From: Saccharopolyspora spinosa NRRL 18395
GTDB lineage: Bacteria; Actinomycetota; Actinomycetes; Mycobacteriales; Pseudonocardiaceae
Assembly: GCF_000194155.1 (NCBI RefSeq)
Contig: NZ_GL877878.1
Coordinates: 1,833,654 to 1,897,653, forward strand
Direction of reading: 5' to 3'
Length of the DNA stretch: 64,000 bases
A program made the position numbers and the translations under genes. Below the pieces are notes generated by a model. It saw only the letters and a program-made list of their open reading frames with translations, had not been told where the DNA came from and searched no databases. Below are positions 1 to 64,000 of the stretch, in pieces. Position 1 is the stretch's first letter. The number at the start of each line of letters is the position of its first letter.

Positions 1-1442
1 GGAGTCTGGGTGTAGCCGTTCCGATCGGTGGCACGGCATTCAATGCGATGTCCACCAGGGGCGAGGTCGAGGTCGGCATACCACATCCGCCAGGTGTCGA
101 GATTGACCTCTGTTGACAGTCGGGCCGGCTGCCACGCACCGCCGTCCACCCGCACCTCTACCCGGTCGATGCCGATCGTCTGCGCCCACGCCGTCCCCGC
201 GACCGTCGTCCGTCCCGCCGGGATCCTGGCGAAGCCGCGCGGCCGATCGATGCGGGACTGCGTCTTTATCGGGGCCCGCTCGGCCCAACCCCGTCGCTCC
301 CAGTAGGTTTCGCGGCCGAAAGTGGTCAGTTCGAGGTCGGTAAGCCACTTGGTCGCTGAGACGTAGCCGTACAGACCGGGGGTGACCATCCGCACCGGGA
401 ACCCATGCTCGGCGGGCAGCGGTTCCCCGTTCATCCCGTACGCCAGCAGCGCGTACCGCTCCGGGGCGAGCAGCACGTCCACCGGTGTGCCCGCGGTGTA
501 GCCGTCCACGCTGGTGCTGAAGACCTGCTCGGCCCCGGCCTGGACACCCGCTTCCAGCAGCACGTCCCGGATGGGGACGCCGACGAAGTGCGCCGTCGAC
601 ACGTACGGTCCGCCGACCTCGTTGGACACGCAGGTCATGGTGATCGTCCTGGCCACCCTCCGACGCCGCAGCAGATCGTCGAAGGTCAACGTCAGCTCCC
701 GGCCGACCATGCCGTGCACGCGCAGCCGCCAGTCCTCGGACCGCAGCCGCGGCACCCGCAACGCGGTGTCGACGCGATAGAAGTCGCGGTTGGGCGTGCG
801 GAACGACGGCGTGCCCAGCTTGGCGAAATCCGCACCCGCAGGAATTGGCGGCGGCGGTTTGATCGTGACCGCGCTGCGCGACGCCTCGACGCCGTCGCGG
901 GCACCGGCCAGCATGCCACCGATTCCGGCCAGAGCTGAACCCGCAGCGACCGCGCCACCAGCAATGAGGAAGCGACGCCGCCCGTCCGCCGTTCCTTCGC
1001 CGGACCGCCGAGCGACCACGTGCAGCCGGGCGAATACTGCGGTCCCGGCCGCGGCCGAAACCGCAGGTGCGGCGATCGCCGAGGCGCCGAGGTCCGGCCG
1101 CGCGATCGTCGCGGCGATCCCGAGTCCGCCGAACACCGCGAACAGCACGAGCCCGGGCCACGCGGAACGCTGGGAGACCAGCCCGCCGAACACCGCAAGC
1201 CCGGCGATGACCACCGACATTCCTAGCAACAGCACCATCTTGTCGGCTTCGCCGAAGGTGCGGATCGCAAACGCCTTGATCGGTTCGGGGGTCAGGTCGA
1301 TCGCGGTGTTGCCGACCGCGAGGTAGGGCGAGGCATTCGGTTCCACCACGGCGGCGACCAGATGCCCCGCGCCCAAGGCAGCGCACACCGCCAACACGCT
1401 GATGAGGATTGCGACTGCCCGTCCCAACGGTTTGCTGCTCAT
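1..1442 (-). CDS. Membrane-anchored molybdopterin-dependent oxidoreductase (sulfite-oxidase type), 3' end outside window
   Basis: About 480 codons are visible from an ATG at 1442, and the gene runs off the left edge. The N-terminal ~165 residues form about four hydrophobic membrane segments. An Arg-rich stretch (RRRFLIAGG) and a fifth hydrophobic segment precede the catalytic part. The oxidoreductase domain has the SUOX-type core TMTCVSNEVGG; Cys271 is the expected molybdenum ligand. A Mo-co dimerisation-like beta domain begins near the window edge (DRVEVRVDGGAWQPAR). The family oxidises or reduces small oxyanions or sulfoxides outside the membrane; the substrate cannot be told here. It lies 41 nt behind the DUF1295 gene and is probably the last visible member of the minus operon starting at 3553. 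The long open frame 40-1533 on the same strand is a shadow in the wrong frame. Confidence 0.85.
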   Translation of the reverse strand, partial: MSSKPLGRAVAILISVLAVCAALGAGHLVAAVVEPNASPYLAVGNTAIDLTPEPIKAFAIRTFGEADKMVLLLGMSVVIAGLAVFGGLVSQRSAWPGLVLFAVFGGLGIAATIARPDLGASAIAAPAVSAAAGTAVFARLHVVARRSGEGTADGRRRFLIAGGAVAAGSALAGIGGMLAGARDGVEASRSAVTIKPPPPIPAGADFAKLGTPSFRTPNRDFYRVDTALRVPRLRSEDWRLRVHGMVGRELTLTFDDLLRRRRVARTITMTCVSNEVGGPYVSTAHFVGVPIRDVLLEAGVQAGAEQVFSTSVDGYTAGTPVDVLLAPERYALLAYGMNGEPLPAEHGFPVRMVTPGLYGYVSATKWLTDLELTTFGRETYWERRGWAERAPIKTQSRIDRPRGFARIPAGRTTVAGTAWAQTIGIDRVEVRVDGGAWQPARLSTEVNLDTWRMWYADLDLAPGGHRIECRATDRNGYTQT

Positions 1443-1483
1443 ATGAGGGATTCGGCGCGGGCACACGGAACGCTTGCTCTCGG

Positions 1484-2251
1484 TCAGCGCCGTTTCGGCG
1501 GCAGCGGGAAGAACCCGCTGGTGCGCTCGACATAGTCGGCGTACTCAGGACGCGTACGTCGCATGTGCCGCTCCAGCACCGGTTTTCCGGATCCCCTGGC
1601 CAGCAGCCAGGTCATCAGCAGCGGTGAGAGCACAGTCGCCAGTACGACGGCCTGGTGGGCCGCGGCCAAGTACAGCCCCCACCACACGCAGGCGTCGCCG
1701 AAGTAGTTCGGATGCCGGGTGAAACGCCACAGGCCCCGGTCGAGCACCTTGCCCGCGTTCGCCGGATCGGCCCGGAAACGCCGGAGCTGCGCGTCACCGA
1801 TCACTTCGAAGAACATCCCGACCGTCCACAACGTGGTTCCCACCCACAGCACGAACCACGGCGTCGACGGCCCGCCCAACTCCAATTGGGCGGCCTGCAC
1901 CGGCAACGACACGAACCACATGACCAGCGCCTGCGCCAGGTAGACCCGGACGAACATCCGCAGCCGGGGCCGGGAGCCTGCCCGGTCGAGGATCGCCTGG
2001 TAACGCGGATCCTCCGGCTTGCTCCGTCCGCGCAGCAAGATGTGCCACGACAGGCGCAATCCCCAGACAGCGGTCAGCAAGGCGGTGATCACCGCTGACG
2101 GCGCCGGTCGTTCGGCGGCGAGCAACCCCGCGCCGGTGATCACGACGAAGCCCAGTCCCCAGACTGAGTCGATCGTGTCGTAGCGTCGACGGTGTGCCGC
2201 GATGCCGAAGGTCGCGATGACGACGGCCAGCGCGACGGCCAAGGCGAGCAC
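1484..2251 (-). CDS. DUF1295 family integral membrane protein (steroid 5-alpha-reductase-like fold)
   Basis: A 255-residue protein with about six to seven hydrophobic segments. The C-terminal half carries the isoprenylcysteine methyltransferase/5-alpha-reductase signature RHPNYFGD, followed by WWGLYL and the ending RTRPEYADYVERTSGFFP. These are typical of DUF1295 proteins, which are thought to reduce or modify lipids in the membrane; no substrate is proven. Only 3 nt separate it from the upstream methyltransferase gene, so the two are almost certainly co-transcribed. The same pair (Rv0447c ufaA1, Rv0446c) sits beside sigK in M. tuberculosis, which supports a role in lipid modification under SigK-type control. 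Confidence 0.9.
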   Translation of the reverse strand: MLALAVALAVVIATFGIAAHRRRYDTIDSVWGLGFVVITGAGLLAAERPAPSAVITALLTAVWGLRLSWHILLRGRSKPEDPRYQAILDRAGSRPRLRMFVRVYLAQALVMWFVSLPVQAAQLELGGPSTPWFVLWVGTTLWTVGMFFEVIGDAQLRRFRADPANAGKVLDRGLWRFTRHPNYFGDACVWWGLYLAAAHQAVVLATVLSPLLMTWLLARGSGKPVLERHMRRTRPEYADYVERTSGFFPLPPKRR

Positions 2252-2254
2252 CGG

Positions 2255-3553
2255 CTAGCCCTTCCCGGCCGTCCGCAGCAGCGACTCCCGCGACACCAAC
2301 GGCAGACCGCTGTCGCCGTCGGTGCCCGCGCGCACTGCGAGGATCTGGTTCACGCCCATCCGGTTCTCCTCGAACGCCAGCGCCCCGCCCGCGAGGTAGA
2401 GCCGCCACACCCTGGCCTGCTCCACGCCCACCATGCCGACGGCATCGTCCCAGCGGTCCCGAAGCGTCCGCGTCCAGTCCCGGACGGTGCGCACGTAGTG
2501 CTCCCGCATGCCTTCGACGTCGCGCACTTCCAGCCCAGCCTGCTCCAGGTAGTCCAGGGTCCGCCCGATCGGCACCATCGCCATGTCGGGCGCGATGTAG
2601 GCCTCGATGAACGCGCCACCACCAGGAGCCGTGCCGCCGCGCGACATCTGCTGCAGCAGCAGTCTGCCACCGGGTCGCAGCATCCGGTGCAGCGTCGCGG
2701 CAAAGACCGGGTAGTTGCCGGTGCCGACGTGCTCGCCCATCTCGATCGAGGCGATCGCGTCGAAGGGCGGGGCGTCGATCTCGCGGTAGTCGCGGTGCAG
2801 CACCTCGACCTGCTCACGCAGGCCGAACTGGGCGACGCGGCACCGGATGTGCTCGGCCTGCCTACCTGACAACGTCACCCCGGTGGCCCGGACGCCGTAG
2901 CGCTGCGCGGCGTAGAGGATCAGCGAGCCCCAGCCGCAGCCGACGTCGAGCAGCCGCATTCCCGAGGTCAGCCCGAGCTTGCGGCAGACCAGGTCGAGTT
3001 TCTCCTCCTGGGCAGCGGCCAACGGCAGCTCACCATCGGTGTAGTAGCCGCACGAGTAGGCCATCCGCGGATCGAGCAGCAGCTCGTAGAACTCGTTGCC
3101 CGCGTCGTAGTGGTGCGCGATCGCCGAGCGGTCCCGGTTCCTGCTGTGTAACCCGCCGGACAGCCGAGCTTCCCCGGCGGGCGGTGCCGGGCGCGGGCCG
3201 ACCGCGCCCAGCCGCAACGCTGCGGACACCAGCCGCAGCCAACCGCGCGCGCCGAGCCGGACCGGACCGAGCTCCTGGTCGCGCGCGGTGGCCCAGCAGC
3301 GCCGCAAACCCTCGCCGAGGTCTCCGCGCACGTCGAGGTCGCCGGAGACGAACGCGCGGGCAAGCCCGAGCTCCCCCGGCTGCCAGAGCAGGTGGCGCAG
3401 CGCGCGGCGACTGCGCAGGAGCACCCTCGGCTCGCCGTCCGGGCCCGCGACACTGCCGTCCCACGCTGTCAGGCCGATCGGAAGCTCGATGCCGTACAGC
3501 TCCCGGACCAGCTCCTCGATCCGATGCGCCACCCCGATCGATCCTGCGAACAC
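2255..3553 (-). CDS. ufaA1: Cyclopropane-fatty-acyl-phospholipid synthase family SAM methyltransferase (UfaA1-like)
   Basis: A 432-residue protein starting at GTG 3553, preceded by a strong AGGAGG ribosome binding site 4-5 nt upstream. The N-terminal ~150 residues are the substrate-binding region. The SAM pocket LLDVGCGWGSL is near residue 200, followed by SIEMGEHVG and MSRGGTAPGGGAFIEAYI, matching the CFA synthase family. The YDAGNEFYELLLD segment is also typical. It methylates or cyclopropanates unsaturated acyl chains of phospholipids using SAM. It is the first gene of a minus operon with DUF1295 and the molybdo-enzyme, and diverges from a second CFA-type gene at 3676. The symbol is by synteny with Rv0447c. 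Confidence 0.88.
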   Translation of the reverse strand: MFAGSIGVAHRIEELVRELYGIELPIGLTAWDGSVAGPDGEPRVLLRSRRALRHLLWQPGELGLARAFVSGDLDVRGDLGEGLRRCWATARDQELGPVRLGARGWLRLVSAALRLGAVGPRPAPPAGEARLSGGLHSRNRDRSAIAHHYDAGNEFYELLLDPRMAYSCGYYTDGELPLAAAQEEKLDLVCRKLGLTSGMRLLDVGCGWGSLILYAAQRYGVRATGVTLSGRQAEHIRCRVAQFGLREQVEVLHRDYREIDAPPFDAIASIEMGEHVGTGNYPVFAATLHRMLRPGGRLLLQQMSRGGTAPGGGAFIEAYIAPDMAMVPIGRTLDYLEQAGLEVRDVEGMREHYVRTVRDWTRTLRDRWDDAVGMVGVEQARVWRLYLAGGALAFEENRMGVNQILAVRAGTDGDSGLPLVSRESLLRTAGKG

Positions 3554-3587
3554 GTTTCCTCCTCAGCCGCCGACGTCTACGTGCCGA

Positions 3588-3615
3588 GTTCGGAGCACGA
3601 TGCGGACCGGATTGG
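3588..3615 (-). promoter_or_regulatory. Candidate ECF (SigK-type) promoter for the methyltransferase operon
   Basis: Read on the minus strand, CCAATC (3615-3610) is followed after 16 nt by CCGAAC (3593-3588), about 35 nt upstream of the GTG at 3553. From memory, the mycobacterial SigK consensus is CCATCC-N16-CCGAAT; this site matches 4/6 and 5/6. The match is suggestive only, because such short GC-rich motifs can arise by chance. No equally good site was seen for the divergent gene at 3676. Confidence 0.4.
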
Positions 3616-3675
3616 ACCGCTGTGGGTGCCATCACATTGACCCAACCGCACGACCAGGAGCACCGAACAACGGGC

Positions 3676-4923
3676 ATGCACCTCTCGGCAACGACGAGCA
3701 CCCTGTCCCACCAGGACGATCCGGCGACCAGCATTTGGGACGCAATCGGACCGCCGCCGCACTCGCCGTTGCGCGCCCGCGCGGCCAAAGCGCTGTTCCG
3801 CCGCGCCGTATCGGACCTGCCCGTCCGGATCGTCCTCGCCGGTGGTGAGCGCATCGGCGCGGGCGGGCCCGGCGCGCCGCTGATGCGGGTGGAAAACCCG
3901 CACGCGTTCTTCCACCGCCTGGGTGCGGACTCCAAGATCGGGTTCGGCGAGTCCTACATGGCCGGCGACTGGACCAGCCCCGACCCCGCCGCGCTGCTCA
4001 CCCCGTTCGCCGCCCGGATGGACACGCTCGTGCCGCGACCGCTGCAGTCGCTGCGCCGGTGGGTCGACCCGCCGCGGCTGGCCGCCGAGCGCAACACCCC
4101 GAGCGGCTCGCGGCGCAACATCCAGCGGCACTACGACCTGTCCAACGAGGTCTTCGCGGTGTTCCTCGACGAGACGATGACCTACTCGTCGGCGCTGTTC
4201 GAGCCCGGTGTCGACGACCTCGCCGAAGCCCAGCGGCGCAAGATCGACCGCGTCCTTGACCTGGCCGGGGTGCGGTCCGGCACGCGGCTGCTGGAGATCG
4301 GCACCGGCTGGGGCGAGCTGGCCGCGCGCGCCGTGGAGCGCGGAGCGCAGGTCACCACGCTGACGCTGTCGCGCGAGCAGCAGCGGTTCGCCGAACAGCG
4401 CCTGGCGGGCAGCGCCGAGGTCCTGCTGCGGGACTACCGCGACGAGCGCGGCAGCTACGACGCGGTCGTCAGCGTCGAGATGATCGAGGCGGTCGGGTCC
4501 GAGTACTGGGCGGCCTACTTCCATGCGCTGGACCGGCTGCTGGTGCCTGGTGGCCGCATCGGGCTCCAGGCGATCACCATGCCAAACGACCGGATGCTGG
4601 CCACCCGCCGCTCCCGCACCTGGATCCACAAGTACGTCTTCCCCGGCGGAGAACTCCCCTCGCTGCCCGCGATCGAGCACCACGTCCGCAGCGGTACCGG
4701 GCTGCGGCTGTCCGAACGGCACGCCTTCGGCCCCAGCTACGCTGAAACGCTGCACCTCTGGCGCACCCGCTTCCTCGACGGGTGGGACCGGGTGGCTGCG
4801 CTGGGGTTCAGCGGGACCTTCCGGCGGATGTGGGAGTTCTACCTCGCCTACAGCGAGGCCGGGTTCCGCTCCGGGTACCTCGACGTGTGGCAGCTCGGCC
4901 TCACCAAACCCCACCGCCGCTGA
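3676..4923 (+). CDS. Second cyclopropane-fatty-acyl-phospholipid synthase family methyltransferase
   Basis: A 415-residue protein from ATG 3676; the frame stays open upstream but the family N-terminus and the divergent promoter region argue for this start. It shows YDLSNEVFAVFLDETMTYSS, then the SAM site LLEIGTGWGELAARA and SVEMIEAVGSEYW, the CFA synthase core, and the FPGGELPSL segment of the lipid-modifying branch. It resembles the product of the divergent gene only distantly, so they are not a recent duplication. It lies 15 nt ahead of the sigma factor gene and probably forms an operon with sigK and rskA. It likely modifies acyl chains of membrane phospholipids at the cytoplasmic face. Confidence 0.87.
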   Translation: MHLSATTSTLSHQDDPATSIWDAIGPPPHSPLRARAAKALFRRAVSDLPVRIVLAGGERIGAGGPGAPLMRVENPHAFFHRLGADSKIGFGESYMAGDWTSPDPAALLTPFAARMDTLVPRPLQSLRRWVDPPRLAAERNTPSGSRRNIQRHYDLSNEVFAVFLDETMTYSSALFEPGVDDLAEAQRRKIDRVLDLAGVRSGTRLLEIGTGWGELAARAVERGAQVTTLTLSREQQRFAEQRLAGSAEVLLRDYRDERGSYDAVVSVEMIEAVGSEYWAAYFHALDRLLVPGGRIGLQAITMPNDRMLATRRSRTWIHKYVFPGGELPSLPAIEHHVRSGTGLRLSERHAFGPSYAETLHLWRTRFLDGWDRVAALGFSGTFRRMWEFYLAYSEAGFRSGYLDVWQLGLTKPHRR

Positions 4924-4938
4924 CCGCGAGGAGACGCG

Positions 4939-5529
4939 ATGGACAACTCCGAGAGCCCGCGCCCCGCGGACCGATCCGATGCGGCGCTCAGCGCCGAACA
5001 GCTGCTCGGCGGGGTCGCCAAGGGCGACGAACAGGCCTTCGAGCTGCTCTACGACCTGGTGTCGGCACCGTTGTTCGGCCTGGTGCAGCGGATCGTGCGC
5101 GACCCCGCCCAGTCCGAGGAGGTGGCCCAAGAGGTGCTCGTCGAGGTCTGGCGCACCGCGGCCCGCTACCGCCGGGACCGGGGCAGCGCGCTGACCTGGA
5201 TCCTCACCGTCGGCCACCGCCGGGCGGTCGACCGCGTCCGGCACGCGCAGGCGACGCGGGACCGGGAGTCGCGGGCCGGTGCCGAGGAGTACCGGCGCCC
5301 GTTCGACGAGGTCGCCGAGGCGGTGACCACCCGGTGGGAGCAGCGCCAGGTGCGGCGCTGCATGTCGATGCTGACCGAGCTGCAGCGCGAGTCGCTGGTG
5401 CTGACCTACTACCGGGGCTACACCTACCGCGAGGCCGCCGGGCTGCTGGGCAGTCCGCTGGGCACCGTCAAGACCCGACTGCGGGACGGACTGATCCGCC
5501 TGCGCGACTGCCTGGGGGTGGGCGCATGA
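4939..5529 (+). CDS. sigK: ECF sigma factor, SigK type
   Basis: A 196-residue ECF sigma factor. Region 2 (LLYDLVSAPLFGLVQRIVRD to VWRTAARYR) carries the -10 recognition helix, and region 4 (LTELQRESLVLTYYRGYTYREAA... GTVKTRLRDGLIRLRD) the -35 helix-turn-helix. ATG 4939 has a GAGGAG ribosome binding site. The stop overlaps the ATG of the anti-sigma gene (ATGA), so the two are translationally coupled, as usual for sigma/anti-sigma pairs. The neighbours (CFA synthase, DUF1295, FAD protein, DUF1365) match the M. tuberculosis sigK locus, which is why the SigK name is used; Cys residues in region 2, reported as redox sensors in mycobacterial SigK, are not obvious here. Confidence 0.88.
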   Translation: MDNSESPRPADRSDAALSAEQLLGGVAKGDEQAFELLYDLVSAPLFGLVQRIVRDPAQSEEVAQEVLVEVWRTAARYRRDRGSALTWILTVGHRRAVDRVRHAQATRDRESRAGAEEYRRPFDEVAEAVTTRWEQRQVRRCMSMLTELQRESLVLTYYRGYTYREAAGLLGSPLGTVKTRLRDGLIRLRDCLGVGA

Positions 5530-6278
5530 ACACCGACATGGCCACGCTGACCGGTGCCTACGCCGCCGACGCGCTCCCCGACGACGAGCGCAGCGAGTTC
5601 GAGCGCCACCTCGGGACCTGCGCGGACTGCGCCACCGAGGTGCGCGAGCTGCGCGAGACCCTGGCGAGGCTGAGCGCCACCTCGGCGACCCGGCCCCCGG
5701 ACGGCCTCAAGCAGCGGGTCCTCGACGAGATCCGCACGACCAGGCAGCAGCCCCCCGCGACCCACGACCGGCCCCGGATCGCCGCCGCGCGGCCGTCCTG
5801 GACCACCCGCCTGGCGGTGGCCGCCGTCGTGCTCGGCATCGCGACGGCGGGCGGACTGGGTGCGGTCACGATCCGGACCCAGAACCAGCTCGACGACACC
5901 CGCCGGGAACTGACGGCGGGCAGCGAGCGCAGCGCGGAGATCGCCGGGGTGCTCGCCGCACCCGACGCCAGAATCCTCTCCGCCGGGGGCTCCGGAGTGA
6001 ACGCCACGACAGTGATGTCGAAAGAACTGGGCAAGACGGTCTTCATGGGCTCGGCGACGACCGCCCCGCCACCGGACCGCGTCTACCAGTTGTGGTTCAT
6101 CGGCGACTACGGCTACATCTCCGCCGGCGTGATGCGGGAAAGCGGCTCCGGCCGGATGGACCCGATCGTCGCGCCCGTCCCGGCCGGAACCGCCGGCATG
6201 GGCGTGACCACCGAACCCGCCGGCGGTTCCCCACAGCCCACGACCGCCCCAGTGCTGCAGATGACCATCCCGGCCTGA
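5526..6278 (+). CDS. rskA: Anti-sigma-K factor RskA
   Basis: A 250-residue protein. The N-terminal ~80 residues form the sigma-binding domain with a zinc-finger-like HLGTCADCATE motif. A single membrane helix lies near residues 95-117 (TRLAVAAVVLGIATAGGLGA), followed by an extracytoplasmic RskA C-terminal domain (VYQLWFIGDYG...SAGVM). It holds the sigma factor at the membrane until regulated proteolysis releases it. It overlaps the sigma gene by 4 nt. The complete C-terminal domain suggests a functional sensor, unlike the mutated RskA known from M. bovis. Confidence 0.9.
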   Translation: MNTDMATLTGAYAADALPDDERSEFERHLGTCADCATEVRELRETLARLSATSATRPPDGLKQRVLDEIRTTRQQPPATHDRPRIAAARPSWTTRLAVAAVVLGIATAGGLGAVTIRTQNQLDDTRRELTAGSERSAEIAGVLAAPDARILSAGGSGVNATTVMSKELGKTVFMGSATTAPPPDRVYQLWFIGDYGYISAGVMRESGSGRMDPIVAPVPAGTAGMGVTTEPAGGSPQPTTAPVLQMTIPA

Positions 6279-6507
6279 TCAAACCGACAAAGAGGAGCCA
6301 TCACCACGCACTCGCCTCGACGGGATTTGTCGGTCTGTCGGTCCTCGCGGCCCTGGAACACGTCAGCAGCGTCCGGATGCAGCACAACTGCCGGGCGTTT
6401 TCCCGCGTTTCGGCGTCCTGCCGCGCTTCCGGCACCCAGACGCTGAGATCCGCCCTTGTGAGCACAGGCACAGCAATCCCGCACGGCGATGGCCGCGAAC
6501 AAAGAGT
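6279..6507 (+). other. Gap after rskA with possible decayed lipoprotein signal peptide
   Basis: There is no intact gene here. Just after rskA stands a good ribosome binding site (AAAGAGGAG, about 6290-6298) without a following start codon. One frame then reads LASTGFVGLSVLAALEHVSS, which looks like the hydrophobic part of a signal peptide. In mycobacteria and other actinomycetes a fasciclin-domain lipoprotein (MPT70/MPT83 type) often follows this sigma/anti-sigma pair, so this may be the stub of such a gene. This is inference from position and a short hydrophobic run. Confidence 0.3.
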
Positions 6508-7149
6508 ATGGAGGAAGATTATCCGGATCTGCGGATACTGATGTCTCGGGCAAGCGGAACGACCACCGTGTTGCTGGTGTTGCACGGGGGCAAAGCAGTC
6601 AGCCGATCCCCGGTGCGGCCGACCCAGCTGACCTACCGGCGAATGCTGCCGTTTGCCCGTACGGCGCACCGCGCGACGGCGCGCCTGGGGGCGGCGGTGT
6701 GGGTTCTGCGGAACCGCACGCAGGGCTGGAACGAGCCGATGCTCGACCCTGTCGCCGACGCCCGCTGGGCGCTGGGCATCATCCGCGCCACACACCCGAA
6801 CGCGCGCGTTGCCCTGATCGGCCATTCGATGGGGGCCCGCGTGGCGCTGCGCCTGGCCAGTGAGCCTGACGTCACCGCAGTGTGCGCGCTCGCGCCCTGG
6901 ACCATCGGCTCCGAACCGGTCAAGCACCTCCCGGGCCGGAGGGTTTGGATTGTGCACGGCGATCGGGACCGCATCACGCCGGCCGAATCCTCGCTCGTCT
7001 ACGCACGGCGGGCCAGGGAATCCGGCGCCGAGATCACGCGTCACGTCGTGGCGGGCTCGGGGCACGCGATGCTGCGCCGCGCCGGGCAGTGGCACCGCCA
7101 CGTGCGGCGCTTCGCGCTCACGTGCGCTGCCGAGAGGAGCCCGGCATGA
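6508..7149 (+). CDS. Small alpha/beta hydrolase
   Basis: A 213-residue protein starting at ATG 6508 with GGAGGA-like spacing upstream only weakly visible. The alpha/beta hydrolase fold is shown by the oxyanion segment VLLVLHGGKA, the nucleophile elbow GHSMGAR (Ser near 113), the acid-containing strand VWIVHGDRDRITPAES, and the catalytic His in GSGHAMLRR near the C-terminus. It probably cleaves an ester or thioester of a lipid or small molecule. The stop overlaps the ATG of the FAD-dependent enzyme (ATGA), so it belongs to the same lipid-linked operon. Confidence 0.82.
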   Translation: MEEDYPDLRILMSRASGTTTVLLVLHGGKAVSRSPVRPTQLTYRRMLPFARTAHRATARLGAAVWVLRNRTQGWNEPMLDPVADARWALGIIRATHPNARVALIGHSMGARVALRLASEPDVTAVCALAPWTIGSEPVKHLPGRRVWIVHGDRDRITPAESSLVYARRARESGAEITRHVVAGSGHAMLRRAGQWHRHVRRFALTCAAERSPA

Positions 7150-8411
7150 ACCGGGAGCGGATCGGGGTCATCGGGGCGGGAGTCTCGGGGCTCACGGCAG
7201 CGCATTTGCTGCAGAAGCGCTACGACGTGGTGCTGTTCGAGTCCGACGACCGCCTCGGCGGACACGCCCACACCCACAACCTGGTCGCCGAAGACGGCGA
7301 GCCGGTTGCCGTGGACAGCGGGTTCATCGTCCACAACGACCGCACCTACCCCCACCTACGTCGACTGTTCGGCGAACTCGGTGTGCACACACAGGAAACC
7401 GAGATGTCGATGAGCGTGCGCTGCGACGAGTGCGGCCTGGAATACGCCGGCGCCAAGCGATGGGACGGATTGTTCCCCCGGACCGCGAACCTGCGCAACC
7501 GCCGGTATCTGCGGATGCTGGCGCAGGTCCCGCGTTTCCATCGGGAGGCGAACCGGTTTCTCGACGCCGGACACCCACGCGAGGCAATGACGCTGGGCGC
7601 GTTCCTGGCCACAGGAGGCTATTCCGATTACTTCGTCGACCATTTCGCGCTACCGTTGGTGTCGGCGGTCTGGTCCACCGATGGGACGCGCAGCAGACAG
7701 TATCCGGTCCGGTACCTCTTCGAGTTCCTCCGCCACCACGGAATGCTGTCGATCGGCGGCTCTCCAACCTGGCGCACCGTGGTCGGCGGCTCCGGCGAGT
7801 ACGTCCGGCGGATCGCCCAGCGACTCCACGCAGTCCGTCGCGCGACCCCGGTGCGCTCGGTGCACCCCGCCGTCGGCAGCGTCCAGGTCCGCGACGCCTC
7901 CGATGCGGTACACGAACTCGACCGGGTCGTCATCGCCACACACGCCGACCAGGCATTGGGCCTTCTGGCCCACCCAACGCCACGGCAGCGCCAAGTATTG
8001 GGCGCGTTCACCTACTCCGAAAACGAGACCTGGCTGCACACCGACCCGTCTCCACTGCCCACGACCCGCGGAGCCCGGGCCTCGTGGAACTACCTCAAAA
8101 CATCGTGCTCGGCCGGTCCCGTGGGCGCGCGCGTCAGCTACGACCTGAACCGTTTGATGCGGTTGGCCGAACCCGCCGACTACATCGTCACGCTCAACGC
8201 CACCGAGCACGTCGCCCCCGACCAGATCCTGACCAAGATGACCTACCGACACCCCGTTTACACCCCGGAATCCGTTGCAGCGCAACGTGAGTTACCCAGC
8301 ATCGGAGATGAGCGAGTGCAGTTCGCCGGCGCCTACCACGGGTGGGGCTTTCACGAGGACGGGTGCGCATCCGGGGTGCGCGCCGCCGCCGCGTTCGGAG
8401 CCGGGTGGTGA
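7146..8411 (+). CDS. FAD-dependent oxidoreductase, amine-oxidase-like (Rv0449c-like)
   Basis: A 421-residue flavoprotein. The dinucleotide-binding motif IGVIGAGVSGLTAAHLL is at the extreme N-terminus, followed by VVLFESDDRLGGHAHT and the family sequence FIVHNDRTYPHLRRLF. The C-terminus has the FAD-contacting segment FAGAYHGWGFHEDGCASG. Proteins of this branch occur next to CFA-like methyltransferases and DUF1365 proteins and are believed to act on modified fatty acids (desaturase-like or furan fatty acid steps); this is family knowledge and not shown here. It overlaps both neighbours by 4 nt (ATGA with the hydrolase, GTGA with DUF1365). Confidence 0.88.
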   Translation: MNRERIGVIGAGVSGLTAAHLLQKRYDVVLFESDDRLGGHAHTHNLVAEDGEPVAVDSGFIVHNDRTYPHLRRLFGELGVHTQETEMSMSVRCDECGLEYAGAKRWDGLFPRTANLRNRRYLRMLAQVPRFHREANRFLDAGHPREAMTLGAFLATGGYSDYFVDHFALPLVSAVWSTDGTRSRQYPVRYLFEFLRHHGMLSIGGSPTWRTVVGGSGEYVRRIAQRLHAVRRATPVRSVHPAVGSVQVRDASDAVHELDRVVIATHADQALGLLAHPTPRQRQVLGAFTYSENETWLHTDPSPLPTTRGARASWNYLKTSCSAGPVGARVSYDLNRLMRLAEPADYIVTLNATEHVAPDQILTKMTYRHPVYTPESVAAQRELPSIGDERVQFAGAYHGWGFHEDGCASGVRAAAAFGAGW

Positions 8412-9136
8412 GCGGCGTGTACCTCTACGACGTGGTCGTCGGCCACACCCGCCACTGTGCACCGCAGCGCTCGTTCCAGCACCGCCTCTACACCTGGCTG
8501 GTCGACCTCGACGCGCTACCCAACCTTCCCTACCCGTTGCGGGTCCTGGCGCGATTCGAGGCCCGCGACCACCTCGGCGATCCGCGCCGGACAATCCGGG
8601 AAAACCTGGACCGCTGGCTCGCACGACACGACGTCAACTTGCGAGGCGGGCGCGTATTGATGCTCGCCCACGCCCGCGTGCTCGGGTACGTCTTCAACCC
8701 TGTCACGATCTACTGGTGCCATCAGCCCGACGGCAACCTCGAATGCATCGTCGCCGAAGTCCACAACACCTACGGCGAACGGCACTGCTACCTAGTGCAT
8801 CCCGACGCCGCCGGAACCGGCGAAACCGACAAGCAGCTCTACGTCTCCCCGTTCCTGCCAGACCAGGGCAGCTACCGGATGCGCCTTCCGCTACCCGGCG
8901 AACGACTGCGCTTGCACATCGACCTCCTCGACGGCAACCGGACACTGCTCACCGCCACAATGCACGGGCGCCGCCAGCCCGCCACCCCATCGCGGCTGCT
9001 GCGATCAGCGCTGCGCCGCCCATTGGTTCCCCACAGCGTCGCCGCCTTGATCCGTCGGCACGGAATCGCACTGTGGCTACGGCGCGCCCCGCAGTGGTCA
9101 AGACAGCCGCACAGCCACCAGGACGGCGTCCGATGA
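8408..9136 (+). CDS. DUF1365 family protein
   Basis: A 242-residue protein starting at GTG 8408, which overlaps the upstream stop as GTGA. It has the DUF1365 pattern: RHCAPQRSFQHRLYTWLVDLD at the start, then VLGYVFNPVTIYWC, EVHNTYGERHCYLV and KQLYVSPFLP. The function is unknown; members nearly always sit with an FAD amine-oxidase-like protein and a CFA-type methyltransferase, as here and in Rv0447c-Rv0449c, so a joint role in making a modified fatty acid is likely. The stop overlaps the ATG of a short truncated ORF. Confidence 0.88.
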   Translation: MSGVYLYDVVVGHTRHCAPQRSFQHRLYTWLVDLDALPNLPYPLRVLARFEARDHLGDPRRTIRENLDRWLARHDVNLRGGRVLMLAHARVLGYVFNPVTIYWCHQPDGNLECIVAEVHNTYGERHCYLVHPDAAGTGETDKQLYVSPFLPDQGSYRMRLPLPGERLRLHIDLLDGNRTLLTATMHGRRQPATPSRLLRSALRRPLVPHSVAALIRRHGIALWLRRAPQWSRQPHSHQDGVR

Positions 9137-9324
9137 CCACCACCGTCCCGCCTCACGTCGACCGGGACGGGCCCCAGGAAACTCACGAGCTACTAGCGCG
9201 CCCAGCACGAGCCGGGGACAACCGTCCGCGCTCGACAAATGCCCTGCCGGGCAAGTCACGGGGCCCATCGACAAACCCAAAAACCTTACAGGAATACAAC
9301 TCGAAGATGGCCCTGATGCGATGA
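9133..9324 (+). pseudogene. 63-codon stub, probably the 5' end of a lost downstream gene
   Basis: ATG 9133 overlaps the DUF1365 stop (ATGA), the usual coupling in this operon. The reading frame begins MTTTVPPHVDRDGPQE and stops at 9324, directly before IS110 debris. In related clusters the gene after DUF1365 is often a CFA-type methyltransferase with a short polar N-terminus like this one. I infer that the gene was cut by insertion and deletion; the alternative is a chance short frame. Confidence 0.4.
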
Positions 9325-9325
9325 A

Positions 9326-9344
9326 GGAGCGGGGCCTCCGCTCC
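9326..9344 (+). terminator. GC-rich hairpin after the DUF1365 operon
   Basis: GGAGCGG (9326-9332) pairs with CCGCTCC (9338-9344) around a 5-nt loop, 2 nt after the stop of the truncated ORF. No U-run follows, so it would be a weak or assisted terminator, or part of the IS110 flank. Confidence 0.35.
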
Positions 9345-9397
9345 TCGTGGTCCCGAGCGGACACTCGGGTTCTCACGTCACCACGAAGCAGGCCCCT

Positions 9398-9890
9398 GTG
9401 TCTGAGCATGACGGCAGACAGTTCGTTGGGATCGATTTGCACCGGCACCGGTCGGTGATCGTGCGGCAGGGCATGACCGGTGAGCAGTTCGGCGTGGTGC
9501 GGATCGCCAACGATCCGATGACACTCGCCGGTGCTGGCCAAGCAGGCCCTGCACCTGCCCGTCAGCGACCTGTTCGGTGTACGCCGCCGGGCGCTGCTGG
9601 GAAAGCTCCGCTCGACGGTGCCTACCGGGCGCGGGTCAACAGCCGTTGCGGGCTGATCGACGCGTTCGGCTTCGAGATCGAAAGAACCACCCACCTGATA
9701 ACCGGGAAACTGGCGCAGCACCCTGGCTAACAGGCGATCCAACAAATCCCCGGGGTCGGGCCGACCCCGGGCGGCGGTGTTCACCGCCGAGATCGGCGAC
9801 GTGGCCCGCTTCACCAGCGCCCGGGCTCTCACCTCGTGGGCCGGGCTGCCCCCTCGCCACCGAGAATCCGACACCACCGTGCACCGCCTT
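9398..9890 (+). pseudogene. Decayed IS110-family transposase
   Basis: The N-terminal DEDD part is recognisable (FVGIDLHRHRSVIV, GVVRIANDP). After a deletion the helical linker continues in other frames (LFGVRRRALLGKLR, GAYRARVNS, FGFEIERTTHLITGKLAQHPG), then QAIQQIPGVGP and FTSARALTSWAGL...HRESDTTVHR, the Ser-containing C-terminal transposase domain. At least two frameshifts, one stop codon (9728) and a deletion of about 100 codons make it non-functional. The 9891-10168 stretch behind it holds only further GC-rich debris with no gene. Confidence 0.8.
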
Positions 9891-10168
9891 TCGGCATGAA
9901 CATGATCGCGCAACCGGCATCGGCGACAAGGCCAAGCCCCTCCGGGGTGGCCTACGGCAAGCCTGGCCCCGCACGCCTCGCCTGCGCCTGCCCACAACAA
10001 CCGGAAGCCGGGCAAAAAACGCTCACCGCCAACGACATCAGCACTTGCCCGGCCCCACGCCTTCATGGATGACCACAGAGTCCGACAGGCGAAACATCAC
10101 CAGTGGTCCACAGATGGTCCACAACTCCGGGCCATGCGACTCACCGTTCACGTCGCCCGCAGAACGGC

Positions 10169-10214
10169 CAGAGGGCCGGTTACCGGGGATTTCTCCCCGG
10201 TAACCGGCCCTCTG
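10169..10214 (-). terminator. Perfect 20-bp stem hairpin behind tRNA-Ala
   Basis: The arm at 10169-10188 and its exact complement at 10195-10214 enclose a 6-nt loop. It lies 8 nt beyond the 3' end of the minus-strand tRNA-Ala, as expected of its terminator. The stem is symmetric and would also stop transcription coming from the left. No U-run is seen. Confidence 0.7.
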
Positions 10215-10221
10215 AATTGAG

Positions 10222-10294
10222 TGGAGCTGACGGGATTCGAACCCGTGACCCCTTGACTGCCAGTCAAGTGCGCTACCAGCTGCGCCACAGCCCC
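10222..10294 (-). tRNA. tRNA-Ala (GGC anticodon)
   Basis: A 73-nt cloverleaf on the minus strand. The acceptor stem is GGGGCTG/CAGCTCC with one G-U pair. The D-arm is GCGC...GCGC, the anticodon stem CTTGA/TCAAG encloses CTGGCAG (anticodon GGC), and the T-arm holds GTTCGAATC. The CCA end is not encoded. Confidence 0.95.
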
Positions 10295-10451
10295 TTGTAC
10301 TATTCCCGAGGTGTTTGGTTCGTTCGGTGTTCATTCCCGAACCGCGCATCTCGTTGTGTCAATACAGTACAACAGGCCTCCGGAGGAGTTTTCAGGGGGT
10401 CCCCCTCTTGGATCTACCCAGGGCTCCGGTCGAGCTGCTAGACCCTGGGGC

Positions 10452-11795
10452 GTGGCGACAGCACAGCGAGTGTGTCCTTCGCTGGTGGCTCCCGAGGCCG
10501 AGGGGGCTGATCCCGAGAGACGCCGTGAACTGCAGGAACATCGGTTGCGCAGGTTGGTCGACCGGCTGCTGGCCGCCGGCGGCGTGCAGGCCGGGCGGCT
10601 TCGGGACTGCGGCGTCTCGGCGGGCTCCGACGTGCGGCTCGCCGATTTGCACCGGTTGCCGTTCGTCTCCAAGCAGGACTTCTGGGATTACTACCCGTTC
10701 GGGCTGCGCACCGCCGCCGACGAGGACGTCGTCTGCGTGCACGGCACGTCCGGCACGTTGGGGCGGGCGACGCTGGTGCCGTACACCGCGCGTGACATCG
10801 CCGTGTGGGCGGAGGTGATGGCGCGGGCATTGGGCGGGGCAGGCGTGACGCGGCGCAGCTTCGTGCACTGCGCCTACGGGTACGGCTTGTTCACCGGCGG
10901 GCTCGGCGTGCACCACGGGGCGACGCGGATCGGCGCGACCGTGCTTCCGGTGTCCAGCGGCGCCACCGACCGGCAACTCCGGTTGTTGCTCGACCTGCGC
11001 CCCGATGTGTTGTGCTGCACACCGTCGTACGCGATCTACCTCGGCGAGGCGTTCGCGTCGACCGGGATCACCGCCGAGCAGTTGTCGCTCCGGGTGGGGT
11101 TGTTCGGGGCCGAGTCTTGGACCGAGGAGATGCGGTTGAGCATCGAGGGGCTGCTGGGGTTGCGGGCGCTCAACGTCTACGGGCTCACCGAGGTGATCGG
11201 CCCGGGTGTGGCGTGCGAGTCGTTGGACTCCGAGGGACTGCTGAACATCGCCGAGGACCACTTCTTCCCCGAGGTGGTCGATGCGGACGGCGAGCCGCTG
11301 CCGGACGGCGAGGTCGGCGAGTTGGTGTTCACGACGTTGACGAAGACCGGCACCCCGCTGCTGCGCTACCGGACCGGCGACGTAGCCGCGCTGGCCGGGC
11401 CCGTGCCTGGCTCGGCGCGGACGCTGCGCCGGATGAGCCGGGTGCTGGGCCGCACCGACGACATGCTGGTCGTTCGCGGCGTCAACGTGTTCCCGTCGGA
11501 GATCGAAGCCGTGCTCCTGGCCGATCGCCGGGTGGCACCGCATTACCTGATCGTCGAGGACCTCCGCGACCGGTCGCGGCCGGAGTTGCGGATCGCCGTC
11601 GAGCCGCAGGACCCGCACGACGACACCGCCCTCCTGGCGGCCCAGCTCACGGGCGCGCTACTGGCGCGACTCGGCATCACGTGCATCGTCCGGGTCCTAC
11701 CGCCCGACCACATCCCACGCGCCGAATCGGGCAAGGCCAGGCGGTTGGTGAGCTGGGAGCATGACGGCGTCGTGCCGCTACCCGGCCTGGAGTGA
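10452..11795 (+). CDS. Phenylacetate-CoA ligase-like (PaaK family) adenylate-forming enzyme
   Basis: A 447-residue protein. The frame is open from 10311, but the stretch before GTG 10452 reads like non-coding sequence, so GTG 10452 is chosen; the RBS is weak. It shows the ATP-binding loop VHGTSGTLGRATLVPYT, the acyl-adenylate motif LNVYGLTEVIGPGVACE, the hinge-region YRTGDVAAL and the C-terminal lid VLGRTDDMLVVRGVNVFPSE of the PaaK branch. It activates an aromatic or other carboxylic acid to its CoA thioester using ATP. There are no paa genes beside it, so the substrate is unknown. It stands alone and converges on the degraded gene at 11778-11971. Confidence 0.85.
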   Translation: MATAQRVCPSLVAPEAEGADPERRRELQEHRLRRLVDRLLAAGGVQAGRLRDCGVSAGSDVRLADLHRLPFVSKQDFWDYYPFGLRTAADEDVVCVHGTSGTLGRATLVPYTARDIAVWAEVMARALGGAGVTRRSFVHCAYGYGLFTGGLGVHHGATRIGATVLPVSSGATDRQLRLLLDLRPDVLCCTPSYAIYLGEAFASTGITAEQLSLRVGLFGAESWTEEMRLSIEGLLGLRALNVYGLTEVIGPGVACESLDSEGLLNIAEDHFFPEVVDADGEPLPDGEVGELVFTTLTKTGTPLLRYRTGDVAALAGPVPGSARTLRRMSRVLGRTDDMLVVRGVNVFPSEIEAVLLADRRVAPHYLIVEDLRDRSRPELRIAVEPQDPHDDTALLAAQLTGALLARLGITCIVRVLPPDHIPRAESGKARRLVSWEHDGVVPLPGLE

Positions 11796-11971
11796 TCGCA
11801 AGGCTTGCGCCGCCACCTGCAGGTCCTCGACGAACCCCTGGTACACCGCCGCCCGGTCATCGGTGACCCGGGCTGCGCGAGCCGGCAGGACCAGCCCCGG
11901 CAGCCCTGCACCGCCTTGCGCAAGCCCGGCAGCCTGGCCCGGGGCGGGACGAACTCCTCGGCCCCGGACAT
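11778..11971 (-). pseudogene. Internally deleted UdgX-like uracil-DNA glycosylase remnant
   Basis: From ATG 11971 the frame reads MSGAEEFVPPRARLPGLRKA followed by VQGCRG, which resembles the N-terminus of the UdgX/family 4 uracil-DNA glycosylases (Cys pattern GCRGC). The text then jumps, in a different frame, to ARVTDDRAAVYQGFVEDLQ, which resembles their C-terminal helix. Only about 65 of the usual ~210 codons remain, so a large central deletion with frameshift is inferred. The alternative start ATG 11978 overlaps the ndh stop (ATGA) and gives a 66-residue frame containing the C-terminal part. The identification rests on short motifs. Confidence 0.5.
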
Positions 11972-11974
11972 GGC

Positions 11975-13315
11975 TCAACCGGCGACGCGGCCGTTCGGTT
12001 TGGGCAGACCACGGGTGTTGGCGGCCTTGACGAACTCGGCTCGGGGGTCGTGTAGTTCGCCTAGCGCGACGACCTGGCGGGGGAACGGCAGTTCCATCAG
12101 CCAGTCACCGAGGATTCGGGCCTTGTGGGACGCGGTCGGCATTCTCATCAGGTGGTAGCCGCGGTGCAGCAGCCACGCCGGGAAGCCCTTCAGCTTGACC
12201 CCGTGAACCTCGGCGGCGCCCTGGAACAGACCGAGCCCCGCCACCGACCCCGCGTACTTGTGCTTGTAGTTCACGAGTTGTTCGCCGCGCAGCATCGCGA
12301 GGATGTTGTCGGCCAGCACCTTGGCCTGCCGGACCGCGTGCTGCGCCGACGGACTGCACAGGGCGTCCGGGTCACTGCTGGTCAGGTCCGGGACCGCAGC
12401 GCAGTCACCGGCCGAGAACACGTTGTGGGTGCCGCGGACCTGGAGCCTCGCGGTGCATTCGACGCGGCCCTTGGCGTCTCTCGGCAGGTCGCTGTCCTCC
12501 AGCATCGGGTGCGGCTTTACCCCGGCCGTCCACACCACGGTGTCGGCGTCGAACTCGTCGCCGTCGGAGAGCGCCACGTGACCGTCCACAAAGGACTTCG
12601 CGGTGGTGTTCAGCTTCACCTCGATGCCGCGTTCCTCCAGCCGTCCCTTGGTGTACTCGCTCATCGGCGGGCTTACTTCGGGCATGATCCGGCCCATCGC
12701 CTCGACCAGCACCCAGCGCATTTCCTGGGCCGAGACCTGCGGGTAGCTGCGGATCGCGTAGCGCGCCATGCTCTCCAGCTCGGCCATCGCCTCGATGCCC
12801 GCGTAGCCGCCGCCGACGAACACGAACGTCAGCAGTCTGCGGCGGAGCCGCTCGTCGGTGGTACTGGCGGCGATGTCCAATCTGGACAGCACGTGGTTGC
12901 GCAGGTAGATCGCCTCGCCGATGGTCTTGAACCCGACGCCCTGCTCGGCCAGGCCCGGGATGGGCAGCGCCCGCGAGATCGAGCCGGGCACGACCACCAG
13001 CATGTCGTAGCCGAAGCGCTCGACCTTGCCGTCGCCGAGGGTCGCGGTCAGCCGCTGCCGGGCGTGGTCGATACCGGAGACCTGCGCGGTCAGCACCTCG
13101 CAGTTGCGCAGCGCCTCCCGCAACGGCACCACCACGTGCCGCGGTTCGAGCGAGCCGGCCGCGGCCTCCGGCAGGAACGGCTGGTAGGTCATGTGCGGTT
13201 GGGTGTCGATCACCGTGACCTTGGCTTCGCCGGGCTTCATCTTCCGCTGCAGGCGCAGTGCGAGGGTCAGGCCGACGTGCCCGCCGCCGATGATCACGAC
13301 GCGTGGCTCAGGCAT
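11975..13315 (-). CDS. ndh: Type II NADH dehydrogenase-like NAD(P)/FAD oxidoreductase
   Basis: A 446-residue protein. ATG 13315 is preceded by GAGAGGAGA, so the longer open frame to 13462 is rejected. The FAD site VVIIGGGHVGLTLAL is at the N-terminus, the NAD(H) site FVFVGGGYAGIEAMAE lies in the middle, and VWTAGVKPHPML plus NVFSAGDCAAV match the NDH-2 family. It would transfer electrons from NADH to the quinone pool as a peripheral membrane protein without proton pumping. The 3' end meets the degraded glycosylase gene, and the small DUF6158-like gene overlaps its 5' end by 8 nt, forming a two-gene operon. Confidence 0.88.
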   Translation of the reverse strand: MPEPRVVIIGGGHVGLTLALRLQRKMKPGEAKVTVIDTQPHMTYQPFLPEAAAGSLEPRHVVVPLREALRNCEVLTAQVSGIDHARQRLTATLGDGKVERFGYDMLVVVPGSISRALPIPGLAEQGVGFKTIGEAIYLRNHVLSRLDIAASTTDERLRRRLLTFVFVGGGYAGIEAMAELESMARYAIRSYPQVSAQEMRWVLVEAMGRIMPEVSPPMSEYTKGRLEERGIEVKLNTTAKSFVDGHVALSDGDEFDADTVVWTAGVKPHPMLEDSDLPRDAKGRVECTARLQVRGTHNVFSAGDCAAVPDLTSSDPDALCSPSAQHAVRQAKVLADNILAMLRGEQLVNYKHKYAGSVAGLGLFQGAAEVHGVKLKGFPAWLLHRGYHLMRMPTASHKARILGDWLMELPFPRQVVALGELHDPRAEFVKAANTRGLPKPNGRVAG

Positions 13316-13547
13316 GTTGCGGCTCTCCTCTCGCACCGGAGCGGGTGCGACGGGGATCCACCTCGCGTTCCGGGTGCCGCCGCAGGTACTCCTGTTCGAG
13401 CTCGAACGTGCGTGCCGTGTGCTCCCGCAGCGCATCCGGCGAGCCGTGCAGGAAAGTCCCATTGCGGGTCCGGTGCAGGTGGCGCAGCTCCCGCAGCAGC
13501 AGTTCCTCGGCCAGCTCGCAGCCGGGAATTCCGGTGGTCGTGCTCAT
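13308..13547 (-). CDS. Small DUF6158-like protein
   Basis: A 79-residue protein from ATG 13547 with GGGAGGA upstream. It contains GCELAEELLLRELRHLHRTR and FLHGSPDALREHTARTFELE, a charged helical pattern that I recognise as the actinobacterial DUF6158 family. The function is unknown. The end overlaps the ndh start by 8 nt, so the two are coupled. The family name is from memory and could not be checked. Confidence 0.65.
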   Translation of the reverse strand: MSTTTGIPGCELAEELLLRELRHLHRTRNGTFLHGSPDALREHTARTFELEQEYLRRHPEREVDPRRTRSGARGEPQHA

Positions 13548-13789
13548 GTCGTCCTCCCGCATCGGCAGGCAGGCGGAGTCACTACGCCGCGGGGTCACGA
13601 CGTCAGTGCCGGGATACCCGACGATCCGCGACCGGACACCTGTCCCTCGTGCGTCCAGCCTGCGGGGCGGCGGGCCGTTCGGCGACTCGATCGAGTTCGC
13701 CTGATCCGGACCGGGACCGGCGCGCGGTCGAGGGCCGCGATTTCGCGCAAAATCCGCGCTTCCTCGTCACTTGGGAAGGACCTCGGGGC

Positions 13790-15061
13790 TCAAGCCGCTT
13801 CGGTGGTGGGTTCGGGGCGGGGCGGGGTGGCCGGGCGGGTCTCCGGGGCACCGATCCAGGCCAGCAGGCCGAGCACCGCGGTGAAGCCGGTGACGGCGAA
13901 CGCCGCGCCGTAGGACATCGTGTCGGCGAGCACGCCTGCGATCAGCGGGCCGAGGATCGCACCGAAGTCGGCGGACATCTGGAACGCGGCCAGCACCGGG
14001 CCGCCCTTGCCCTTCGCACCGATGATGTCGGCGACCGCGGCGTTCTGCGCGGGGTTGAGGATTCCGGCGCCCACGCCCGCGATCAGCGACGCGGCGAGGA
14101 ACCACGGGATGGAGTCGGTGACGCCGAGCGACGCGGTGGCCAGGCCGGAGACCGCGAGCCCGATGAGCACCAGCGGCTTGCGGCCGCGCTTGTCCGCGAT
14201 CCGGCCCGACAGCAGCAGCACCGCGGCGTTGCCCAGTGCGAACACCGACAACGCGATGCCGGCCATCGACTGGGTGGAGCGCAGGGCTTCGACCACGAAG
14301 AGCGGGACGAGCGCGATGCGGACGCCGTAAACGGCCCAGCCGTTGCTGAAATTCGACAGCATCGCCGCCCGGTAGGCGCGGTGGCGCAGCGCTTGGCCGA
14401 CCGTCATCGTCGGCACCCCGGTGTCGGTTCGCGGCGCGGCCAGCGTCGACTTCCGCAGCATCAGCCAGCCGATGAAGGCCGCGACGAACAACGCGATCCC
14501 GTAGGTGACGAACGGCAGGCGCAACGAGTAGCCGACCATGATGCCGCCGATGATCGGCCCGGAGATGTTGCCCAGCAGGAAACTCGTCGCCCACACGCCG
14601 GACGCGCGACCGCGCAGGTGCGGCGGGGCGAGGCGGACCAGCAGCGCCACCGCCGACACCGTGAACATCGTCGATCCCGTGCCGCCAAGGGCACGGAAGA
14701 TCAGCAACTGCCAGTAGGAACCCGCGAACGCGCAGGCGGCGGTGCTGATACCGACGATGCTGATGCCCCACACGTAGATGGAGCGCTCGCCGAAGAACGA
14801 CACCAGGCGACCGCTGACCGGCGCGAATGCCAGCCGCATCAGGGCGAACGCGCTGATCACGAGGGAGGCGGCGGTGACGCCGACGCCGAAACTGGTGGCG
14901 AACGTCGGCAGCGCGGGCGCGACAATGCCCATCCCGACAGCGACGATGAAGCTGCCGACGACGAGGACCCAGATCTCGCGGGGAAGGGAACCGATGCCGG
15001 AATCGCCGGCGTTCTCGACGGGTTCGATGGTCTCGTCCGCCGTTGCCGAACTGCTCGACAC
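13790..15061 (-). CDS. MFS transporter (drug/metabolite exporter type)
   Basis: A 423-residue protein with 12 predicted membrane helices. GTG 15061 with TTGGAGGAG upstream is preferred to the ORF start at 15130. The motif-A-like loop appears twice: LAFAPVSGRLVSFFGER after helix 2 and LSGRIADKRGRKPLV after helix 8. The pattern fits DHA1-type exporters. A short palindrome lies upstream (15078-15090) and may be an operator. It is a single gene, with a GNAT gene starting well upstream on the same strand. Confidence 0.85.
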   Translation of the reverse strand: MSSSSATADETIEPVENAGDSGIGSLPREIWVLVVGSFIVAVGMGIVAPALPTFATSFGVGVTAASLVISAFALMRLAFAPVSGRLVSFFGERSIYVWGISIVGISTAACAFAGSYWQLLIFRALGGTGSTMFTVSAVALLVRLAPPHLRGRASGVWATSFLLGNISGPIIGGIMVGYSLRLPFVTYGIALFVAAFIGWLMLRKSTLAAPRTDTGVPTMTVGQALRHRAYRAAMLSNFSNGWAVYGVRIALVPLFVVEALRSTQSMAGIALSVFALGNAAVLLLSGRIADKRGRKPLVLIGLAVSGLATASLGVTDSIPWFLAASLIAGVGAGILNPAQNAAVADIIGAKGKGGPVLAAFQMSADFGAILGPLIAGVLADTMSYGAAFAVTGFTAVLGLLAWIGAPETRPATPPRPEPTTEAA

Positions 15062-15077
15062 CGCTCCTCCAAGGTAT

Positions 15078-15090
15078 TTAGGCAAACTAA
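15078..15090 (-). promoter_or_regulatory. Short palindrome upstream of the MFS gene
   Basis: TTAGGCAAACTAA is an inverted repeat (TTAG-N5-CTAA), 17 nt upstream of the GTG at 15061. It resembles half of a DtxR/IdeR or MntR box but is too short to assign. It could be the operator of an unlinked repressor. Confidence 0.3.
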
Positions 15091-15420
15091 GCGAAACGTG
15101 CGGCTGCGGCGCGGTCAATCGAGCAACCACGCCGCAGTGCCTGTTTCGTGAGTGTTAACCGCGCTCTTCGCGCCGCTATTCCGGTCGACGTTCTGGGTCT
15201 GAAGCGGAGCAGCCGCTCAGCCCACGCTCGCAACCGGCACCGGCGCGGGTTCTCAGCAGTGTCCTGCGGGAACACCCGCACGCCGGGCTATCTCGCGAGG
15301 ACAGCCCCGACGTGGCTGGCATTCATGCTGTCGGTGATCCCACAGCGAGACGGCCCCTGAGGTTCCGCCACCCGCACCGCGACACAAACTGGGTTGAGAA
15401 CAAGGTCCAAGCGGTCTTCG
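15091..15420. other. Intergenic stretch without recognisable gene
   Basis: About 330 nt between the MFS and GNAT genes. Short open frames exist on both strands but none has a convincing RBS, family motif or length. I see no RNA gene or repeat in it. Confidence 0.5.
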
Positions 15421-16242
15421 TCACAGCAGATCGTCGATCCGGCGCGCGTAGGCCGTCACCGCGTAGACCACCTCGAAGCCGCAGGCCTCCGCGAACCGCT
15501 CCGCCGTCCCGCCCTCTTCGGTGTGCGCCGCGACCAGCAGCGCTCCGCTCCCGCGCAGTTCGTCGACGATGTCCGCGACCAGTTCCCGCCCGACGCCGCG
15601 GCGCCGCCGGCCGGGGCGCACGACCACCTGCTCAACCAGGCCGATGCCGCGCTCGACGAAGCCCTGGGCGAATCCGGCGATGCGATCGGCGCCGGGGTCG
15701 TCGACGACGCGCAGCACACAGCGCGGGTCGTCGATCCGGTGTCCGAAGTTGCGCAGCAGCAGCCGCTCGTCCGGGTCGGAGAGCCCGGCGTCGTCGGCGA
15801 TCAGGTCCACGATCTGGGGCAGGTCGCGGTCCACGGCTGGACGCGCCCCTCCCCTGGTGTCCTGGCGGAACCGGTGCAGCAGGGCCACGAGTTCTTCCAC
15901 CGCGCGCCAACCGGCGTCGTCGGCGATGCCCTCGATCTCCGCGACCGTGGTCGGCGAGGCGTAGACGACGGCCTCGGCGCGGCCCGCCTCGGCGAAGACC
16001 TGCTCCAGTTCCAGCAGGGTTCCGGCGATCTCCGCGAGGGTTCCCCACAGGGCGCACGCGTGGTTCGCGGCGGGCAAGGGGTTGTCCTGGTTGAGCACCA
16101 CCGTCGCCGCGCCGACCCGGGTGCGCAGCCCGTAGCGCACGACGGCCGATGCCAGTCGCGCGGTCTCGACCAGCCCTGCGAGTTCGCGGGCCTGCCTGGG
16201 GTGCAGCAGGGCTTCGTCGTCGGGGTCGTGCAGCGGGTCCAC
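15421..16242 (-). CDS. GNAT family N-acetyltransferase
   Basis: A 273-residue protein from GTG 16242. The C-terminal half is a GNAT domain with LVEQVVVRPGRRRRGVGREL, the acetyl-CoA loop (V-x-P-x2-R-R-x-G-x-G), and a late strand CGFEVVYAVTAYAR. The N-terminal half is a second, weaker GNAT-like fold (VVLNQDNPLPAANHACALWG). It would acetylate an amine of unknown identity. It diverges from the broken DUF885 gene; only 65 nt separate the starts. Confidence 0.75.
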   Translation of the reverse strand: MDPLHDPDDEALLHPRQARELAGLVETARLASAVVRYGLRTRVGAATVVLNQDNPLPAANHACALWGTLAEIAGTLLELEQVFAEAGRAEAVVYASPTTVAEIEGIADDAGWRAVEELVALLHRFRQDTRGGARPAVDRDLPQIVDLIADDAGLSDPDERLLLRNFGHRIDDPRCVLRVVDDPGADRIAGFAQGFVERGIGLVEQVVVRPGRRRRGVGRELVADIVDELRGSGALLVAAHTEEGGTAERFAEACGFEVVYAVTAYARRIDDLL

Positions 16243-16307
16243 CCGTCCATTGTCCCCGCCCCGTTCAACCCGGCGGTCAGTCGGACCGTTGGGCAGGATG
16301 GAACGCT

Positions 16308-17850
16308 GTGAGCACGCCCGCACAACTCGCCGAGGAACTGCTGGCCGCCCTGTTCGACGCAGACCCGGCCGGCGCGACGCTCTACGGCATCCGGGACCGC
16401 GACGACCGGCTGGCGGACATATCCGCAGGAACCGAGCTCGCGCTGCGGGAACGCGCCGAGAACATCCGGGTCCGGGCGATGGCGGTGGACACCGCGCACG
16501 CCGATCTGGAGCAGCGGCTGACCATCGCGGTGGTCGTGCGGCAGGCGCAGGCGCTGGTCGACCAGTTCGACGCCTGCTCCCCCGAGTACACCGTGATCGG
16601 GAACCTGTTCGCACCGGTCGCGGGCTTGCTGTTCCAGCTTGGCCAGGTGCCCGTCGCCGACGCGCAGCAGGCCGAGGACTTCTTGCTGCGGCTGCGGCAG
16701 ATCCCCGAGTTCACCGCTGCCGCCGCGCGGCGGCACCGCGAAGGAGTCGCCGCCGGACGGGTCCCGGTTCGACCGCTCGTCGACAACGCGATCGAGCACC
16801 TCGACGGCTACCTCGCCGCGCCCGACACCGACCCGCTGCTCACCCCGGAACTACCCGGCGCGGCGCTGGCGGAGAAGCGAAAGCGGCTGCTGGTCGACGT
16901 GGTGCATCCGGCGCTGCGGGAGTACCGGAACGTGCTCGCCGCCGCGATCACCCAGCACTCGCGCCCCGCGGAGCAGCCCGGGCTGTGCTGGATCAACGGC
17001 GGCCGCGAGATCTACCGGCGACTGGTGCACAGCCAGACCACCACCGAGCGCACCCCGGAAGAGCTACACGAGATCGGGCGGACCCACCTCTCGTCGCTGC
17101 GCGGCGAGATCGGCGAGCTCGGCGCGAAGATCTGGGGCGAATCCGATTCCGATGCGGTGCTGCGCAGGCTGCAGGCGGACCCGGCGTTGTACTGGCGGGA
17201 CGGCGAAGAGCTGCTGACCGCCGCGCGCAGCGCGATCACCAGGGCGGAAGCCGTGGCGCCGCAGTGGTTCGGGCGGCTGCCGAGCCGACCGTGCGAGGTG
17301 CGCCCGGTGCCCGGCACCGCGTCGGCCAGCACACCGATCGGCGTCTACATGGCGCCGGCGCTGGTCGGTTCGCGGCCCGGCGTGTACTTCGCCAACACCG
17401 AGCAGGCCGAGCAGCGGCCGCGGTTCGTCTCCGAGGTGATCGCCTTCCACGAGGTCGTGCCCTGTCACCACCTGCAGTTCAGCCTAGGACCGGACCGACC
17501 TGGCGCGGCTGGGCATGGTCGTGCAGGACCTGCTGCGGGCCGCGCGGCTGCTCGTCGACACCGGGCTGCATGAGTTCGGCTGGGGCCGGCAGCAGGCGCT
17601 GGACTATCTGCTCGTGCACACCACGCTGTCCCGGCTGGAGGCCGCGTCCGAGATCGACCGCTCCATCAGCATCCCCGGCCAGGCGTTGTCGTACCTGGTG
17701 GGGCGCTTGGAGATCGAGCGGATCCGGCGCACGGCCCGCGACCGGCTCGGCGCCGCCTTCGACATCCGCCGGTTCCACGACGTGATCCTGAGCCACGGCG
17801 CACTGCCGCTGTCCACATCGGACTTTCTCGCCCGCGAGGAACTCGCCTAA
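16308..17850 (+). pseudogene. DUF885 family protein, disrupted by internal deletion and frameshift
   Basis: From GTG 16308 the DUF885 sequence is intact to FHEVVPCHHLQFSLG (about 17490), where the family metal motif is HE-x3-GHH; here Gly is replaced by Cys. The family then needs about 50-60 residues (AEGWGLY region), but the sequence jumps to DLARLGMVVQDLLRAARLLVD in another frame and continues normally to 17850. The deletion removes conserved residues and shifts the frame, so the gene is dead. DUF885 proteins are thought to be M32-like metallopeptidases or esterases. Codon usage on both sides is normal, so the loss looks recent. Confidence 0.8.
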
Positions 17851-18007
17851 CTCCTCCTGCGACATCCAGGTGATCCGATCCGGGGCCGCCCGAAAACGAC
17901 ACGCAACCTATTAATGTCGGTACGGAGCGTGCTCGAACCGTGGTCAACCACGCGGCGGCTGCGGCCGCCGACTTGAGCGGGTTTTCCCACCGGATCCCGG
18001 AGGCGTC

Positions 18008-18085
18008 ATGAGCGGCGATTTTGACCCTCTCGCTCGGGTGAGCCGACCGGATGTGGGCGCCCCACGAGATACGGAGGCGCCGTGA
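18008..18085 (+). CDS. 25-residue leader ORF coupled to the helicase gene
   Basis: ATG 18008 has CGGAGG 5-6 nt upstream. The frame of 25 codons ends in TGA that overlaps the helicase GTG (GTGA). The geometry is that of translational coupling. It may be a leader peptide or the stub of a larger gene; the peptide has no recognisable motif. Confidence 0.4.
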   Translation: MSGDFDPLARVSRPDVGAPRDTEAP

Positions 18086-20043
18086 CCGGGACCTTCCACC
18101 ACCGCCAGGAAAGATTGCGCCGCGAGGCCGAGGAGGAGCTGCGCGACCGGCTGCTGCCGACGTGGCAGAACCGCGTGCTGCAGCGATTCGTGGTGGAGCG
18201 CGAAAGCGGCTGGTACACGCTGCTCAACCAGTTCGCGCCGCACACCCCGGGCAACCGCCCCGACGCCGTCCTCGTCGGGCCGCTCGGGGTGCTGGTGGTC
18301 CTGCTGCGCGAAAGCGAACCCGATTGGGAGGCCTCGCGGGCGGCGTTCGTGTGGACCGCGGAGCTGTTGGCCGGCGCGTCGATCGGATCGGGCATGTTGA
18401 CCGAATCGGTGGCCCGGACCGTGGTCGTGCATCCCGCCGACTTCGAGGGCCGGCGCGGCCACACCGGCGAGCACCTCACCGTCACCGAGGCCGAACTGGA
18501 CCGGCCCCTGCGGCGCGGCGACCAGGTGCTGGCGGGCGAAGAGGCGCTGGCCGTCGCCCGCCACCTGGAAAACCGCACCTTCGACCTGACGCCGATCATG
18601 TGGAATCCGCAGCGGATCCCGCAACAGCGCGCTCCCGGCCAGAGGGGGTGCCCGGCCGGGCTGTTCGACGTCCACGACCTGCGCCGCGAGCGGGTCGAGC
18701 ACGCCCTGGACCGGCCGTTCTGCGACTGGCGGATCTTCCTGGACGACGCGCAGCTCGGCACGGTCCGGCGGCACTACTCCGGTCCGGCGCGGATCACCGG
18801 CCCGGCGGGCACCGGCAAGTCAGTGCTGGCCCTGCACCGGTTGGCCCACCTGGCGCGGCGGTCCACCGGGAAGCTGCTGTTCACCACGCACCTGCGCAAT
18901 CTGCCGGTGATCGCCGAGGCGCAGTTCCGGTCGCTGGCGCCGCAGCTCGCAGCGCGCATCGAGTTCACCCACCTGCACTCCTGGGCGCGGGACTTCCTGG
19001 CCGGGCGCGGACGGGCCACCGAGGTCGACGAGCAGCAGGTGGAGCAGGCCTTCGACGCGGTGTGGCAGCGCAGCGAGCTGACCGCGCCGCTGCGGAACTT
19101 CCGCGGTGCGCGCGGCTATTGGAAGGACGAGATCGACCGGCTGATCAAGGGGCGCGGGATCCGCTCGCTGGAGATCTACCGGAAGGTGCCGCGCAAGGGT
19201 CGCGGCGCGAACCTGCCGGCCGAATTCCGGGCGCACGTCTGGCAGTTCTACTGCGAGTACGAACGCGCGCTGTCCGAGCGGGGCGCGTTCGACCACAACG
19301 ACGTGCTGATGCGGGCGCTGGCGGAGCTCGAACGCCGTCCGCTGCCCCGGCAGTACACCGCGGTGGTCGTCGACGAGGTCCAGGACCTGACGCTGATCGG
19401 GCTGCGGCTGGTGCACGCGATCAGCGGCGACGGGCCGAATCAGCTGCTGCTCGTCGGCGACGGCCAGCAGCAGGTGTACGCCGGTGGCTGGCGGCTGTCC
19501 GAAGCCGGGATCTCGTTGCAGGGGCGCGGGGAGATCCTGCGGCGCAACTACCGGAACCGGACCGCGATCGTCGAGCAGGCCGGGGAGTTCGACGCGATCA
19601 ACCGGTTCGACGACCTCGACGGTGGTCCGACGGTCCCGCTGCGCTCGGCGCTGCCGGTGCTGCGCGGCGGGCGGGTCGTCGAGTGGCAGGGCGACGACCA
19701 GGACGAGGCGCTGGTATCCGCGCTGCGGCGCCTCGACGACGGCTCTGCGGCGGCGGTGCTCACCCGCACCAACGGCGCGGCCGAGCACTGGGAGAAGGTG
19801 CTTCGCGCAGCGGGTTTCGCGGTTCGGCCGCTGGACCGCTGGGATGGGCGAGATTCCGCGACGATCCACGTCGGGACCGTGCACCGCGCCAAGGGCACCG
19901 AGTTCCGCAGCGTGTTTCTGCCCGACGAACCGCTGTTGTCCGGCGGTCACCGGGAAGAACGCGAAGCGCTGCACCGGCAACGCCTGGTCGCGGTGACCCG
20001 AGCCCGCGATTTCCTCTGGATGGGCAGTGTCGTCGCTTCGTGA
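18082..20043 (+). CDS. UvrD/PcrA-like superfamily 1 helicase with NERD-like N-terminus
   Basis: A 653-residue protein from GTG 18082 with GGAGG upstream. The first ~180 residues resemble a NERD-type nuclease-like domain (NRPDAVLVGPLGVLVVLLRE), but the expected E-x-K is not evident. The helicase core follows: Walker A GPAGTGKSVLALHRLA near 240, Walker B VVVDEVQDL, motif III LLLVGDGQQQVY, and C-terminal TVHRAKGTEF with VAVTRARDFLW. It unwinds DNA or RNA-DNA hybrids with ATP; a repair or defence role is possible. An IS copy (20064-21620) inserted 20 nt after its stop. Confidence 0.85.
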   Translation: MTGTFHHRQERLRREAEEELRDRLLPTWQNRVLQRFVVERESGWYTLLNQFAPHTPGNRPDAVLVGPLGVLVVLLRESEPDWEASRAAFVWTAELLAGASIGSGMLTESVARTVVVHPADFEGRRGHTGEHLTVTEAELDRPLRRGDQVLAGEEALAVARHLENRTFDLTPIMWNPQRIPQQRAPGQRGCPAGLFDVHDLRRERVEHALDRPFCDWRIFLDDAQLGTVRRHYSGPARITGPAGTGKSVLALHRLAHLARRSTGKLLFTTHLRNLPVIAEAQFRSLAPQLAARIEFTHLHSWARDFLAGRGRATEVDEQQVEQAFDAVWQRSELTAPLRNFRGARGYWKDEIDRLIKGRGIRSLEIYRKVPRKGRGANLPAEFRAHVWQFYCEYERALSERGAFDHNDVLMRALAELERRPLPRQYTAVVVDEVQDLTLIGLRLVHAISGDGPNQLLLVGDGQQQVYAGGWRLSEAGISLQGRGEILRRNYRNRTAIVEQAGEFDAINRFDDLDGGPTVPLRSALPVLRGGRVVEWQGDDQDEALVSALRRLDDGSAAAVLTRTNGAAEHWEKVLRAAGFAVRPLDRWDGRDSATIHVGTVHRAKGTEFRSVFLPDEPLLSGGHREEREALHRQRLVAVTRARDFLWMGSVVAS

Positions 20044-20063
20044 GTGCCGGCTCGGGTTCTTGG

Positions 20064-21620
20064 CTTGTTGTTTAACCTGTGCGGTTTTGGTGTTGTTCGA
20101 GGGTGAGGTCGCGTTTGATGGTCTTGCCGACGTTGTGACGGGTGGCGCGGTGGGTGTTGCGGGAGCCGGGTGGGCGTCCGGGACCGGGTCGGGAGGGTTT
20201 CGGTGCGGCTGCCGGGGAACCGGTCTTCGCGTGGAGGTTGCGAAACCCCCGCCGGACGCGGGCGGGCGTCAGCCGACGTGGCTCGGTGACTGGTCTTTCC
20301 CAGGGGTGTCGAAGGTCTTCAGCGATGGGCCGGGCGAGGCGTAGTTGTGTGTGGGCGACCAGGACCAGCCAGGTCCAGCGATCGGCCGAGCCGGGTGCTC
20401 GCAGTTTCGGGCGGGTCCACCCGAGGGTCTGCTTGAGCAGTCGGAAGGTGTGTTCGAGGTCGAATCGGCGGAGGAATGCCTGCCAGAGCAGATCAACCAA
20501 CTCGGCGTCGGCGCAGGTGACCGAGGACCACAGCCACACCGGTTTGGGGTCCCGGTCTCCGGGCAGGTGGTCGACCTGCAAGCGGATCACGGTGCCCTCG
20601 ACGAGGGGCAGTTCGCCCTCGTGGTCCAGCCAGGAGCCGCGGTGGGTCAGGCGGGGGTGCAGCCGGTCCCAGGCCCGCGCCTGAGCGTGTCCGTAGCGGG
20701 TGGTGTCGGTGCTGGTGGTGTGGTCGGGGGCATGCCAGCTGTTCTCTTCGGCGAGGGTGAACACGCCGCCGTGCTTGCGTGGCCGCCCGACGGTACCCGG
20801 CTGCCGGGGCGGTGCGGGCCGCAGCAGGACGCGGTCGGAGCGGATTCTGCCCACCAGTTCGACGGGCAGATCGGCGAGGACGAAGGCCAGCCGGGTCACG
20901 TCGTAGCCGGCGTCGGTCACGATCAGGATGTGCGGATCGCCGGGCCGCCAGTGTCCGGCGCCCATGATCCGGCCCACGACCTCACGTAGTTGAGCGGCGG
21001 TGACCGCGGTGGCATCGTCGGCGGGCCCCAGCCGCACCGCGTCCAGGATCGCCGTCCACGAGGTACGCCCGGTCTCCAGCGCGGCGACAAAGGAGTAGGG
21101 CCAGCCCGGGATGAGCTGCGAGGTACTACGGGAGCGGCCATAGACATGGCAGAACAGCCGCTCGGGGCTGCACGCGGCGTCCGGGCGCAGCCAGGGCGAG
21201 ACGTCCACGGCCAGAACGATCCGCCCGCCGGCGGCACGCGGTAATGGCAGCCGGGCCAAGGTGGTGCGTAACCGGTCGGCCTCAACGCGGCCGTGGTTGA
21301 TCGCGTCGTAGCCGGTGCCATGCCCGCGCCGGTGCTCCGCGGCCAGGGACAGTTCGGCCAGGCTGGTGACCGGTCCATCACTGCATAACACCGCGTCGGT
21401 CAGCTCGAACAACGCATCCGCCCGCCCGGTCAGACATTCATAGAACCGCTGGCGGAACCCGGACAGCTCCCCGAGCGCATCGGCTTGGCCGGTGTCGTGC
21501 ACACTCATCATCGAAGCCCTTGGTTGTGATCTTCCGTCTGTCGCAAGAGGAATGATCAACCAAGGGCTTCATCCATGATCAACCGGGCCCCACCACGGTG
21601 CTACCTGGTTAAACAACAAG
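20064..21620. mobile_element. Complete insertion sequence with 14-bp terminal repeats and 5-bp target duplication
   Basis: CTTGTTGTTTAACC at 20064-20077 is matched by its exact complement at 21607-21620. CTTGG directly flanks both ends (20059-20063 and 21621-21625), a clean target-site duplication. The element carries one transposase gene on the minus strand. Intact ends, intact gene and target duplication point to recent transposition. Confidence 0.9.
20072..21511 (-). CDS. DDE transposase of the IS (IS4/IS701-like, NF041680 type)
   Basis: A 479-residue protein from ATG 21511; the stop lies inside the left terminal repeat. DDE features are visible: VLAVDVSPWLRPDA, LIVTDAGYDVTRL, and a late Glu in LRRFDLEHTFRLLKQTLGW (the Y-REK-like segment). 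The C-terminal PKPSRPGPGRPPGSRN is basic, typical of DNA-binding tails in this group. Family naming is from recognition of the pattern; IS4 or IS701 placement is uncertain. Confidence 0.85.
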   Translation of the reverse strand: MMSVHDTGQADALGELSGFRQRFYECLTGRADALFELTDAVLCSDGPVTSLAELSLAAEHRRGHGTGYDAINHGRVEADRLRTTLARLPLPRAAGGRIVLAVDVSPWLRPDAACSPERLFCHVYGRSRSTSQLIPGWPYSFVAALETGRTSWTAILDAVRLGPADDATAVTAAQLREVVGRIMGAGHWRPGDPHILIVTDAGYDVTRLAFVLADLPVELVGRIRSDRVLLRPAPPRQPGTVGRPRKHGGVFTLAEENSWHAPDHTTSTDTTRYGHAQARAWDRLHPRLTHRGSWLDHEGELPLVEGTVIRLQVDHLPGDRDPKPVWLWSSVTCADAELVDLLWQAFLRRFDLEHTFRLLKQTLGWTRPKLRAPGSADRWTWLVLVAHTQLRLARPIAEDLRHPWERPVTEPRRLTPARVRRGFRNLHAKTGSPAAAPKPSRPGPGRPPGSRNTHRATRHNVGKTIKRDLTLEQHQNRTG

Positions 21621-21625
21621 CTTGG

Positions 21626-21730
21626 TGCCTGTCTTCGAAATCCCTTTGCGCGGCGGTGCGGGTAGCGGGGTGGGCCAAGCGGCTGCACCGCTTAAAAGAC
21701 GAAGATCAAAACCTGGTTCTAAGACAGGCA
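21626..21730. repeat. Possible MITE or IS remnant with inverted ends
   Basis: TGCCTGTCTT at 21626-21635 is exactly complemented by AAGACAGGCA at 21721-21730, and the pairing continues imperfectly inwards for a few bases. The 85 nt between them encode nothing. The size and terminal symmetry fit a miniature transposable element that lies next to the complete IS. Confidence 0.45.
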
Positions 21731-21740
21731 TTTACCGGAG

Positions 21741-22145
21741 TCAGCGCTCACTAGATTCTTGCGTCAGGCGCACGAGAGCCGCGGCGTCCTCCGAAGGCAG
21801 GGAGCCCCAGCGCTCGGCGACCTGCGCGTTGAAGGCTTCGCGGAGCTTGCCACCTAGCGCCATGCCCTCGTCGGTCAGGCTGAGCCTGCTGATCCGGCGG
21901 TCGTTGCGGTCCGTCACGCGGGCCAGCAGGCCGCGTCGTTCCAGGCGGTCGACCATGCCGGTGATGTTGGTCTTGTCGCAGCCCAGCAACGCCGCGAGCT
22001 CGCCGGCGGACGGGGTGCGGTCCTTGAGCAGGCACAGCAGCTCGACCTGTTGCGCCGTCAGCCCGAAGTGGCGGGCGATGGCCGCGTAGAGCCCGCGCAG
22101 TTCGCGGTGCAACGCCATCAGGGCGCGCGAAAAGTCCGGGTCCAT
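21741..22145 (-). CDS. MarR family transcriptional regulator
   Basis: A 134-residue winged-helix protein: LTAQQVELLCLLKDRTPSAG, recognition helix LLGCDKTNITGMVDRLERR, and wing LLARVTDRNDRRISRLSLTD. It diverges from an SDR gene with three CTCGAC half-sites between them. It most likely represses both itself and the SDR and responds to a small hydrophobic or electrophilic ligand. ATG 22145 is taken because the frame ends just upstream. Confidence 0.88.
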   Translation of the reverse strand: MDPDFSRALMALHRELRGLYAAIARHFGLTAQQVELLCLLKDRTPSAGELAALLGCDKTNITGMVDRLERRGLLARVTDRNDRRISRLSLTDEGMALGGKLREAFNAQVAERWGSLPSEDAAALVRLTQESSER

Positions 22146-22158
22146 CGCCGCAGGCTAC

Positions 22159-22203
22159 CTCGACGGTTGACATCCTCGACAAATTTAGTCGAGTATCTCG
22201 ACT
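22159..22203. promoter_or_regulatory. MarR-type operators and SDR promoter in the divergent gap
   Basis: Four half-sites occur: CTCGAC at 22159-22164, CTCGAC at 22175-22180, AGTCGAG at 22187-22193 and CTCGACT at 22197-22203. The last two form a perfect inverted repeat with a 3-nt centre; the second and third another with a 7-nt centre. TTGACA (22167-22172) with GAGTAT (22191-22196), 18 nt apart, is a probable promoter for the SDR gene, so the operator covers its -10 region. Confidence 0.7.
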
Positions 22204-22232
22204 GATGACGACATCGACCAGTGGAGGCGGAC

Positions 22233-22961
22233 TTGAACAAGGTTGCACTGGTGACGGGAAGCTCGCGCGGTATCGGCCGGGCCATCGCCGAGCGGCTCGG
22301 CGCCGACGGCATGAGCGTGGTCGTCAACTACCGAGCCGACCGGGCCGCCGCTGACGAGGTCGTCGCCAAGATCGAGGCCAGCGGCGGGCGAGCGACAGCG
22401 GTGCAGGCCGACGTCACCGACCCCGCGCAGCTGCGCGACCTGTTCGACGCTGCACAACGGCATTTCGGCGGCCTCGACGTCCTCGTGAACAACGTCGGCA
22501 CCGCCCGCTTCGCGCCCATCGCCGAGGCCTCCGACGAGGACTTCGACGTGCTGTTCGACACCAACGCCCGCGCCACCTTCACGGCCCTACGGGAGGCGGC
22601 GAACCGGCTGCGCGACGGCGGGCGAATCGTGGTGATCTCCAGCGGTGTCACGGCGGCGAACCGGCCCGGCACCGGCCTCTACGGCGCGGCCAAGGCCGCC
22701 GGCGACCAGCTGGTGCGGGTGCTGGCGAAGGAACTCGGGCCGCGCCGGATCACCGTGAACAGCGTGCAACCAGGCGCAACCCGCACCGATGCCCTGGCCG
22801 AACTGCAGCCCGAATCGGTCCTCGAGCAGATGGCCGCACAGACCCCGCTTGGCCGCATCGCCGAGCCCGCCGACATCGCCGACATCGCGGCATTCCTGGC
22901 CTCCGACGACAGCCGATGGGTCACCGGCCAGGTGATCCACGCCAGCGGCGGCACCTTCTGA
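22233..22961 (+). CDS. SDR family NAD(P)-dependent oxidoreductase
   Basis: A 242-residue classical short-chain dehydrogenase. TTG 22233 is chosen because GGAGG lies 5 nt before it; the upstream GTG at 22221 has no RBS. It shows the cofactor motif TGSSRGIG, NNVGTARF (NNAG-like), the catalytic Ser in VVISSG and Y-x3-K in LYGAAKAA, and the ending GQVIHASGGTF. It reduces or oxidises a carbonyl or alcohol. Divergent from the MarR gene, so likely its target. Confidence 0.88.
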   Translation: MNKVALVTGSSRGIGRAIAERLGADGMSVVVNYRADRAAADEVVAKIEASGGRATAVQADVTDPAQLRDLFDAAQRHFGGLDVLVNNVGTARFAPIAEASDEDFDVLFDTNARATFTALREAANRLRDGGRIVVISSGVTAANRPGTGLYGAAKAAGDQLVRVLAKELGPRRITVNSVQPGATRTDALAELQPESVLEQMAAQTPLGRIAEPADIADIAAFLASDDSRWVTGQVIHASGGTF

Positions 22962-23006
22962 ACGCGTGGCCTGGACGATTTCTTTGAGCGTTCTAACCTC
23001 TTCTTA

Positions 23007-23032
23007 CGTTGCGTTGCGTTGCGTTGTGTTGC
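23007..23032. repeat. Pentanucleotide tandem repeat (CGTTG)n
   Basis: About five copies of CGTTG, the last one degenerate, lie 45 nt after the SDR gene. Such repeats can slip during replication; no gene depends on this one as far as I can see. Confidence 0.7.
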
Positions 23033-23055
23033 GGTGCGGGTTGCGAGGGTTAGCG

Positions 23056-23160
23056 ATGCGCGGCGGAACTCGCCATCTCGTGGCGAACCGCGCGGACACG
23101 CGCCCAGTGGTCCAAACCTTCCTCGCCGCCTTGGAAGAAACCCCAGCCGAGAGCCCGTGA
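23056..23160 (+). pseudogene. Short C-terminal fragment, possibly of a LysR regulator
   Basis: The frame reads RHLVANRADTRPVVQTFLAA and ends LEETPAESP. This looks like the last strand and helix of a LysR effector domain, but the rest of the gene is absent. Assignment is weak. Confidence 0.3.
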
Positions 23161-23192
23161 GCACTTTTCGGCGATGTAGAGCTGTTCTGGCT

Positions 23193-23304
23193 GGCGGTTC
23201 CGCTGGCCGCTCCAGCGGGAGTGGCCTGGTCGTGCCTCCCCAATCGGTGTGAAGCGAACGGCCTGTTCACGTCAATAGACGACACAAACGGTCCGTTCGC
23301 CCCA
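23193..23304. repeat. Dispersed palindromic repeat, copy A
   Basis: Related over about 110-125 bp to 27013-27130. It begins CTGGCGGTTCCG..., and its core is GTGAAGCGAACGGCCTGTTCAC, a bracketed GAACGG/CCGTTC palindrome, then ATAGACGA and a second palindrome AAACGGTCCGTTCGC. No coding potential. It sits in the gap between the SDR gene and MFS debris. Confidence 0.75.
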
Positions 23305-23569
23305 CACCAGGTCCACCTAGAACGCCCTCTACAGCGCCCAGAAACCTCTCGCCACCTGGCGAGCGGAAGCCGCCGCACAGCCCCGAATTCCCGGCCCGCT
23401 TCCACTGTCGATCAACGCCATCCGCCCGGCCAGCATGTGGGATCGGCGCCAGAACGGGAACTCTACGTCGCCGCAAGGCATCTCCCAACGAGTCGATCCC
23501 TGCTCGGAACCCGCGCAGGTTGGGTGTCCTGACTGGCTCTCACCCCGTTCCTGCTGCCTGATGGGGACG

Positions 23570-23976
23570 AGCGCGATCGGCTCGCTGGAGTCCCGCCGGC
23601 TGAACCCGCGTGCCGCGATCATCACGGGCTCACCGATCCTGCCGATCCTGCTGGTCGGGCTGCTCGGCACCCTCGCCGCGCTGGCCGCGACTTCGGTGCC
23701 GTTGTTCTTCGCCAGCTTGGTGATCACCGGGTTTGGTTTCGGCGGAGCGTTCCTGGGCGACTTCGGCAGCGCGTCCGGCTCGCCGAACCCAACCGGCGTG
23801 CAACCCTTTTCGCGACGGTCTACCCGGTCAACTACTCGGCCTTCAGCCTCCCTGCAGTGGCGGCGGGAGTCGCCGTGACGCAGGTCGGTCTGGGCATGAC
23901 GGCCAACGTATACGCGATCGGGGTGGCGGCCACCCTCGGTTTCCTCGCCGCAGTGCGGCTGTTGCCCAAGCACTGA
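23570..23976 (+). pseudogene. MFS transporter fragment with frameshift
   Basis: The frame from about 23570 reads LNPRAAIITGSPILPILLVG...FFASLVITGFGFGGAFLG, then the reading continues in a different frame as LFATVYPVNYSAFSLPAVAA and ends VRLLPKH at 23976. Together these are the last four or so helices of an MFS permease. The first two-thirds of the gene are missing. Confidence 0.75.
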
Positions 23977-24046
23977 CCCCCGGGCGCCTGGACCAAGTCC
24001 ACCCGGCTAAGGGGCCGGATCAGGGTTATTCCCGGGGCACCACCGG

Positions 24047-24751
24047 ATGTCGCCAGGTGACGCGACCAGCAACCTGGTGTCCGTGTCAAAAGGAACCTCG
24101 CAGCGTTGGCGGCAGGCCGTCGTTTGGCTGCACGTGATCACCTCGGTCGGCTGGATGGCGCAAGCGCTGGTGCTCTTCGCCCTGCTGGCAACGAGTTTCA
24201 CCAGCGACGACCTCGCAGTCCGGATCGGCGCGACCTCGATGGCGCACGTGGTGGACACACACCTACTCGCCCCGTTCGCGAACGCCGCGGCATTCACCGG
24301 CTTCATGCTCGCGGCGTCTACCGCCTGGGGCTTCTTCCGGAACTGGTGGGTCCTGGTGAAGTTCGCGATCACCGTCGTCCAGCTCTACGCCGGGATCTTC
24401 ATCCTCTCCGACGCGTTGGAAGGCTCGGCCGAAGCCGCCCGGGCAGGCCTGGCCACCCCGCCGCCCGCGCTGCTCATCGGCACCGCGTTGATGGCCTCGG
24501 CTATCGCCTTCCAGGCGTGGCTGTCCATCGCCAAGCCCTGGCGCCGCACCTCCTGGGCGGCGAAGGCGAAGCTGCCGACGGCCTCGAACCGGGTCTTCGC
24601 GGCGGCGGTGGCGGCGCCGCTGATCGACATCGCCACCGGGCTGGTCCTCGGCTTCCCGTCACCGCTGTGCCAGCTCCTCGTCCTGACCGCCCGCCTGATC
24701 TCCAGGCACCGGCAGATCCGGCCTAATCTCGTCGGAAGCCGGTTGGCGTAG
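24047..24751 (+). CDS. DUF2269-like integral membrane protein, C-terminus probably altered
   Basis: A 234-residue frame with four hydrophobic helices (VVWLHVITSVGWMAQALVLF, FANAAAFTGFMLAAS, FAITVVQLYAGIFIL, LLIGTALMASAIAFQAWL). The pattern fits small DUF2269-type membrane proteins of unknown function. The last ~25 residues run into the 3' end of the MFS pseudogene on the other strand and do not look native, so the gene may have lost its end. The start could also be GTG 24077. Confidence 0.6.
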   Translation: MSPGDATSNLVSVSKGTSQRWRQAVVWLHVITSVGWMAQALVLFALLATSFTSDDLAVRIGATSMAHVVDTHLLAPFANAAAFTGFMLAASTAWGFFRNWWVLVKFAITVVQLYAGIFILSDALEGSAEAARAGLATPPPALLIGTALMASAIAFQAWLSIAKPWRRTSWAAKAKLPTASNRVFAAAVAAPLIDIATGLVLGFPSPLCQLLVLTARLISRHRQIRPNLVGSRLA

Positions 24752-25756
24752 ATCGCGAGGCTGCCGATCAGCAGCAGGGCGACCATCGAGAGCGGGCCAA
24801 CCACCGTGCTTCCGGTGGTGTCCTTGACGAAACCGATCAGCGTCGGGCTGATGAAACCGCCGAGCAGGCCGATGCTGTTGATCAGCGCGATTCCACCGGC
24901 CGCCGCCGTGCCCTTCAGGTACGTGGACGGTATCGCCCAGAACACCGTGTACGACGCCCACACGCACACCGTCGCGACAATGATGGCGATCAGCGAAACC
25001 GCGAAGCTGCTGGCAGTGAAGGCCGCGACCCTGAGCGCGACGGCGCTGATTCAGTGCCGTGATCGAGCTGTGCAGGCGGCGTTCACCGGTGCCGTCCGAG
25101 CGCCACCCCAGCACGACCATCAGAACGATCGCGAACGCGTACGGCAGCGCCGAGTAGAGACCGATCGTGATGGTGTCGGTGAGCCCGTTCTCCTTCAAGA
25201 CGGTCGGCGGCCAGAAGCTCACCGCGTACAGGCCGCTGACCAGGCGGAAGTACCCGATCGCCAGGGCGTAACCCGCAGATCGCGCAGCACCTCCCGGAGG
25301 CTGTGCGTCCCCTCGTCCCGGTCCACCGCGAGGTCGCGGCGCAGCAGTTCCTTCTCCCCAGCGCTGAGCCACTTCGCCCGGTCAAGGGTGTCGGCCAGCG
25401 TCCCCCAGACGACGAACGCGAGCACCACGCACGGCAGGCCTGCCAGCAGGAACATCCACTGCCAGCCGTGCAGTCCGGCGACGCCCTCGAAGTTGGTGAT
25501 CAGCCACGACGACACCGGGCCGCGAGCATCGAACCGATCGGATCGGCAGCATCAGCAGGCCCATCGCCGCCGCAATCCGCGCCGGCGGGTACCAGTAGGT
25601 GAGGTAGAAGATGATGCCGGGCCGAAACCGGCCTCGAACCGCCGAGCAGGAAGCGCAGCACGTAGAACGTCGTCGCGTCGCTGCCGAGCATCATCGCCGC
25701 CGAGGTAAGCCCCCAGAGGACCATGATGCGGAAGATCGTCTTGCGGGTGCCGACCT
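24720..25756 (-). pseudogene. ACS-type MFS transporter, multiply frameshifted
   Basis: Pieces in three frames add up to one anion:cation symporter-type permease: MVLWGLTSAAMMLGS...FYVLRFLLG (from 25724), VSSWLITNFEGVAGLHGWQW with MFLLAGLP (25515), YFRLVSGLYAVSFWPPTVLK (25250) and GGIALINSIGLLGGFISPTL with IGFVKDTTGS (24900). The first two helices are missing. Substrates of this family are organic acids such as tartrate or phthalate. The gene is clearly dead. Confidence 0.8.
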
Positions 25757-25939
25757 AGGGTGCAGCGCCGGACGGCCTCGGCGAGCGGTAGCACGCCGAG
25801 GCCGCCAACCATGCGAAGCAGTGTCGGAGAAACCTCATCACAAGAACCACAAAACGATGGAGATCTGTGCCTGATCCGGTTTGAATGTTGGAAACCGACG
25901 CAACCGTCACACGGCCAACATGAGCGAGGAGGGTGCCGG

Positions 25940-26938
25940 GTGCTGGACGAAGTGGATCTCGCGCTGGTGGACGCCCTGCAGGTCAACCCGCGAGCGAGCT
26001 GGATCGCGCTGGCCGAGGTGCTGGAGCTGGCACCCATCACGCTGGCCCGCCGCTGGCAGCGGCTGACCGACGCCGGCGCCGCCTGGATCACCGTGGCGCT
26101 GGGCAATAGCTCCTCGAAGGGCGCGACCGTCGAGTTCGCCTGCGCTCCGGGTACTGCGGTGCAGGTCGCCGAGCGGCTCGCCGAGTTGCCGCACGTGATC
26201 ACCGTCGGCGTGACCACCGGCGAGTACCAGGTGTTCGCGCTCGTCATGGCGCCGACGCTCGGCGCGATCTCCAACGTGCTGCTGCGGACCCTGCCGCTGC
26301 CGAAGGAAGTCACCAAGGTCCGCAGCCACGTCTTCGGAAGCACCTTCGGCGGTATCATCTGGCGGCTCGGCGTGATGAACCGCAGCCAGGCCGAGCAGGT
26401 CCGGGAGTCCGTGGGTCCGCCGCCGCGGGAGATCCGGCCGTTCGGTGTCGCCGACCGCGCCCTGTTCCTGGCGCTCGGCCGCGACGGCCGCCGCAGCTAC
26501 GCGAGCCTGGCAAGCGAGCTGAACATCTCGCCTCAGGCTGTGAAGCGCCGCCTCGACCGGCTCCGCCAGCACGGCGACATAGTATTCCGCTGCGACATGG
26601 CCCGACCGCTGGCGGGCTGGCACACGATGGCTCTGCTGTGGCTGGCGGTTCCCGACACCGAGGTGCAGCGCATCGGCAAATCCCTCGGCAGCTGGCCGGA
26701 AACCAGGCACTGCGCAGCGGTGACGAGCCCGACGAACCTAGGCCTGATCGTTGGCCTGCGTTCCCTGAACCACCTGGACGAACTGCTGATCCGAATCGCC
26801 CACGAACACCCCGACGCCAAGGTGATGGACCGGAAACTGATCCTGCGGACGACGAAGGTCCACGGACGCATCCTCGACGACCAAGGCCGAAGCACCCGAG
26901 TTGTCCCGGTAGACCCCTGGGCAGCCCTGTCAACCTGA
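25940..26938 (+). CDS. Lrp/AsnC family regulator with two AsnC DNA-binding domains
   Basis: A 332-residue protein from GTG 25940 (GAGGAGGG upstream). It has two HTH-AsnC modules: LDEVDLALVDALQVNPRASW... LAPITLARRWQRLTDAG (residues 1-55) and FLALGRDGRRSYASLASELN... ISPQAVKRRLDRLRQHG (about 180-230). Each is followed by an RAM-like effector part. Tandem AsnC proteins are common in actinomycetes and control amino-acid or secondary metabolism genes. The neighbouring genes on both sides are decayed, so its targets are unclear; the dead MFS gene is divergent and may have been one. Confidence 0.82.
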   Translation: MLDEVDLALVDALQVNPRASWIALAEVLELAPITLARRWQRLTDAGAAWITVALGNSSSKGATVEFACAPGTAVQVAERLAELPHVITVGVTTGEYQVFALVMAPTLGAISNVLLRTLPLPKEVTKVRSHVFGSTFGGIIWRLGVMNRSQAEQVRESVGPPPREIRPFGVADRALFLALGRDGRRSYASLASELNISPQAVKRRLDRLRQHGDIVFRCDMARPLAGWHTMALLWLAVPDTEVQRIGKSLGSWPETRHCAAVTSPTNLGLIVGLRSLNHLDELLIRIAHEHPDAKVMDRKLILRTTKVHGRILDDQGRSTRVVPVDPWAALST

Positions 26939-27560
26939 CGGGGCCCGCGAGCGTCCTTTTGTCGCTATAAGCATCGCTATAAGCGCGCTATGGCGCCTGT
27001 TTTGGAACTCGTTCTGGCTGGAGGTTCGGCAGGCAGCCCCAGCGGGAGCGACCTGGTTCCGCCCGCCAGTCGGTGTGAAGCGAACGGCCCGTTCACCTCG
27101 ATAGACGAGACGAACGGCCCGTTCGCGCCATTCACCATGCGTAGGCCCCCGCCAGTCGGTGTGAAGCGAACGGACCGTTCACCGCCGACATTCCGTCGTT
27201 CCCGCCTGGACTTGCCCGCCCTGGGTGCGACAACGGTTCCCGACAGGCTGATCAGTGCGCATCGGTCCGGCGACAGGTAGGACACCACGTGCAGACCGAA
27301 ATGCCGCCCGCGTTTATGTCGCTTCCCGATGAACAATGCCAGCCGTTCCTCCGCGTAGTTGCGACTTCTTCGGCAGTTCTCGGGGCCGGGTTCCCGTTAG
27401 TGGTTCAGTTCGGCAAGCTGGCGCCACTACATTTTCCTATACGGCTGTTCCAGCGCCGTCTGCGGAACGCCCCAGGGCTCGTGTAGCGCACAGTCGCGGG
27501 GAGGACTCGCTCGGGCTTGACCGGGCGCAATTGATGCAGCGGTGTAATCGCACGCCGATG
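26939..27560. other. Intergenic region with palindromic repeats, no gene
   Basis: It holds copies B and C of the dispersed palindrome (27013-27130, 27155-27183). A minus-strand frame at about 27170-27400 reads AEERLALFIGKRHKRGRHFG and LHVVSYLSPD, which may be a gene scrap, but I cannot name it. Confidence 0.5.
27013..27183. repeat. Dispersed palindromic repeat, copies B and C
   Basis: 27013-27130 matches copy A at 23193-23304, with core GTGAAGCGAACGGCCCGTTCAC, then ATAGACGAGACG and CGAACGGCCCGTTCG. A shorter copy of the core follows at 27155-27183 (GAAGCGAACGGACCGTTCACC). The palindromic centres differ by single bases in both arms in a few places, as if selected to keep pairing. Confidence 0.75.
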
Positions 27561-27680
27561 TCAGTCATAGCCGCGGATGAGGTGAGGCTCGTCGTTGGCC
27601 GCGTCCGGTGAGGGAATGTGGTCGTCGGTGGCTGACTGGTCTTCCTCTGTTGGGCGGTTGAGCGTGCCGGTGATCGGCAT
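27561..27680 (-). CDS. Small acidic 39-residue protein
   Basis: ATG 27680 is preceded by AGGAG 7 nt upstream, 14 nt after the stop of the TrkA-N gene on the same strand. The peptide starts MPITGTLNRPTEEDQ and ends PHLIRGYD. It is acidic and without Cys. I recognise no family; good RBS and placement support a real gene, perhaps a partner of the channel protein. Confidence 0.5.
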   Translation of the reverse strand: MPITGTLNRPTEEDQSATDDHIPSPDAANDEPHLIRGYD

Positions 27681-27694
27681 GGTGATCTCCTGTT

Positions 27695-29074
27695 CTAGTC
27701 GAGAACCGAGGCTCTCGGGTACTTCTCGTCGTTCGGGCGCACATCTTCGTGTACCGCCCAGTGGGCTAGGTCCTGCACCTGGCCGTCTGCGAACAGCGCG
27801 CAGGTGCGGTCTTCGACGGCGAACACGCTCAGCAGGTCGACTTCGAGCAGGCGAGCGGCGACGAACGGGCCGGTGATGCGCGTGACGTCGCAGACCGCTC
27901 CGATTCGGAACAGGGAACGGGATTCGGTTGTCACATCGTCGCCGCCGGCGCGCAGCACGATCCGTTGGTGCGGCGCGATGGCACGTGCTGCGACCGCGAC
28001 GGCGATGTTTTCCAGCCCGTCCGAAGAAACTGCCGCTATTGCTCGTGCCTTCGGCAACAATAAGCGGCGCAACAGGAATCGGTCGCCGCCGCGGCCGACC
28101 ACGACGGGAATTCCCAGCGCGCGGGCCAAGGGCAAGCAGGGCGCGTAGTAGTCGCGTTCGACGGCGACGACCCCGATTCCCAGTGCCTGCAACTCGGAGC
28201 ACAGACGGAGTCCAACTTGCCCGAGGCCGACCACGACGACGTGGTTGCGTCGTGGAACGGCGCGGCTGCCTACGAGTGCGGTGAACCGGCGGGATGTCAG
28301 TCGGTCGACCAAGCCCGCGGTGAACATCGCCGCCAGCCCCAATACAGCGAGCATGGAGATGGCAGACAGCGCCTTGTACCAGTCCGGGGCGTGCTCGGCG
28401 GCAGGTGCCGACCCCACGGTCGTCAGGGTGCGTACGGCGTGCCAGGCGGCGTCGGACCAATGTTCGTGCAGCACGAGAACGCCCAGCGCGGTGTCCAGGA
28501 CCGCTACCAGCAGCAGTCCGGTGAGCCCGGTGAGCATGGCTTGCGATGAGCCGTCCATCGGGCGGAACTGCCCGAGGGCCTTGCCGACGCGGGCTTTCCA
28601 CGACCGGGGCCAGCGTTGATGCCAGTGCACCCGCAGTCCGTTGGGGGCGTGCTGGACCGCCACCAGGCGGTCGTCGACGCGTCGGAGGCTGGCCAGCTCC
28701 GGCGCGACGCAGGCACCCAGCAAGGTCGGCACGATGGCATCGGTCATGCCCAGCACCGTGCAGTTGGGTACGGCGCGGGAGATTTCGGAGGCCACGGTGT
28801 GGTCGAAGATCGTCACGACCAGGCGAACTCCGGGCGCCAGGTGCTCGACGAGCAAGGTGTACCGCAGCGCGACGATGTCGTCGCGGGAGACCACCGCAAC
28901 CCCGTCCACCGCATCACGCAGGTGCTGCCGCAACGACTCGTTGTCCGGCCGGTGCAACTGCTGGACAACGTTGCCCCACGACTCGGCGTGCTCGGCCACG
29001 GAGCGGCCCAGATCCTCGTCATCTCCTACGACGAGCAGCCGACGCCCCCTCGGCGGAACGACTGGTTCGTTCAT
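27695..29074 (-). CDS. Potassium channel/TrkA-N domain protein
   Basis: A 459-residue protein. N-terminal TrkA-N-like Rossmann domain (LLVVGDDEDLGRSVAEHAES), then a membrane part near residues 185-270 with a pore-like segment AVRTLTTVGS, which resembles the K-channel filter TVGYG but has Ser in place of Tyr, then a second Rossmann domain VVVVGLGQVGLRLCSELQAL. The arrangement is that of ligand-gated potassium channels of actinomycetes (RCK type). It acts in the cytoplasmic membrane. ATG 29074 (GAGGG upstream) is chosen over longer frames. The altered filter is unusual and may change selectivity. Confidence 0.78.
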   Translation of the reverse strand: MNEPVVPPRGRRLLVVGDDEDLGRSVAEHAESWGNVVQQLHRPDNESLRQHLRDAVDGVAVVSRDDIVALRYTLLVEHLAPGVRLVVTIFDHTVASEISRAVPNCTVLGMTDAIVPTLLGACVAPELASLRRVDDRLVAVQHAPNGLRVHWHQRWPRSWKARVGKALGQFRPMDGSSQAMLTGLTGLLLVAVLDTALGVLVLHEHWSDAAWHAVRTLTTVGSAPAAEHAPDWYKALSAISMLAVLGLAAMFTAGLVDRLTSRRFTALVGSRAVPRRNHVVVVGLGQVGLRLCSELQALGIGVVAVERDYYAPCLPLARALGIPVVVGRGGDRFLLRRLLLPKARAIAAVSSDGLENIAVAVAARAIAPHQRIVLRAGGDDVTTESRSLFRIGAVCDVTRITGPFVAARLLEVDLLSVFAVEDRTCALFADGQVQDLAHWAVHEDVRPNDEKYPRASVLD

Positions 29075-29216
29075 CCCTCGTAGATCCCTCGCACAATTGC
29101 CTCCGGATTCCATGAAGTCGGGCGTGACGCACCATCGCGCTACCAGTGGCCGTCCAAAACCTGGCTGATCTGCCGTGTGATCCTCAGCGCTGCTTCCGGT
29201 CCCGGGTGGACAGTGA

Positions 29217-30194
29217 TCAGAGAGCACTGCGGACGACGGCGTGCACCATCTCGGCGAGGGCCACGTGGGTCGTTTCCGGGATGCCGTCGACGTCGCTGTC
29301 AATCACCCCCGCCACCGAGTTGATCAACCCGAGGTCGGTCCCGCGCCGGAGCAGCGCAGCTTCCCGCTGAGCGGTGTGCACGAGGCGCGGATCTTTCGCT
29401 CGTGCAGCGAGCGCGGCCGCGATGCCGTAGCAACCCCAGTTCGAGCAGGCTGCGGTGACGAGGACGTCTGTCTCGGATATCGCGCCGATGGTCTCGCCGT
29501 GACGGACGTGCGCACGGACGGCTTCGCCGATCACGCCCATGCCGATTTCGTTGCCGCCGTCGCCGACCGCGAGGGTGGGGATGCCACGCTCACGGGCGCT
29601 GTCCCACAAGCGGTCGATCCGGGCTCGTCCCATGCCGTAGTCGACGGCGCGCATGCTGTAGTAAATGCCGTCGGCGGCCCGTCCGACGCGTTCAGTCGAG
29701 AAGGCCGCGGCTGGGGAAAGGTCGTCGAGCAGACGCTGCGCGGCGGGCTCGGCTTCCTCGTCGGTAGTCGGGAATCGCAGCACGGTTGCCACGGCCAGTG
29801 AGCCGTCGTGTGCCGCGATCCGCGCCTGTTCGTAGGGCAGCACTGACAGTCCGGCGCTGGTCAACATCGCGGCCAATCCCTCGGCGAGGGTCTCTTCTCC
29901 GACGAGTACCGGCAGGGCGTGGGAGCCGAGCGCCAACGCGCGTGCGACCGCGGCCGCGCCAGCGGGGCCGTCATTCTCCCCGACGGTCGGGGAGATCCAC
30001 GCCCGCGAGACCGACCCGGTTGTCATCAGGACCGTGGCTCCGTCGGGGACGGCGGCGAGCAGGTCTGCGGCAGCTCCGACCAACGGCCCGCCCTGGCGCC
30101 GTCGGGCGGCGTCGTAGAGGTGTTCCACTCCTCGGCCACCGAGGTCGAGGGTGACCAGCCTGTCGAGTCGCTCGTCGATCTGATCGGTCCTCAT
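29217..30194 (-). CDS. DUF4392 (glutamate cyclase-like) protein, first copy
   Basis: A 325-residue protein with the DUF4392 pattern: VLMTTGSVSRAWISPTVGEN followed by DGPAGAAAVARAL, the core GRAADGIYYSMRAVDYG, GIPTLAVGDGGNEIGMGVI and VTAACSNWGCYGIAAALAA. The family shares its fold with the D-glutamate cyclase domain that turns D-glutamate into 5-oxo-D-proline. Its ATG overlaps the stop of the PLP enzyme (ATGA), so the two work as a unit. A second, diverged copy lies at 36549-37544 in the same cluster. The true substrate is unknown; the DGGNE and SNWG motifs are intact in both. Confidence 0.82.
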   Translation of the reverse strand: MRTDQIDERLDRLVTLDLGGRGVEHLYDAARRRQGGPLVGAAADLLAAVPDGATVLMTTGSVSRAWISPTVGENDGPAGAAAVARALALGSHALPVLVGEETLAEGLAAMLTSAGLSVLPYEQARIAAHDGSLAVATVLRFPTTDEEAEPAAQRLLDDLSPAAAFSTERVGRAADGIYYSMRAVDYGMGRARIDRLWDSARERGIPTLAVGDGGNEIGMGVIGEAVRAHVRHGETIGAISETDVLVTAACSNWGCYGIAAALAARAKDPRLVHTAQREAALLRRGTDLGLINSVAGVIDSDVDGIPETTHVALAEMVHAVVRSAL

Positions 30195-31465
30195 GGGTTT
30201 CCTCCCAGGACGAGCTCGGCCACGGCGGCACGGTCGGTGACGACGGCCGCGAGTTCCTTGCTGGCGCTCAGAACGGCCTCGACGACCGAGGTGACTCCTC
30301 CAACTCGGTGGATGGCGTCAGCGGTGGGCTTGAGGCGCAGCGACACGCGCGCGCCGGGCTGCCCGTGGGTGTTAACGGTGAGAATCCCGTGATCACGCAG
30401 CAGCAGAACGCCGAGTGCCGAGCTTGCTTCGCATGGCACGACGGCTGCTTCATTGGCGGGTGCTCCGGCCCGGTCCAGAACATCACGCAGGACATCGTCC
30501 TCGTGAATCATGGGCCCGAGGTCGCTGTTGCGGACCACACCGTCGCGGTAGTGCTTGGACAGCGCACCCGCGAGCTCCTGTCCTGCGCGCGCCTCCTCAC
30601 GGAGCAGTTCGGGTGAGTAACCCTCCAGCGAACGAAGTGCACCGGCGGCGATGGGTGCGCGGGCCTCCATGCCAAACCCTGCGCCCGTGGCAGACACACG
30701 GGCGACCAGGTCGGGGCGGCCTGCCAAGAGGCCGGCACGTGGCCCGGACAGCCCGGCCTTGTCGCAATTGGTGACGACTAGGTCTGCCCCCAGCTGCAAC
30801 GACGGCGTACCGCCGTGCAGGGCCGTCCGGAGCCGGGCTCCGTATGCCTCATCGAGCAGCGTCACCGCACCGAGTTCGCGGGCCAGGGCCGTCACTCGAC
30901 GGATGTCGGCGTCGTCCATCCTCTCGAGACTGCTGGTGACGGTCGTGACCAGAACAAGCTTCGGTCTGCGGGTCTGGATCGCCTCGGCCCAGTCCTCGAC
31001 CACCGGGACGTTCAGCACCTCGACGCCGGCCAAGCGTGCGCCGTGCCCGACGGAGGCGTGCGACGGGCCGCCGGCGGGGACCACCGAGACAACGGTCTCG
31101 TCCCGGACGAGGGCCACGATCGTGGCGATGATCGCGGCGCTGGTCCGGTTGAACACCGCAACGTCGTCCGAGCCCAAGCCTCCGAGGTGAGCGAGTCCGG
31201 TGGCGCGCAGGGCCGGTGCGAACAGACCCGGTCCGACCCATTCCTCGCACAGCGTGGTCAGGTCGTCGGCGTGGACTGGGTAGTTGCGCTGGTTACCGGT
31301 GAAGATCGCAATGGACTCGGGCCCCTTGGCCTGGACCCGCTCGGCGGCGATGCGCTGGGCGTTGCGCAGACGCAGCCCCTCCTCCGTCGCGGAGGTAATG
31401 ATCGTGCCGCGGGCGAAACCGGCGACGGGGTCGATGGGATTGCCGAAGCTGTCTTCAGCCGTCAT
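30191..31465 (-). CDS. SelA-like PLP-dependent enzyme
   Basis: A 424-residue aminotransferase-fold (type I) protein of the SelA/glucosaminate-ammonia-lyase group. LGSDDVAVFNRTSAAIIATI and VPAGGPSHASVGHGARLAGV form the cofactor pocket, LLDEAYGAR carries the Asp that contacts the PLP pyridine, and VVTNCDKAGLSGPRAGLL carries the probable Schiff-base Lys. Members eliminate ammonia or another group from amino or hydroxy acids. The next gene, overlapping by 4 nt, is a DUF4392 protein, so the PLP enzyme and the cyclase-like protein likely act in sequence. Confidence 0.78.
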   Translation of the reverse strand: MTAEDSFGNPIDPVAGFARGTIITSATEEGLRLRNAQRIAAERVQAKGPESIAIFTGNQRNYPVHADDLTTLCEEWVGPGLFAPALRATGLAHLGGLGSDDVAVFNRTSAAIIATIVALVRDETVVSVVPAGGPSHASVGHGARLAGVEVLNVPVVEDWAEAIQTRRPKLVLVTTVTSSLERMDDADIRRVTALARELGAVTLLDEAYGARLRTALHGGTPSLQLGADLVVTNCDKAGLSGPRAGLLAGRPDLVARVSATGAGFGMEARAPIAAGALRSLEGYSPELLREEARAGQELAGALSKHYRDGVVRNSDLGPMIHEDDVLRDVLDRAGAPANEAAVVPCEASSALGVLLLRDHGILTVNTHGQPGARVSLRLKPTADAIHRVGGVTSVVEAVLSASKELAAVVTDRAAVAELVLGGNP

Positions 31466-31509
31466 GGTGAGAGGTCCTTCGAAGTGAAACGCGTGGGAAC
31501 GACCTGCGA

Positions 31510-32820
31510 TCAGAAGTCGATGCTGGCCCGGTAGGTCTCGGTCAGGAATGCCACCGACACCAGGCTGATCACCGCCGCGCCGACGACGTACCAGCCCACG
31601 GCGGTGCTCGCTCCGGTCGCGGCGACCAGAGAGGCGGCGATGAGCGGCGTGGGGCCGCTGGAGATGATGCCGGCGGTCTGGTAGGCGATTGAGGATCCGG
31701 AGTAGCGGTAGCGGGTGGAGAACTGCTCGGCGTAGATGACGCCATGCAACGAGCCGGTCGCGGCGTGCCCGATGCCCAGGCCGAGCACGAAGGCCAGAAC
31801 GATCAGCAGCTCATTGCGGGAGTCCAGCATCAGGTAGAAGGGGAAGGCGAGCGCTCCGAGGAAGATCACTCCGCCCGCATAGACCTTCAGCCGACCGATC
31901 TTGTCTGAGAGCAGGCCGAACACCGGCTGCATGACCAGGTCGACGGCCGCGCCGATCATCAGGCCGGTGGTGGCGACGCTGCGCGGCATGTGCAAGACGT
32001 CGGTCACGTAGGTGAGGCTGTAGACGGTGATCAGGAAGTAGCCGACGTTCGCCGCACTCTGCAGCAACGACAGCCACACGATCTTGCGCCAGGCGTGCCG
32101 GAAGGCCTCGACGATCGGACGGTCGGCTTTCGCGTCCGCGGCCTCGATCTTGGTGAACACCTGCGGCTCCTCCACCGAGAGCCGCACGTACATGCCAATC
32201 CCCATCAGCACGATGGCCAGCAGGAACGGGATCCGCCAGCCCCAGCTCATGAACGCCTCATCGTCGAGCGTCGAGACGAGGGCGAACATGCCGGAGGAGA
32301 CCAGCAGACCAGCCGGGACGCCGGCCTGCATCCAGCTGCCGTAGAACCCGCGGCGGTCGTCGGGTGCGCGCTCGACCGACATGAGGGCCGCACCGCCCCA
32401 CTCACCACCCAGCATGAAACCCTGGAAGATCCGGCAGACGATCAGCAGGATCGGGGCCCAGACCCCGATCTGGGTCTCCGGCGGGATCAGTCCGATGAGA
32501 CCGGTGCACAGACCCATCCCGAGAAGGGTGATGATCAGCATCTTCTTGCGGCTGACCCGGTCACCGAAATGACCGAACACGATCCCACCGACCGGCCGCA
32601 GGATGAAGGCCACGGCGAAGGTCGTCAGCGACACGACTGTGGCAATGGCCGGACTCAGGTCGCTGAAGAACACCCGCGGGAATACCAGTGCCGCGGCGGT
32701 GCCGTAGATGAAGTAGTCGTACCACTCCACCGTCGTTCCGAGGAACGAGCTGGCCGCCGCGCGCACCGACGGCTTCGCCGGAGCGTCCGGGACGGGCGGT
32801 GCTGAAGCATGTTGAGACAT
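31510..32820 (-). CDS. MHS-type MFS transporter
   Basis: A 436-residue, 12-helix permease of the metabolite:H+ symporter family: SSFLGTTVEWYDYFIYGTAA at helix 1, the motif FGHFGDRVSRKKML after helix 2, and LLSDKIGRLKVYAGG in the second half. MHS members import organic acids, betaines or amino acids with protons. It lies inside the catabolic operon, 44 nt before the PLP enzyme gene, and is the probable substrate uptake step. Confidence 0.88.
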   Translation of the reverse strand: MSQHASAPPVPDAPAKPSVRAAASSFLGTTVEWYDYFIYGTAAALVFPRVFFSDLSPAIATVVSLTTFAVAFILRPVGGIVFGHFGDRVSRKKMLIITLLGMGLCTGLIGLIPPETQIGVWAPILLIVCRIFQGFMLGGEWGGAALMSVERAPDDRRGFYGSWMQAGVPAGLLVSSGMFALVSTLDDEAFMSWGWRIPFLLAIVLMGIGMYVRLSVEEPQVFTKIEAADAKADRPIVEAFRHAWRKIVWLSLLQSAANVGYFLITVYSLTYVTDVLHMPRSVATTGLMIGAAVDLVMQPVFGLLSDKIGRLKVYAGGVIFLGALAFPFYLMLDSRNELLIVLAFVLGLGIGHAATGSLHGVIYAEQFSTRYRYSGSSIAYQTAGIISSGPTPLIAASLVAATGASTAVGWYVVGAAVISLVSVAFLTETYRASIDF

Positions 32821-32894
32821 GGCTGGACCTACCTGTCAGATCTAACGACGCTGCGCGTCGCGCGGTGAGCGGGGGCGAGGATTTCTCCAGGAAG

Positions 32895-34391
32895 TCAGGG
32901 GACGCGGATGGTGACGCTCTTGCGCGTGGTGTAGGACTCGAGTGCTCCTTCGATCGAGTACTCGCTGCCGATGCCGCTCTGCTTCACCCCGCCGTAGGAC
33001 ATGCCGGGGACTTGTCCGCCGGCCTGGTTGACCTGGATCCAGCCGGCATCGAGGCGGGTGGTGACCCGTAGGGCGGTTCCGACATCGTGGGTGAACACGA
33101 ACGCCGCCAGGCCGTAATCGGTGTCGTTGGCCTGGGCGACGACGTCGTCCTCGTCTGCCCAGGGAATGACCACCAGGACCGGGCCGAAGACCTCATCGCG
33201 CGCGATGCGCCAGGTGTTGTCGACATCGGTGATGATGACTGGCTTCGGGTGCAAGCCGGCCACTTGGTCAGCGGGCGGCGGAACCTCGCCGGTGGCGAAG
33301 ACGGCGCCTTTGTCCGCAGCTTCAGCTAGGAAACTGCGGATTTCCTCATACCGCTCGACGTTGATCACCGCGCCCACATCGGAGGTTTCGTCCAAGGCGT
33401 CGCCCACCGTGAGAGCTTCCACGGCCGCGACCAACTTCGGTACGACCTCGTCCCACACGGACTCGTGCAGGAACAGCCGTGAACCGGCCGTGCAGGACTG
33501 GCCCTGGCGGGCGAACCGCAGCGCACTCACCAGGTTCGCGACGAGCGCGTCGACATCGCGGCCCTCGCCGACCGCGTCCGGGAAGACGATCGAGGGGCTC
33601 TTGCCGCCCAGTTCCAGGGTGACACGGGCGATCCGGTCAGCTGCGGCGTGGCTGACTGACCGTCCGACCTCGCTGCTGCCGGTGAAGGAGACCTTGGCGA
33701 CCTCCGGGTGCTCGGCCAGCGCCGCCCCAGTGACCGAACCCGGCCCGGTCACGACGTTGAGCACGCCAGCGGGAACGACCTCGGTGGCGAGTTCGGCGAT
33801 CCGCAGCACGGCCAGCGGCGCATCCTCTGCGGGTTTGAGGACCAGGGTGTTGCCGGTGGCCAGCGCCATACCGATCTTCACCGCAGCCAACACCACAGGG
33901 GAGTTCCAGGGGATGATTGCTCCGACCACGCCCAGGGGCTCGCGGGTCGAGTAGCTGAACAGACCCGGGCCTAGTGGGAGGGTCTCGCCCTTCTGCTCTG
34001 CGGCCGTGGCCCCGTAGTAGCGCAGCACCTCCGCAGCGCCGTGGACCTCGCCGCGGCTCTGGGTCCGGAGGGCATTGCCGCTTTCCGCGGACAGGACGCG
34101 TGCGATGTCTTCGGCGTGGCCGGCCACTCGCTCGGCGAGAGCTGTCAGAGCCGCTCCACGGGTACGGGAAGCCAACGTCTTCCACGCCGGGAACGCCGAC
34201 TTCGCCGCGGAAACCGCCCGGTCGACGTCCTGCGGGCCAGACTGTCCCAGTTCGATGATCACTTCGCGGCGGGACGGGTTCTCGACGGTGAAGGTGCGGC
34301 CTGCGGCGGGCTGAACCCAGGATCCCGCGACCAGCAGACCGGTCAGGCCCTTGGTGGGAAGGACGAGCTCGGTGGGGTTAGTAGTACTCAC
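32895..34391 (-). CDS. Aldehyde dehydrogenase (NAD(P)+)
   Basis: A 498-residue aldehyde dehydrogenase from GTG 34391. Hallmarks are IIPWNSPVVLAAVKIGMALA, LVLKPAEDAPLAVL, FTGSSEVGRSV, the general base Glu in VTLELGGKSP, the catalytic Cys in RQGQSCTAGSRLF, and EVFGPVLVVIPW. It oxidises an aldehyde to an acid. In this operon it would act beside the 3-hydroxyisobutyrate-dehydrogenase-like reductase, perhaps on a semialdehyde. Confidence 0.92.
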   Translation of the reverse strand: MSTTNPTELVLPTKGLTGLLVAGSWVQPAAGRTFTVENPSRREVIIELGQSGPQDVDRAVSAAKSAFPAWKTLASRTRGAALTALAERVAGHAEDIARVLSAESGNALRTQSRGEVHGAAEVLRYYGATAAEQKGETLPLGPGLFSYSTREPLGVVGAIIPWNSPVVLAAVKIGMALATGNTLVLKPAEDAPLAVLRIAELATEVVPAGVLNVVTGPGSVTGAALAEHPEVAKVSFTGSSEVGRSVSHAAADRIARVTLELGGKSPSIVFPDAVGEGRDVDALVANLVSALRFARQGQSCTAGSRLFLHESVWDEVVPKLVAAVEALTVGDALDETSDVGAVINVERYEEIRSFLAEAADKGAVFATGEVPPPADQVAGLHPKPVIITDVDNTWRIARDEVFGPVLVVIPWADEDDVVAQANDTDYGLAAFVFTHDVGTALRVTTRLDAGWIQVNQAGGQVPGMSYGGVKQSGIGSEYSIEGALESYTTRKSVTIRVP

Positions 34392-34427
34392 AAGCGAATC
34401 CGTTTCGATGCGTGGAGGAGGAGCGGG

Positions 34428-35306
34428 TCAGAGCGCGAGGCGGACGCGGTTGAGCCGCTCGTAGATACCGGCGACGCCTGTTGAGTCCTCGCCACCGTGT
34501 CCCTGGGAAGCCGCAGTGTTGTAGAGCTGGCGAGTGACCTGGCCCAGGAACATCGGTCGAGAGCCGAACTCGGTCAGTGCCAGACCGATGTCCTTGTTCA
34601 TCAGGTTCAGCGCGAAGTTCGCCGGGCGCTCCTCGGTGAACAGCGTCTTCGGCAGGTAGTCCAGCATTTTGGAACCGGCCAGCCCCGCGGTCAGCACGTC
34701 GGTCAGGACTCCGAGATCGGCGCCCTCCGCCACCGAGGCGGTGAGCACCTCGCCCAGCGCAACGGTGTTGATCGCAGTGAGCAGGTTGTGAGCGAGCTTG
34801 GTCAACTGTCCGGTGCCGGTATCGCCGCAATGCACGATCCGCGCCGCCAGGACATCGAGCACCGGGCGCGAATCCTCCAAGACATCGGCTGGCCCGCCTG
34901 CCATCACCACGAGGTCGCCGCTCTCGGCGCCCGCGACACCGCCGCTAACCGGAATGTCGAGAAAGCGGATGCCACGCTCGGCCAGTCGGCTCGCGGCGGC
35001 GCGGGTCGTCGCGGGGTCGACCGTGCTCGCGTCGAGCACAGTCGTTCCCGCCGCCGCGACACCGACGATCTCGCTGATGACGGAGGTGAATACGTCCGGG
35101 TGCGGCAGGCTGGTCAGCACTACCTGGGCGTCAGCGCTCGCGGCCGCAGCTGTCTCGGCAGAGGCGGCGCCGTGCGCGACCAGCGCTGCCACCGCTGCCG
35201 GATTCGGGTCGACGACCGTCACCTGATGGCCGGCGTCGATCAACCTGGTCGCCATCCGAGAGCCCATGTTCCCGATACCGACGACGGCGATCCGGATGGA
35301 TGCCAT
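34428..35306 (-). CDS. 3-hydroxyisobutyrate dehydrogenase family NAD(P)-dependent enzyme
   Basis: A 292-residue beta-hydroxyacid dehydrogenase: the cofactor motif VVGIGNMGSRMATRLIDAGH at the N-terminus, substrate motif DIPVSGGVAGAESGDLVVMA, and the catalytic Lys in GQLTKLAHNLLTA. It reduces a semialdehyde or oxidises a 3-hydroxy acid. First gene of a five-gene minus operon running to 29217. The palindromic site at 35484-35515 lies upstream. Confidence 0.87.
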   Translation of the reverse strand: MASIRIAVVGIGNMGSRMATRLIDAGHQVTVVDPNPAAVAALVAHGAASAETAAAASADAQVVLTSLPHPDVFTSVISEIVGVAAAGTTVLDASTVDPATTRAAASRLAERGIRFLDIPVSGGVAGAESGDLVVMAGGPADVLEDSRPVLDVLAARIVHCGDTGTGQLTKLAHNLLTAINTVALGEVLTASVAEGADLGVLTDVLTAGLAGSKMLDYLPKTLFTEERPANFALNLMNKDIGLALTEFGSRPMFLGQVTRQLYNTAASQGHGGEDSTGVAGIYERLNRVRLAL

Positions 35307-35483
35307 GTAGTCCTCGCCCTCTGGCTGTCGCTAGCCCAGCGCAACCGAAATCGGTTGTCTGCTGTCCCGCAACCGCCACGCTCGGGGCCTTCCGAAATCG
35401 GCGCGGTGCGCCGATGAGGCCTATCTCGAATGTGTGTTTGCGAAACCTAAGCCGGGATGTGAGGTAAGGGAACTACCCGAATT

Positions 35484-35515
35484 CTTACGGCAGCCGTAAG
35501 CGGAGCTTACGGCAG
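35484..35515. promoter_or_regulatory. Probable LysR operator ahead of the catabolic operon
   Basis: CTTACGGCAGCCGTAAG (35484-35500) is a perfect palindrome with a one-base centre and contains the LysR signature T-N11-A. A third half-site, CTTACGGCAG, follows at 35506-35515. The site lies between the LysR gene and the first operon gene, about 180 nt before the latter's start, the usual place for an activator binding site. Confidence 0.65.
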
Positions 35516-35519
35516 GATG

Positions 35520-36427
35520 TCAGCCCGGTTCACCATCCGCGAACTTGTTGGCCTCGCTCCACAGCGTTGCCAGGGTCGCAGCGATCGACGGACGGCGGGT
35601 GCTCCCCCGCGTGACCGCCGCCGAGATGTGCCGGAACAGCTTCGGCTCAAGCGGACGGAGCACAACGCCCTCGATCGAGGTACCAGCAGCCAAGCCAGGC
35701 AGGACCGCCACCGCCCAACCAGTCCGGACGAAGCTCACCGCGGACATCGTGCTCCGGCAGCTGCACACGATCTCGGGTTTGAAACCCGCTTCAGCAGGAA
35801 GCCGTGATACGCGGCGGCGGACTCGTTGATGGCCCATCGCTCAGCTGCGAGCTCGCTTAGCTTCAGGCTTGGCCGTGCAGCCAAGCGATGCGAATCCGCG
35901 AGCACGACGTAGAACTGGTCCTCCATCAGCGGCACGTACTCCAGCGAACTACTGGACGCCTGCGGTGGGACGAGGTCATCCACCACCGCGACATCAACCT
36001 GGTGCGCGACCACGCCGCGAATCGCGTCGACCGGTTCCAGCTCGGCGAACGACAAATTCAGCTCCGGATACTCGACCTGAAGCCGCAGCACCGCCGGCGG
36101 TGCGACGGTAGTCGCGAACGTACCGAACGAGGCGATGCGAACCCGCCCGATGACCCGCCCTTTGGCCTGCGCGACGTCCGCCTCGATCGCCTCGACATGC
36201 GCCAGCAACTCACGGGCCTGCGCCGCCAGCTGCAAACCCGCTGCCGTGAGCTGGACACCCCGGGGAATCCGCTCAAGCAACACCACTCCGACCTCGCGCT
36301 CAAGCTGCGCGAGCTGCTGGGACACCGCCGGCCGACTCAGCTGCATGGCCTCGGCGACCGCAGTCATCGAGCCCAGGTCAGCGAGCTCTTGGAGTAGCCG
36401 TAACCGCCACAGGTTCAGCACCAGCAC
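35520..36427 (-). pseudogene. LysR family regulator with a frameshift
   Basis: The N-terminal HTH (LRLLQELADLGSMTAVAEAM then QLSRPAVSQQLAQLE) and most of the effector domain (VRIASFGTFATTVAPPAVLR ... ESAAAYHGFLLK) are in one frame to about 35790. The rest (EAGFKPEIVCSCRSTMSAVS then FVRTGWAVAVLPGL) is in another frame and ends at 35520. Joined, they give a normal ~300-residue LysR. Either the regulator has just died or a base is missing or added in the assembly. It is the obvious regulator of the operons at 35306 and 36549. Confidence 0.8.
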
Positions 36428-36548
36428 CCCTCCCAGCCGGACGATCCGTCAGCAAAAGTTACACCCGACGCCAAGAATCCTCTCTCCCGCTTTCGGGCCC
36501 TTTCGGGGAGAGTGGTCCCACACACCCCGACACGAAGGACGTTCTCGG

Positions 36549-37544
36549 ATGCTGGACGCTGACCTGGAGCGACTCGGTGACCAGATCGACCGGCTGGTCA
36601 CCGTGGAAATGCGGCCCGCGCACGGATCGGTGCCTGCTGGGCTTGTGGTACCGCTCTACCAGGTCTGCAGAGCAGCAAACGGAAGGCCGCTGAGCACAGC
36701 AGCCGCGGAGGCACTGGTCAACAGCGTGACCGACCGGCCGCTTCTGATCGTCACCGGGGCGGGAGCACCGCCTGCGCTACCCGCAGGGGAGACCGATGGC
36801 CCGCCCGGCGCCGTCACTCTGGCGTTGGCCGCCCAGCGTGGTCTCCGAGCACGTCCCCAGCTAATCACCGAAGAAGCTCATGCCCCGGCCGTGCGCGAAT
36901 GCCTCAAGATCGCAACCGACGGCGACATCCCGCTCCAGATATTTCCCTACGGCGATCCCGCCACCGCCGGCCTCGCCGCCGAGCGCATCCTCGATCGGCA
37001 CACCCCCGGCGCCGTCGTGTTCGTCGAACGCGACGGCGCCAACGCTGAAGGCCGCTACCACGGCGTTCGGGGCAATTGCCGGGCCCCGCTGGATGTCGCT
37101 CGAGCTGATCTCCTGGCCGCTGCGGCTCGGCGAAGGGGGATCACGACGATCGGCATCGGCGATGGCGGCAACGAAGTCGGTTTCGGTGGCGTGCGCGAGC
37201 AGGTGCGCACCCTCTTCCCTCGACGCGCCGACTGCACCGAGGGCTGCCCTTCAGGGCGCATTACCACGGTCGAGACCGACGTCTGCGTGAGTGCCGGGGT
37301 ATCGAACTGGGGCGCATACGGTGTCACCGCCGCACTCGCCGCCATGATCAAGGACCTCGACCTCATTCCAGCACCAGCACAGGAGCACGCTCTGGTCGAA
37401 GCGTGCCTGCGCGGCGGTGCCCGGGACGGCGCGACCGACGACCACGCAATATCCGTCGATGGGATCCCCAGCGAAGGCCACAGCGCGATAGTCACGCTCC
37501 TGCGAACAATCGCAGCCTTTACCTCCGGTCAACCAGTCAAGTGA
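36549..37544 (+). CDS. DUF4392 (glutamate cyclase-like) protein, second copy
   Basis: A 331-residue protein from ATG 36549 with GAAGGA upstream, divergent from the LysR gene. It keeps the same landmarks as the copy at 29217: LLIVTGAGAPPALPAGETDG, FVERDGANAEGRYHGVRGN, ITTIGIGDGGNEVGFGGVRE and VSAGVSNWGAYGVTAALAAM. It differs in most other positions, and has an added Cys pair (DCTEGCPSG). Two diverged copies in one cluster suggest two related steps or a hetero-oligomer. Function as for the family: glutamate-cyclase-like, substrate unproven. Confidence 0.82.
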   Translation: MLDADLERLGDQIDRLVTVEMRPAHGSVPAGLVVPLYQVCRAANGRPLSTAAAEALVNSVTDRPLLIVTGAGAPPALPAGETDGPPGAVTLALAAQRGLRARPQLITEEAHAPAVRECLKIATDGDIPLQIFPYGDPATAGLAAERILDRHTPGAVVFVERDGANAEGRYHGVRGNCRAPLDVARADLLAAAARRRGITTIGIGDGGNEVGFGGVREQVRTLFPRRADCTEGCPSGRITTVETDVCVSAGVSNWGAYGVTAALAAMIKDLDLIPAPAQEHALVEACLRGGARDGATDDHAISVDGIPSEGHSAIVTLLRTIAAFTSGQPVK

Positions 37545-37572
37545 TCGTCTGCGTCGGCCCGACAGCGAGCGG

Positions 37573-38307
37573 ATGAAGGTCGTCTTGCTCGAAGCCAGCC
37601 CACCAGCAATCACGGTTCTCAACAGCAGATGTGGAAGCCAGCAAGGCTCCGAGCAAGACATGAATCTCAAACCGCGTACGTGCGCCTCATCCGCGCCCGG
37701 CAGAGTCGACGCCACCGACATCGATACAGCCCTTGCCTCTGTCCAGATCTGCGGGAGCTGCGCCGACAACGAGCGCCGGCTTATCAACCATGCGCTCTTC
37801 CGTCGGCTCTACCTCGCCGACAACCGCATCACCGATCACGAACCACCGGACGACGCCCGGTGCGCGCGAGTGACACCGGCCCCACCAGCCACGACACCTC
37901 AGGGGACTAGAACACCGAAATAGCCTTTGCCAGCAAGAACCCTCCCGACCAGACACTGGGCGGGAGGGTTGCTCTGCGTACAACCCGCAGGTCAGAACGC
38001 AAATATCGAATTATCGGTGGAGCTTCTCCGTCGTTACTCGAACCGTCCGGAACTGATCGGTCCGCTGGTCAGCGTCATCAAGAAGATCAACAACCCTGGC
38101 CTTGATGGTAACGAAACGGTCACGAACGTCAACGGCAGGACAGCCTCACCTGACCGCACGTACAAGATCCTCTCTCCTGAAGAGATGACCGAGATCATCA
38201 CTGCCTACCGATCAGGCACTACGGCCAAGGCCCTAGCTGAGCACTACGGCGTCCACTACGTGACGATCAAGAAGAAACTGCGAAAGCATGGGGTGCGACG
38301 GCGATAG
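37573..38307 (+). pseudogene. Serine recombinase C-terminal debris and HTH tail
   Basis: Around 37720-37850 the translation ADNERRLINHALFRRLYLAD resembles the region after the zinc ribbon in large serine recombinases. Further on, a second frame gives LSPEEMTEIITAYRSGTTAK then ALAEHYGVHYVTIKKKLRKH, a helix-turn-helix tail ending at 38307. No recombinase catalytic domain is present. This marks the left border of the mobile island. A hairpin AACCCTCCCG/CGGGAGGGTT lies between the two parts (37939-37971) and may stop transcription from the DUF4392 gene. Confidence 0.55.
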
Positions 38308-38409
38308 GTGCCGCGAAGGCGTGCGCCCTCCATAACAGTTCTACTACAGAGCGTAACATCCACGCGCATCGTGCGACCTAACCCAATAGGCAGAAAAAGC
38401 AACCTAGGA

Positions 38410-38415
38410 TACAAT
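38410..38415 (+). promoter_or_regulatory. Likely -10 element of the Shedu gene
   Basis: TACAAT stands 20 nt before the ATG at 38436 in an A-rich stretch. No good -35 box is visible. Confidence 0.35.
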
Positions 38416-38435
38416 TACAAAAGAGGCAAGCTACC

Positions 38436-39641
38436 ATGACCAGATTTTCCATCGCATACGTACCATCCGACACCGAGTTTTTGGTGAGTGACGGAGACTT
38501 TTCCGCGCTGGAAATTCGCAACAGCGGCAATGGTAGCGGATTCCACTACTTCTTTGACACCCGAACAAACCGGCTCATAACTGATTTCGTTTTGGAAGAC
38601 CGTCCGCAGGTCGCCACCTTATGCCAGGTTACCCTTATCAAAAAGGACGATGAGTACTCGCCGCGAATACGACTGTGGAAGAAAGACAAGACGAAGGTCG
38701 GCAAGAAGGTCGTTGAGCACAAAGTCCCTGAGACCGAGCTGACTAAAATCATAAAGGCAACAGTAGATACGGGAGAGGCTTATCGGAATTTCTGGAAGGT
38801 CATCCATTTCCTGCAAAGCTTCTCAGAGGTATCACTTCCGGACAATAACTTTCGTGTCGTCACTGACGATCGAGCGCAACTGGCCAAGAGCTTCGAAGGC
38901 AAGGACAAGCAGACCATCCTCGAAGCAGTACGGATCGCAATCGGTGGCTCGATCACCGAAGAAGATCTACGCATGATGAGTAACAGGAAAGCCCAACTTG
39001 GGGTATTCGAGAAGCTCCTGAACGATGCAGACTTCTTTGAGAGTGAACAGAAACGTCTAGAAAAGAAGCCCGAGGCTATCTGGCAACACTTCTTTGAGTC
39101 GAACCCTTGGATTTTCGGATACGGCCTGCACCTCATTGCATGCGAACCTCTAGACGAGAAAAAGATGGAGCGCATAACCACAGGCGCGAATATCTTTACC
39201 GGAGCCGGCAAGCGGAGTGATGCGGTCATGCGATCAAAAGGCTACATCAGCAGCCTGGCATTCTGCGAGATTAAGACGCACAAAACTCCCTTGCTAGAAA
39301 AACTAGCGTACCGCCCTCCAGACGTGTATCAAGCCTCCAAAGAGCTTAGCGGAGGCCTATCACAGGTACAGAAGACCGTGAGCAAGGCCCTTCTCCTTAT
39401 ATCCAACCAACTACACGAACTCTACGAGGACGACGGCACCCCGACGGGGATCCAAGTCTCGACCACAAAGCCTCGACAGGTTTTAGTCATCGGACATCTT
39501 AATGAGCTGACACAAAACGGGAGGGTCAATCCCGAAAAGCTGACGTCTTTTGAGCTCTACCGGAATTCGATCCAAGATGTTGAAGTCATCACTTTCGATG
39601 AGCTATATGAACGAGCCTGCTTCATCGTTCGCGATAGCTGA
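38436..39641 (+). CDS. sduA: Shedu (SduA, DUF4263) anti-phage nuclease
   Basis: A 401-residue protein. The N-terminal ~190 residues are a variable, probably sensing part. The C-terminal DUF4263 domain is a PD-(D/E)XK-type nuclease: IWQHFFESNPWIFGYGL (about 212-228), then Asp262 in GKRSDAV, E278-I-K280 in FCEIKTHKTPLL and Gln310 in LSQVQKTV, which fit the active-site residues of Shedu. Shedu alone is enough for phage defence in the known cases. GC content and codon choice are clearly lower than in the flanking genes, indicating transfer. It converges with a HEPN gene 22 nt away. Confidence 0.88.
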   Translation: MTRFSIAYVPSDTEFLVSDGDFSALEIRNSGNGSGFHYFFDTRTNRLITDFVLEDRPQVATLCQVTLIKKDDEYSPRIRLWKKDKTKVGKKVVEHKVPETELTKIIKATVDTGEAYRNFWKVIHFLQSFSEVSLPDNNFRVVTDDRAQLAKSFEGKDKQTILEAVRIAIGGSITEEDLRMMSNRKAQLGVFEKLLNDADFFESEQKRLEKKPEAIWQHFFESNPWIFGYGLHLIACEPLDEKKMERITTGANIFTGAGKRSDAVMRSKGYISSLAFCEIKTHKTPLLEKLAYRPPDVYQASKELSGGLSQVQKTVSKALLLISNQLHELYEDDGTPTGIQVSTTKPRQVLVIGHLNELTQNGRVNPEKLTSFELYRNSIQDVEVITFDELYERACFIVRDS

Positions 39642-39663
39642 ACACGGCTCCTTATCGCCTTGC

Positions 39664-41310
39664 TCACCCTCCCATAAGGAGCCTGTTGCTACGCTCGTCA
39701 CCGGTCTTGCATTCCGTTAGAAGTTCCAGCCGAGAGGTGAACAGCACGCGTAGAGAGTCGACGGCTACCTCCAGGGCCCACTGAGACTTCGGCACCAACT
39801 TTTGGTCGGATGGCATCTTATTCCCGTGCACCACGTCACTACGCATGTCGTACAACTTGGACAGCTCACTACGAAGCACAGATCGCTTCTCCGACGTGTC
39901 TTCCAGAAGCCACGCTATAGCTCCCGACACCCGTAGCGTAGGCTCACCTCTCCTTGAACCGAGAAGGTTTTCCCACGCAATGACAGCGTCCATGAGGACG
40001 TCTGCGAAGTCGCGGCGCTCGGCCGCAGCTCGCAATGTGCGCCGGATCGCAACATCGATGTACTTAGTACGATGCGCCTCGACTGCAATGGCAAAGTCTC
40101 GCCATTTGCTCGCGGCAGCTTCGTCCAATTGCTTAGGCATAAAACTTCGACTCATGCGAGGATCGCTCCAGCCCACGCCGTAGCCGTGCGCGAGCGGGTC
40201 ATGGACATAGCGCCAGGTTGGCAGAACCGTAATCGGCTCACTCGCGTTGAAGTCTTGAGATAGAAGAGCTCCGAGTTGCACGTTTTCTATTAGTCGCTGA
40301 ACCTGGTCGAACGCACGAAGATCTTGGGGCCACTCGTCTCCGGGCTCAAATTGACGCATGCGAACCCGATAGTCGATTTTTGTATCGAGTACCACATCAC
40401 CACTGTAGTCAATGGAAACATTGACACCATCAGACCCGGTGCCTTGCAACTGTCCTTCAATACCGCCAGGAACGAGTGGTCGGTCTCGATCATCGGTCTT
40501 CCTGAGTATGCCCCACCCAAGATCAATGGGCTGATCTACCAGCAGGCGCACTCCAGTGAACGCCACTCGGACGGGAACCTCGACATGCCGACCATCGAGC
40601 GCATCTCGAACAATTGTAAGCTGCATGAGCGCGGCCTCAACATGCTCATCAACAGAAGGATGTCCGGGCTTAGCAGTGTTCGCCGCTCGCCAGCCGGCAC
40701 CAATCAACATTTCGGCAAACATGATGAGCTGTACTCCGCCGCCTTGGCCAGTACTCCGCAGCAACGATCCGTGTCGACCCGAGTTCTCGTCCTCCGCTTG
40801 GAACAGCTTCGCAAGGACTTCATCAACCATGACTGCCGCCTTGAAACGTTGTCGAAGCGGATTCTGATATACCGACACGGTTGAACTGTTCGGAAAGGGA
40901 TCAGCGTCAGTCGGAAGGAGGTAGAGTGGGTACACATCGCGAACAAGTTGAGCCAGAATGTCCTCAAGCGATCCACTACTTACAAGTGCCGCGCCCTCAC
41001 CTGTAGCGATTCCCCTGATCACATTGACCAACGTCGTATGGAACGGCTCTTGATATATGCCCAGAATGTGCGACAGGTTCAGACGGCGCAAGCTCAGATT
41101 ATCATCGCCCCGCGAGCCATGAAGAACGATGTGTAGCTGAAGCAGAGCTTGCGTTTGCTGTAGTGTTCCAAACTCATCGTTAGGGCCGACGAGCCATTGG
41201 TCAATTTCATCCTCGGTGGCCCCAAGTTCGTAGGCAAGAAACGGCCTGCCGAGCGCCTCAAGCAGAAGAGGTTTAACTACGGGAGGCAAGGACGGCAGCT
41301 CGGCACTCAT
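39664..41310 (-). CDS. Large protein with C-terminal Apea-like HEPN domain
   Basis: A 548-residue protein with no membrane segments. Most of it is unrecognised. Near the C-terminus LMDAVIAWENLLGSRRGEP, ISGAIAWLLED-like packing and LYDMRSDVVHGN form a HEPN module; Arg490 and His495 give the R-x4-H RNase motif. HEPN proteins of this sort act as RNases in phage defence or in toxin systems. The gene is convergent with Shedu, shares its lower GC, and so belongs to the same acquired block. A TATAAT box lies 7 nt before the ATG, so the transcript has almost no leader. Confidence 0.72.
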   Translation of the reverse strand: MSAELPSLPPVVKPLLLEALGRPFLAYELGATEDEIDQWLVGPNDEFGTLQQTQALLQLHIVLHGSRGDDNLSLRRLNLSHILGIYQEPFHTTLVNVIRGIATGEGAALVSSGSLEDILAQLVRDVYPLYLLPTDADPFPNSSTVSVYQNPLRQRFKAAVMVDEVLAKLFQAEDENSGRHGSLLRSTGQGGGVQLIMFAEMLIGAGWRAANTAKPGHPSVDEHVEAALMQLTIVRDALDGRHVEVPVRVAFTGVRLLVDQPIDLGWGILRKTDDRDRPLVPGGIEGQLQGTGSDGVNVSIDYSGDVVLDTKIDYRVRMRQFEPGDEWPQDLRAFDQVQRLIENVQLGALLSQDFNASEPITVLPTWRYVHDPLAHGYGVGWSDPRMSRSFMPKQLDEAAASKWRDFAIAVEAHRTKYIDVAIRRTLRAAAERRDFADVLMDAVIAWENLLGSRRGEPTLRVSGAIAWLLEDTSEKRSVLRSELSKLYDMRSDVVHGNKMPSDQKLVPKSQWALEVAVDSLRVLFTSRLELLTECKTGDERSNRLLMGG

Positions 41311-41447
41311 GAATTAATTATACTGCATTCAGTGATCTTCCTCTCTCGACACGTGAACGGCGATAACAGCTTCTTGGGCAGACCTCACGACAGTATGGGA
41401 CGGACTGCATCTCAGCGCCACGATTGCTCTCCGACACCAACCCACTG

Positions 41448-41476
41448 TTGACGCGCTCGCCACCCTGCGTCACGAT
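41448..41476 (+). promoter_or_regulatory. Probable promoter of the radical SAM operon
   Basis: TTGACG (41448-41453) and CACGAT (41471-41476) are 17 nt apart, 40 nt upstream of the first start codon at 41516. The -35 is close to consensus, the -10 is a typical weak actinomycete box. Confidence 0.5.
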
Positions 41477-41515
41477 GGTCGGGCAGTTTTCTCCAACTTC
41501 GAGCAAGGAGGCCCT

Positions 41516-41755
41516 GTGCGCGCCGAGTTTCTTGGCAAAGACCCCGAGTCCACCGAGGGTGCATCCCCTACGCTGTTCGCCACCGACCGGACCGACCGCG
41601 TCACCTACATCGCTCAGGGCTGGAAGGTGACCGACCCGCAGGTGCTCGCCGACGTCGGCCCGGTGCCCGACCACGAGACCCTGATCGAGATCCCCGAGGA
41701 AGTGCTGAAGTTCTACGCTCGCCGGTACGCCGAGGAGAAGGGAACGGACAACTGA
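41516..41755 (+). CDS. Small hypothetical protein, first gene of the radical SAM operon
   Basis: A 79-residue protein from GTG 41516 with AAGGAGG upstream. It contains PTLFATDRTDRVTYIAQGWK and VPDHETLIEIPEEVLKFYAR. I do not know the family. It ends inside the start of the DUF6879 gene (CTGA overlap). In actinomycetes, small acidic proteins of this sort often accompany XRE/DUF5753 regulators and DUF6879 proteins, so a regulatory role is likely. Confidence 0.7.
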   Translation: MRAEFLGKDPESTEGASPTLFATDRTDRVTYIAQGWKVTDPQVLADVGPVPDHETLIEIPEEVLKFYARRYAEEKGTDN

Positions 41756-42288
41756 CCTTCATCGAGCCAGGCCCGGAGTTCGCCAAGCTCTTCGAGACCT
41801 TCGAGCACACGGCCTACCGGCTGGAGACGCGCGACCAGTACAACATCCCTCGTGAAGCCGAACCGCTCCGCAAGTTCCTCGACGGGGAGCCGGACGTCTC
41901 GTACCACGAGGGCTGGTCGAACATGGTCCGCCAAGCGACGGCCGAAGGGCGCCGCTTCTCGCGCGTACGGGTGGTGACCTTCCCGCTGACCGACTACACC
42001 CGCTTCGCCATGTGGGTCGCGGGCTACACGCGCGAAGCGGGCGACGACATCCGCTACATCACCCGCGAGCAGGCAGCCGGCCTGCCGAATTACGACTACT
42101 GGCTGTTCGACTCCCGCAAGCTGCTCAAGATGCGCTTTACCGACGACGACCAGTTCCTCGGCGCGGAGGTCATCGAAGACCCGGCCGAGATCGTTCAGCA
42201 CAACTACTGGCGTGACGTGGCTCAGCACCACGCCATCGAGCGAGATGAGTTTGTCGCCAAGTATGAGCAACGGGACGACCGGCGTTGA
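41752..42288 (+). CDS. DUF6879 family protein, apparently CTG-started
   Basis: About 178 residues. The homologous family N-terminus (TFIEPGPEFAKLFETFEHTA) begins right after the upstream stop. No ATG, GTG or TTG is in frame there; CTG 41752 overlaps the stop (CTGA) and has AAGGGA 8 nt upstream. The next ATG (41923) would remove 57 conserved residues. The middle has FSRVRVVTFPLTDYTRFAMW and GDDIRYITREQA, as in DUF6879. These proteins pair with XRE/DUF5753 regulators; their biochemical role is unknown. Confidence 0.72.
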   Translation: MTFIEPGPEFAKLFETFEHTAYRLETRDQYNIPREAEPLRKFLDGEPDVSYHEGWSNMVRQATAEGRRFSRVRVVTFPLTDYTRFAMWVAGYTREAGDDIRYITREQAAGLPNYDYWLFDSRKLLKMRFTDDDQFLGAEVIEDPAEIVQHNYWRDVAQHHAIERDEFVAKYEQRDDRR

Positions 42289-43132
42289 CGAAGCGCGCAA
42301 CGCGCTGGGCAAACGACTCCGCGAGCTACGGGTAGCCGCCAAGCTATCCGGCAAAGAGCTCGCGGAGTCGTTGTCATGGGTGGGCTCGAAAGTCTCGAAG
42401 ATCGAGAACGGCAAGCAGACGCCGACCGATGACGACATCAAGGACTGGACGAGAGCCACCAAGTCGGAAGATCAGACGGCCAGCCTTCTCGCCGCGCTTC
42501 ATAACCTTGAGCTTCAGCACGCCGAGTGGCAGCGAGTGCTCAAGGCAGGCATGAAGTCCCACCAGCTCACCCTCTCGCAGCTGGACGAACAGACCAAGTT
42601 CTACCGCGGCTTCGAGAACACGGTCATTCCTGGGCTGACGCAGACGCCCGAGTACGCTCGTGCCCGCTTCGCGCAGGTCGTCATGGTGCACCGGGTGCCC
42701 AACGACATCAACGAGGCCGTAAAGGTCCGAATGCAACGTCAGGAGATGCTGTACCGGCCTGACAAGCGCTTCCACTTCGTGATCACCGAGGCCGCGCTCC
42801 GCTACCGGCTGGTCTCGCCGGAGATCATGATCGGCCAGCTTGACCGCCTGATGGCGATGACCTCCATGCGCAATGTCAAGCTCGGCATCATCGACTTCAA
42901 GACGCAGTACGTCACCGATCCCCGGCATGGCTTCTGGGTTTACGACGATCACCTTGTTCAGTTCGAGTCATACTCGGCCGAGATCAACCTTCGCCAGCCC
43001 CAGGAGATCGAGCTGTACACCGGCATCTTCGAGCACCTGGCCGCCGTTGCCAGCTACGGCAGCGAGGCTCGGGCGATCATCAGCCGCGTCATGCACGAAC
43101 TGGCCGGCGAGGCCGACGACGCTGGCTCCTAA
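42245..43132 (+). CDS. XRE family regulator with DUF5753 (Scr1-type) domain
   Basis: About 295 residues from ATG 42245 (ATG 42263 is also possible); it overlaps the DUF6879 gene by 44 nt. The HTH is LGKRLRELRVAAKLSGKELA with ESLSWVGSKVSKIENG at the N-terminus. The DUF5753 domain follows: IPGLTQTPEYARARF, FHFVITEAALRYRLV and FWVYDDHLVQFESYSAEINL. Proteins of this type in Streptomyces (WhiJ-like) work with small partner proteins and HATPase-like anti-sigma proteins to switch adjacent genes. It is the likely controller of this operon. Confidence 0.88.
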   Translation: MSLSPSMSNGTTGVDEARNALGKRLRELRVAAKLSGKELAESLSWVGSKVSKIENGKQTPTDDDIKDWTRATKSEDQTASLLAALHNLELQHAEWQRVLKAGMKSHQLTLSQLDEQTKFYRGFENTVIPGLTQTPEYARARFAQVVMVHRVPNDINEAVKVRMQRQEMLYRPDKRFHFVITEAALRYRLVSPEIMIGQLDRLMAMTSMRNVKLGIIDFKTQYVTDPRHGFWVYDDHLVQFESYSAEINLRQPQEIELYTGIFEHLAAVASYGSEARAIISRVMHELAGEADDAGS

Positions 43133-43255
43133 TTTCCGCAGGTCAGACTAGGCAAAGTTTTTCGAGAAAAACCGAGCAAATTTCTGGCGGCACTGTATCG
43201 GCCTGCTTACTCTCCAGAAGCGCCCACCCCGCTGACCTCGGAGAAGAGCCGCCTG

Positions 43256-44404
43256 ATGATCCCGGTGCCCCTGCTGACCACGGACCAGATCAACCGCTTG
43301 CCCGAGCGTGCCCGGGAGGTGGTGGAGTACCGCAAGAGCGGCCTGAGTCTGAACCACATCCAGGGCTGTTCGCTCGGGTGTGCCTATTGCATCCGGCACA
43401 CCTACGGCCTGTGGGACGAGAACCAGCCCGTCGCCCTCATGTCCGACGCCCAGGCCGTCGAAGAGCTGGTCAACCACCGCTACTTCCAGCCGCACGTCAC
43501 GCCGATCCAGGTGTTCAACCGGGCTACCGAGCCCTTCTTGCCGAAGGTCCGGCCGCACACCTTCGCCGTGCTCGAAGAACTTGACGCCCGCGAGCTGACC
43601 AACCACGTCCTCGTCATCACCCGGCACCAGCTCAAGCCGTACGACATCGACCGACTGAACCAGCTTCGACATCTCAAGGTGACGCTGCTGTTCACGTACT
43701 CGGGCATCGACAACAAGGAGGTCGAGCCGTATCCGTCGCACGTCGCGGCCGATTCGCTGAAGCTCATGAGCGCCCCGACCTTGAGGAGGTACCGGACCAT
43801 CCTCTACTGGCGGCCGCTCGTGCCGGGACTCAACGACACCGACGACCACTTGGCCGCGGCGCACGAACTCAGCAAGCACGCCGACGCCACGGTCTTCACC
43901 GGGCTGTTCTACCGCGACCAGATCGCCGAGTACTACAAGGCCAACGGTATTCCCGAGCCGTACGAGGACACCGCTCGCCGAAAGATCGTGCCTGAAACGC
44001 TTGAGGCCAGGGTGCTCGACACCTTCTCGAACTCCTCGGCCCTGTTCCGCAAGACCTCCTGCGCCGTGTCGTACGCCCACAACCTGCCGGACTACAACGG
44101 CCACTACGGCATCCGGGAGCTGTGCGACATCTGCCCGCTGTCCCAGCTCGAGCTCTGCGCCGGGGCTCATCGGGTGCCGACCGCCGAAGACGTACACCAA
44201 GTGGCCCGCGTGTTGCCCGAAGCCGACAAGCTTCAGGTCGTAGACATCAGTGAACGGGCCGCCGTCGTGTCCGGCCTGGAGACCGAGCAACCGCGCTACT
44301 TCCTTCAGCACGCGCTTGGCTTCCAGGTGCACGACCAGCGTCACCCGCACCACGCGCACCGGCACGGCCGCGCCGACATCGGATGGAAGGCAGTCTCAGC
44401 ATGA
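43256..44404 (+). CDS. Radical SAM enzyme with C-terminal cysteine cluster
   Basis: A 382-residue protein from ATG 43256 (GGAGAAGAG upstream). The radical SAM motif C-x3-C-x2-C is in GCSLGCAYCIRH near residue 40. The barrel continues with IQVFNRATEPFLPKVRPHTF, which resembles the SPL-like branch of DNA-acting radical SAM enzymes, and YWRPLVPGLND. Near the C-terminus four further cysteines (SCAVS, LCDICPLSQLELCAG) may bind a second iron-sulfur cluster. It generates a 5'-deoxyadenosyl radical; the substrate is unknown. A 123-nt gap with a small hairpin (43157-43172) precedes it, so a second promoter may start here. The stop overlaps the exonuclease ATG. Confidence 0.85.
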   Translation: MIPVPLLTTDQINRLPERAREVVEYRKSGLSLNHIQGCSLGCAYCIRHTYGLWDENQPVALMSDAQAVEELVNHRYFQPHVTPIQVFNRATEPFLPKVRPHTFAVLEELDARELTNHVLVITRHQLKPYDIDRLNQLRHLKVTLLFTYSGIDNKEVEPYPSHVAADSLKLMSAPTLRRYRTILYWRPLVPGLNDTDDHLAAAHELSKHADATVFTGLFYRDQIAEYYKANGIPEPYEDTARRKIVPETLEARVLDTFSNSSALFRKTSCAVSYAHNLPDYNGHYGIRELCDICPLSQLELCAGAHRVPTAEDVHQVARVLPEADKLQVVDISERAAVVSGLETEQPRYFLQHALGFQVHDQRHPHHAHRHGRADIGWKAVSA

Positions 44405-44979
44405 CGCACTGGACCAAGTTGAACTACGTCGTCGTGGACGTCGAGGGCAACGGCCAGCAGCCGCCGGACCTCGTGGAGCTGGCCGCGGTGCCGATCGTTG
44501 ACGGGATCATCGGCGAGCCGAAGAGCTGGCTGGTTCGTCCCGACCAGCCGATCACGCACTTCGCCAAGAGGATTCACGGGATCACCAACGAGAAGGTGGC
44601 CGACTCGCCGGTCTTCGCCTACATCGAAGCGGACGTGCTCAAGGCGCTGGACGCCTCGGCCCTGATCGCGCACAACGCCCATGTCGATGTCGGTGTTCTT
44701 CAGCGCAAGCTCGGTGACTGGGAGTGTCCCGAGGTGTTCGACACGCTCAAGCTCGCCCGGCGCCTGCTGCCCGGAAGGAAGACGTACAAGCTCGGATCGC
44801 TTGTCGAAGAGTTCGAGCTTGATCACGGCCTCGACGGTGAAGACCGGCCGCACCGCGCCACGTACGACGCCATCGTGACAGCCCGGCTGTTCGTTCATCT
44901 CGCAGGCCGGCGGAGCGTCGAAGAACTCAGGGATCAGCCGACAGGGGGTGATCGTGATGACGAGCCAGCTCTTTTCTAG
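44401..44979 (+). CDS. DEDDh 3'-5' exonuclease (DnaQ-like)
   Basis: A 192-residue single-domain nuclease. All catalytic residues are visible: Asp13 and Glu15 in VVVDVEGNG, Asp96 in AHNAHVDVGVL, His151 and Asp156 in PHRATYDAIVTA. It removes nucleotides from the 3' end of DNA or RNA. It overlaps the radical SAM gene by 4 nt and the aldo/keto reductase gene by 23 nt. A free-standing exonuclease in this position suggests that the pathway touches nucleic acid or nucleotides. Confidence 0.88.
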   Translation: MTHWTKLNYVVVDVEGNGQQPPDLVELAAVPIVDGIIGEPKSWLVRPDQPITHFAKRIHGITNEKVADSPVFAYIEADVLKALDASALIAHNAHVDVGVLQRKLGDWECPEVFDTLKLARRLLPGRKTYKLGSLVEEFELDHGLDGEDRPHRATYDAIVTARLFVHLAGRRSVEELRDQPTGGDRDDEPALF

Positions 44980-45823
44980 CGGCAGGCGCATCGGCTTCGG
45001 CTCCATGCAGCTCACCGGCCCTGGCCATTGGGCCGCACCGGACAACCCGGACCAGGCCATGCAGGTACTCCGCGATGCGGTCGACGCAGGCGTGACACAC
45101 ATCGACACGGCCGACGCCTACGGCCCGTTCACCGCAGAGAAGTACATCCGCAAGGCGTTGCACCCTTACCGCGACGGCTTGGTCATCGCCACCAAGGGCG
45201 GGCTCACTCGTCAAGGTCCCGACCGGTGGGCACCGTGTGGGCGGCCGGAGTACCTGCGCCAGTGCGTCGAGATGAGTCTCCGGCGGCTCCAGGTCGAACG
45301 GATCGACCTGTACTACCTCCACCGCATCGACCCGGCCGTCGCGATGGAAGATCAGCTCGCTGTTCTACGGGACATGCAAGTTGAAGGAAAGATCCACCAC
45401 ATCGGACTGTCCAAGGTGGACGTCGGTCAGATTCGCAAGGCCAGCGAGCTGGTTGACGTCGTGGCCGTCCAGAACAAGTACAGCGCGAGCAACCGGCTAT
45501 TCGAGGAAGTTCTCCGATACTGCGACGACGCCGGTATCGCCTTCGTGCCGTACGCCCCGCTGGCATCCGGTCGGCTCGCAGAGCCTCACGGTGTGTTGCG
45601 CGGACTGGCTACCCAGTACGACGCGACACCTGCCCAGCTCGCGCTGGCGTGGCTGTTGCACCGGTCCCCGGTGATGATGCCGATCCCTGGAACCAGTAGC
45701 AGTGCGCGCCTTCACGAGAACCTGGCAGCCCATCAGATCGACCTCACCCGCGAAGACATGGCCGCTATCGAAGAGGCGGCCACCAAGACTGCGCGGTCAG
45801 AAGTCGGTAGGGGGCAAGGATGA
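44957..45823 (+). CDS. Aldo/keto reductase
   Basis: About 288 residues from ATG 44957, which has AGGGGG 8 nt upstream; GTG 44948 is possible. The catalytic tetrad is visible: Asp and Tyr in HIDTADAYG, Lys in VIATKGGL, and His in LYYLHRID. The NADPH pocket is at the C-terminal end (PIPGTSSSARLHENL). It reduces an aldehyde or ketone. The stop overlaps the kinase ATG (ATGA). Confidence 0.9.
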   Translation: MTSQLFSSGRRIGFGSMQLTGPGHWAAPDNPDQAMQVLRDAVDAGVTHIDTADAYGPFTAEKYIRKALHPYRDGLVIATKGGLTRQGPDRWAPCGRPEYLRQCVEMSLRRLQVERIDLYYLHRIDPAVAMEDQLAVLRDMQVEGKIHHIGLSKVDVGQIRKASELVDVVAVQNKYSASNRLFEEVLRYCDDAGIAFVPYAPLASGRLAEPHGVLRGLATQYDATPAQLALAWLLHRSPVMMPIPGTSSSARLHENLAAHQIDLTREDMAAIEEAATKTARSEVGRGQG

Positions 45824-46470
45824 ACCTCCGGACCTCTTCTGACCGCGGGCGCGGCTTGTTCGTCAGCGTCGACGGACCAGGCGGCGCGGGCAAGACCACG
45901 ATCGTTCGGCACTTGGCCCAGCTACTCCTTACCGAAGGCCACCAGGTCCATGTGACCGCCGAACCGTCGAGCGGGCCTATCGGGAAGCTGGCGTGCGACT
46001 TGACGCCGACCGTCACCGGTCACGCGCTCGCCTGCTTGTACGCGGCCGACCGGTACCACCACGTTGAGACGGAGATCAAGCCGCTCCTGAAGAACGGCCA
46101 CCTCGTCATCTCTGATCGGTACGTGGCGTCCGGCCTGGTTGTCCAGCGGTTCGACGGTGTTGACCCCGTGTTCTTGTGGCAGCTCAACGAGGAGGCTGAA
46201 CGGCCGGACCTCGTGGTCATCCTCGAAGCAGACCCGGATGTGATCGCTGAGCGGCTGGAGGCGCGCGGACCGCACAACCGCTTCCAGCACACACCCGGCA
46301 GCAGCCACACCGAGGCCGTCTTCTACAGGCAGGCAACGGAAACGTTGGAAGAAGCGGGCTTCGCCGTGCTCGCCCTGGACTGTTCCAGTCGGCCACCCGA
46401 GCAGTCCGCGGCGATCATCGCTGGCGAGCTGACGGCGCTTCTCGCTCCGAGCGAAGCGGTCAGCGGATGA
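45820..46470 (+). CDS. dTMP kinase-like nucleotide kinase
   Basis: A 216-residue P-loop kinase: Walker A DGPGGAGKTT (residues 18-27), the DRY-type motif SDRYVASGLVVQRFDG, and the lid EARGPHNRFQ. The family phosphorylates dTMP to dTDP. It is unlikely to be the only copy in the cell, so here it may have a specialised substrate such as a modified nucleotide. ATG overlaps the reductase stop, and the stop overlaps the next ATG (ATGA on both sides). Confidence 0.85.
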   Translation: MNLRTSSDRGRGLFVSVDGPGGAGKTTIVRHLAQLLLTEGHQVHVTAEPSSGPIGKLACDLTPTVTGHALACLYAADRYHHVETEIKPLLKNGHLVISDRYVASGLVVQRFDGVDPVFLWQLNEEAERPDLVVILEADPDVIAERLEARGPHNRFQHTPGSSHTEAVFYRQATETLEEAGFAVLALDCSSRPPEQSAAIIAGELTALLAPSEAVSG

Positions 46471-46823
46471 ACCCGCCGATCAACAACGAGGATGCCCTTC
46501 GTCGTTACCCGGAGCTTCAGCAGCTCGTCACCGTTCGAGAAGTCGGCTGGGTCTTCCGCCCGATCCAGGACCAGGACGGCCCGCTGGAAGGCATCGCAGG
46601 AAGCTTCAGCCGCAACCAGTACACGGACGCCATCTTCATCTTCGACCGCACCAACGTCAGCGCGGCCCGCGTGCTCGATGACGCTTACGGCGGCGGGTGC
46701 GTGTGGTCGAAGGAAGGTTCCGACCTTCAAGAGGTCGTCTACGAGCTGCTTGGACTGCCTGAGCCAGGTGATCCGGGAGCGCCCTATCTCGTCAAGCGCT
46801 CCAGCCTCCTGTGGACCCCGTGA
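46467..46823 (+). CDS. Hypothetical protein of the radical SAM operon
   Basis: A 118-residue protein. It contains VGWVFRPIQDQDGPLEGIAG, YTDAIFIFDRTNVSAARVLD and SDLQEVVYELLGLPEPG. It is soluble, with no known motif. Both ends overlap neighbours by 1-4 nt, so it is a true member of the operon. Function unknown. Confidence 0.75.
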   Translation: MNPPINNEDALRRYPELQQLVTVREVGWVFRPIQDQDGPLEGIAGSFSRNQYTDAIFIFDRTNVSAARVLDDAYGGGCVWSKEGSDLQEVVYELLGLPEPGDPGAPYLVKRSSLLWTP

Positions 46824-47428
46824 TGACCGCCGTCGTTCAAGGTGAGCTGCCCGTCCAGAACGAGGTTCCCCGGATGCGTGAAGAGCCTCAGTTCTTGGCG
46901 GCGCTCGACCTGGTGGCGCTTCCTACGGCCGTGCCCGTTGCCCGGATGTTCATCGCTGACACCCTGCGTCGGTGGCACGCCTTGTTCATCGAGGACCACA
47001 TGGAGGCCGTCGCCGTCGAGCTGGTATCGCTCAGCGTCCAGGCCACCAGCCCAGCCGAGGATACGAGCTGGACCGACATCACCGAACTCAACCCGATTAC
47101 GCTCCGTCTGCTGGGCTACCAGCGGCACATCGTCTTCGAGGTCACCGACGCCCACCCTGAAGCCTTTGAGATCACCGAGGACACCGAGCTGCGTGAAGAC
47201 AGCGGCATCGGCCTGGTCGACGGGCTCGCGAACAGGTGGGGATCATTCGTCGCGCCGCGGGGCCGAGTGATCTGGGCTGAGCTGGCCGTATACGAGCGCA
47301 CGAAGGCAGGGCTGCCCAAGCGCGACCGCAAGCCGACGCCTTACCCGCGAGGTTCCATCTCCCCGCCGGCCTCAGCCGCAGATGTCAAGCTTCTCCGCCG
47401 AGTCCGAGACGGCCTAGAAAAATTGTAG
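46823..47428 (+). CDS. HATPase-like (RsbW-type) ATP-binding protein
   Basis: About 201 residues from ATG 46823 (overlaps the upstream stop; GTG 46811 also open). The layout is that of actinomycete anti-sigma-type ATP-binding proteins: ALPTAVPVARMFIADTLRRW, N-box position VAVELVSLSVQATS, HIVFEVTDAHPEAF and SGIGLVDGLANRWGSF. The N-box Asn is replaced by Ser (ELVSLSV where ELVTNAV is usual), so ATP or Mg binding may be weakened. Such proteins accompany WhiJ-like XRE/DUF5753 regulators. It is the last gene of the operon. Confidence 0.72.
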   Translation: MTAVVQGELPVQNEVPRMREEPQFLAALDLVALPTAVPVARMFIADTLRRWHALFIEDHMEAVAVELVSLSVQATSPAEDTSWTDITELNPITLRLLGYQRHIVFEVTDAHPEAFEITEDTELREDSGIGLVDGLANRWGSFVAPRGRVIWAELAVYERTKAGLPKRDRKPTPYPRGSISPPASAADVKLLRRVRDGLEKL

Positions 47429-47471
47429 CCTCCCGCGCTAGGCCAAGTGCTCCTCGCGGACACATGGCACC

Positions 47472-47545
47472 CCCTGACTGACCCTTTCCGGGTAAGCATC
47501 TGTGGCTCTGGGTAGTCGTCGTGGCTGCGGCTGGTGCGTGTGGCG
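47472..47545 (-). pseudogene. Inverted scrap of a serine recombinase 5' end
   Basis: Read on the minus strand this gives HDDYPEPQMLTRKGSVRG, close to HDHPQRPTVTRKGSVKE just before the recombinase catalytic domain at 49960-50010. The DNA TTACCCGGAAAG-GTCAGTCA is shared in inverted orientation. It could be a piece of another recombinase copy or part of its attachment site. Confidence 0.45.
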
Positions 47546-47644
47546 GTGACACGCCGAAGTTGTTGTGATGCAAAGTTAAAGCGCGGAACCCCGGGTATGA
47601 ATTTGGTCCTACCACAGATCAACTTCATAGGAGTTCCGCGCCTG

Positions 47645-48469
47645 ATGAGTGTGACATACACCGCGACGTTGCCGGTACGCGACCTGACCGTGCTGTACCT
47701 GTCGAGCTTGCTGCACACCCAACGCCTGCGGTGCGGCACCCGCAAGCACCGGAGATCGCTGAGCACATACAAGCAGGCGATCCTGGTGCTGCGCTGGTTT
47801 CTCGACGGCACTCGCGTGAAACAGCTGGCCGTCGATCACACGATCAGCTCCTCCACCGCATACACCTATCTCCATGAGGGATTCGCAGTGCTCGCCGCCC
47901 AGGCTCCAGCACTGGAATCAGCACTGCTGGCAGCGAAAATCGCAGGCCACGGCCACATCTCCATCGATGGCACCCTGATCGAAACCGATCGGGTCCGTAC
48001 ACCCGGCCCCACTCGTGGCGTGGACCTGTGGTGGTCGGGAAAACACTCCAACCACGGAGGCAACATCCAGGTCATCACCGCCCCCGACGGCTGGCCGCTA
48101 TGGACCTCCCAGGTGCGCCCGGGCCGCGAGCACGACACCACCGCGCTCCGCGCCCACCCCGAAATCATGCCCGCCCTCACCGCCTGGACCAGCGATGACC
48201 TGCCCGTCCTGGGCGATTTAGGCTACGAAGGCGAATCCGGCACCATCACCGTCGCCTTCAAGAAACCGAAAGGCGGCGAACTCACCGACGACCAGAAAGC
48301 CCACAACAAGACCCACAACGGCAAACGAGCCATCGGGGAACGCGGAAACTCCGTGCTCAAAACGACCTTCAAAGCACTCCGCAACATAAGCCTGTGCCCC
48401 CGGAAAATCGGCACCATCGTCAAAGCCGCCCTCGTCATCCTTCACACCGAACACGACCGCACAACATGA
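47645..48469 (+). CDS. IS5-family transposase
   Basis: A 274-residue DDE transposase from ATG 47645. An N-terminal HTH (DGTRVKQLAVDHTISSSTAY) precedes the catalytic part: GHISIDGTLIETDR (first Asp), VLGDLGYEGESG (second Asp) and KRAIGERGNSVLKTTFKALR (Glu). The left end lies in 47540-47640, but the right terminal repeat is missing because recombinase sequence starts 4 nt after the stop. 26 nt of the same right flank recur at 49940-49965. Confidence 0.85.
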   Translation: MSVTYTATLPVRDLTVLYLSSLLHTQRLRCGTRKHRRSLSTYKQAILVLRWFLDGTRVKQLAVDHTISSSTAYTYLHEGFAVLAAQAPALESALLAAKIAGHGHISIDGTLIETDRVRTPGPTRGVDLWWSGKHSNHGGNIQVITAPDGWPLWTSQVRPGREHDTTALRAHPEIMPALTAWTSDDLPVLGDLGYEGESGTITVAFKKPKGGELTDDQKAHNKTHNGKRAIGERGNSVLKTTFKALRNISLCPRKIGTIVKAALVILHTEHDRTT

Positions 48470-48472
48470 TCA

Positions 48473-49632
48473 GGGTCAAGCAGCAAAAAGACATAGATTA
48501 CGTGATCGTCTACCACTTCAACCGAGTCTTTCGCAACACCGTTGACGCCGCGATCACCAAGCGTGATCTCAGCAAATTCGGAACTCGCATTGTCTCAACC
48601 ATCCTCGATATGGGCGAAGGACCCGAAAGCGCGATGGTCGAGTCAATCATCCACGCCGTCGACCAATACCAGTCACAAGCCAGTGGAGCAGACATCCGCT
48701 ACAAGATGGGCCAGAAAGTCAAGAACGGCGGCACGATCAGCACGCCTCCGCTCGGCTACCTCAACGTTCGCGAAGCCAAGCCCGAAGGCGGCGAGATTCG
48801 CACTATCGCTGTGGACCCGGAGCGCGGCCCGCTCATCACCAAAGGTATCGAGCTGTTCGCCAGCGGCCAGTACACCGCACAAGAAGTGCTCGACCAGATC
48901 AACGCCGCTGGCCTACGTACCCGAGGCGACCGTCGCCACTCACCGAAACCCCTCTCTCTGAGCCAGTTTTACCTGATCCTCAGTGACCGCTACTACTGCG
49001 GATTCGTCACCTACGATGACCAGGAGTACCCCGGCCGACACCAGGCGCTCATCACCGAGGAGATCTACGACCGCGTTCAGCGCGTCCTCGCCCTTCGCCG
49101 GGGCGGCGGCACCCGCGAGCGTCACCACCATCACTGGCTCAAAGGCTTGCTCTGGTGTCACCGCTGCGGCCACCGGATGCTCATCGCCAGAGGTAAGGGC
49201 AACGGGGGTATCTACTTCTACTTCTTCTGTCGGGGTCGCCAGAAGCACCTCTGCGACTTGCCGTACCTCAGTGTCGCCAAGATCGAAGCCGCAGTAGACA
49301 AGCATCTCGGCACAGTACGGCTCACTGACACCTTTCAGGCCACAGTGCGTCACCAACTTGCCGACGCTCTGTTGTTAGAGCAGGGCCACATGAGTGCGTT
49401 CAAGAAGCGTCTTGGTGCTCGGCTGGACGAGCTGGACACCAAGGAAGACGGCCTGCTCGATCTGCTCGATGACCCCGAATGGCCGCGCCAGAAGATCAAG
49501 AAGAAGCTCACGGAGATCGAACGGGAACGCACCGAGGTCCAAACCCAGCTTGCCGACACGACGAGCAGGCTGGAAGAAGGGCAGCAGTTCTTCGCCGCAG
49601 CGCTCGCCCTCCTCGCTGATCCGCAGGGCTGA
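48473..49632 (+). pseudogene. Serine recombinase, copy 1, lacking the catalytic N-terminus
   Basis: From VKQQKDIDYVIVYHFNRV to the stop at 49632 this is the large serine recombinase family: end of the resolvase domain (FGTRIVSTILDMGEGPESAM), recombinase domain (MGQKVKNGGTISTPPLGYLN), zinc ribbon (LLWCHRCGHRM... CRGRQKHLC) and coiled-coil C-terminus (DELDTKEDGLLDLLDDPE). The first ~100 residues with the catalytic Ser are absent. The open frame runs back into the IS5 end, but this is a fusion. 48473-49445 is almost identical to 50241-51213; one difference is Ala versus Asp near 49360. Confidence 0.9.
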
Positions 49633-49649
49633 TGCCGCTTAATGATCTT

Positions 49650-49853
49650 GGCCAGAGTTGCTCGCTGAAATTCCCCACTCGGGCGTGGTGGTTAGCGTAG
49701 CGGTTGCCGGGTGCCGGTGGTGGCTTGGCGGAGGGTGTCGGTGCGGGCTTGGGCCAGAGTTGCTCGCTGAAATTCCCCACTCGGGCGTGGTGGTTAGCGT
49801 AGCGGTTGCCGGGTGCCGGTGGTGGCTTGGCGGAGGGTGTCGGTGCGGGCTTG
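49650..49853. repeat. 102-bp exact tandem duplication (IS21 end)
   Basis: 49650-49751 and 49752-49853 are the same. Each contains TGCTCGCTGAAATTCCCCAC, the terminal repeat of the IS21 element, and the last codons of istB on the minus strand. Exactly two copies exist, with no spacers. Confidence 0.9.
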
Positions 49854-49932
49854 GTGGTCGCGTAGCCGGTAGGAGTCACCTTCGAGGGTGAGCACGACGG
49901 AGCGGTGCAGGAGTCGCTCGAGTAGGGGTGCG
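49854..49932 (-). pseudogene. 3' fragment of istB
   Basis: Translation gives LERLLHRSVVLTLEGDSYRL then RDHQARTDTLRQATTGTRQP (ending in the repeat before it), the proper C-terminus of IstB. It differs slightly from the other copy (VAPLLERL against VAAALLDRL), so it comes from a different IS21 copy or an end recombined with one. Confidence 0.7.
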
Positions 49933-50041
49933 ACGACTTCCGAACACGACCGCACAACATGATCACCCACAGCGACCAACCGTTACCCGGAAAGGCTCAG
50001 TCAAAGAGTACGCCACCGGCGCGAGACGTCGTAAGCGTGCC

Positions 50042-51244
50042 GTGCTCTACCTCCGCGTGTCTACACCCAGTCAGGTCAATACCGACTATAACCCCGAAGG
50101 TATCTCGATTCCCGCTCAGCGTGAGGCAGGGAAGCGCAAAGCTGACTCGCTCGACGCGGAAATTGTCCATGAGTTCGTTGAGCCAGGCCGGACAGCAACA
50201 AGCATCGACAAACGACCTACCTTCCAGGAAATGCTCGCTTGGGTCAAGCAGCAAAAAGACATAGATTACGTGATCGTCTACCACTTCAACCGAGTCTTTC
50301 GCAACACCGTTGACGCCGCGATCACCAAGCGTGATCTCAGCAAATTCGGAACTCGCATTGTCTCAACCATCCTCGATATGGGCGAAGGACCCGAAAGCGC
50401 GATGGTCGAGTCAATCATCCACGCCGTCGACCAATACCAGTCACAAGCCAGTGGAGCAGACATCCGCTACAAGATGGGCCAGAAAGTCAAGAACGGCGGC
50501 ACGATCAGCACGCCTCCGCTCGGCTACCTCAACGTTCGCGAAGCCAAGCCCGAAGGCGGCGAGATTCGCACTATCGCTGTGGACCCGGAGCGCGGCCCGC
50601 TCATCACCAAAGGTATCGAGCTGTTCGCCAGCGGCCAGTACACCGCACAAGAAGTGCTCGACCAGATCAACGCCGCTGGCCTACGTACCCGAGGCGACCG
50701 TCGCCACTCACCGAAACCCCTCTCTCTGAGCCAGTTTTACCTGATCCTCAGTGACCGCTACTACTGCGGATTCGTCACCTACGATGACCAGGAGTACCCC
50801 GGCCGACACCAGGCGCTCATCACCGAGGAGATCTACGACCGCGTTCAGCGCGTCCTCGCCCTTCGCCGGGGCGGCGGCACCCGCGAGCGTCACCACCATC
50901 ACTGGCTCAAAGGCTTGCTCTGGTGTCACCGCTGCGGCCACCGGATGCTCATCGCCAGAGGTAAGGGCAACGGGGGTATCTACTTCTACTTCTTCTGTCG
51001 GGGTCGCCAGAAGCACCTCTGCGACTTGCCGTACCTCAGTGTCGCCAAGATCGAAGCCGCAGTAGACAAGCATCTCGGCACAGTACGGCTCACTGACACC
51101 TTTCAGGCCACAGTGCGTCACCAACTTGACGACGCTCTGTTGTTAGAGCAGGGCCACATGAGTGCGTTCAAGAAGCGTCTTGGTGCTCGGCTGGACGAGC
51201 TGGACACCAAGGAGGTGCGGGCTTGGTGGTCGCGTAGCCGGTAG
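50042..51244 (+). CDS. Serine recombinase, copy 2, with catalytic domain but truncated C-terminus
   Basis: GTG 50042 starts VLYLRVSTPSQ, where the Ser of RVS is the catalytic nucleophile. The frame is open back to 49928, through 26 nt identical to the IS5 right end, so the native start may have been lost. The resolvase domain, recombinase domain and zinc ribbon are complete to DELDTKE, after which the frame runs for 10 residues into istB sequence (VRAWWSRSR). The coiled-coil end present in copy 1 is missing. A full gene can be rebuilt from the N-part of copy 2 and the C-part of copy 1. Confidence 0.85.
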   Translation: MLYLRVSTPSQVNTDYNPEGISIPAQREAGKRKADSLDAEIVHEFVEPGRTATSIDKRPTFQEMLAWVKQQKDIDYVIVYHFNRVFRNTVDAAITKRDLSKFGTRIVSTILDMGEGPESAMVESIIHAVDQYQSQASGADIRYKMGQKVKNGGTISTPPLGYLNVREAKPEGGEIRTIAVDPERGPLITKGIELFASGQYTAQEVLDQINAAGLRTRGDRRHSPKPLSLSQFYLILSDRYYCGFVTYDDQEYPGRHQALITEEIYDRVQRVLALRRGGGTRERHHHHWLKGLLWCHRCGHRMLIARGKGNGGIYFYFFCRGRQKHLCDLPYLSVAKIEAAVDKHLGTVRLTDTFQATVRHQLDDALLLEQGHMSAFKKRLGARLDELDTKEVRAWWSRSR

Positions 51245-52014
51245 GAGTCACCTTCGAGGGTGAGCACGACGGAGCGGTGCAGGAGTCGGTCGAGTAGGGC
51301 GGCGGCGACGGTGGTGTCGCCGAGGACCTCGCCCCAGGAGGCGACGCCACGGTTGCTGGTCAGCACGATGGAGGTCTTCAAATATCGTTGGGAGACAACC
51401 TGAAACAGTGCGGAGGCAGCCTCGGCGGGAAGCGGAAGGTAGCCCAGTTCATCGATTACCAACAAGGATGGGCCGTTGAAGAAGCGCATGGTGGTGGCCC
51501 AGCGGCCCTCGATCGCGGCGCGGTGGCAGCGGGCGGCGAGGTCGGCGGCGGTGGTGAAGTAGGTGCGGTAGCCGGCCTCGGCGGCTTTGCGTGCCAGCCC
51601 GACGGCGAGGTGGGTTTTGCCGAGGCCGGGTTGACCGATGAGCAGGACATTGGTGGCGGATTCGATGTAGCGGCAGGTCGCCAGCTCGTTGATGAGCTTG
51701 GGGTCGACGGCGGGGGCGGTGTCGTAGTCGAAGTCCTCCAGGGTGGCCGGGGTGGGTAGCGAGGCGAAGCGGAGCCGGCCGGCCAGGCGGCGGGCCTCGG
51801 TCGCGGACACCTCGATGCCGAAGAGACGTTCGAGTGTGGCGGTGGGGGTGAGGTCTTCGGCGGTGGCTTGATCGAGGACCCTGGGCAGCGCCTCGGCGGC
51901 GGCGTGCAGCTTCAACGTGGCCAGATGGCCGCGCAGCTGCTGGTAGAGGCTGGCCTGGCCGGCGGTTGTCGGGGTCGTCTCGTCGGTGGCGGTGGTGATT
52001 TTTGTTGCTGTCAC
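51118..52014 (-). CDS. istB: IS21 helper ATPase IstB, C-terminus fused to antisense recombinase
   Basis: From GTG 52014 a 298-residue frame. Native IstB runs to about 51213: NVLLIGQPGLGKTHLAVGLA (Walker A), SLLVIDELGYLPL (Walker B), TSIVLTSNRGVASWGEVLGD and VVLTLEGDSYRLRDHQART. The last ~30 residues read antisense through the recombinase and are not native. IstB is an AAA+ ATPase that assists IstA in target choice. It lies 23 nt after istA. Confidence 0.88.
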   Translation of the reverse strand: MTATKITTATDETTPTTAGQASLYQQLRGHLATLKLHAAAEALPRVLDQATAEDLTPTATLERLFGIEVSATEARRLAGRLRFASLPTPATLEDFDYDTAPAVDPKLINELATCRYIESATNVLLIGQPGLGKTHLAVGLARKAAEAGYRTYFTTAADLAARCHRAAIEGRWATTMRFFNGPSLLVIDELGYLPLPAEAASALFQVVSQRYLKTSIVLTSNRGVASWGEVLGDTTVAAALLDRLLHRSVVLTLEGDSYRLRDHQARTSLVSSSSSRAPRRFLNALMWPCSNNRASSSW

Positions 52015-52037
52015 TGGGTTTTCCTTTCTCTGGCGTG

Positions 52038-53537
52038 TTATTTGTCGCCGGCCGGGGCGGCCGGGGGCGGGGTGGTGCGGGCGGCGGCTGCCGCGGCGTA
52101 GCGGGCGAGATCGATGACGACCTCCGCGCCGGCGGCGCCGGGCGTGGTCGGGCTGCCGCTGGTGCGGGTGCGCAAGGTGTCGGCGGCGGCGCGGGCGGCC
52201 GGTCCGGGTGGGATGCGCTGCTTGCTACGGTGCGGCCGAGCGGAGGTGGCGGCGGTGATGGCGGCGTGTTCGAGGGCGAGCACGTGTCCGTGGTCGCGGA
52301 CCATGGCGCCGGCTCCCTCGGGTGCCAGGGTGTGGCGGGCGATGACGGTTCCGGTCTCGGTGGCGATGTCGAGGTGCCCGGCGCCGAGCCGGAGGGTGAC
52401 GGTGACGGTGGCTCCGGCCAGTTCCGGGGCGACGCTGTAGCGGTTGCCGCGGAAGGACACCAGTGCCTGGGCCGACACCACTCGGGTCACCGACAGGGTG
52501 GCCGGGAACGGCGCGGCCGGCGCGACGGTGGCTCCGGCCAGTTCCGGGGCGACGCTGTAGCGGTTGCCGCGGAAGGACACCAGTGCCTGGGCCGACACCA
52601 CTCGGGTCACCGACAGGGTGGCCGGGAACGGCGCGGCCGGCGCTGGACGCAGCGGCTCGGCCGCCGCGACGGTGACCACCGAAGCCTTCCCGTCGGAGGT
52701 GGGACGCAGCCGGGTGTCGCCGCGCTTGGCGCACCAGGTATCGAGCACCTGCTGGGCCTGCTCGGGCGTGACGTCGTCGGGCAGGGTGCGCCAGAAGCGT
52801 TGCGCAGCAACGTGATTGGCCTTCTCCACCACGCCTTTGCGGTTGCCTCGTCGCGGTGGACACGCCCGCACCTGCACACCGTAATGCTTGGCGACAGCGG
52901 CAAAGGAGGCCTGCACCCGCCCGGTGCCGGGGTTGATCACGGTGGCCATCCGGTCGAACCGCCACACATCCGTGCACCCGCCCAGCGCGCGGGTGACCCG
53001 GTCCAGGGCGTCGATCAGGTGCGGCTGATCCATCGACGGACACAGCCTGCCGCGCCACCGGCTCGAGTGCGACAGCGCCCCCACCAGCAGGTGGGCGCAT
53101 CTGCCCCACCCCCAGTGCGCGGGCGGGTCGGGCAGATCGACCCAGTCCCACTGGGTCTCCTCACCGGGCGGGTGCTCGATCACCGCGACCGCCCGCCCCG
53201 TCGCCGGTCGGCACGGCTCACACGCCGGGCGCAGGCTACGGATGCGCAGCTGGCGGGTCAGCGTCGGATACGAGAACCCGTAGCCCAGCTCGAGCAGCTC
53301 GTCGTAGAGCGTGGTGGCCCACAAGTGCGGGTCCTCGGCCAGCCGCGCCGCGCAGTAGATCGCGAACGGCTCGAACGGATCCGGCGTCGTGCAGGCACGA
53401 AACCCGGGTTGACGGTCGCCGTTGAGATAGGCGCGGATGGTCTTACGGTCCCGGCCCAGGTGGCGGGCGATCGCGGAGATCGTCCAGCCCCGGGCGGACA
53501 GGGCGTGCGCGTCGATGTCTTCCTCCCGTGTGAGCAT
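52038..53537 (-). CDS. istA: IS21 transposase IstA with internal 40-residue duplication
   Basis: 499 residues from ATG 53537 (GAAGGAG upstream). HTH: GWTISAIARHLGRDRKTIRA; DDE core: GEETQWDWVDLP, DVWRFDRMATVINPGTG and RKGVVEKANHVAAQRFW. In the C-terminal beta domain a block of 40 residues (LVSFRGNRYSVAPELAGATV in its second half) occurs twice in tandem, due to a 120-bp DNA duplication, where the family has one. The duplicated protein may not fold well; the frame is kept. Confidence 0.88.
   Translation of the reverse strand: MLTREEDIDAHALSARGWTISAIARHLGRDRKTIRAYLNGDRQPGFRACTTPDPFEPFAIYCAARLAEDPHLWATTLYDELLELGYGFSYPTLTRQLRIRSLRPACEPCRPATGRAVAVIEHPPGEETQWDWVDLPDPPAHWGWGRCAHLLVGALSHSSRWRGRLCPSMDQPHLIDALDRVTRALGGCTDVWRFDRMATVINPGTGRVQASFAAVAKHYGVQVRACPPRRGNRKGVVEKANHVAAQRFWRTLPDDVTPEQAQQVLDTWCAKRGDTRLRPTSDGKASVVTVAAAEPLRPAPAAPFPATLSVTRVVSAQALVSFRGNRYSVAPELAGATVAPAAPFPATLSVTRVVSAQALVSFRGNRYSVAPELAGATVTVTLRLGAGHLDIATETGTVIARHTLAPEGAGAMVRDHGHVLALEHAAITAATSARPHRSKQRIPPGPAARAAADTLRTRTSGSPTTPGAAGAEVVIDLARYAAAAAARTTPPPAAPAGDK
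52404..52643. repeat. 120-bp exact tandem duplication inside istA
   Basis: 52404-52523 and 52524-52643 are identical. 120 is a multiple of three, so the istA frame survives. Confidence 0.92.
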
Positions 53538-53545
53538 GGAGACGT

Positions 53546-53801
53546 GGGGCTCCTTCAAGCTGGTGAGTGGTCAGAGACCACCAGCCTTGAGGGAGCCCCG
53601 CCCGTCTCGGCGGAGCCACGCGGGTGGGGAATTTCAGTGAGCAGGTCCGGGGAGATTCACCTGAGCGCCATCAGGGGCTCCTTCAAGCTGGTGAGTGGTC
53701 AGAGACCACCAGCCTTGAGGGAGCCCCGCCCGTCTCGGCGGAGCCACGCGGGTGGGGAATTTCAGTGAGCAGGTCCGGGGAGATTCACCTGAGCGCCATC
53801 A
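53546..53801. repeat. 128-bp exact tandem duplication at the IS21 end
   Basis: 53546-53673 and 53674-53801 are identical. Each contains a hairpin GGCTCC...GGAGCC, GAGTGGTCAGAGACCACC and the IS21 terminal repeat GTGGGGAATTTCAGTGAGCA. Confidence 0.92.
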
Positions 53802-53841
53802 GGGCTTCTACCGACGCGGCAGTGACGGAGTGAAGCGCGCT

Positions 53842-54168
53842 ATGACGAAGGTCATCTTCAGCAAGCTGCACGTCGACGCCGAGATCATCGCCGGACACGA
53901 CCTCACCGACGGCATGGTTGGGCTCATCGAGGTCGGGACCAGGGCAGTCACCAACGACAAGAGCGACCCCCTCCCGAAGGAAGGAGCCGCTCTTGATCGG
54001 ATGACCGACGCAGACTTGCTCGAGGTGGTCCTTGAGGACCACGGTTCGAGTAAGGCCGCGTTGGTGGAGGTGCCGGGAATCGAACCCGGGTCCTCCGTCG
54101 CCTCACCAAGACTTCTCCGTGCGCAGTCCGCTGTGTCTCTGCTCGGCTTCACCGGTCTCGCGAACTAG
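53842..54168 (+). CDS. Hypothetical ORF running into the ssrA 3' end
   Basis: About 108 residues from ATG 53842 (GTG 53830 also open). It reads IFSKLHVDAEIIAGHDLTDG and ALDRMTDADLLEVVLEDHGS, which look protein-like, but the last ~35 residues (VEVPGIEPGSS onwards) are antisense tmRNA. The gene was probably cut when the island inserted at ssrA. No family recognised. Confidence 0.4.
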   Translation: MTKVIFSKLHVDAEIIAGHDLTDGMVGLIEVGTRAVTNDKSDPLPKEGAALDRMTDADLLEVVLEDHGSSKAALVEVPGIEPGSSVASPRLLRAQSAVSLLGFTGLAN

Positions 54169-54432
54169 CCGGTGTGACAAGCCCAGTCGCTGTTAGATGT
54201 CCCGCCAGGTCCCGCGACCGGACCTGGCGGTAAGAGCCTCCTAGCTGATGCCGGATCCCGGGTCGGAGGCAATCCCGGTCCGACAGAGTCGCTCCTCGCT
54301 CAGGCGGCGAGGGCGAACTCGCGCTGACTCTTGTCGGCGCTTATTCAATTGCGGCGACGCTCACGGTGGTCTCCCGCCTGCACCGGCACGCTTCCCTTGG
54401 ATCAACGTACGGAGTCGAAACCGTTCACCCCC
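54062..54432 (-). ncRNA. ssrA: tmRNA (ssrA)
   Basis: A 371-nt RNA. The 5' end GGGGGTG pairs with CACCTCC near the 3' end to form the tRNA-like acceptor stem, followed by an encoded CCA. The T-arm is CCGGG-TTCGATT-CCCGG. The tag frame (about 54334 down to 54296) gives resume codon GCC and peptide ADKSQREFALAA followed by TGA; the AA-LAA ending is the usual ClpXP signal. It rescues stalled ribosomes together with SmpB, whose gene is 1 kb downstream on the same map side (55415). Its 3' end faces the mobile island. Confidence 0.95.
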
Positions 54433-54515
54433 TCGCTGCCGGCTCGGCTTTCGAACCGGTGTACCCCAGCATAACGCCTCGCTTCCCGGCGATCATTCCG
54501 ATATCCCTGAAACGA

Positions 54516-55415
54516 TCAAGTCCCTAGCCCGAGCAGCCAGGACGGTGTGCCGTGCAGCACGGCGCGCAGGAAGTCCGCGCCGAGCCGGTCGTCGGCTTCG
54601 GCCCAGCTCGCGATGGCCGCGAGCTGCTCGGCGTACGGGTAGGGGATGTTCGGGAAGTCGGTGCCCAGCACGATTCGGTCAGCGTGCGCGGCCAGCCTGG
54701 CCGGCCAGTCCGCGGGCAGCGGAGCGATTCGTTCGGTGAAGGCGACGCCGACCATCGTGGTGTCGAGGTGCACGCCCGAATAGCGGTCCACGAGGTCCAG
54801 CGCCGCCGCGTAGTCGGGCATTCCCGCGTGCGCCAGCACCGCGACCAGTCGCGGGTGGCGCCGCAGCACGCCCTCGAACACGTCGAGCCCAGTGTGCTCG
54901 CCCTTCCGCGGACCGTCGCCGCAATGCACCACGACCGGCACACCCGTCTCAGCGAGCAATCCCCACGCGGGCTCAAGCAATGCGTCGCGCGGGTCAAAAG
55001 CGCCGACCTGGACGTGCACCTTCACGCACCGCGCACCGGCATCGATCGCTTTGGCCAGGTAGTCCGCGACCGAGGGCTCCGGGAAGATCGTCGCCGTCGG
55101 CACCGCGTCGGGTGTGCGGTCGGCGAAGTCGCGCGCCCAGTCGGTCAGCCAGGCCGCCATGCCCGGCCGGTGCGCGTAGACCAGCGGCGCGAAGGTCGTC
55201 ACCCCGAGATCGCGGAGCGTCTGGATACGGACTTCCTCGCTGTGCCGGTAGTGGATCGGCCACTCGAAGCCGTAATGCGTGGCCCCCTCGTCGAAGTAGG
55301 CCCAGACCTTGTGCAGCACCCGCTCCGGCAGGAAGTGCGTGTGGATGTCGACCAACCCGGGCAGCCCCAACCCGGCCGTCCAGGCCGGGACCTCCGCATC
55401 GTTGCGCAGCGGCAC
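54516..55415 (-). CDS. Amidohydrolase family protein (TIM-barrel)
   Basis: A 299-residue protein from GTG 55415, which overlaps the smpB stop (TAGTG). The metal-binding HTH motif is in LVDIHTHFLPERVL; further ligands are in VVVHCGDGPRKGEH, VLAHAGMPDYAAAL and IVLGTDFPNIPYPY. This is the amidohydrolase-2 (decarboxylase/hydrolase) family. The substrate is unknown. It sits between smpB and ssrA and is transcribed with smpB. Confidence 0.87.
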   Translation of the reverse strand: MPLRNDAEVPAWTAGLGLPGLVDIHTHFLPERVLHKVWAYFDEGATHYGFEWPIHYRHSEEVRIQTLRDLGVTTFAPLVYAHRPGMAAWLTDWARDFADRTPDAVPTATIFPEPSVADYLAKAIDAGARCVKVHVQVGAFDPRDALLEPAWGLLAETGVPVVVHCGDGPRKGEHTGLDVFEGVLRRHPRLVAVLAHAGMPDYAAALDLVDRYSGVHLDTTMVGVAFTERIAPLPADWPARLAAHADRIVLGTDFPNIPYPYAEQLAAIASWAEADDRLGADFLRAVLHGTPSWLLGLGT

Positions 55416-55891
55416 TACCGCATGCCCTTGCGCGCGCGCCCGATGGCCTTCTGCATCTCCCTGTCCGCGTCGCGCTTGGCCAGGTCCTGCCGCTTGTCGT
55501 GGGCCTTCTTGCCTCGCGCGAGGGCGAGTTCGACCTTCGCCTTGCCGTCGCTGAAGTACAGCGACATCGGGATCAGGCTCAGCCCGCTCTCCTTGATCTT
55601 GCCGATCAGCCGGAGGATCTCGTGCTTGTGCAGCAGCAGTTTGCGAGACCGGCGCGGCTCGTGGTTGGTCCACGTCCCCTCGGTGTACTCGGGGATGTGC
55701 ACGTTGCGCAGCCAGACCTCGCCGTCGTCGACGGTGGCGAATCCGTCGACCAGCTGCGCCTTGCCCTGCCGCAGGCTCTTGACCTCGGTGCCGGTCAGCA
55801 CAATGCCGGTCTCGTAGGTGTCCAGCACCGCCCAGTCGTGCCGCGCCTTGCGGTTCTGCGCGATGACCTTGCGGCCGCGTTCCTTCACCAT
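55415..55891 (-). CDS. smpB: SsrA-binding protein SmpB
   Basis: A 158-residue protein: [20 protein letters not shown] at the start, [32 protein letters not shown] and a basic C-terminal tail [18 protein letters not shown] that inserts into the ribosomal decoding site. It binds tmRNA and brings it to stalled ribosomes. Length and motifs are normal. Confidence 0.96.
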
Positions 55892-55926
55892 ACGAACAAC
55901 TCTAGCTTTCGTGTCACGTGACTTTC

Positions 55927-55959
55927 GGTGCCGCGGTTCGCAACGCGAACCGCGGCACC
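55927..55959 (-). terminator. Perfect 15-bp hairpin after ftsX
   Basis: GGTGCCGCGGTTCGC (55927-55941) and its exact complement (55945-55959) enclose AAC. It lies 11 nt after the ftsX stop and separates ftsEX from smpB. No clear U-run. Confidence 0.75.
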
Positions 55960-55969
55960 GGTAATCCCG

Positions 55970-56872
55970 CTACAGGCGGACGTAGAGGCGGAGCGTGACG
56001 TAGCCGGTGACCGCCGAGACGGCCGCCGCGACGAGCAGCAGGACCGGTGAGACCAAGGCGATGTCGCCCCATTCCACGCGGGGGATGATGCCGGTGCCGA
56101 ACACCGGCGACAGGGCCCGGTCGAGGAATGCCACCTTGATGATGAGGAGGCCGACGATCCCCAGGAACGCTCCGATCAGACCGGAGACAACCGCCTCCAG
56201 CAAGAACGGCAACTGTGTGTACCAGCGGGTGGCACCCACCAAGCGCATGATGCCGGTCTCAGTGCGCCGAGTGAACGCCGAGAGCTGGATCGTGTTGGAA
56301 ATCAGCAGCAGCGCGGCGAGCGCCTGGATGAGCGCGATGAAGAACGCACCATTGCGGACGACATTGAGCCCGTCGAACAGCCGGTTGAGATAATCGGCCT
56401 GGTTGACGACGCTGTCCACACCGGGACGCCCGCTGAACTGCTGCTGCAACGCCGGGAAGCGCTCCTGGTCGGACAGCTTGACGCGCAGCGAGGCCGGCAT
56501 CGCCTCGGCGCGGGCGACGTCACGCAGCTCCGGCTGCGACTCGAAGACCTTGTTGAAGTTCTCGAACGCCTTCTGCCGGTTCTCGAAGGCCACCGACTCC
56601 ACGCCGGGCACGCGCTTGAGGTCGGCCATGATGTTCGCGCAGGGCTGCTGGGTGCAGTCGTTGTCGTTGGCGCTGACGTCGTCGGTCATGAACACCACGA
56701 CCTCGACGCGGTCCTGGTAGGTCTCCTGCATCTTGTCGATCATCCGGACCACGAGGAGACCGCCGCCGAGCAGACCGACCGAGATGGCGGTCGTCAGGAT
56801 CATCGCGATGGTCATCGTCACGTTGCGCCGAAGGCCGTTGACGACCTCGCTGAATACGAAGCTCGCGCGCAT
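55970..56872 (-). CDS. ftsX: Cell division protein FtsX
   Basis: A 300-residue membrane protein with four helices: one near residues 22-44, an extracellular loop (about 45-165, with a DNDCTQQPCANI Cys pair), then three helices toward the C-terminus ending VTGYVTLRLYVRL. With FtsE it forms an ABC-type complex that activates peptidoglycan hydrolases (RipC type) at the septum. It follows ftsE on the same strand, 65 nt apart. Confidence 0.95.
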   Translation of the reverse strand: MRASFVFSEVVNGLRRNVTMTIAMILTTAISVGLLGGGLLVVRMIDKMQETYQDRVEVVVFMTDDVSANDNDCTQQPCANIMADLKRVPGVESVAFENRQKAFENFNKVFESQPELRDVARAEAMPASLRVKLSDQERFPALQQQFSGRPGVDSVVNQADYLNRLFDGLNVVRNGAFFIALIQALAALLLISNTIQLSAFTRRTETGIMRLVGATRWYTQLPFLLEAVVSGLIGAFLGIVGLLIIKVAFLDRALSPVFGTGIIPRVEWGDIALVSPVLLLVAAAVSAVTGYVTLRLYVRL

Positions 56873-56937
56873 CTTGTGTCAGCTTTCCTGCCGGTCGGGG
56901 GTGTTGTCCTCAGGTGCGGGGTCGGACGCTGTCGGGG

Positions 56938-57627
56938 CTAGCGGCCGACGCCGTAGACGCCGCGGGCATCGTCGCGGATGACCCGTCCGAGGCTGAGCTC
57001 GACGACGCGGCGCCGCATCGAGTCGACGATGGAGTGGTCGTGCGTGGCCATGACCACTGTGGTGCCGGTGCGGTTGATCCGCTCCAGCAGCAACATGATG
57101 TCCTGGCTGGTGTCGGGGTCGAGGTTTCCGGTCGGCTCGTCGCAGAGCAGCACCAGCGGCCGGTTGACGAAGGCCCGCGCGATCGCGACGCGCTGCTGCT
57201 CACCACCGGAGAGCTCGTGGGGCATCCGGTCGGCCTTGCCTTCCAGACCGACCAGCTGCAGCACCTGGGGCACCACGCGGCGGATGTCGTTGCGGGGCTT
57301 GCCGATCACTTCCAGCGCGAACGCGACGTTCTCCGCGACGGTCTTGTTGTTCAGCAGCCGGAAGTCCTGGAACACGCAGCCGATGCGCTGGCGCAGTCGG
57401 GGGACGCGGCGACGCGGCAGTTTCGCGACGTTCCAGTCGGCGACGAAGACCCGCCCGCGAGTGGGCACGTCCTCGCGCAGCAGCAGCCGCATGAACGTCG
57501 ACTTGCCGGACCCGGAGGGCCCGATGAGGAACACGAACTCGCCCTTTTCGATGCCCACCGAGACATCGTCGAGAGCGGGCCTGGTCGACGTCTTGTACGT
57601 CTTGGACACGTGCTCAAGGCGGATCAC
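56938..57627 (-). CDS. ftsE: Cell division ATP-binding protein FtsE
   Basis: A 229-residue ABC ATPase from GTG 57627: Walker [17 protein letters not shown], signature [14 protein letters not shown], Walker [13 protein letters not shown], and switch His in [12 protein letters not shown]. It drives FtsX in cell-wall hydrolase control. Standard length. Confidence 0.96.
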
Positions 57628-57740
57628 GGGGCGTGAGTTTACCTGCGACCGTTAGGGGGACATCACTCACCCGGACCGGCGGCTGCACCCGCGATCACCT
57701 GCGGGTTCATCGCCGGCCAGGACCCTGCGCGCGGTACTGG

Positions 57741-58847
57741 TCAGGCCACGCTCTGCCGCTGGCGGCGCCAGCGGATGCCGGCCTCCAGGAATCCGTCGAT
57801 GTCGCCGTCGAGCACCGCGTCGGGGTTGCCGACCTCGTGCTCGGTGCGCAGGTCCTTGACCATCTGGTACGGGTGCAGCACGTAGGAGCGCATCTGGTTG
57901 CCCCAGCTCGATCCGCTGTCCTTGAGGGCGTCCAGCTCGGCGCGCTCCTCCTCCTTCTTGCGGGCCAGCAGCTTGGACTGCAGGACGCGCATCGCGGCGG
58001 CCTTGTTCTGCAGCTGCGACTTCTCGTTCTGGCAGGACACCACGATGCCGGTCGGGATGTGCGTGATGCGCACGGCGGAGTCGGTGGTGTTCACGCTCTG
58101 CCCGCCGGGGCCGGAGGAGCGGAAGACGTCGACCCGGATGTCCTTCTCCGGGATGTCGACGTGGTCGGTCTCCTCCACGACCGGCAGCACCTCGACTCCG
58201 GCGAAGGAGGTCTGCCGCCGGCCCTGGTTGTCGAACGGCGAGATCCGCACCAGCCGGTGGGTGCCCTGCTCGACCGAGAGGGTGCCGTAGGCGTAGGGGG
58301 CGTTGACCCGGAACGTGGCCGACTTCAGGCCGGCCTCTTCGGCGTAGGAGGTGTCGTAGACCTCCGCCGGGTAGGAGTGCCGTTCGGCCCAGCGCAGGTA
58401 CATCCGCATCAGCATCTCGGCGAAGTCGGCCGCGTCGACGCCGCCGGCCTCGGCGCGGATGGTCACCATCGCCTCGCGCTGGTCGTACTCGCCAGAGAGC
58501 AGCGTGCGCACCTCGAGGGCTTCGAGGTCCTTCTTGAGGCGGTCCCGCTCCTCGTCGGCCTCGGACAGCCCGGCCGAATCGCCTTCATCTTCGCTGAGCT
58601 CGTAGAGCACTTCGAGGTCTTCGAGGCGCTGCCGCAGCTCGGTGATCTTGCGCAGTTCGGCCTGGCGGTGCACGAGCTGGCTGCTGACCCGCTGTGCGTG
58701 CTCGACGTCGTCCCACAGGTCCGGCTTGGCGGCCTCGGCCTCGAGCTCACCGATATTCGCGCGCAGCGCGGCCAGATCCATCACACTCTCGATGCCTTCG
58801 AGGGTGTTGGAAAGTTCTTTGAGTGAGGCAGCGACGTCGGGATTCAC
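57741..58847 (-). CDS. prfB: Peptide chain release factor 2
   Basis: A 368-residue protein from GTG 58847. The stop-codon reading motif SPF is in [11 protein letters not shown] and the catalytic GGQ in [18 protein letters not shown]. It releases the peptide at UGA and UAA. The gene is one continuous frame, so the autoregulatory +1 frameshift known from E. coli is absent, as usual in actinobacteria. It is followed by ftsE, the standard actinobacterial order prfB-ftsE-ftsX-smpB. Confidence 0.96.
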
Positions 58848-58964
58848 AGTGCTCAGCGTACTTCACCGAGCACGGGCCGCCCACGAGGACGGCCCGTTTC
58901 CGGCCGTGAGTGGTTCTGGCCATCGAGGTGACGACCGCCACTCACGACGGTCCGGCCCGGGAAC

Positions 58965-59471
58965 TCAGTCCGGAATCGAGTCCAGCAGCTTGATGATCGC
59001 CCGGTTGTAGGACACAGTGAAGTCTGCGGCCGCCTTCTCATACGGGTCGGTCGCGGCCTTCGCCGCGTTCCTCGCCTCGTCCACCTTCACCGCGTACTGG
59101 GCGCGGGCCGACTCGACCAGCCCGGAGCGCTGCTTCGGCGTCAGGGAACCCGAGTAGACGAGCCGGAGGATCAGCGGGCTGCGGACGTTGTCCGGCCCCG
59201 GTTCGGTGTTCAGCCACGACTTGAAGGCGCGCTTGCCAGCGGCCGTGATCGCGTACTGCTGGCTGGAGCGCGGACCCTGCTTGCCGAGGCGCAGCAGGCC
59301 GGCGTCGGTCAGCGCGGGCAGCTCGCGGTATACCTGGCTGCGGGTCACGCTGAAGAACCCTCCGAAGCGCTCGGTGGCGGCAGCAACCAGCTGGCCACCG
59401 GTCTTCGGACCTTCGTGCAGTAGTCCCAACAGGGCAGCGGATGTCGCATTCAGCTCGGTCACAACTGCCAC
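58965..59471 (-). CDS. PadR-type transcriptional regulator
   Basis: About 168 residues from GTG 59471 (GTG 59462 also possible). The winged helix is ATSAALLGLLHEGPKTGGQL, FSVTRSQVYRELPALTDAGL and GPRSSQQYAITAAGKRAF; a helical C-terminal dimerisation part follows (LVESARAQYAVKVDEARNAA). PadR proteins repress detoxification or metabolic genes. It is isolated. Two hairpins downstream (58872-58940) include GTGAGTGG/CCACTCAC and may terminate it. Confidence 0.78.
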   Translation of the reverse strand: MAVVTELNATSAALLGLLHEGPKTGGQLVAAATERFGGFFSVTRSQVYRELPALTDAGLLRLGKQGPRSSQQYAITAAGKRAFKSWLNTEPGPDNVRSPLILRLVYSGSLTPKQRSGLVESARAQYAVKVDEARNAAKAATDPYEKAAADFTVSYNRAIIKLLDSIPD

Positions 59472-59808
59472 GGTGCCATGCCTCCGCGCCGCTGTCCACA
59501 GTGGTCCCCAGTTCTGTCCACAGTGGTTGCAGTGGACTGGTCCAAGTGGACGAACGATTGCGCCATTGGCGCGCGCTCCAGACGACTGGCGGCGCGGCGG
59601 CACCGAACACGGGGCGCACACATCCACGGTCGCATGACTGCACGTATTGCGACGAGGATTCCCACGGTTCGCCTGGATGGGGGGTCTTCGCGGCGCAATG
59701 CGGTGCTATCACGTTGTGGAGCCGCACAACTACGGCAAGTCACTAGCAATCTGCATTTGGCCGACAAGTTGGCGGCCCGATGAGCGGCCGATTCAGGAGG
59801 TGCTGGGC

Positions 59809-60039
59809 GTGCGTCGCAGTTGGTTGCGCACCAAGGTCAACGAGGGCAAGACGAAGATGACCAACAAGGTCACCGAACAAGCCAAACGAGCCAGGTCACT
59901 GGTACCCGTGCAGAGAGAAGGCGAAACAGACGCCTGCATGGTGTGCGGACGAACGATGCGCCCGGCAGGAGTGGTGCGGGGAGAAGGAAGGGTCTGCTCC
60001 CCGACCTGCGCCCGCCAATGGGCCGAAGGCCTCAAATAA
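59809..60039 (+). CDS. Small zinc-ribbon-like protein
   Basis: About 76 residues. GTG 59809 has AGGAGG 8 nt upstream; ATG 59857 is an alternative. The C-terminal half has four cysteines, DACMVCGRTMRPAGVV and GRVCSPTCARQWAEGL, which fit a zinc ribbon. The codon use is A-rich compared with the neighbours. The terminator at 60055 follows directly. Function unknown. The 59472-59808 stretch upstream holds no other gene. Confidence 0.6.
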   Translation: MRRSWLRTKVNEGKTKMTNKVTEQAKRARSLVPVQREGETDACMVCGRTMRPAGVVRGEGRVCSPTCARQWAEGLK

Positions 60040-60054
60040 CCGGAAGACCAGAAA

Positions 60055-60092
60055 AACGGAAAGCCCCCGACCTAAGCCGGGGGCTTTCCGTT
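60055..60092. terminator. Bidirectional hairpin terminator
   Basis: AACGGAAAGCCCCCG pairs with CGGGGGCTTTCCGTT around a short loop. It ends the zinc-ribbon gene on the plus strand and the initiator tRNA on the minus strand. Confidence 0.8.
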
Positions 60093-60094
60093 AG

Positions 60095-60168
60095 TAGCGG
60101 GGACAGGATTCGAACCTGCGACCTCTGGGTTATGAGCCCAGCGAGCTACCGAGCTGCTCCACCCCGCG
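60095..60168 (-). tRNA. Initiator tRNA-fMet (CAT), copy 1
   Basis: A 74-nt cloverleaf with anticodon CAT. Initiator features: C1 is unpaired with U72, and the anticodon stem has three G-C pairs (GGG CTCATAA CCC). CCA not encoded. Identical to the copy at 60537. Confidence 0.93.
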
Positions 60169-60495
60169 CCGTCTGCGTTTTTCTGTTGTACGGAGTACTT
60201 TACACACCCCCAAAACCCCCGGAACAAGGGGGTCCTCCAAACCTCGAAAACCCCACCCCACCAGCAAAGACTCAAACCAAACCGACAACGGGCGCCCAAC
60301 ACGCCCAAGAGCCGAGAAACGCCCCAACAAGGTCCACCTCAAGCCGCCACCGCAAGCCCACGCACACCGAACGAAAAGGCTGGCCCAGAGCCAGACCGGG
60401 AACGCTCCCAAACACAAGGAGCCGACGAAGAGCGACCACCGCACCGTGGGGGCCTACGGGGCTCGGTCCCCGTAAAGAAATAAGGACAACGGGAA
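60169..60495. other. Spacer between the two initiator tRNAs
   Basis: About 330 nt with strong C/A versus G/T strand bias. A minus-strand frame of 104 codons (60130-60444) begins outside it but overlaps a tRNA and has no family features. I see no gene. Confidence 0.5.
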
Positions 60496-60522
60496 AAGGC
60501 CCCCGACTATGTCGAGGGCCTT
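60496..60522 (-). terminator. Intrinsic terminator of initiator tRNA copy 2
   Basis: On the minus strand AAGGCCCTCGACATAG... folds with GGGCCTT and is followed by TTTT. It lies 14 nt after the tRNA 3' end. Confidence 0.75.
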
Positions 60523-60536
60523 GACCATCAAAAGAG

Positions 60537-60610
60537 TAGCGGGGACAGGATTCGAACCTGCGACCTCTGGGTTATGAGCCCAGCGAGCTACCGAGCTGCT
60601 CCACCCCGCG
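60537..60610 (-). tRNA. Initiator tRNA-fMet (CAT), copy 2
   Basis: Same 74-nt sequence as 60095-60168, including the C1-U72 mismatch and the three G-C anticodon stem pairs. Confidence 0.93.
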
Positions 60611-60712
60611 TCGTTGTGTACCCAACCTTACGGCGCGATGAAGCCTAATGCAAATCGCCGGGCACAGAAGTGACGCACGACATTTGCGCTCGATCGGCCC
60701 CCGGAAAAACAA

Positions 60713-60746
60713 CGGGGCGGGGACCGCCTGCACGGTCCCCGCCCCG
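60713..60746 (-). terminator. Intrinsic terminator of the UPF0182 gene
   Basis: CGGGGCGGGGACCG (60713-60726) pairs perfectly with 60733-60746 around a 6-nt loop. On the minus strand the stem is followed by TTGTTTTT, a proper U-run, 15 nt after the stop codon. Confidence 0.88.
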
Positions 60747-60760
60747 GTCGTCGGCGTCAG

Positions 60761-63608
60761 TCAGCCGCCGGTGCCCTGCGCCTGCTCGAAGCGCTTCACC
60801 GCGTCGTCGAGCTGCTGGTAGGCCGCGCCGAGGTCGGCGAAGTTGCCGGACTGCTGGGCCGCCCGGACATGCTCCAGGGCCGCCCGGATGTCCGTCACCG
60901 CCTGGGACAGCTGGGGGGTGCTGCCGGGCGCCAGCGGCTGCTGGTTCTGCGTCGGTGGCGGCTGCTGGCCGTTCTGGCCCGGGTTGGTGGCCTGTCCCGC
61001 CCCGGAGCCGAACACCTGCTCCAGCGCTCCGGCCAGGGTCTCGGAGAAGCCGACCTTGCCGCCGAAGGACACCAGCACCCGCGCCAGCTGCGGGTAGGAG
61101 TTCTGCTCGTTGCGCTGGATGTAGATCGGTTCGACGTAGAGCAGACCGCCCGCGACCGGGAGGGTCAGCAGGTTGCCGAAGATCGCGGTCACGTTCGGGT
61201 TGTTGAACAGCGTCCGGTTCTCGGTGACCGCAGGCGTCGACTCCATCTGGTTCTGGACCTGGTTCGGGCCCGGTGTCGAGTTGTTGGTCGGCAGTCGCAG
61301 CACCGTGAGCTTGCCGTAGTTGTTGGGCTCGGAGGACGCCGAGACCCAGGCCGCCAGGTTTTCGCGGCGCAGCGCGGTGAGCGCGCTGGTCAGCTGGAAC
61401 TCGGGCCGGTCCTGGCCCGAAACCTGCGCGAGCACGTAGTACGGGGGCTGCTGCCCCGCGGTCGCGGCGGTGCTACCGCGGCCGGTCGGGTCGGACGGCA
61501 CCTGCCAGAAGGTCTGGTTGGAGAAGAAGTCGCCCGGGTTGTCGACGTGGTACTGGGTGAGCAGCGCGCGCTGCACCTTGAAGATGTCCTCCGGGTACCG
61601 GAAGTGGTCGCGCAGCTCGGGGCTGATCGCGCTCTGCGGCTTGACCACCCCTGGGAAGACGCCTTCCCATGCCTTGAGGACCGGGTCCTTGTCGTCGACC
61701 GAGTAGAGGTCGACGGTGCCGTCGTAGGCGTCGACGGTCGCCTTCACCGAGTTGCGGATGTAGTTGATCTGCTGGTTGGGCTGCCGCTCGACACCGGTGA
61801 GGGTGTCGTTGGTGGCCTCACCGAGCTCGGTCAGCTCCGAGTACGGGTAGTTGTTCAGCGTCGTGCCACTTGATCTTGCCGTCGACCACGGCCGGGTACG
61901 GGTCACCGTCGAGCTTGAGCCACGGCGCGACCTTCTGCACCCGGTCCCGTGGGTTCCGCTCGTAGATGATCTTGGAGTTGTCCCCGATCGCCCCGCTGAA
62001 CAGGAAGTTCCGCTCGCCGTAGTTGGCGGCGAACACCATGCGCTGGAACAGGTTGCCGACCGGTACGCCACCCGCGCCCGTGTAGGTGTACTGCTGCTGG
62101 TCGGTGTCGTACTCGCGCGGCGCCTCACCGGCGTTGCCGCCGACGATCGCGTAGTCGTTGCGCCCCACCAGCTCGCCGTAGTACACCCGCGGCTGCTTGA
62201 CCGGGATCGCGCCCTGGCCGTTGTTGGCCACGTCGCTGATCTGGAAGACCGGGTAGCCACCCTGGGTGGCGCCCTCCTTGAACGTCGAGTCGACCCGGTC
62301 GGCCGGCGCGGCGACGAAGCCGTTGCCGTGCGTGTAGACGGTGTGCCGGTTGATCCAGTTCTGCTGATTCACGGCCAGGCCGTCGGTGTTGATCTCGCGC
62401 AGCGCGACGAGGTAGTCCCGCAGGTTGCTGTTGGCGTCCCGGTACCGGTCGACGTCCAGCTTGTCGGTGAACCCGTAGAAGTTGTACTGCTGGGTCAGCT
62501 GGGTGAACGTCGGGGCCAGCACGTTCGGGTCGAGCAACCGGATGTTCGGGATCGTGCCCTTGTCCGCGGCCACATCGCTGGGCTGCAGCTGGGTCCGGCC
62601 CGGGTAGTCGACGAACTGGACGTTGGCCTCGCCGATGTTGAACGCCGCCTTCGTCGCCGCCAGGTTGCGCTCGATCGACTGCGCCTCTCGCTGGTTCGCG
62701 TTGGGGCGCACCGAGAACTGCTCCATCAGCGCCGGCCAGACCGCGCCGACCACCACGCTGGAGAGCACCAGCAGCACCGTGGCCAGCGCCGGGATCTGCA
62801 GGTTCTTCAGGAAGATCACGGCGAAGAACGCGATGGCGCAGAACACCGCGATACACATCAGGATCAGCTTCGCGGGCATCACCGCGTTCAGGTCGGTGTA
62901 GCTGGCACCGGTGAACAGCGGGTTGCGCGAGGACAGCAGCAGGTCGTAGCGGTCCAGGAAGTAGTCGACCGCCTTGAGCAGCACGAACAGGCCCGCCAGC
63001 ACGGCCAGCTGGACGCGCGCGGGCATGGACAGCTGCCCGGAGCGGCCGGCCAGCCGGATGCCGCCGAAGATGTAGTGCGTGATCAGCGCGCCGATGAAGG
63101 ACACGGTGACCGCGATGAACCCCCACGACAGCAGGAACCGCCAGAACGGCAGCTCGAAGGTGTAGAAGCTGACGTCTTTGCCGAACTCGGGATCGACCTG
63201 CCCGAACGGCACGCTGTTGAGGAACAGCTGCAAGGTCTGCCAGTCGGCCTGCGCGGCGAGACCGCCGATAACGCCCACCACGATCGGCACCCCGAGCCCG
63301 AAGAGGCGGGAGCGCTCGGTGGCGACGGTGCGGTACCGGGCCAGCGGGTCGTCCGGGCCGCTGACCGGCACGAACACCGGCCGGTTGCGGAAGGCCAGCC
63401 AGAGGTTCAGGGCCAGCACGCCGCCGAGGAAGACGGCCGCGGCCACCCCCAGCCCGGCGCGGGACGCCAGTTGGGTGGTGAAGACCTGCCGGTAGCCGAC
63501 CTCACCGAACCACAGCCAGTCCACGAATCGCGATCCGGCGATCAGGGCGACCAGCACGATGCCGCCCAGTATCAGCAGGATCCGGCTACGCCGGGACAGT
63601 TTCGGCAT
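60761..63608 (-). pseudogene. UPF0182 family membrane protein, interrupted by one frameshift
   Basis: From ATG 63608 the protein has about seven membrane helices (ILLILGGIVLVALIAGSRFV, ... VLLVLSSVVVGAVWPALMEQ) and a large extracytoplasmic domain, as in Rv3193c. The frame is normal to AVVDGKIKWH (about 61868) and then fails; the sequence goes on in another frame as TTLNNYPYSELTELGEATND to the Pro/Gln-rich end at 60761. The family reads GKIKW-(I/V)-x-D-x-Y-T-T-L-N there, so about 14 nt are missing. It may be a true mutation or an assembly error. Function unknown, widely conserved in actinobacteria. Confidence 0.88.
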
Positions 63609-63819
63609 TCCTAATCAGCAGGCAACGCACGCTCCTGGTGACGATCAGCAGGCTCCTTGGGCGATACCGGCGGACGGTCGCCCTCGTGATGTTCAACTCT
63701 ACGACCCCGTCGAAAAGTTCCTGGAAGCGGCTTCGCGAACTGGATTAAGCGGACATCTTTCGCAGGTCATCGGTTCGACCGACGGCAGGCGCCGATCCCG
63801 GCGGTGCGACCATGTCGGC

Positions 63820-64000
63820 ATGCCACCGGAGACCCCCGAAGACCTGGCCGCGGCGCTGACGTCGGCCGCCCGCGAGATCGAGGAGTTCGTCGACGCCGCG
63901 GGCTGGGACCAGCCCGCCCAGGTGTTCGCCCTCGTGTCCACCGGCCGCCTGCTGGCCGCCGAACCCGGGCTGGCCGACCAGCTCGACCCGAACGCTCCGC
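63820..64000 (+). CDS. PPA1309 family protein, 3' end outside window
   Basis: 60 codons are visible from ATG 63820: PETPEDLAAALTSAAREIEE then FALVSTGRLLAAEPGLADQL. I recognise the PPA1309 family, found divergent from UPF0182 genes in actinobacteria (as Rv3192/Rv3193c). Function unknown. It runs off the right edge. Confidence 0.75.
   Translation, partial: MPPETPEDLAAALTSAAREIEEFVDAAGWDQPAQVFALVSTGRLLAAEPGLADQLDPNAP

Follow-up and report, generated by a model that had tools for sequence, protein, structure and literature searches.

Do the nine genes at positions 41516-47428 of a 64,000-nucleotide stretch of the Saccharopolyspora spinosa NRRL 18395 genome (the window, hereafter meaning this whole stretch) form one functional unit, and what might their products do? 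Among the matches listed, the open-access literature, in its available parts, offered no description of this gene set.

Regulatory module and enzyme operon

The ORF listing of the 64-kb window confirmed nine ORFs at 41516-47428, all on the + strand as originally predicted. The genes, together with one candidate regulatory site, are as follows:

41516..41755, +, small protein of 79 aa, first gene of the control module (ORF)
41752..42288, +, DUF6879 protein (Pfam PF21806, E 1.7e-52; CTG start assumed)
42263..43132, +, XRE/DUF5753 regulator (Pfam HTH_31 and DUF5753, 1.9e-32)
43157..43185, no strand, putative operator-like tandem palindromes GTTTTTCGAGAAAAAC + GAGCAAATTTCT in the gap between the XRE and radical SAM genes
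43256..44404, +, radical SAM enzyme with a C-terminal four-Cys cluster (profile, alignment, predicted fold)
44401..44979, +, DEDDh 3'-5' exonuclease, ExoX/PolC-exo/epsilon-like (RNase_T, E 7.1e-23)
44957..45823, +, aldo/keto reductase (AKR; Pfam E 4.8e-71; in-frame GTG at 44948)
45820..46470, +, thymidylate-kinase-like nucleotide kinase (PF02223, E 2.4e-32)
46467..46823, +, 118-aa protein without a family match (ORF)
46820..47428, +, 201-aa regulator-like protein (PHROG 12354)

The genes had been described as mostly overlapping, which holds for seven of the eight junctions (4 to 26 nt with the starts chosen, or as many as 32 nt if the AKR begins at its GTG) and fails at the eighth, where the XRE and radical SAM genes lie 123 nt apart (43133-43255). 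The overlap of the DUF6879 gene with its neighbour requires the CTG start at 41752, the first ATG being at 41923. Because of the 123-nt gap, the nine genes, first viewed as one functional unit, are better described as a three-gene regulatory module followed by a six-gene enzyme operon.

The control layer that had been proposed is supported by Pfam for the DUF6879 protein and for the XRE/DUF5753 regulator, which we take to be WhiJ-like. For the 201-aa protein, the earlier HATPase-like label found no confirmation: this protein matched no family in Pfam, NCBIfam or PADLOC, and its resemblance is to the ‘transcriptional regulator’ family PHROG 12354 (E 1.6e-7). Gene calls at related loci came from a simple caller, which may misplace or miss genes; among 80 such loci, the 201-aa protein had a profile match at 16, the 79-aa protein a homologue at 34, and the 118-aa protein, for which Pfam, NCBIfam, PADLOC and PHROG gave no family match, a tblastn homologue at 8. 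The regulators form a detachable module of a generic kind, with DUF6879 present in eight copies in this genome. The palindromes at 43157-43185 may be the site through which the XRE/DUF5753, DUF6879 and small proteins control the enzyme operon. The palindrome pattern, selected for counting after the gaps had been inspected, occurs in 20 of 35 gaps (the window and 34 related loci) and in 0.06% of shuffled gaps. Perfect palindromes with arms of at least 7 were found in 3 of 34 related gaps and 0 of 34 shuffled ones, and imperfect palindromes in 12 of 35 gaps as compared with 14% of shuffles.

The enzymes

Four enzyme families had been named in the original prediction, of which the exonuclease, AKR and thymidylate kinase were recovered by Pfam; the radical SAM match was weak (E 0.0038, below the cut-off), and for this protein the support came from fold and motif. 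The predicted model (pLDDT 90) contains the radical SAM barrel fold, and the CxxxCxxC motif (C38, C42 and C45) is unchanged in all 53 aligned sequences; with motif and barrel both present, the protein is a predicted member of the superfamily. The extra Cys cluster noted earlier was borne out, as C269, C290, C293 and C301 of the C-terminal cluster are likewise invariant in the 53 sequences. When the radical SAM profile was run against PDB sequences, no solved relative came up (best E 0.15).

The solved fold closest to the modelled barrel is that of spore photoproduct lyase, which differs in its gene context and shares approximately 10% identity. Unlike the lyase, the window enzyme has the added C-terminal cluster and no Cys outside the two clusters, its only Cys positions being 38, 42, 45, 269, 290, 293 and 301. 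C140, the Cys that is mutated in the spore photoproduct lyase structures, is the conserved H-donor in the barrel of that enzyme. Judged by sequence positions, it has no evident counterpart here, because the window protein carries no Cys between C45 and C269 and none is invariant there in the 53 relatives. Viperin, which makes 3'-deoxy-3',4'-didehydro-nucleotides, resembles the window enzyme in the radical SAM barrel, a likeness at the superfamily level only; the radical SAM protein had no viperin match at E <= 0.1 in NCBIfam or PADLOC, both of which presumably hold viperin models.

The exonuclease aligns with the ExoX structure 4fzx (E 6.9e-20) and contains the DEDDh pattern, namely D-x-E, an acidic motif II residue and H-x-A-x-x-D. 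Conservation of its catalytic residues is nearly complete (D13 in 96/96 sequences, E15 in 96/97, H151 and D156 in 97/97); motif II reads AHNAHVD in the window, with Asp in many relatives and Glu in a subset, among the matches listed. The kinase conserves the P-loop and DRY motif and scores 116.5 bits on NCBIfam TIGR00041 (cut-off 83.25), which makes it a predicted dTMP kinase. The AKR is nearest to AKR13B2 and pyridoxine 4-dehydrogenase, and its D50, Y55, K80 and H122 are conserved. These conserved active-site positions are the ones with catalytic roles in the respective enzyme families.

Conserved core, optional partners and genomic settings

The earlier account would have been undermined if these genes were unlinked elsewhere; comparison revealed the opposite, a radical SAM-exonuclease-kinase core kept across phyla. 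Of 80 genome loci, 79 have the exonuclease gene beside the radical SAM gene and 69 include a nucleotide kinase gene, on the same strand in both cases; 18 further plasmid and viral-contig loci include the exonuclease at 17 and the kinase at 16. Alphaproteobacterial plasmids, Myxococcus and phage contigs carry the core as well, and radical SAM and exonuclease genes remain together where radical SAM identity has fallen to 44% (L121). The linkage of these two genes in relatives is far beyond chance.

The kinase slot is filled by unrelated families, thymidylate-kinase-like at 36 loci and AAA_28 (without a PDB match) at 33. The kinase family switches once, if kinase-less rows are ignored, on a 95-row tree; L098, L057 and L110 were deliberately kept off this tree, and a length limit removed one further row. 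On the same tree, the state of the AKR, an optional gene found at 28 of 80 loci, changes 18 times. The other optional partners are, by sequence, predicted nucleotide enzymes: NDK, a CMP-hydroxymethylase-like enzyme and a SAMHD1-like HD protein. A TS-like gene, absent from the window, occurs at 19 of 80 loci, and its one representative compared (L075) is closest to MilA, the CMP 5-hydroxymethylase of mildiomycin (E 1.1e-74, versus 9e-15 to thymidylate synthase). The HD gene is also missing from the window; radical SAM, kinase and HD genes are adjacent at five of eight alphaproteobacterial plasmid loci, the HD protein compared being that of S. meliloti alone, which is related to 2o6i (2.4e-44) and SAMHD1 (7.5e-19).

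A reading as MurA/nikkomycin-type chemistry was rejected, and one set of apparent relatives was excluded. MurA-like genes are linked with nikkomycin-type chemistry, and at L110, on a Streptomyces anthocyanicus plasmid, the same exonuclease-kinase-AKR genes follow a gene resembling MurA, one for an aldolase and a radical SAM gene of 25% identity. DNA comparison with L108 revealed that this block replaced TS-NDK-radical SAM genes (flanking identity 95.2% and 93.8%) while a piece of the former radical SAM C-terminus stayed in place; the block is therefore a separate cassette that took the place of the earlier genes. The excluded set consists of relatives of the radical SAM enzyme with 25-34% identity, from genomes of the same family, around which (L122-L126) the profiles detected neither an exonuclease nor a kinase of this kind.

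The alphaproteobacterial plasmid copies are located in defence islands. Counting PADLOC families rather than proteins, with one protein able to match several models, the flanks of seven such loci yielded 164 families in 89 proteins versus 9 for 122 control proteins encoded elsewhere on these plasmids; the first 25 of the 164 include Gabija, CBASS, Shedu, ThsB, dGTPase, RmrA, capP, IetA and LmuB. This comparison leaves aside Nostoc (L102), Roseibium Sym1 (L107, its context being that of L099) and the Nocardia and Streptomyces plasmids. The flanks of 20 actinobacterial loci, selected for long contigs, were not enriched: random samples of 130 from 233 flank proteins and of 130 from 306 controls gave 14 and 41 PADLOC families, respectively. 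Among the six of nine viral contigs whose flanks were covered, the cassette is cargo between phage head genes at L118, near lysis and tail genes at L121 and near a portal gene at L116. No copy of the 14-base direct repeat of the tmRNA region was found within 30001-53950 of the window.

Candidate functions

A role with modified nucleotides or in the response to phage had been suggested at the outset. It is strengthened by the SAMHD1-like, NDK and CMP-hydroxymethylase-like partners and by the defence islands of the alphaproteobacterial plasmids; on the other side, the regulators are generic, the AKR is optional and the tested actinobacterial flanks lack defence enrichment, which leaves a phage role in this lineage conjectural. 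The cassette probably produces modified building blocks of DNA or RNA, toxic to viruses or competitors yet not to the producer. We tentatively propose, at somewhat below an even chance, a mobile nucleotide-analogue cassette following the logic of viperin and thmABC and carrying its own cleaning nuclease, in which the nucleotide-analogue part is fairly likely and the antiviral use rather less so.

In response to infection or competition, a (deoxy)ribonucleotide would be altered by the radical SAM enzyme, in which the four C-terminal Cys may bind a second Fe-S cluster; in some lineages, a 5-hydroxymethyl pyrimidine nucleotide may be made first. The AKR, where present, would reduce a carbonyl intermediate. 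The analogue would be phosphorylated by the thymidylate-kinase-like protein, or elsewhere by the unrelated AAA_28 kinase, and brought to the triphosphate by a host or cassette NDK. Fast-copying phage polymerases would take it up and stall, the ExoX/epsilon-like exonuclease would strip it from the host's own 3' ends, and in many alphaproteobacterial versions the added SAMHD1-like protein would destroy the analogue triphosphate.

Prokaryotic viperins are partnered by a nucleotide kinase, and an intracellular antiviral nucleotide is also the proposed use of the cassette. A 3'-5' exonuclease is reported to remove the ddhC nucleotide of viperin (PMC9415739). The cassette may also be read as a viperin-like immune system of an unrecognised kind, with a new radical SAM family, a swappable kinase and a DEDDh ‘sanitiser’, traded across phyla, which we think possible yet doubtful. 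The traders in that reading are actinomycetes, alphaproteobacterial plasmids, Myxococcus and prophages.

The thmABC genes of Photorhabdus, reported from gammaproteobacteria, encode a radical SAM enzyme, a kinase and a triphosphatase that produce 4'-thiothymidine, with ThmC conferring resistance and no transporter among the three genes (PMC12691670). By analogy of gene make-up, thmABC appears to be the nearest proven precedent: a minimal radical SAM, kinase and triphosphatase set in varied surroundings, comparable to the common alphaproteobacterial cassette of radical SAM enzyme, exonuclease, AAA_28 kinase and SAMHD1-like HD protein, whereas the three thm genes include no exonuclease. This proven antibiotic cluster without a transporter, the relative of the mildiomycin CMP 5-hydroxymethylase at Streptomyces-type loci and the unenriched actinobacterial flanks all argue for a secreted nucleoside antibiotic like 4'-thiothymidine, whose dephosphorylated form would leave the cell and harm competitors, the exonuclease and SAMHD1-like protein giving self-resistance. 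We nevertheless consider this unlikely, given the defence-island setting of the alphaproteobacterial copies and the copy inside a phage head module; moreover, clustering of the simple caller's genes found no family beyond the system and its regulators at more than 8 of 80 loci, so that no common exporter was seen, nor a possible nucleosidase or phosphatase family.

Repair of DNA or nucleotides, in which an enzyme like spore photoproduct lyase would handle a damaged pyrimidine, the exonuclease release it and the kinase return the nucleotide to the pool, is improbable: C140 has no evident counterpart, the distribution is sporadic and island-borne (one weak partial match in 395 other genomes of the phylum), and the CMP-hydroxymethylase-like and SAMHD1-like partners are left unexplained. 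Still less probable is hypermodification of a mobile element's own DNA, whereby a modified dNTP would shield phage or plasmid DNA from restriction. Phage base modification typically involves enzymes of the kinds seen here (hydroxymethylase-like, nucleotide kinase, NDK and radical SAM), and the cassette does reside on plasmids and on contigs with phage genes; yet 50,697 phage records gave no match to it, a 3'-5' exonuclease is ill-suited to this role, and MilA prefers the ribonucleotide CMP (PMC5175136). That unrelated genes merely travel together on a mobile island, as the mixing of regulators and AKR might suggest, is very improbable and already contradicted by the conserved core, linked across phyla and with one kinase replacing another in the same slot.

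If the nucleotide-analogue proposal is true, a radical SAM family without a sequence-detectable solved relative would join the few natural makers of nucleotide drugs, and the antidote nuclease would come in the same cassette, whose three-gene core is small enough for work in a standard host. A cassette of this kind would connect bacterial immunity with nucleoside antibiotics and with the chemistry of antiviral drugs.

The window operon and its predicted operator

Nine ORFs occupy positions 41516-47428 (+) of the window, in the following order.

Genes 1-3 (+): 79-aa protein, DUF6879 protein, XRE/DUF5753 regulator
Genes 4-7 (+): radical SAM protein, DEDDh exonuclease, aldo/keto reductase (AKR), thymidylate-kinase-like protein
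Genes 8-9 (+): 118-aa protein without an assigned family, 201-aa regulator-like protein

The original prediction of a nine-gene operon with mostly overlapping genes holds for the ORF count and for seven of the eight junctions, which overlap with the assigned gene starts; the regulator-radical SAM junction is a 123-nt gap. As DUF6879 is present in eight copies in the window's genome, the control module formed by the first three genes is considered generic. Other features observed nearby in the window are listed here.

38436-39641 (+): Shedu SduA anti-phage nuclease (PADLOC, E 4e-160), about 1.9 kb upstream of the operon, in a stretch of 52-53% GC versus about 65-68% outside the island
39664-41310 (-): 548-aa protein without Pfam or NCBIfam match, whose C-terminal part appears HEPN-like on visual inspection
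48473-49445 and 50241-51213: a serine recombinase stretch (Pfam Resolvase/Recombinase) present twice, 99.9% identical over 973 bp
49650-49854, 52404-52643 and 53546-53804: exact tandem duplications

The 123-nt gap carries GTTTTTCGAGAAAAAC, then GAGCAAATTTCT. A pattern chosen after inspection of the gaps (GAGnAA, 0-3 nt, TTnCT) was found in 20 of 35 gaps (that of the window and those of 34 related loci sharing its regulator module), compared with 0.06% of 3500 shuffled gaps, and lies 80-107 nt upstream of the start of the radical SAM gene. The form of the pattern partly tracks the regulator type: the window and the four loci whose regulators are closest to its own (85-94% identical) have TTTCT, and eight of those whose regulators are 61-62% identical have TTGCT, with exceptions including L027 and L032. 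The pattern thus fits a predicted operator for the XRE protein, to which we infer that this protein binds.

A conserved core with exchangeable parts

When one genome per species was scanned, 117 stretches proved to encode relatives, and profile searches of the best 80 of these 117 found the exonuclease in 79 loci (absent from L054) and a kinase in 69 (36 thymidylate-kinase-like and 33 of the AAA_28 family), indicating that the set is neither an artefact nor an ad hoc assembly. In the same best 80 loci, XRE was found in 45, DUF6879 in 35, the small protein in 34, AKR in 28, NDK in 20 and a thymidylate synthase (TS)-like gene in 19; apart from these families and that of the 201-aa regulator-like protein, clustering found none in more than eight. 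Of another 18 loci from plasmids and viral contigs, 17 have the exonuclease (absent from the Nostoc locus, L102) and 16 have a kinase (absent from L120 and L121). These genes form a conserved, mobile radical SAM-exonuclease-kinase cassette, of which no published description was found in the literature searched.

Residues kept among relatives include D13, E15, H151 and D156 of the exonuclease (with the motif II Asp replaced by Glu in a subset), the P-loop and DRY of the kinase, D50, Y55, K80 and H122 of AKR, C157 of TS (26/26) and H148 of NDK (27/27), all of which are catalytic in their families.

Across a tree built from 95 radical SAM rows, kinase type changed once (kinase-less rows ignored), AKR presence 18 times and the upstream module seven times. 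The replacement of one kinase family by the other in a single slot suggests that the kinase reaction itself is the important feature. In the Streptomyces-type layout, NDK and the TS-like protein are added; the one TS-like representative tested (L075) has CMP 5-hydroxymethylases as its best solved relatives (E 1.1e-74, versus 9e-15 for true thymidylate synthases). An HD protein is added in five of the eight alphaproteobacterial plasmid loci viewed, and that of S. meliloti is related to 2o6i and SAMHD1. In L110 (a S. anthocyanicus plasmid), compared with the related locus L108, TS-NDK-radical SAM has been exchanged for glycosyltransferase-aldolase-MurA-like-divergent radical SAM, flanked on both sides by 94-95% identical DNA.

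Distribution and genomic setting

The radical SAM gene is rare. Copies of at least 79% identity were found in five of 99 relatives of the window's genome (two of the five in two pieces), and 395 other genomes of the phylum yielded one weak partial match. In the one-genome-per-species scan, hosts are mostly actinomycetes; the others include Myxococcus and MAGs assigned to Acidobacteriota, Nitrospirales and Obscuribacterales, labels that may be wrong. The protein matches 39 of 72,556 plasmid records, including 12 distant Streptomyces rows (25-27%) and three further partial ones, from Streptomyces, Nocardia, Roseibium/Labrenzia, Rhizobium, Sinorhizobium, Agrobacterium, Mesorhizobium, Gluconobacter and Nostoc.

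On the Nocardia sp. NBC_01377 plasmid (L098), two hypothetical proteins are annotated in place of the radical SAM gene, which is probably interrupted; the exonuclease, kinase and AKR are annotated whole. Another genome (handle G000; loci L016 and L127) has, away from its first radical SAM gene, a second, partial copy (71 codons, 63% identity) at G000:C3:445821-446033, with an XRE-profile match close by. In L123, L125 and L126, a more remote radical SAM family (25-30% identity) recurs with one common neighbour-gene set, some members of which resemble epimerase, nucleotidyltransferase and NUDIX proteins by eye.

Alphaproteobacterial plasmid copies sit among defence genes: in seven loci, 89 flanking proteins matched 164 PADLOC families (E <= 1e-15), versus nine families for 122 proteins drawn from seven regions elsewhere on these plasmids. 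The S. meliloti copy adjoins CBASS-type patatin, DncV-like and ThiF genes, the S. chiapasense and Rhizobium copies are near Shedu and ABC-three-component genes, and the A. vitis copy is near an anti-phage dGTPase, a TIR gene and an ATPase-helicase pair that is probably a Gabija match. No defence enrichment was found in 20 actinobacterial genomes (14 PADLOC families from 130 flank proteins versus 41 from 130 control proteins).

IMG/VR provided nine contigs with cassette relatives, and the flanks of six were scanned. In L118, the cassette lies between the head maturation protease and the minor head, portal and terminase genes; endolysin and tail genes are near the L121 copy and a portal gene near that of L116. 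Within the L118 head module, the cassette and two more genes (5012-7949) are in opposite orientation, and one of the two matches a PHROG without assigned function.

Proposed function

In the window radical SAM enzyme, the H-donor Cys in the barrel of spore photoproduct lyase (SPL; C140 in its structures) has no evident counterpart. NCBIfam and PADLOC searches gave no viperin match at E <= 0.1. The nearest proven example for the cassette is thmABC, whose radical SAM enzyme, kinase and triphosphatase make 4'-thiothymidine in E. coli. This drug is taken up into DNA, where it stops replication; polymerases without 3'-5' proofreading incorporate 4'-thio-dTTP efficiently, and resistance comes from the triphosphatase alone (PMC12691670). 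The viperin product ddhC is cleared from RNA by a 3'-5' exonuclease (PMC9415739). By analogy, the exonuclease of the cassette would serve as an antidote nuclease and the HD protein, where present, as an antidote dNTPase.

As targets of the product, we tentatively favour phages over neighbouring bacteria, given that copies occur on plasmids and in prophages and that no exporter was seen to recur; the negative actinobacterial defence-flank result keeps our confidence low. The cassette probably works like known nucleotide-analogue systems.
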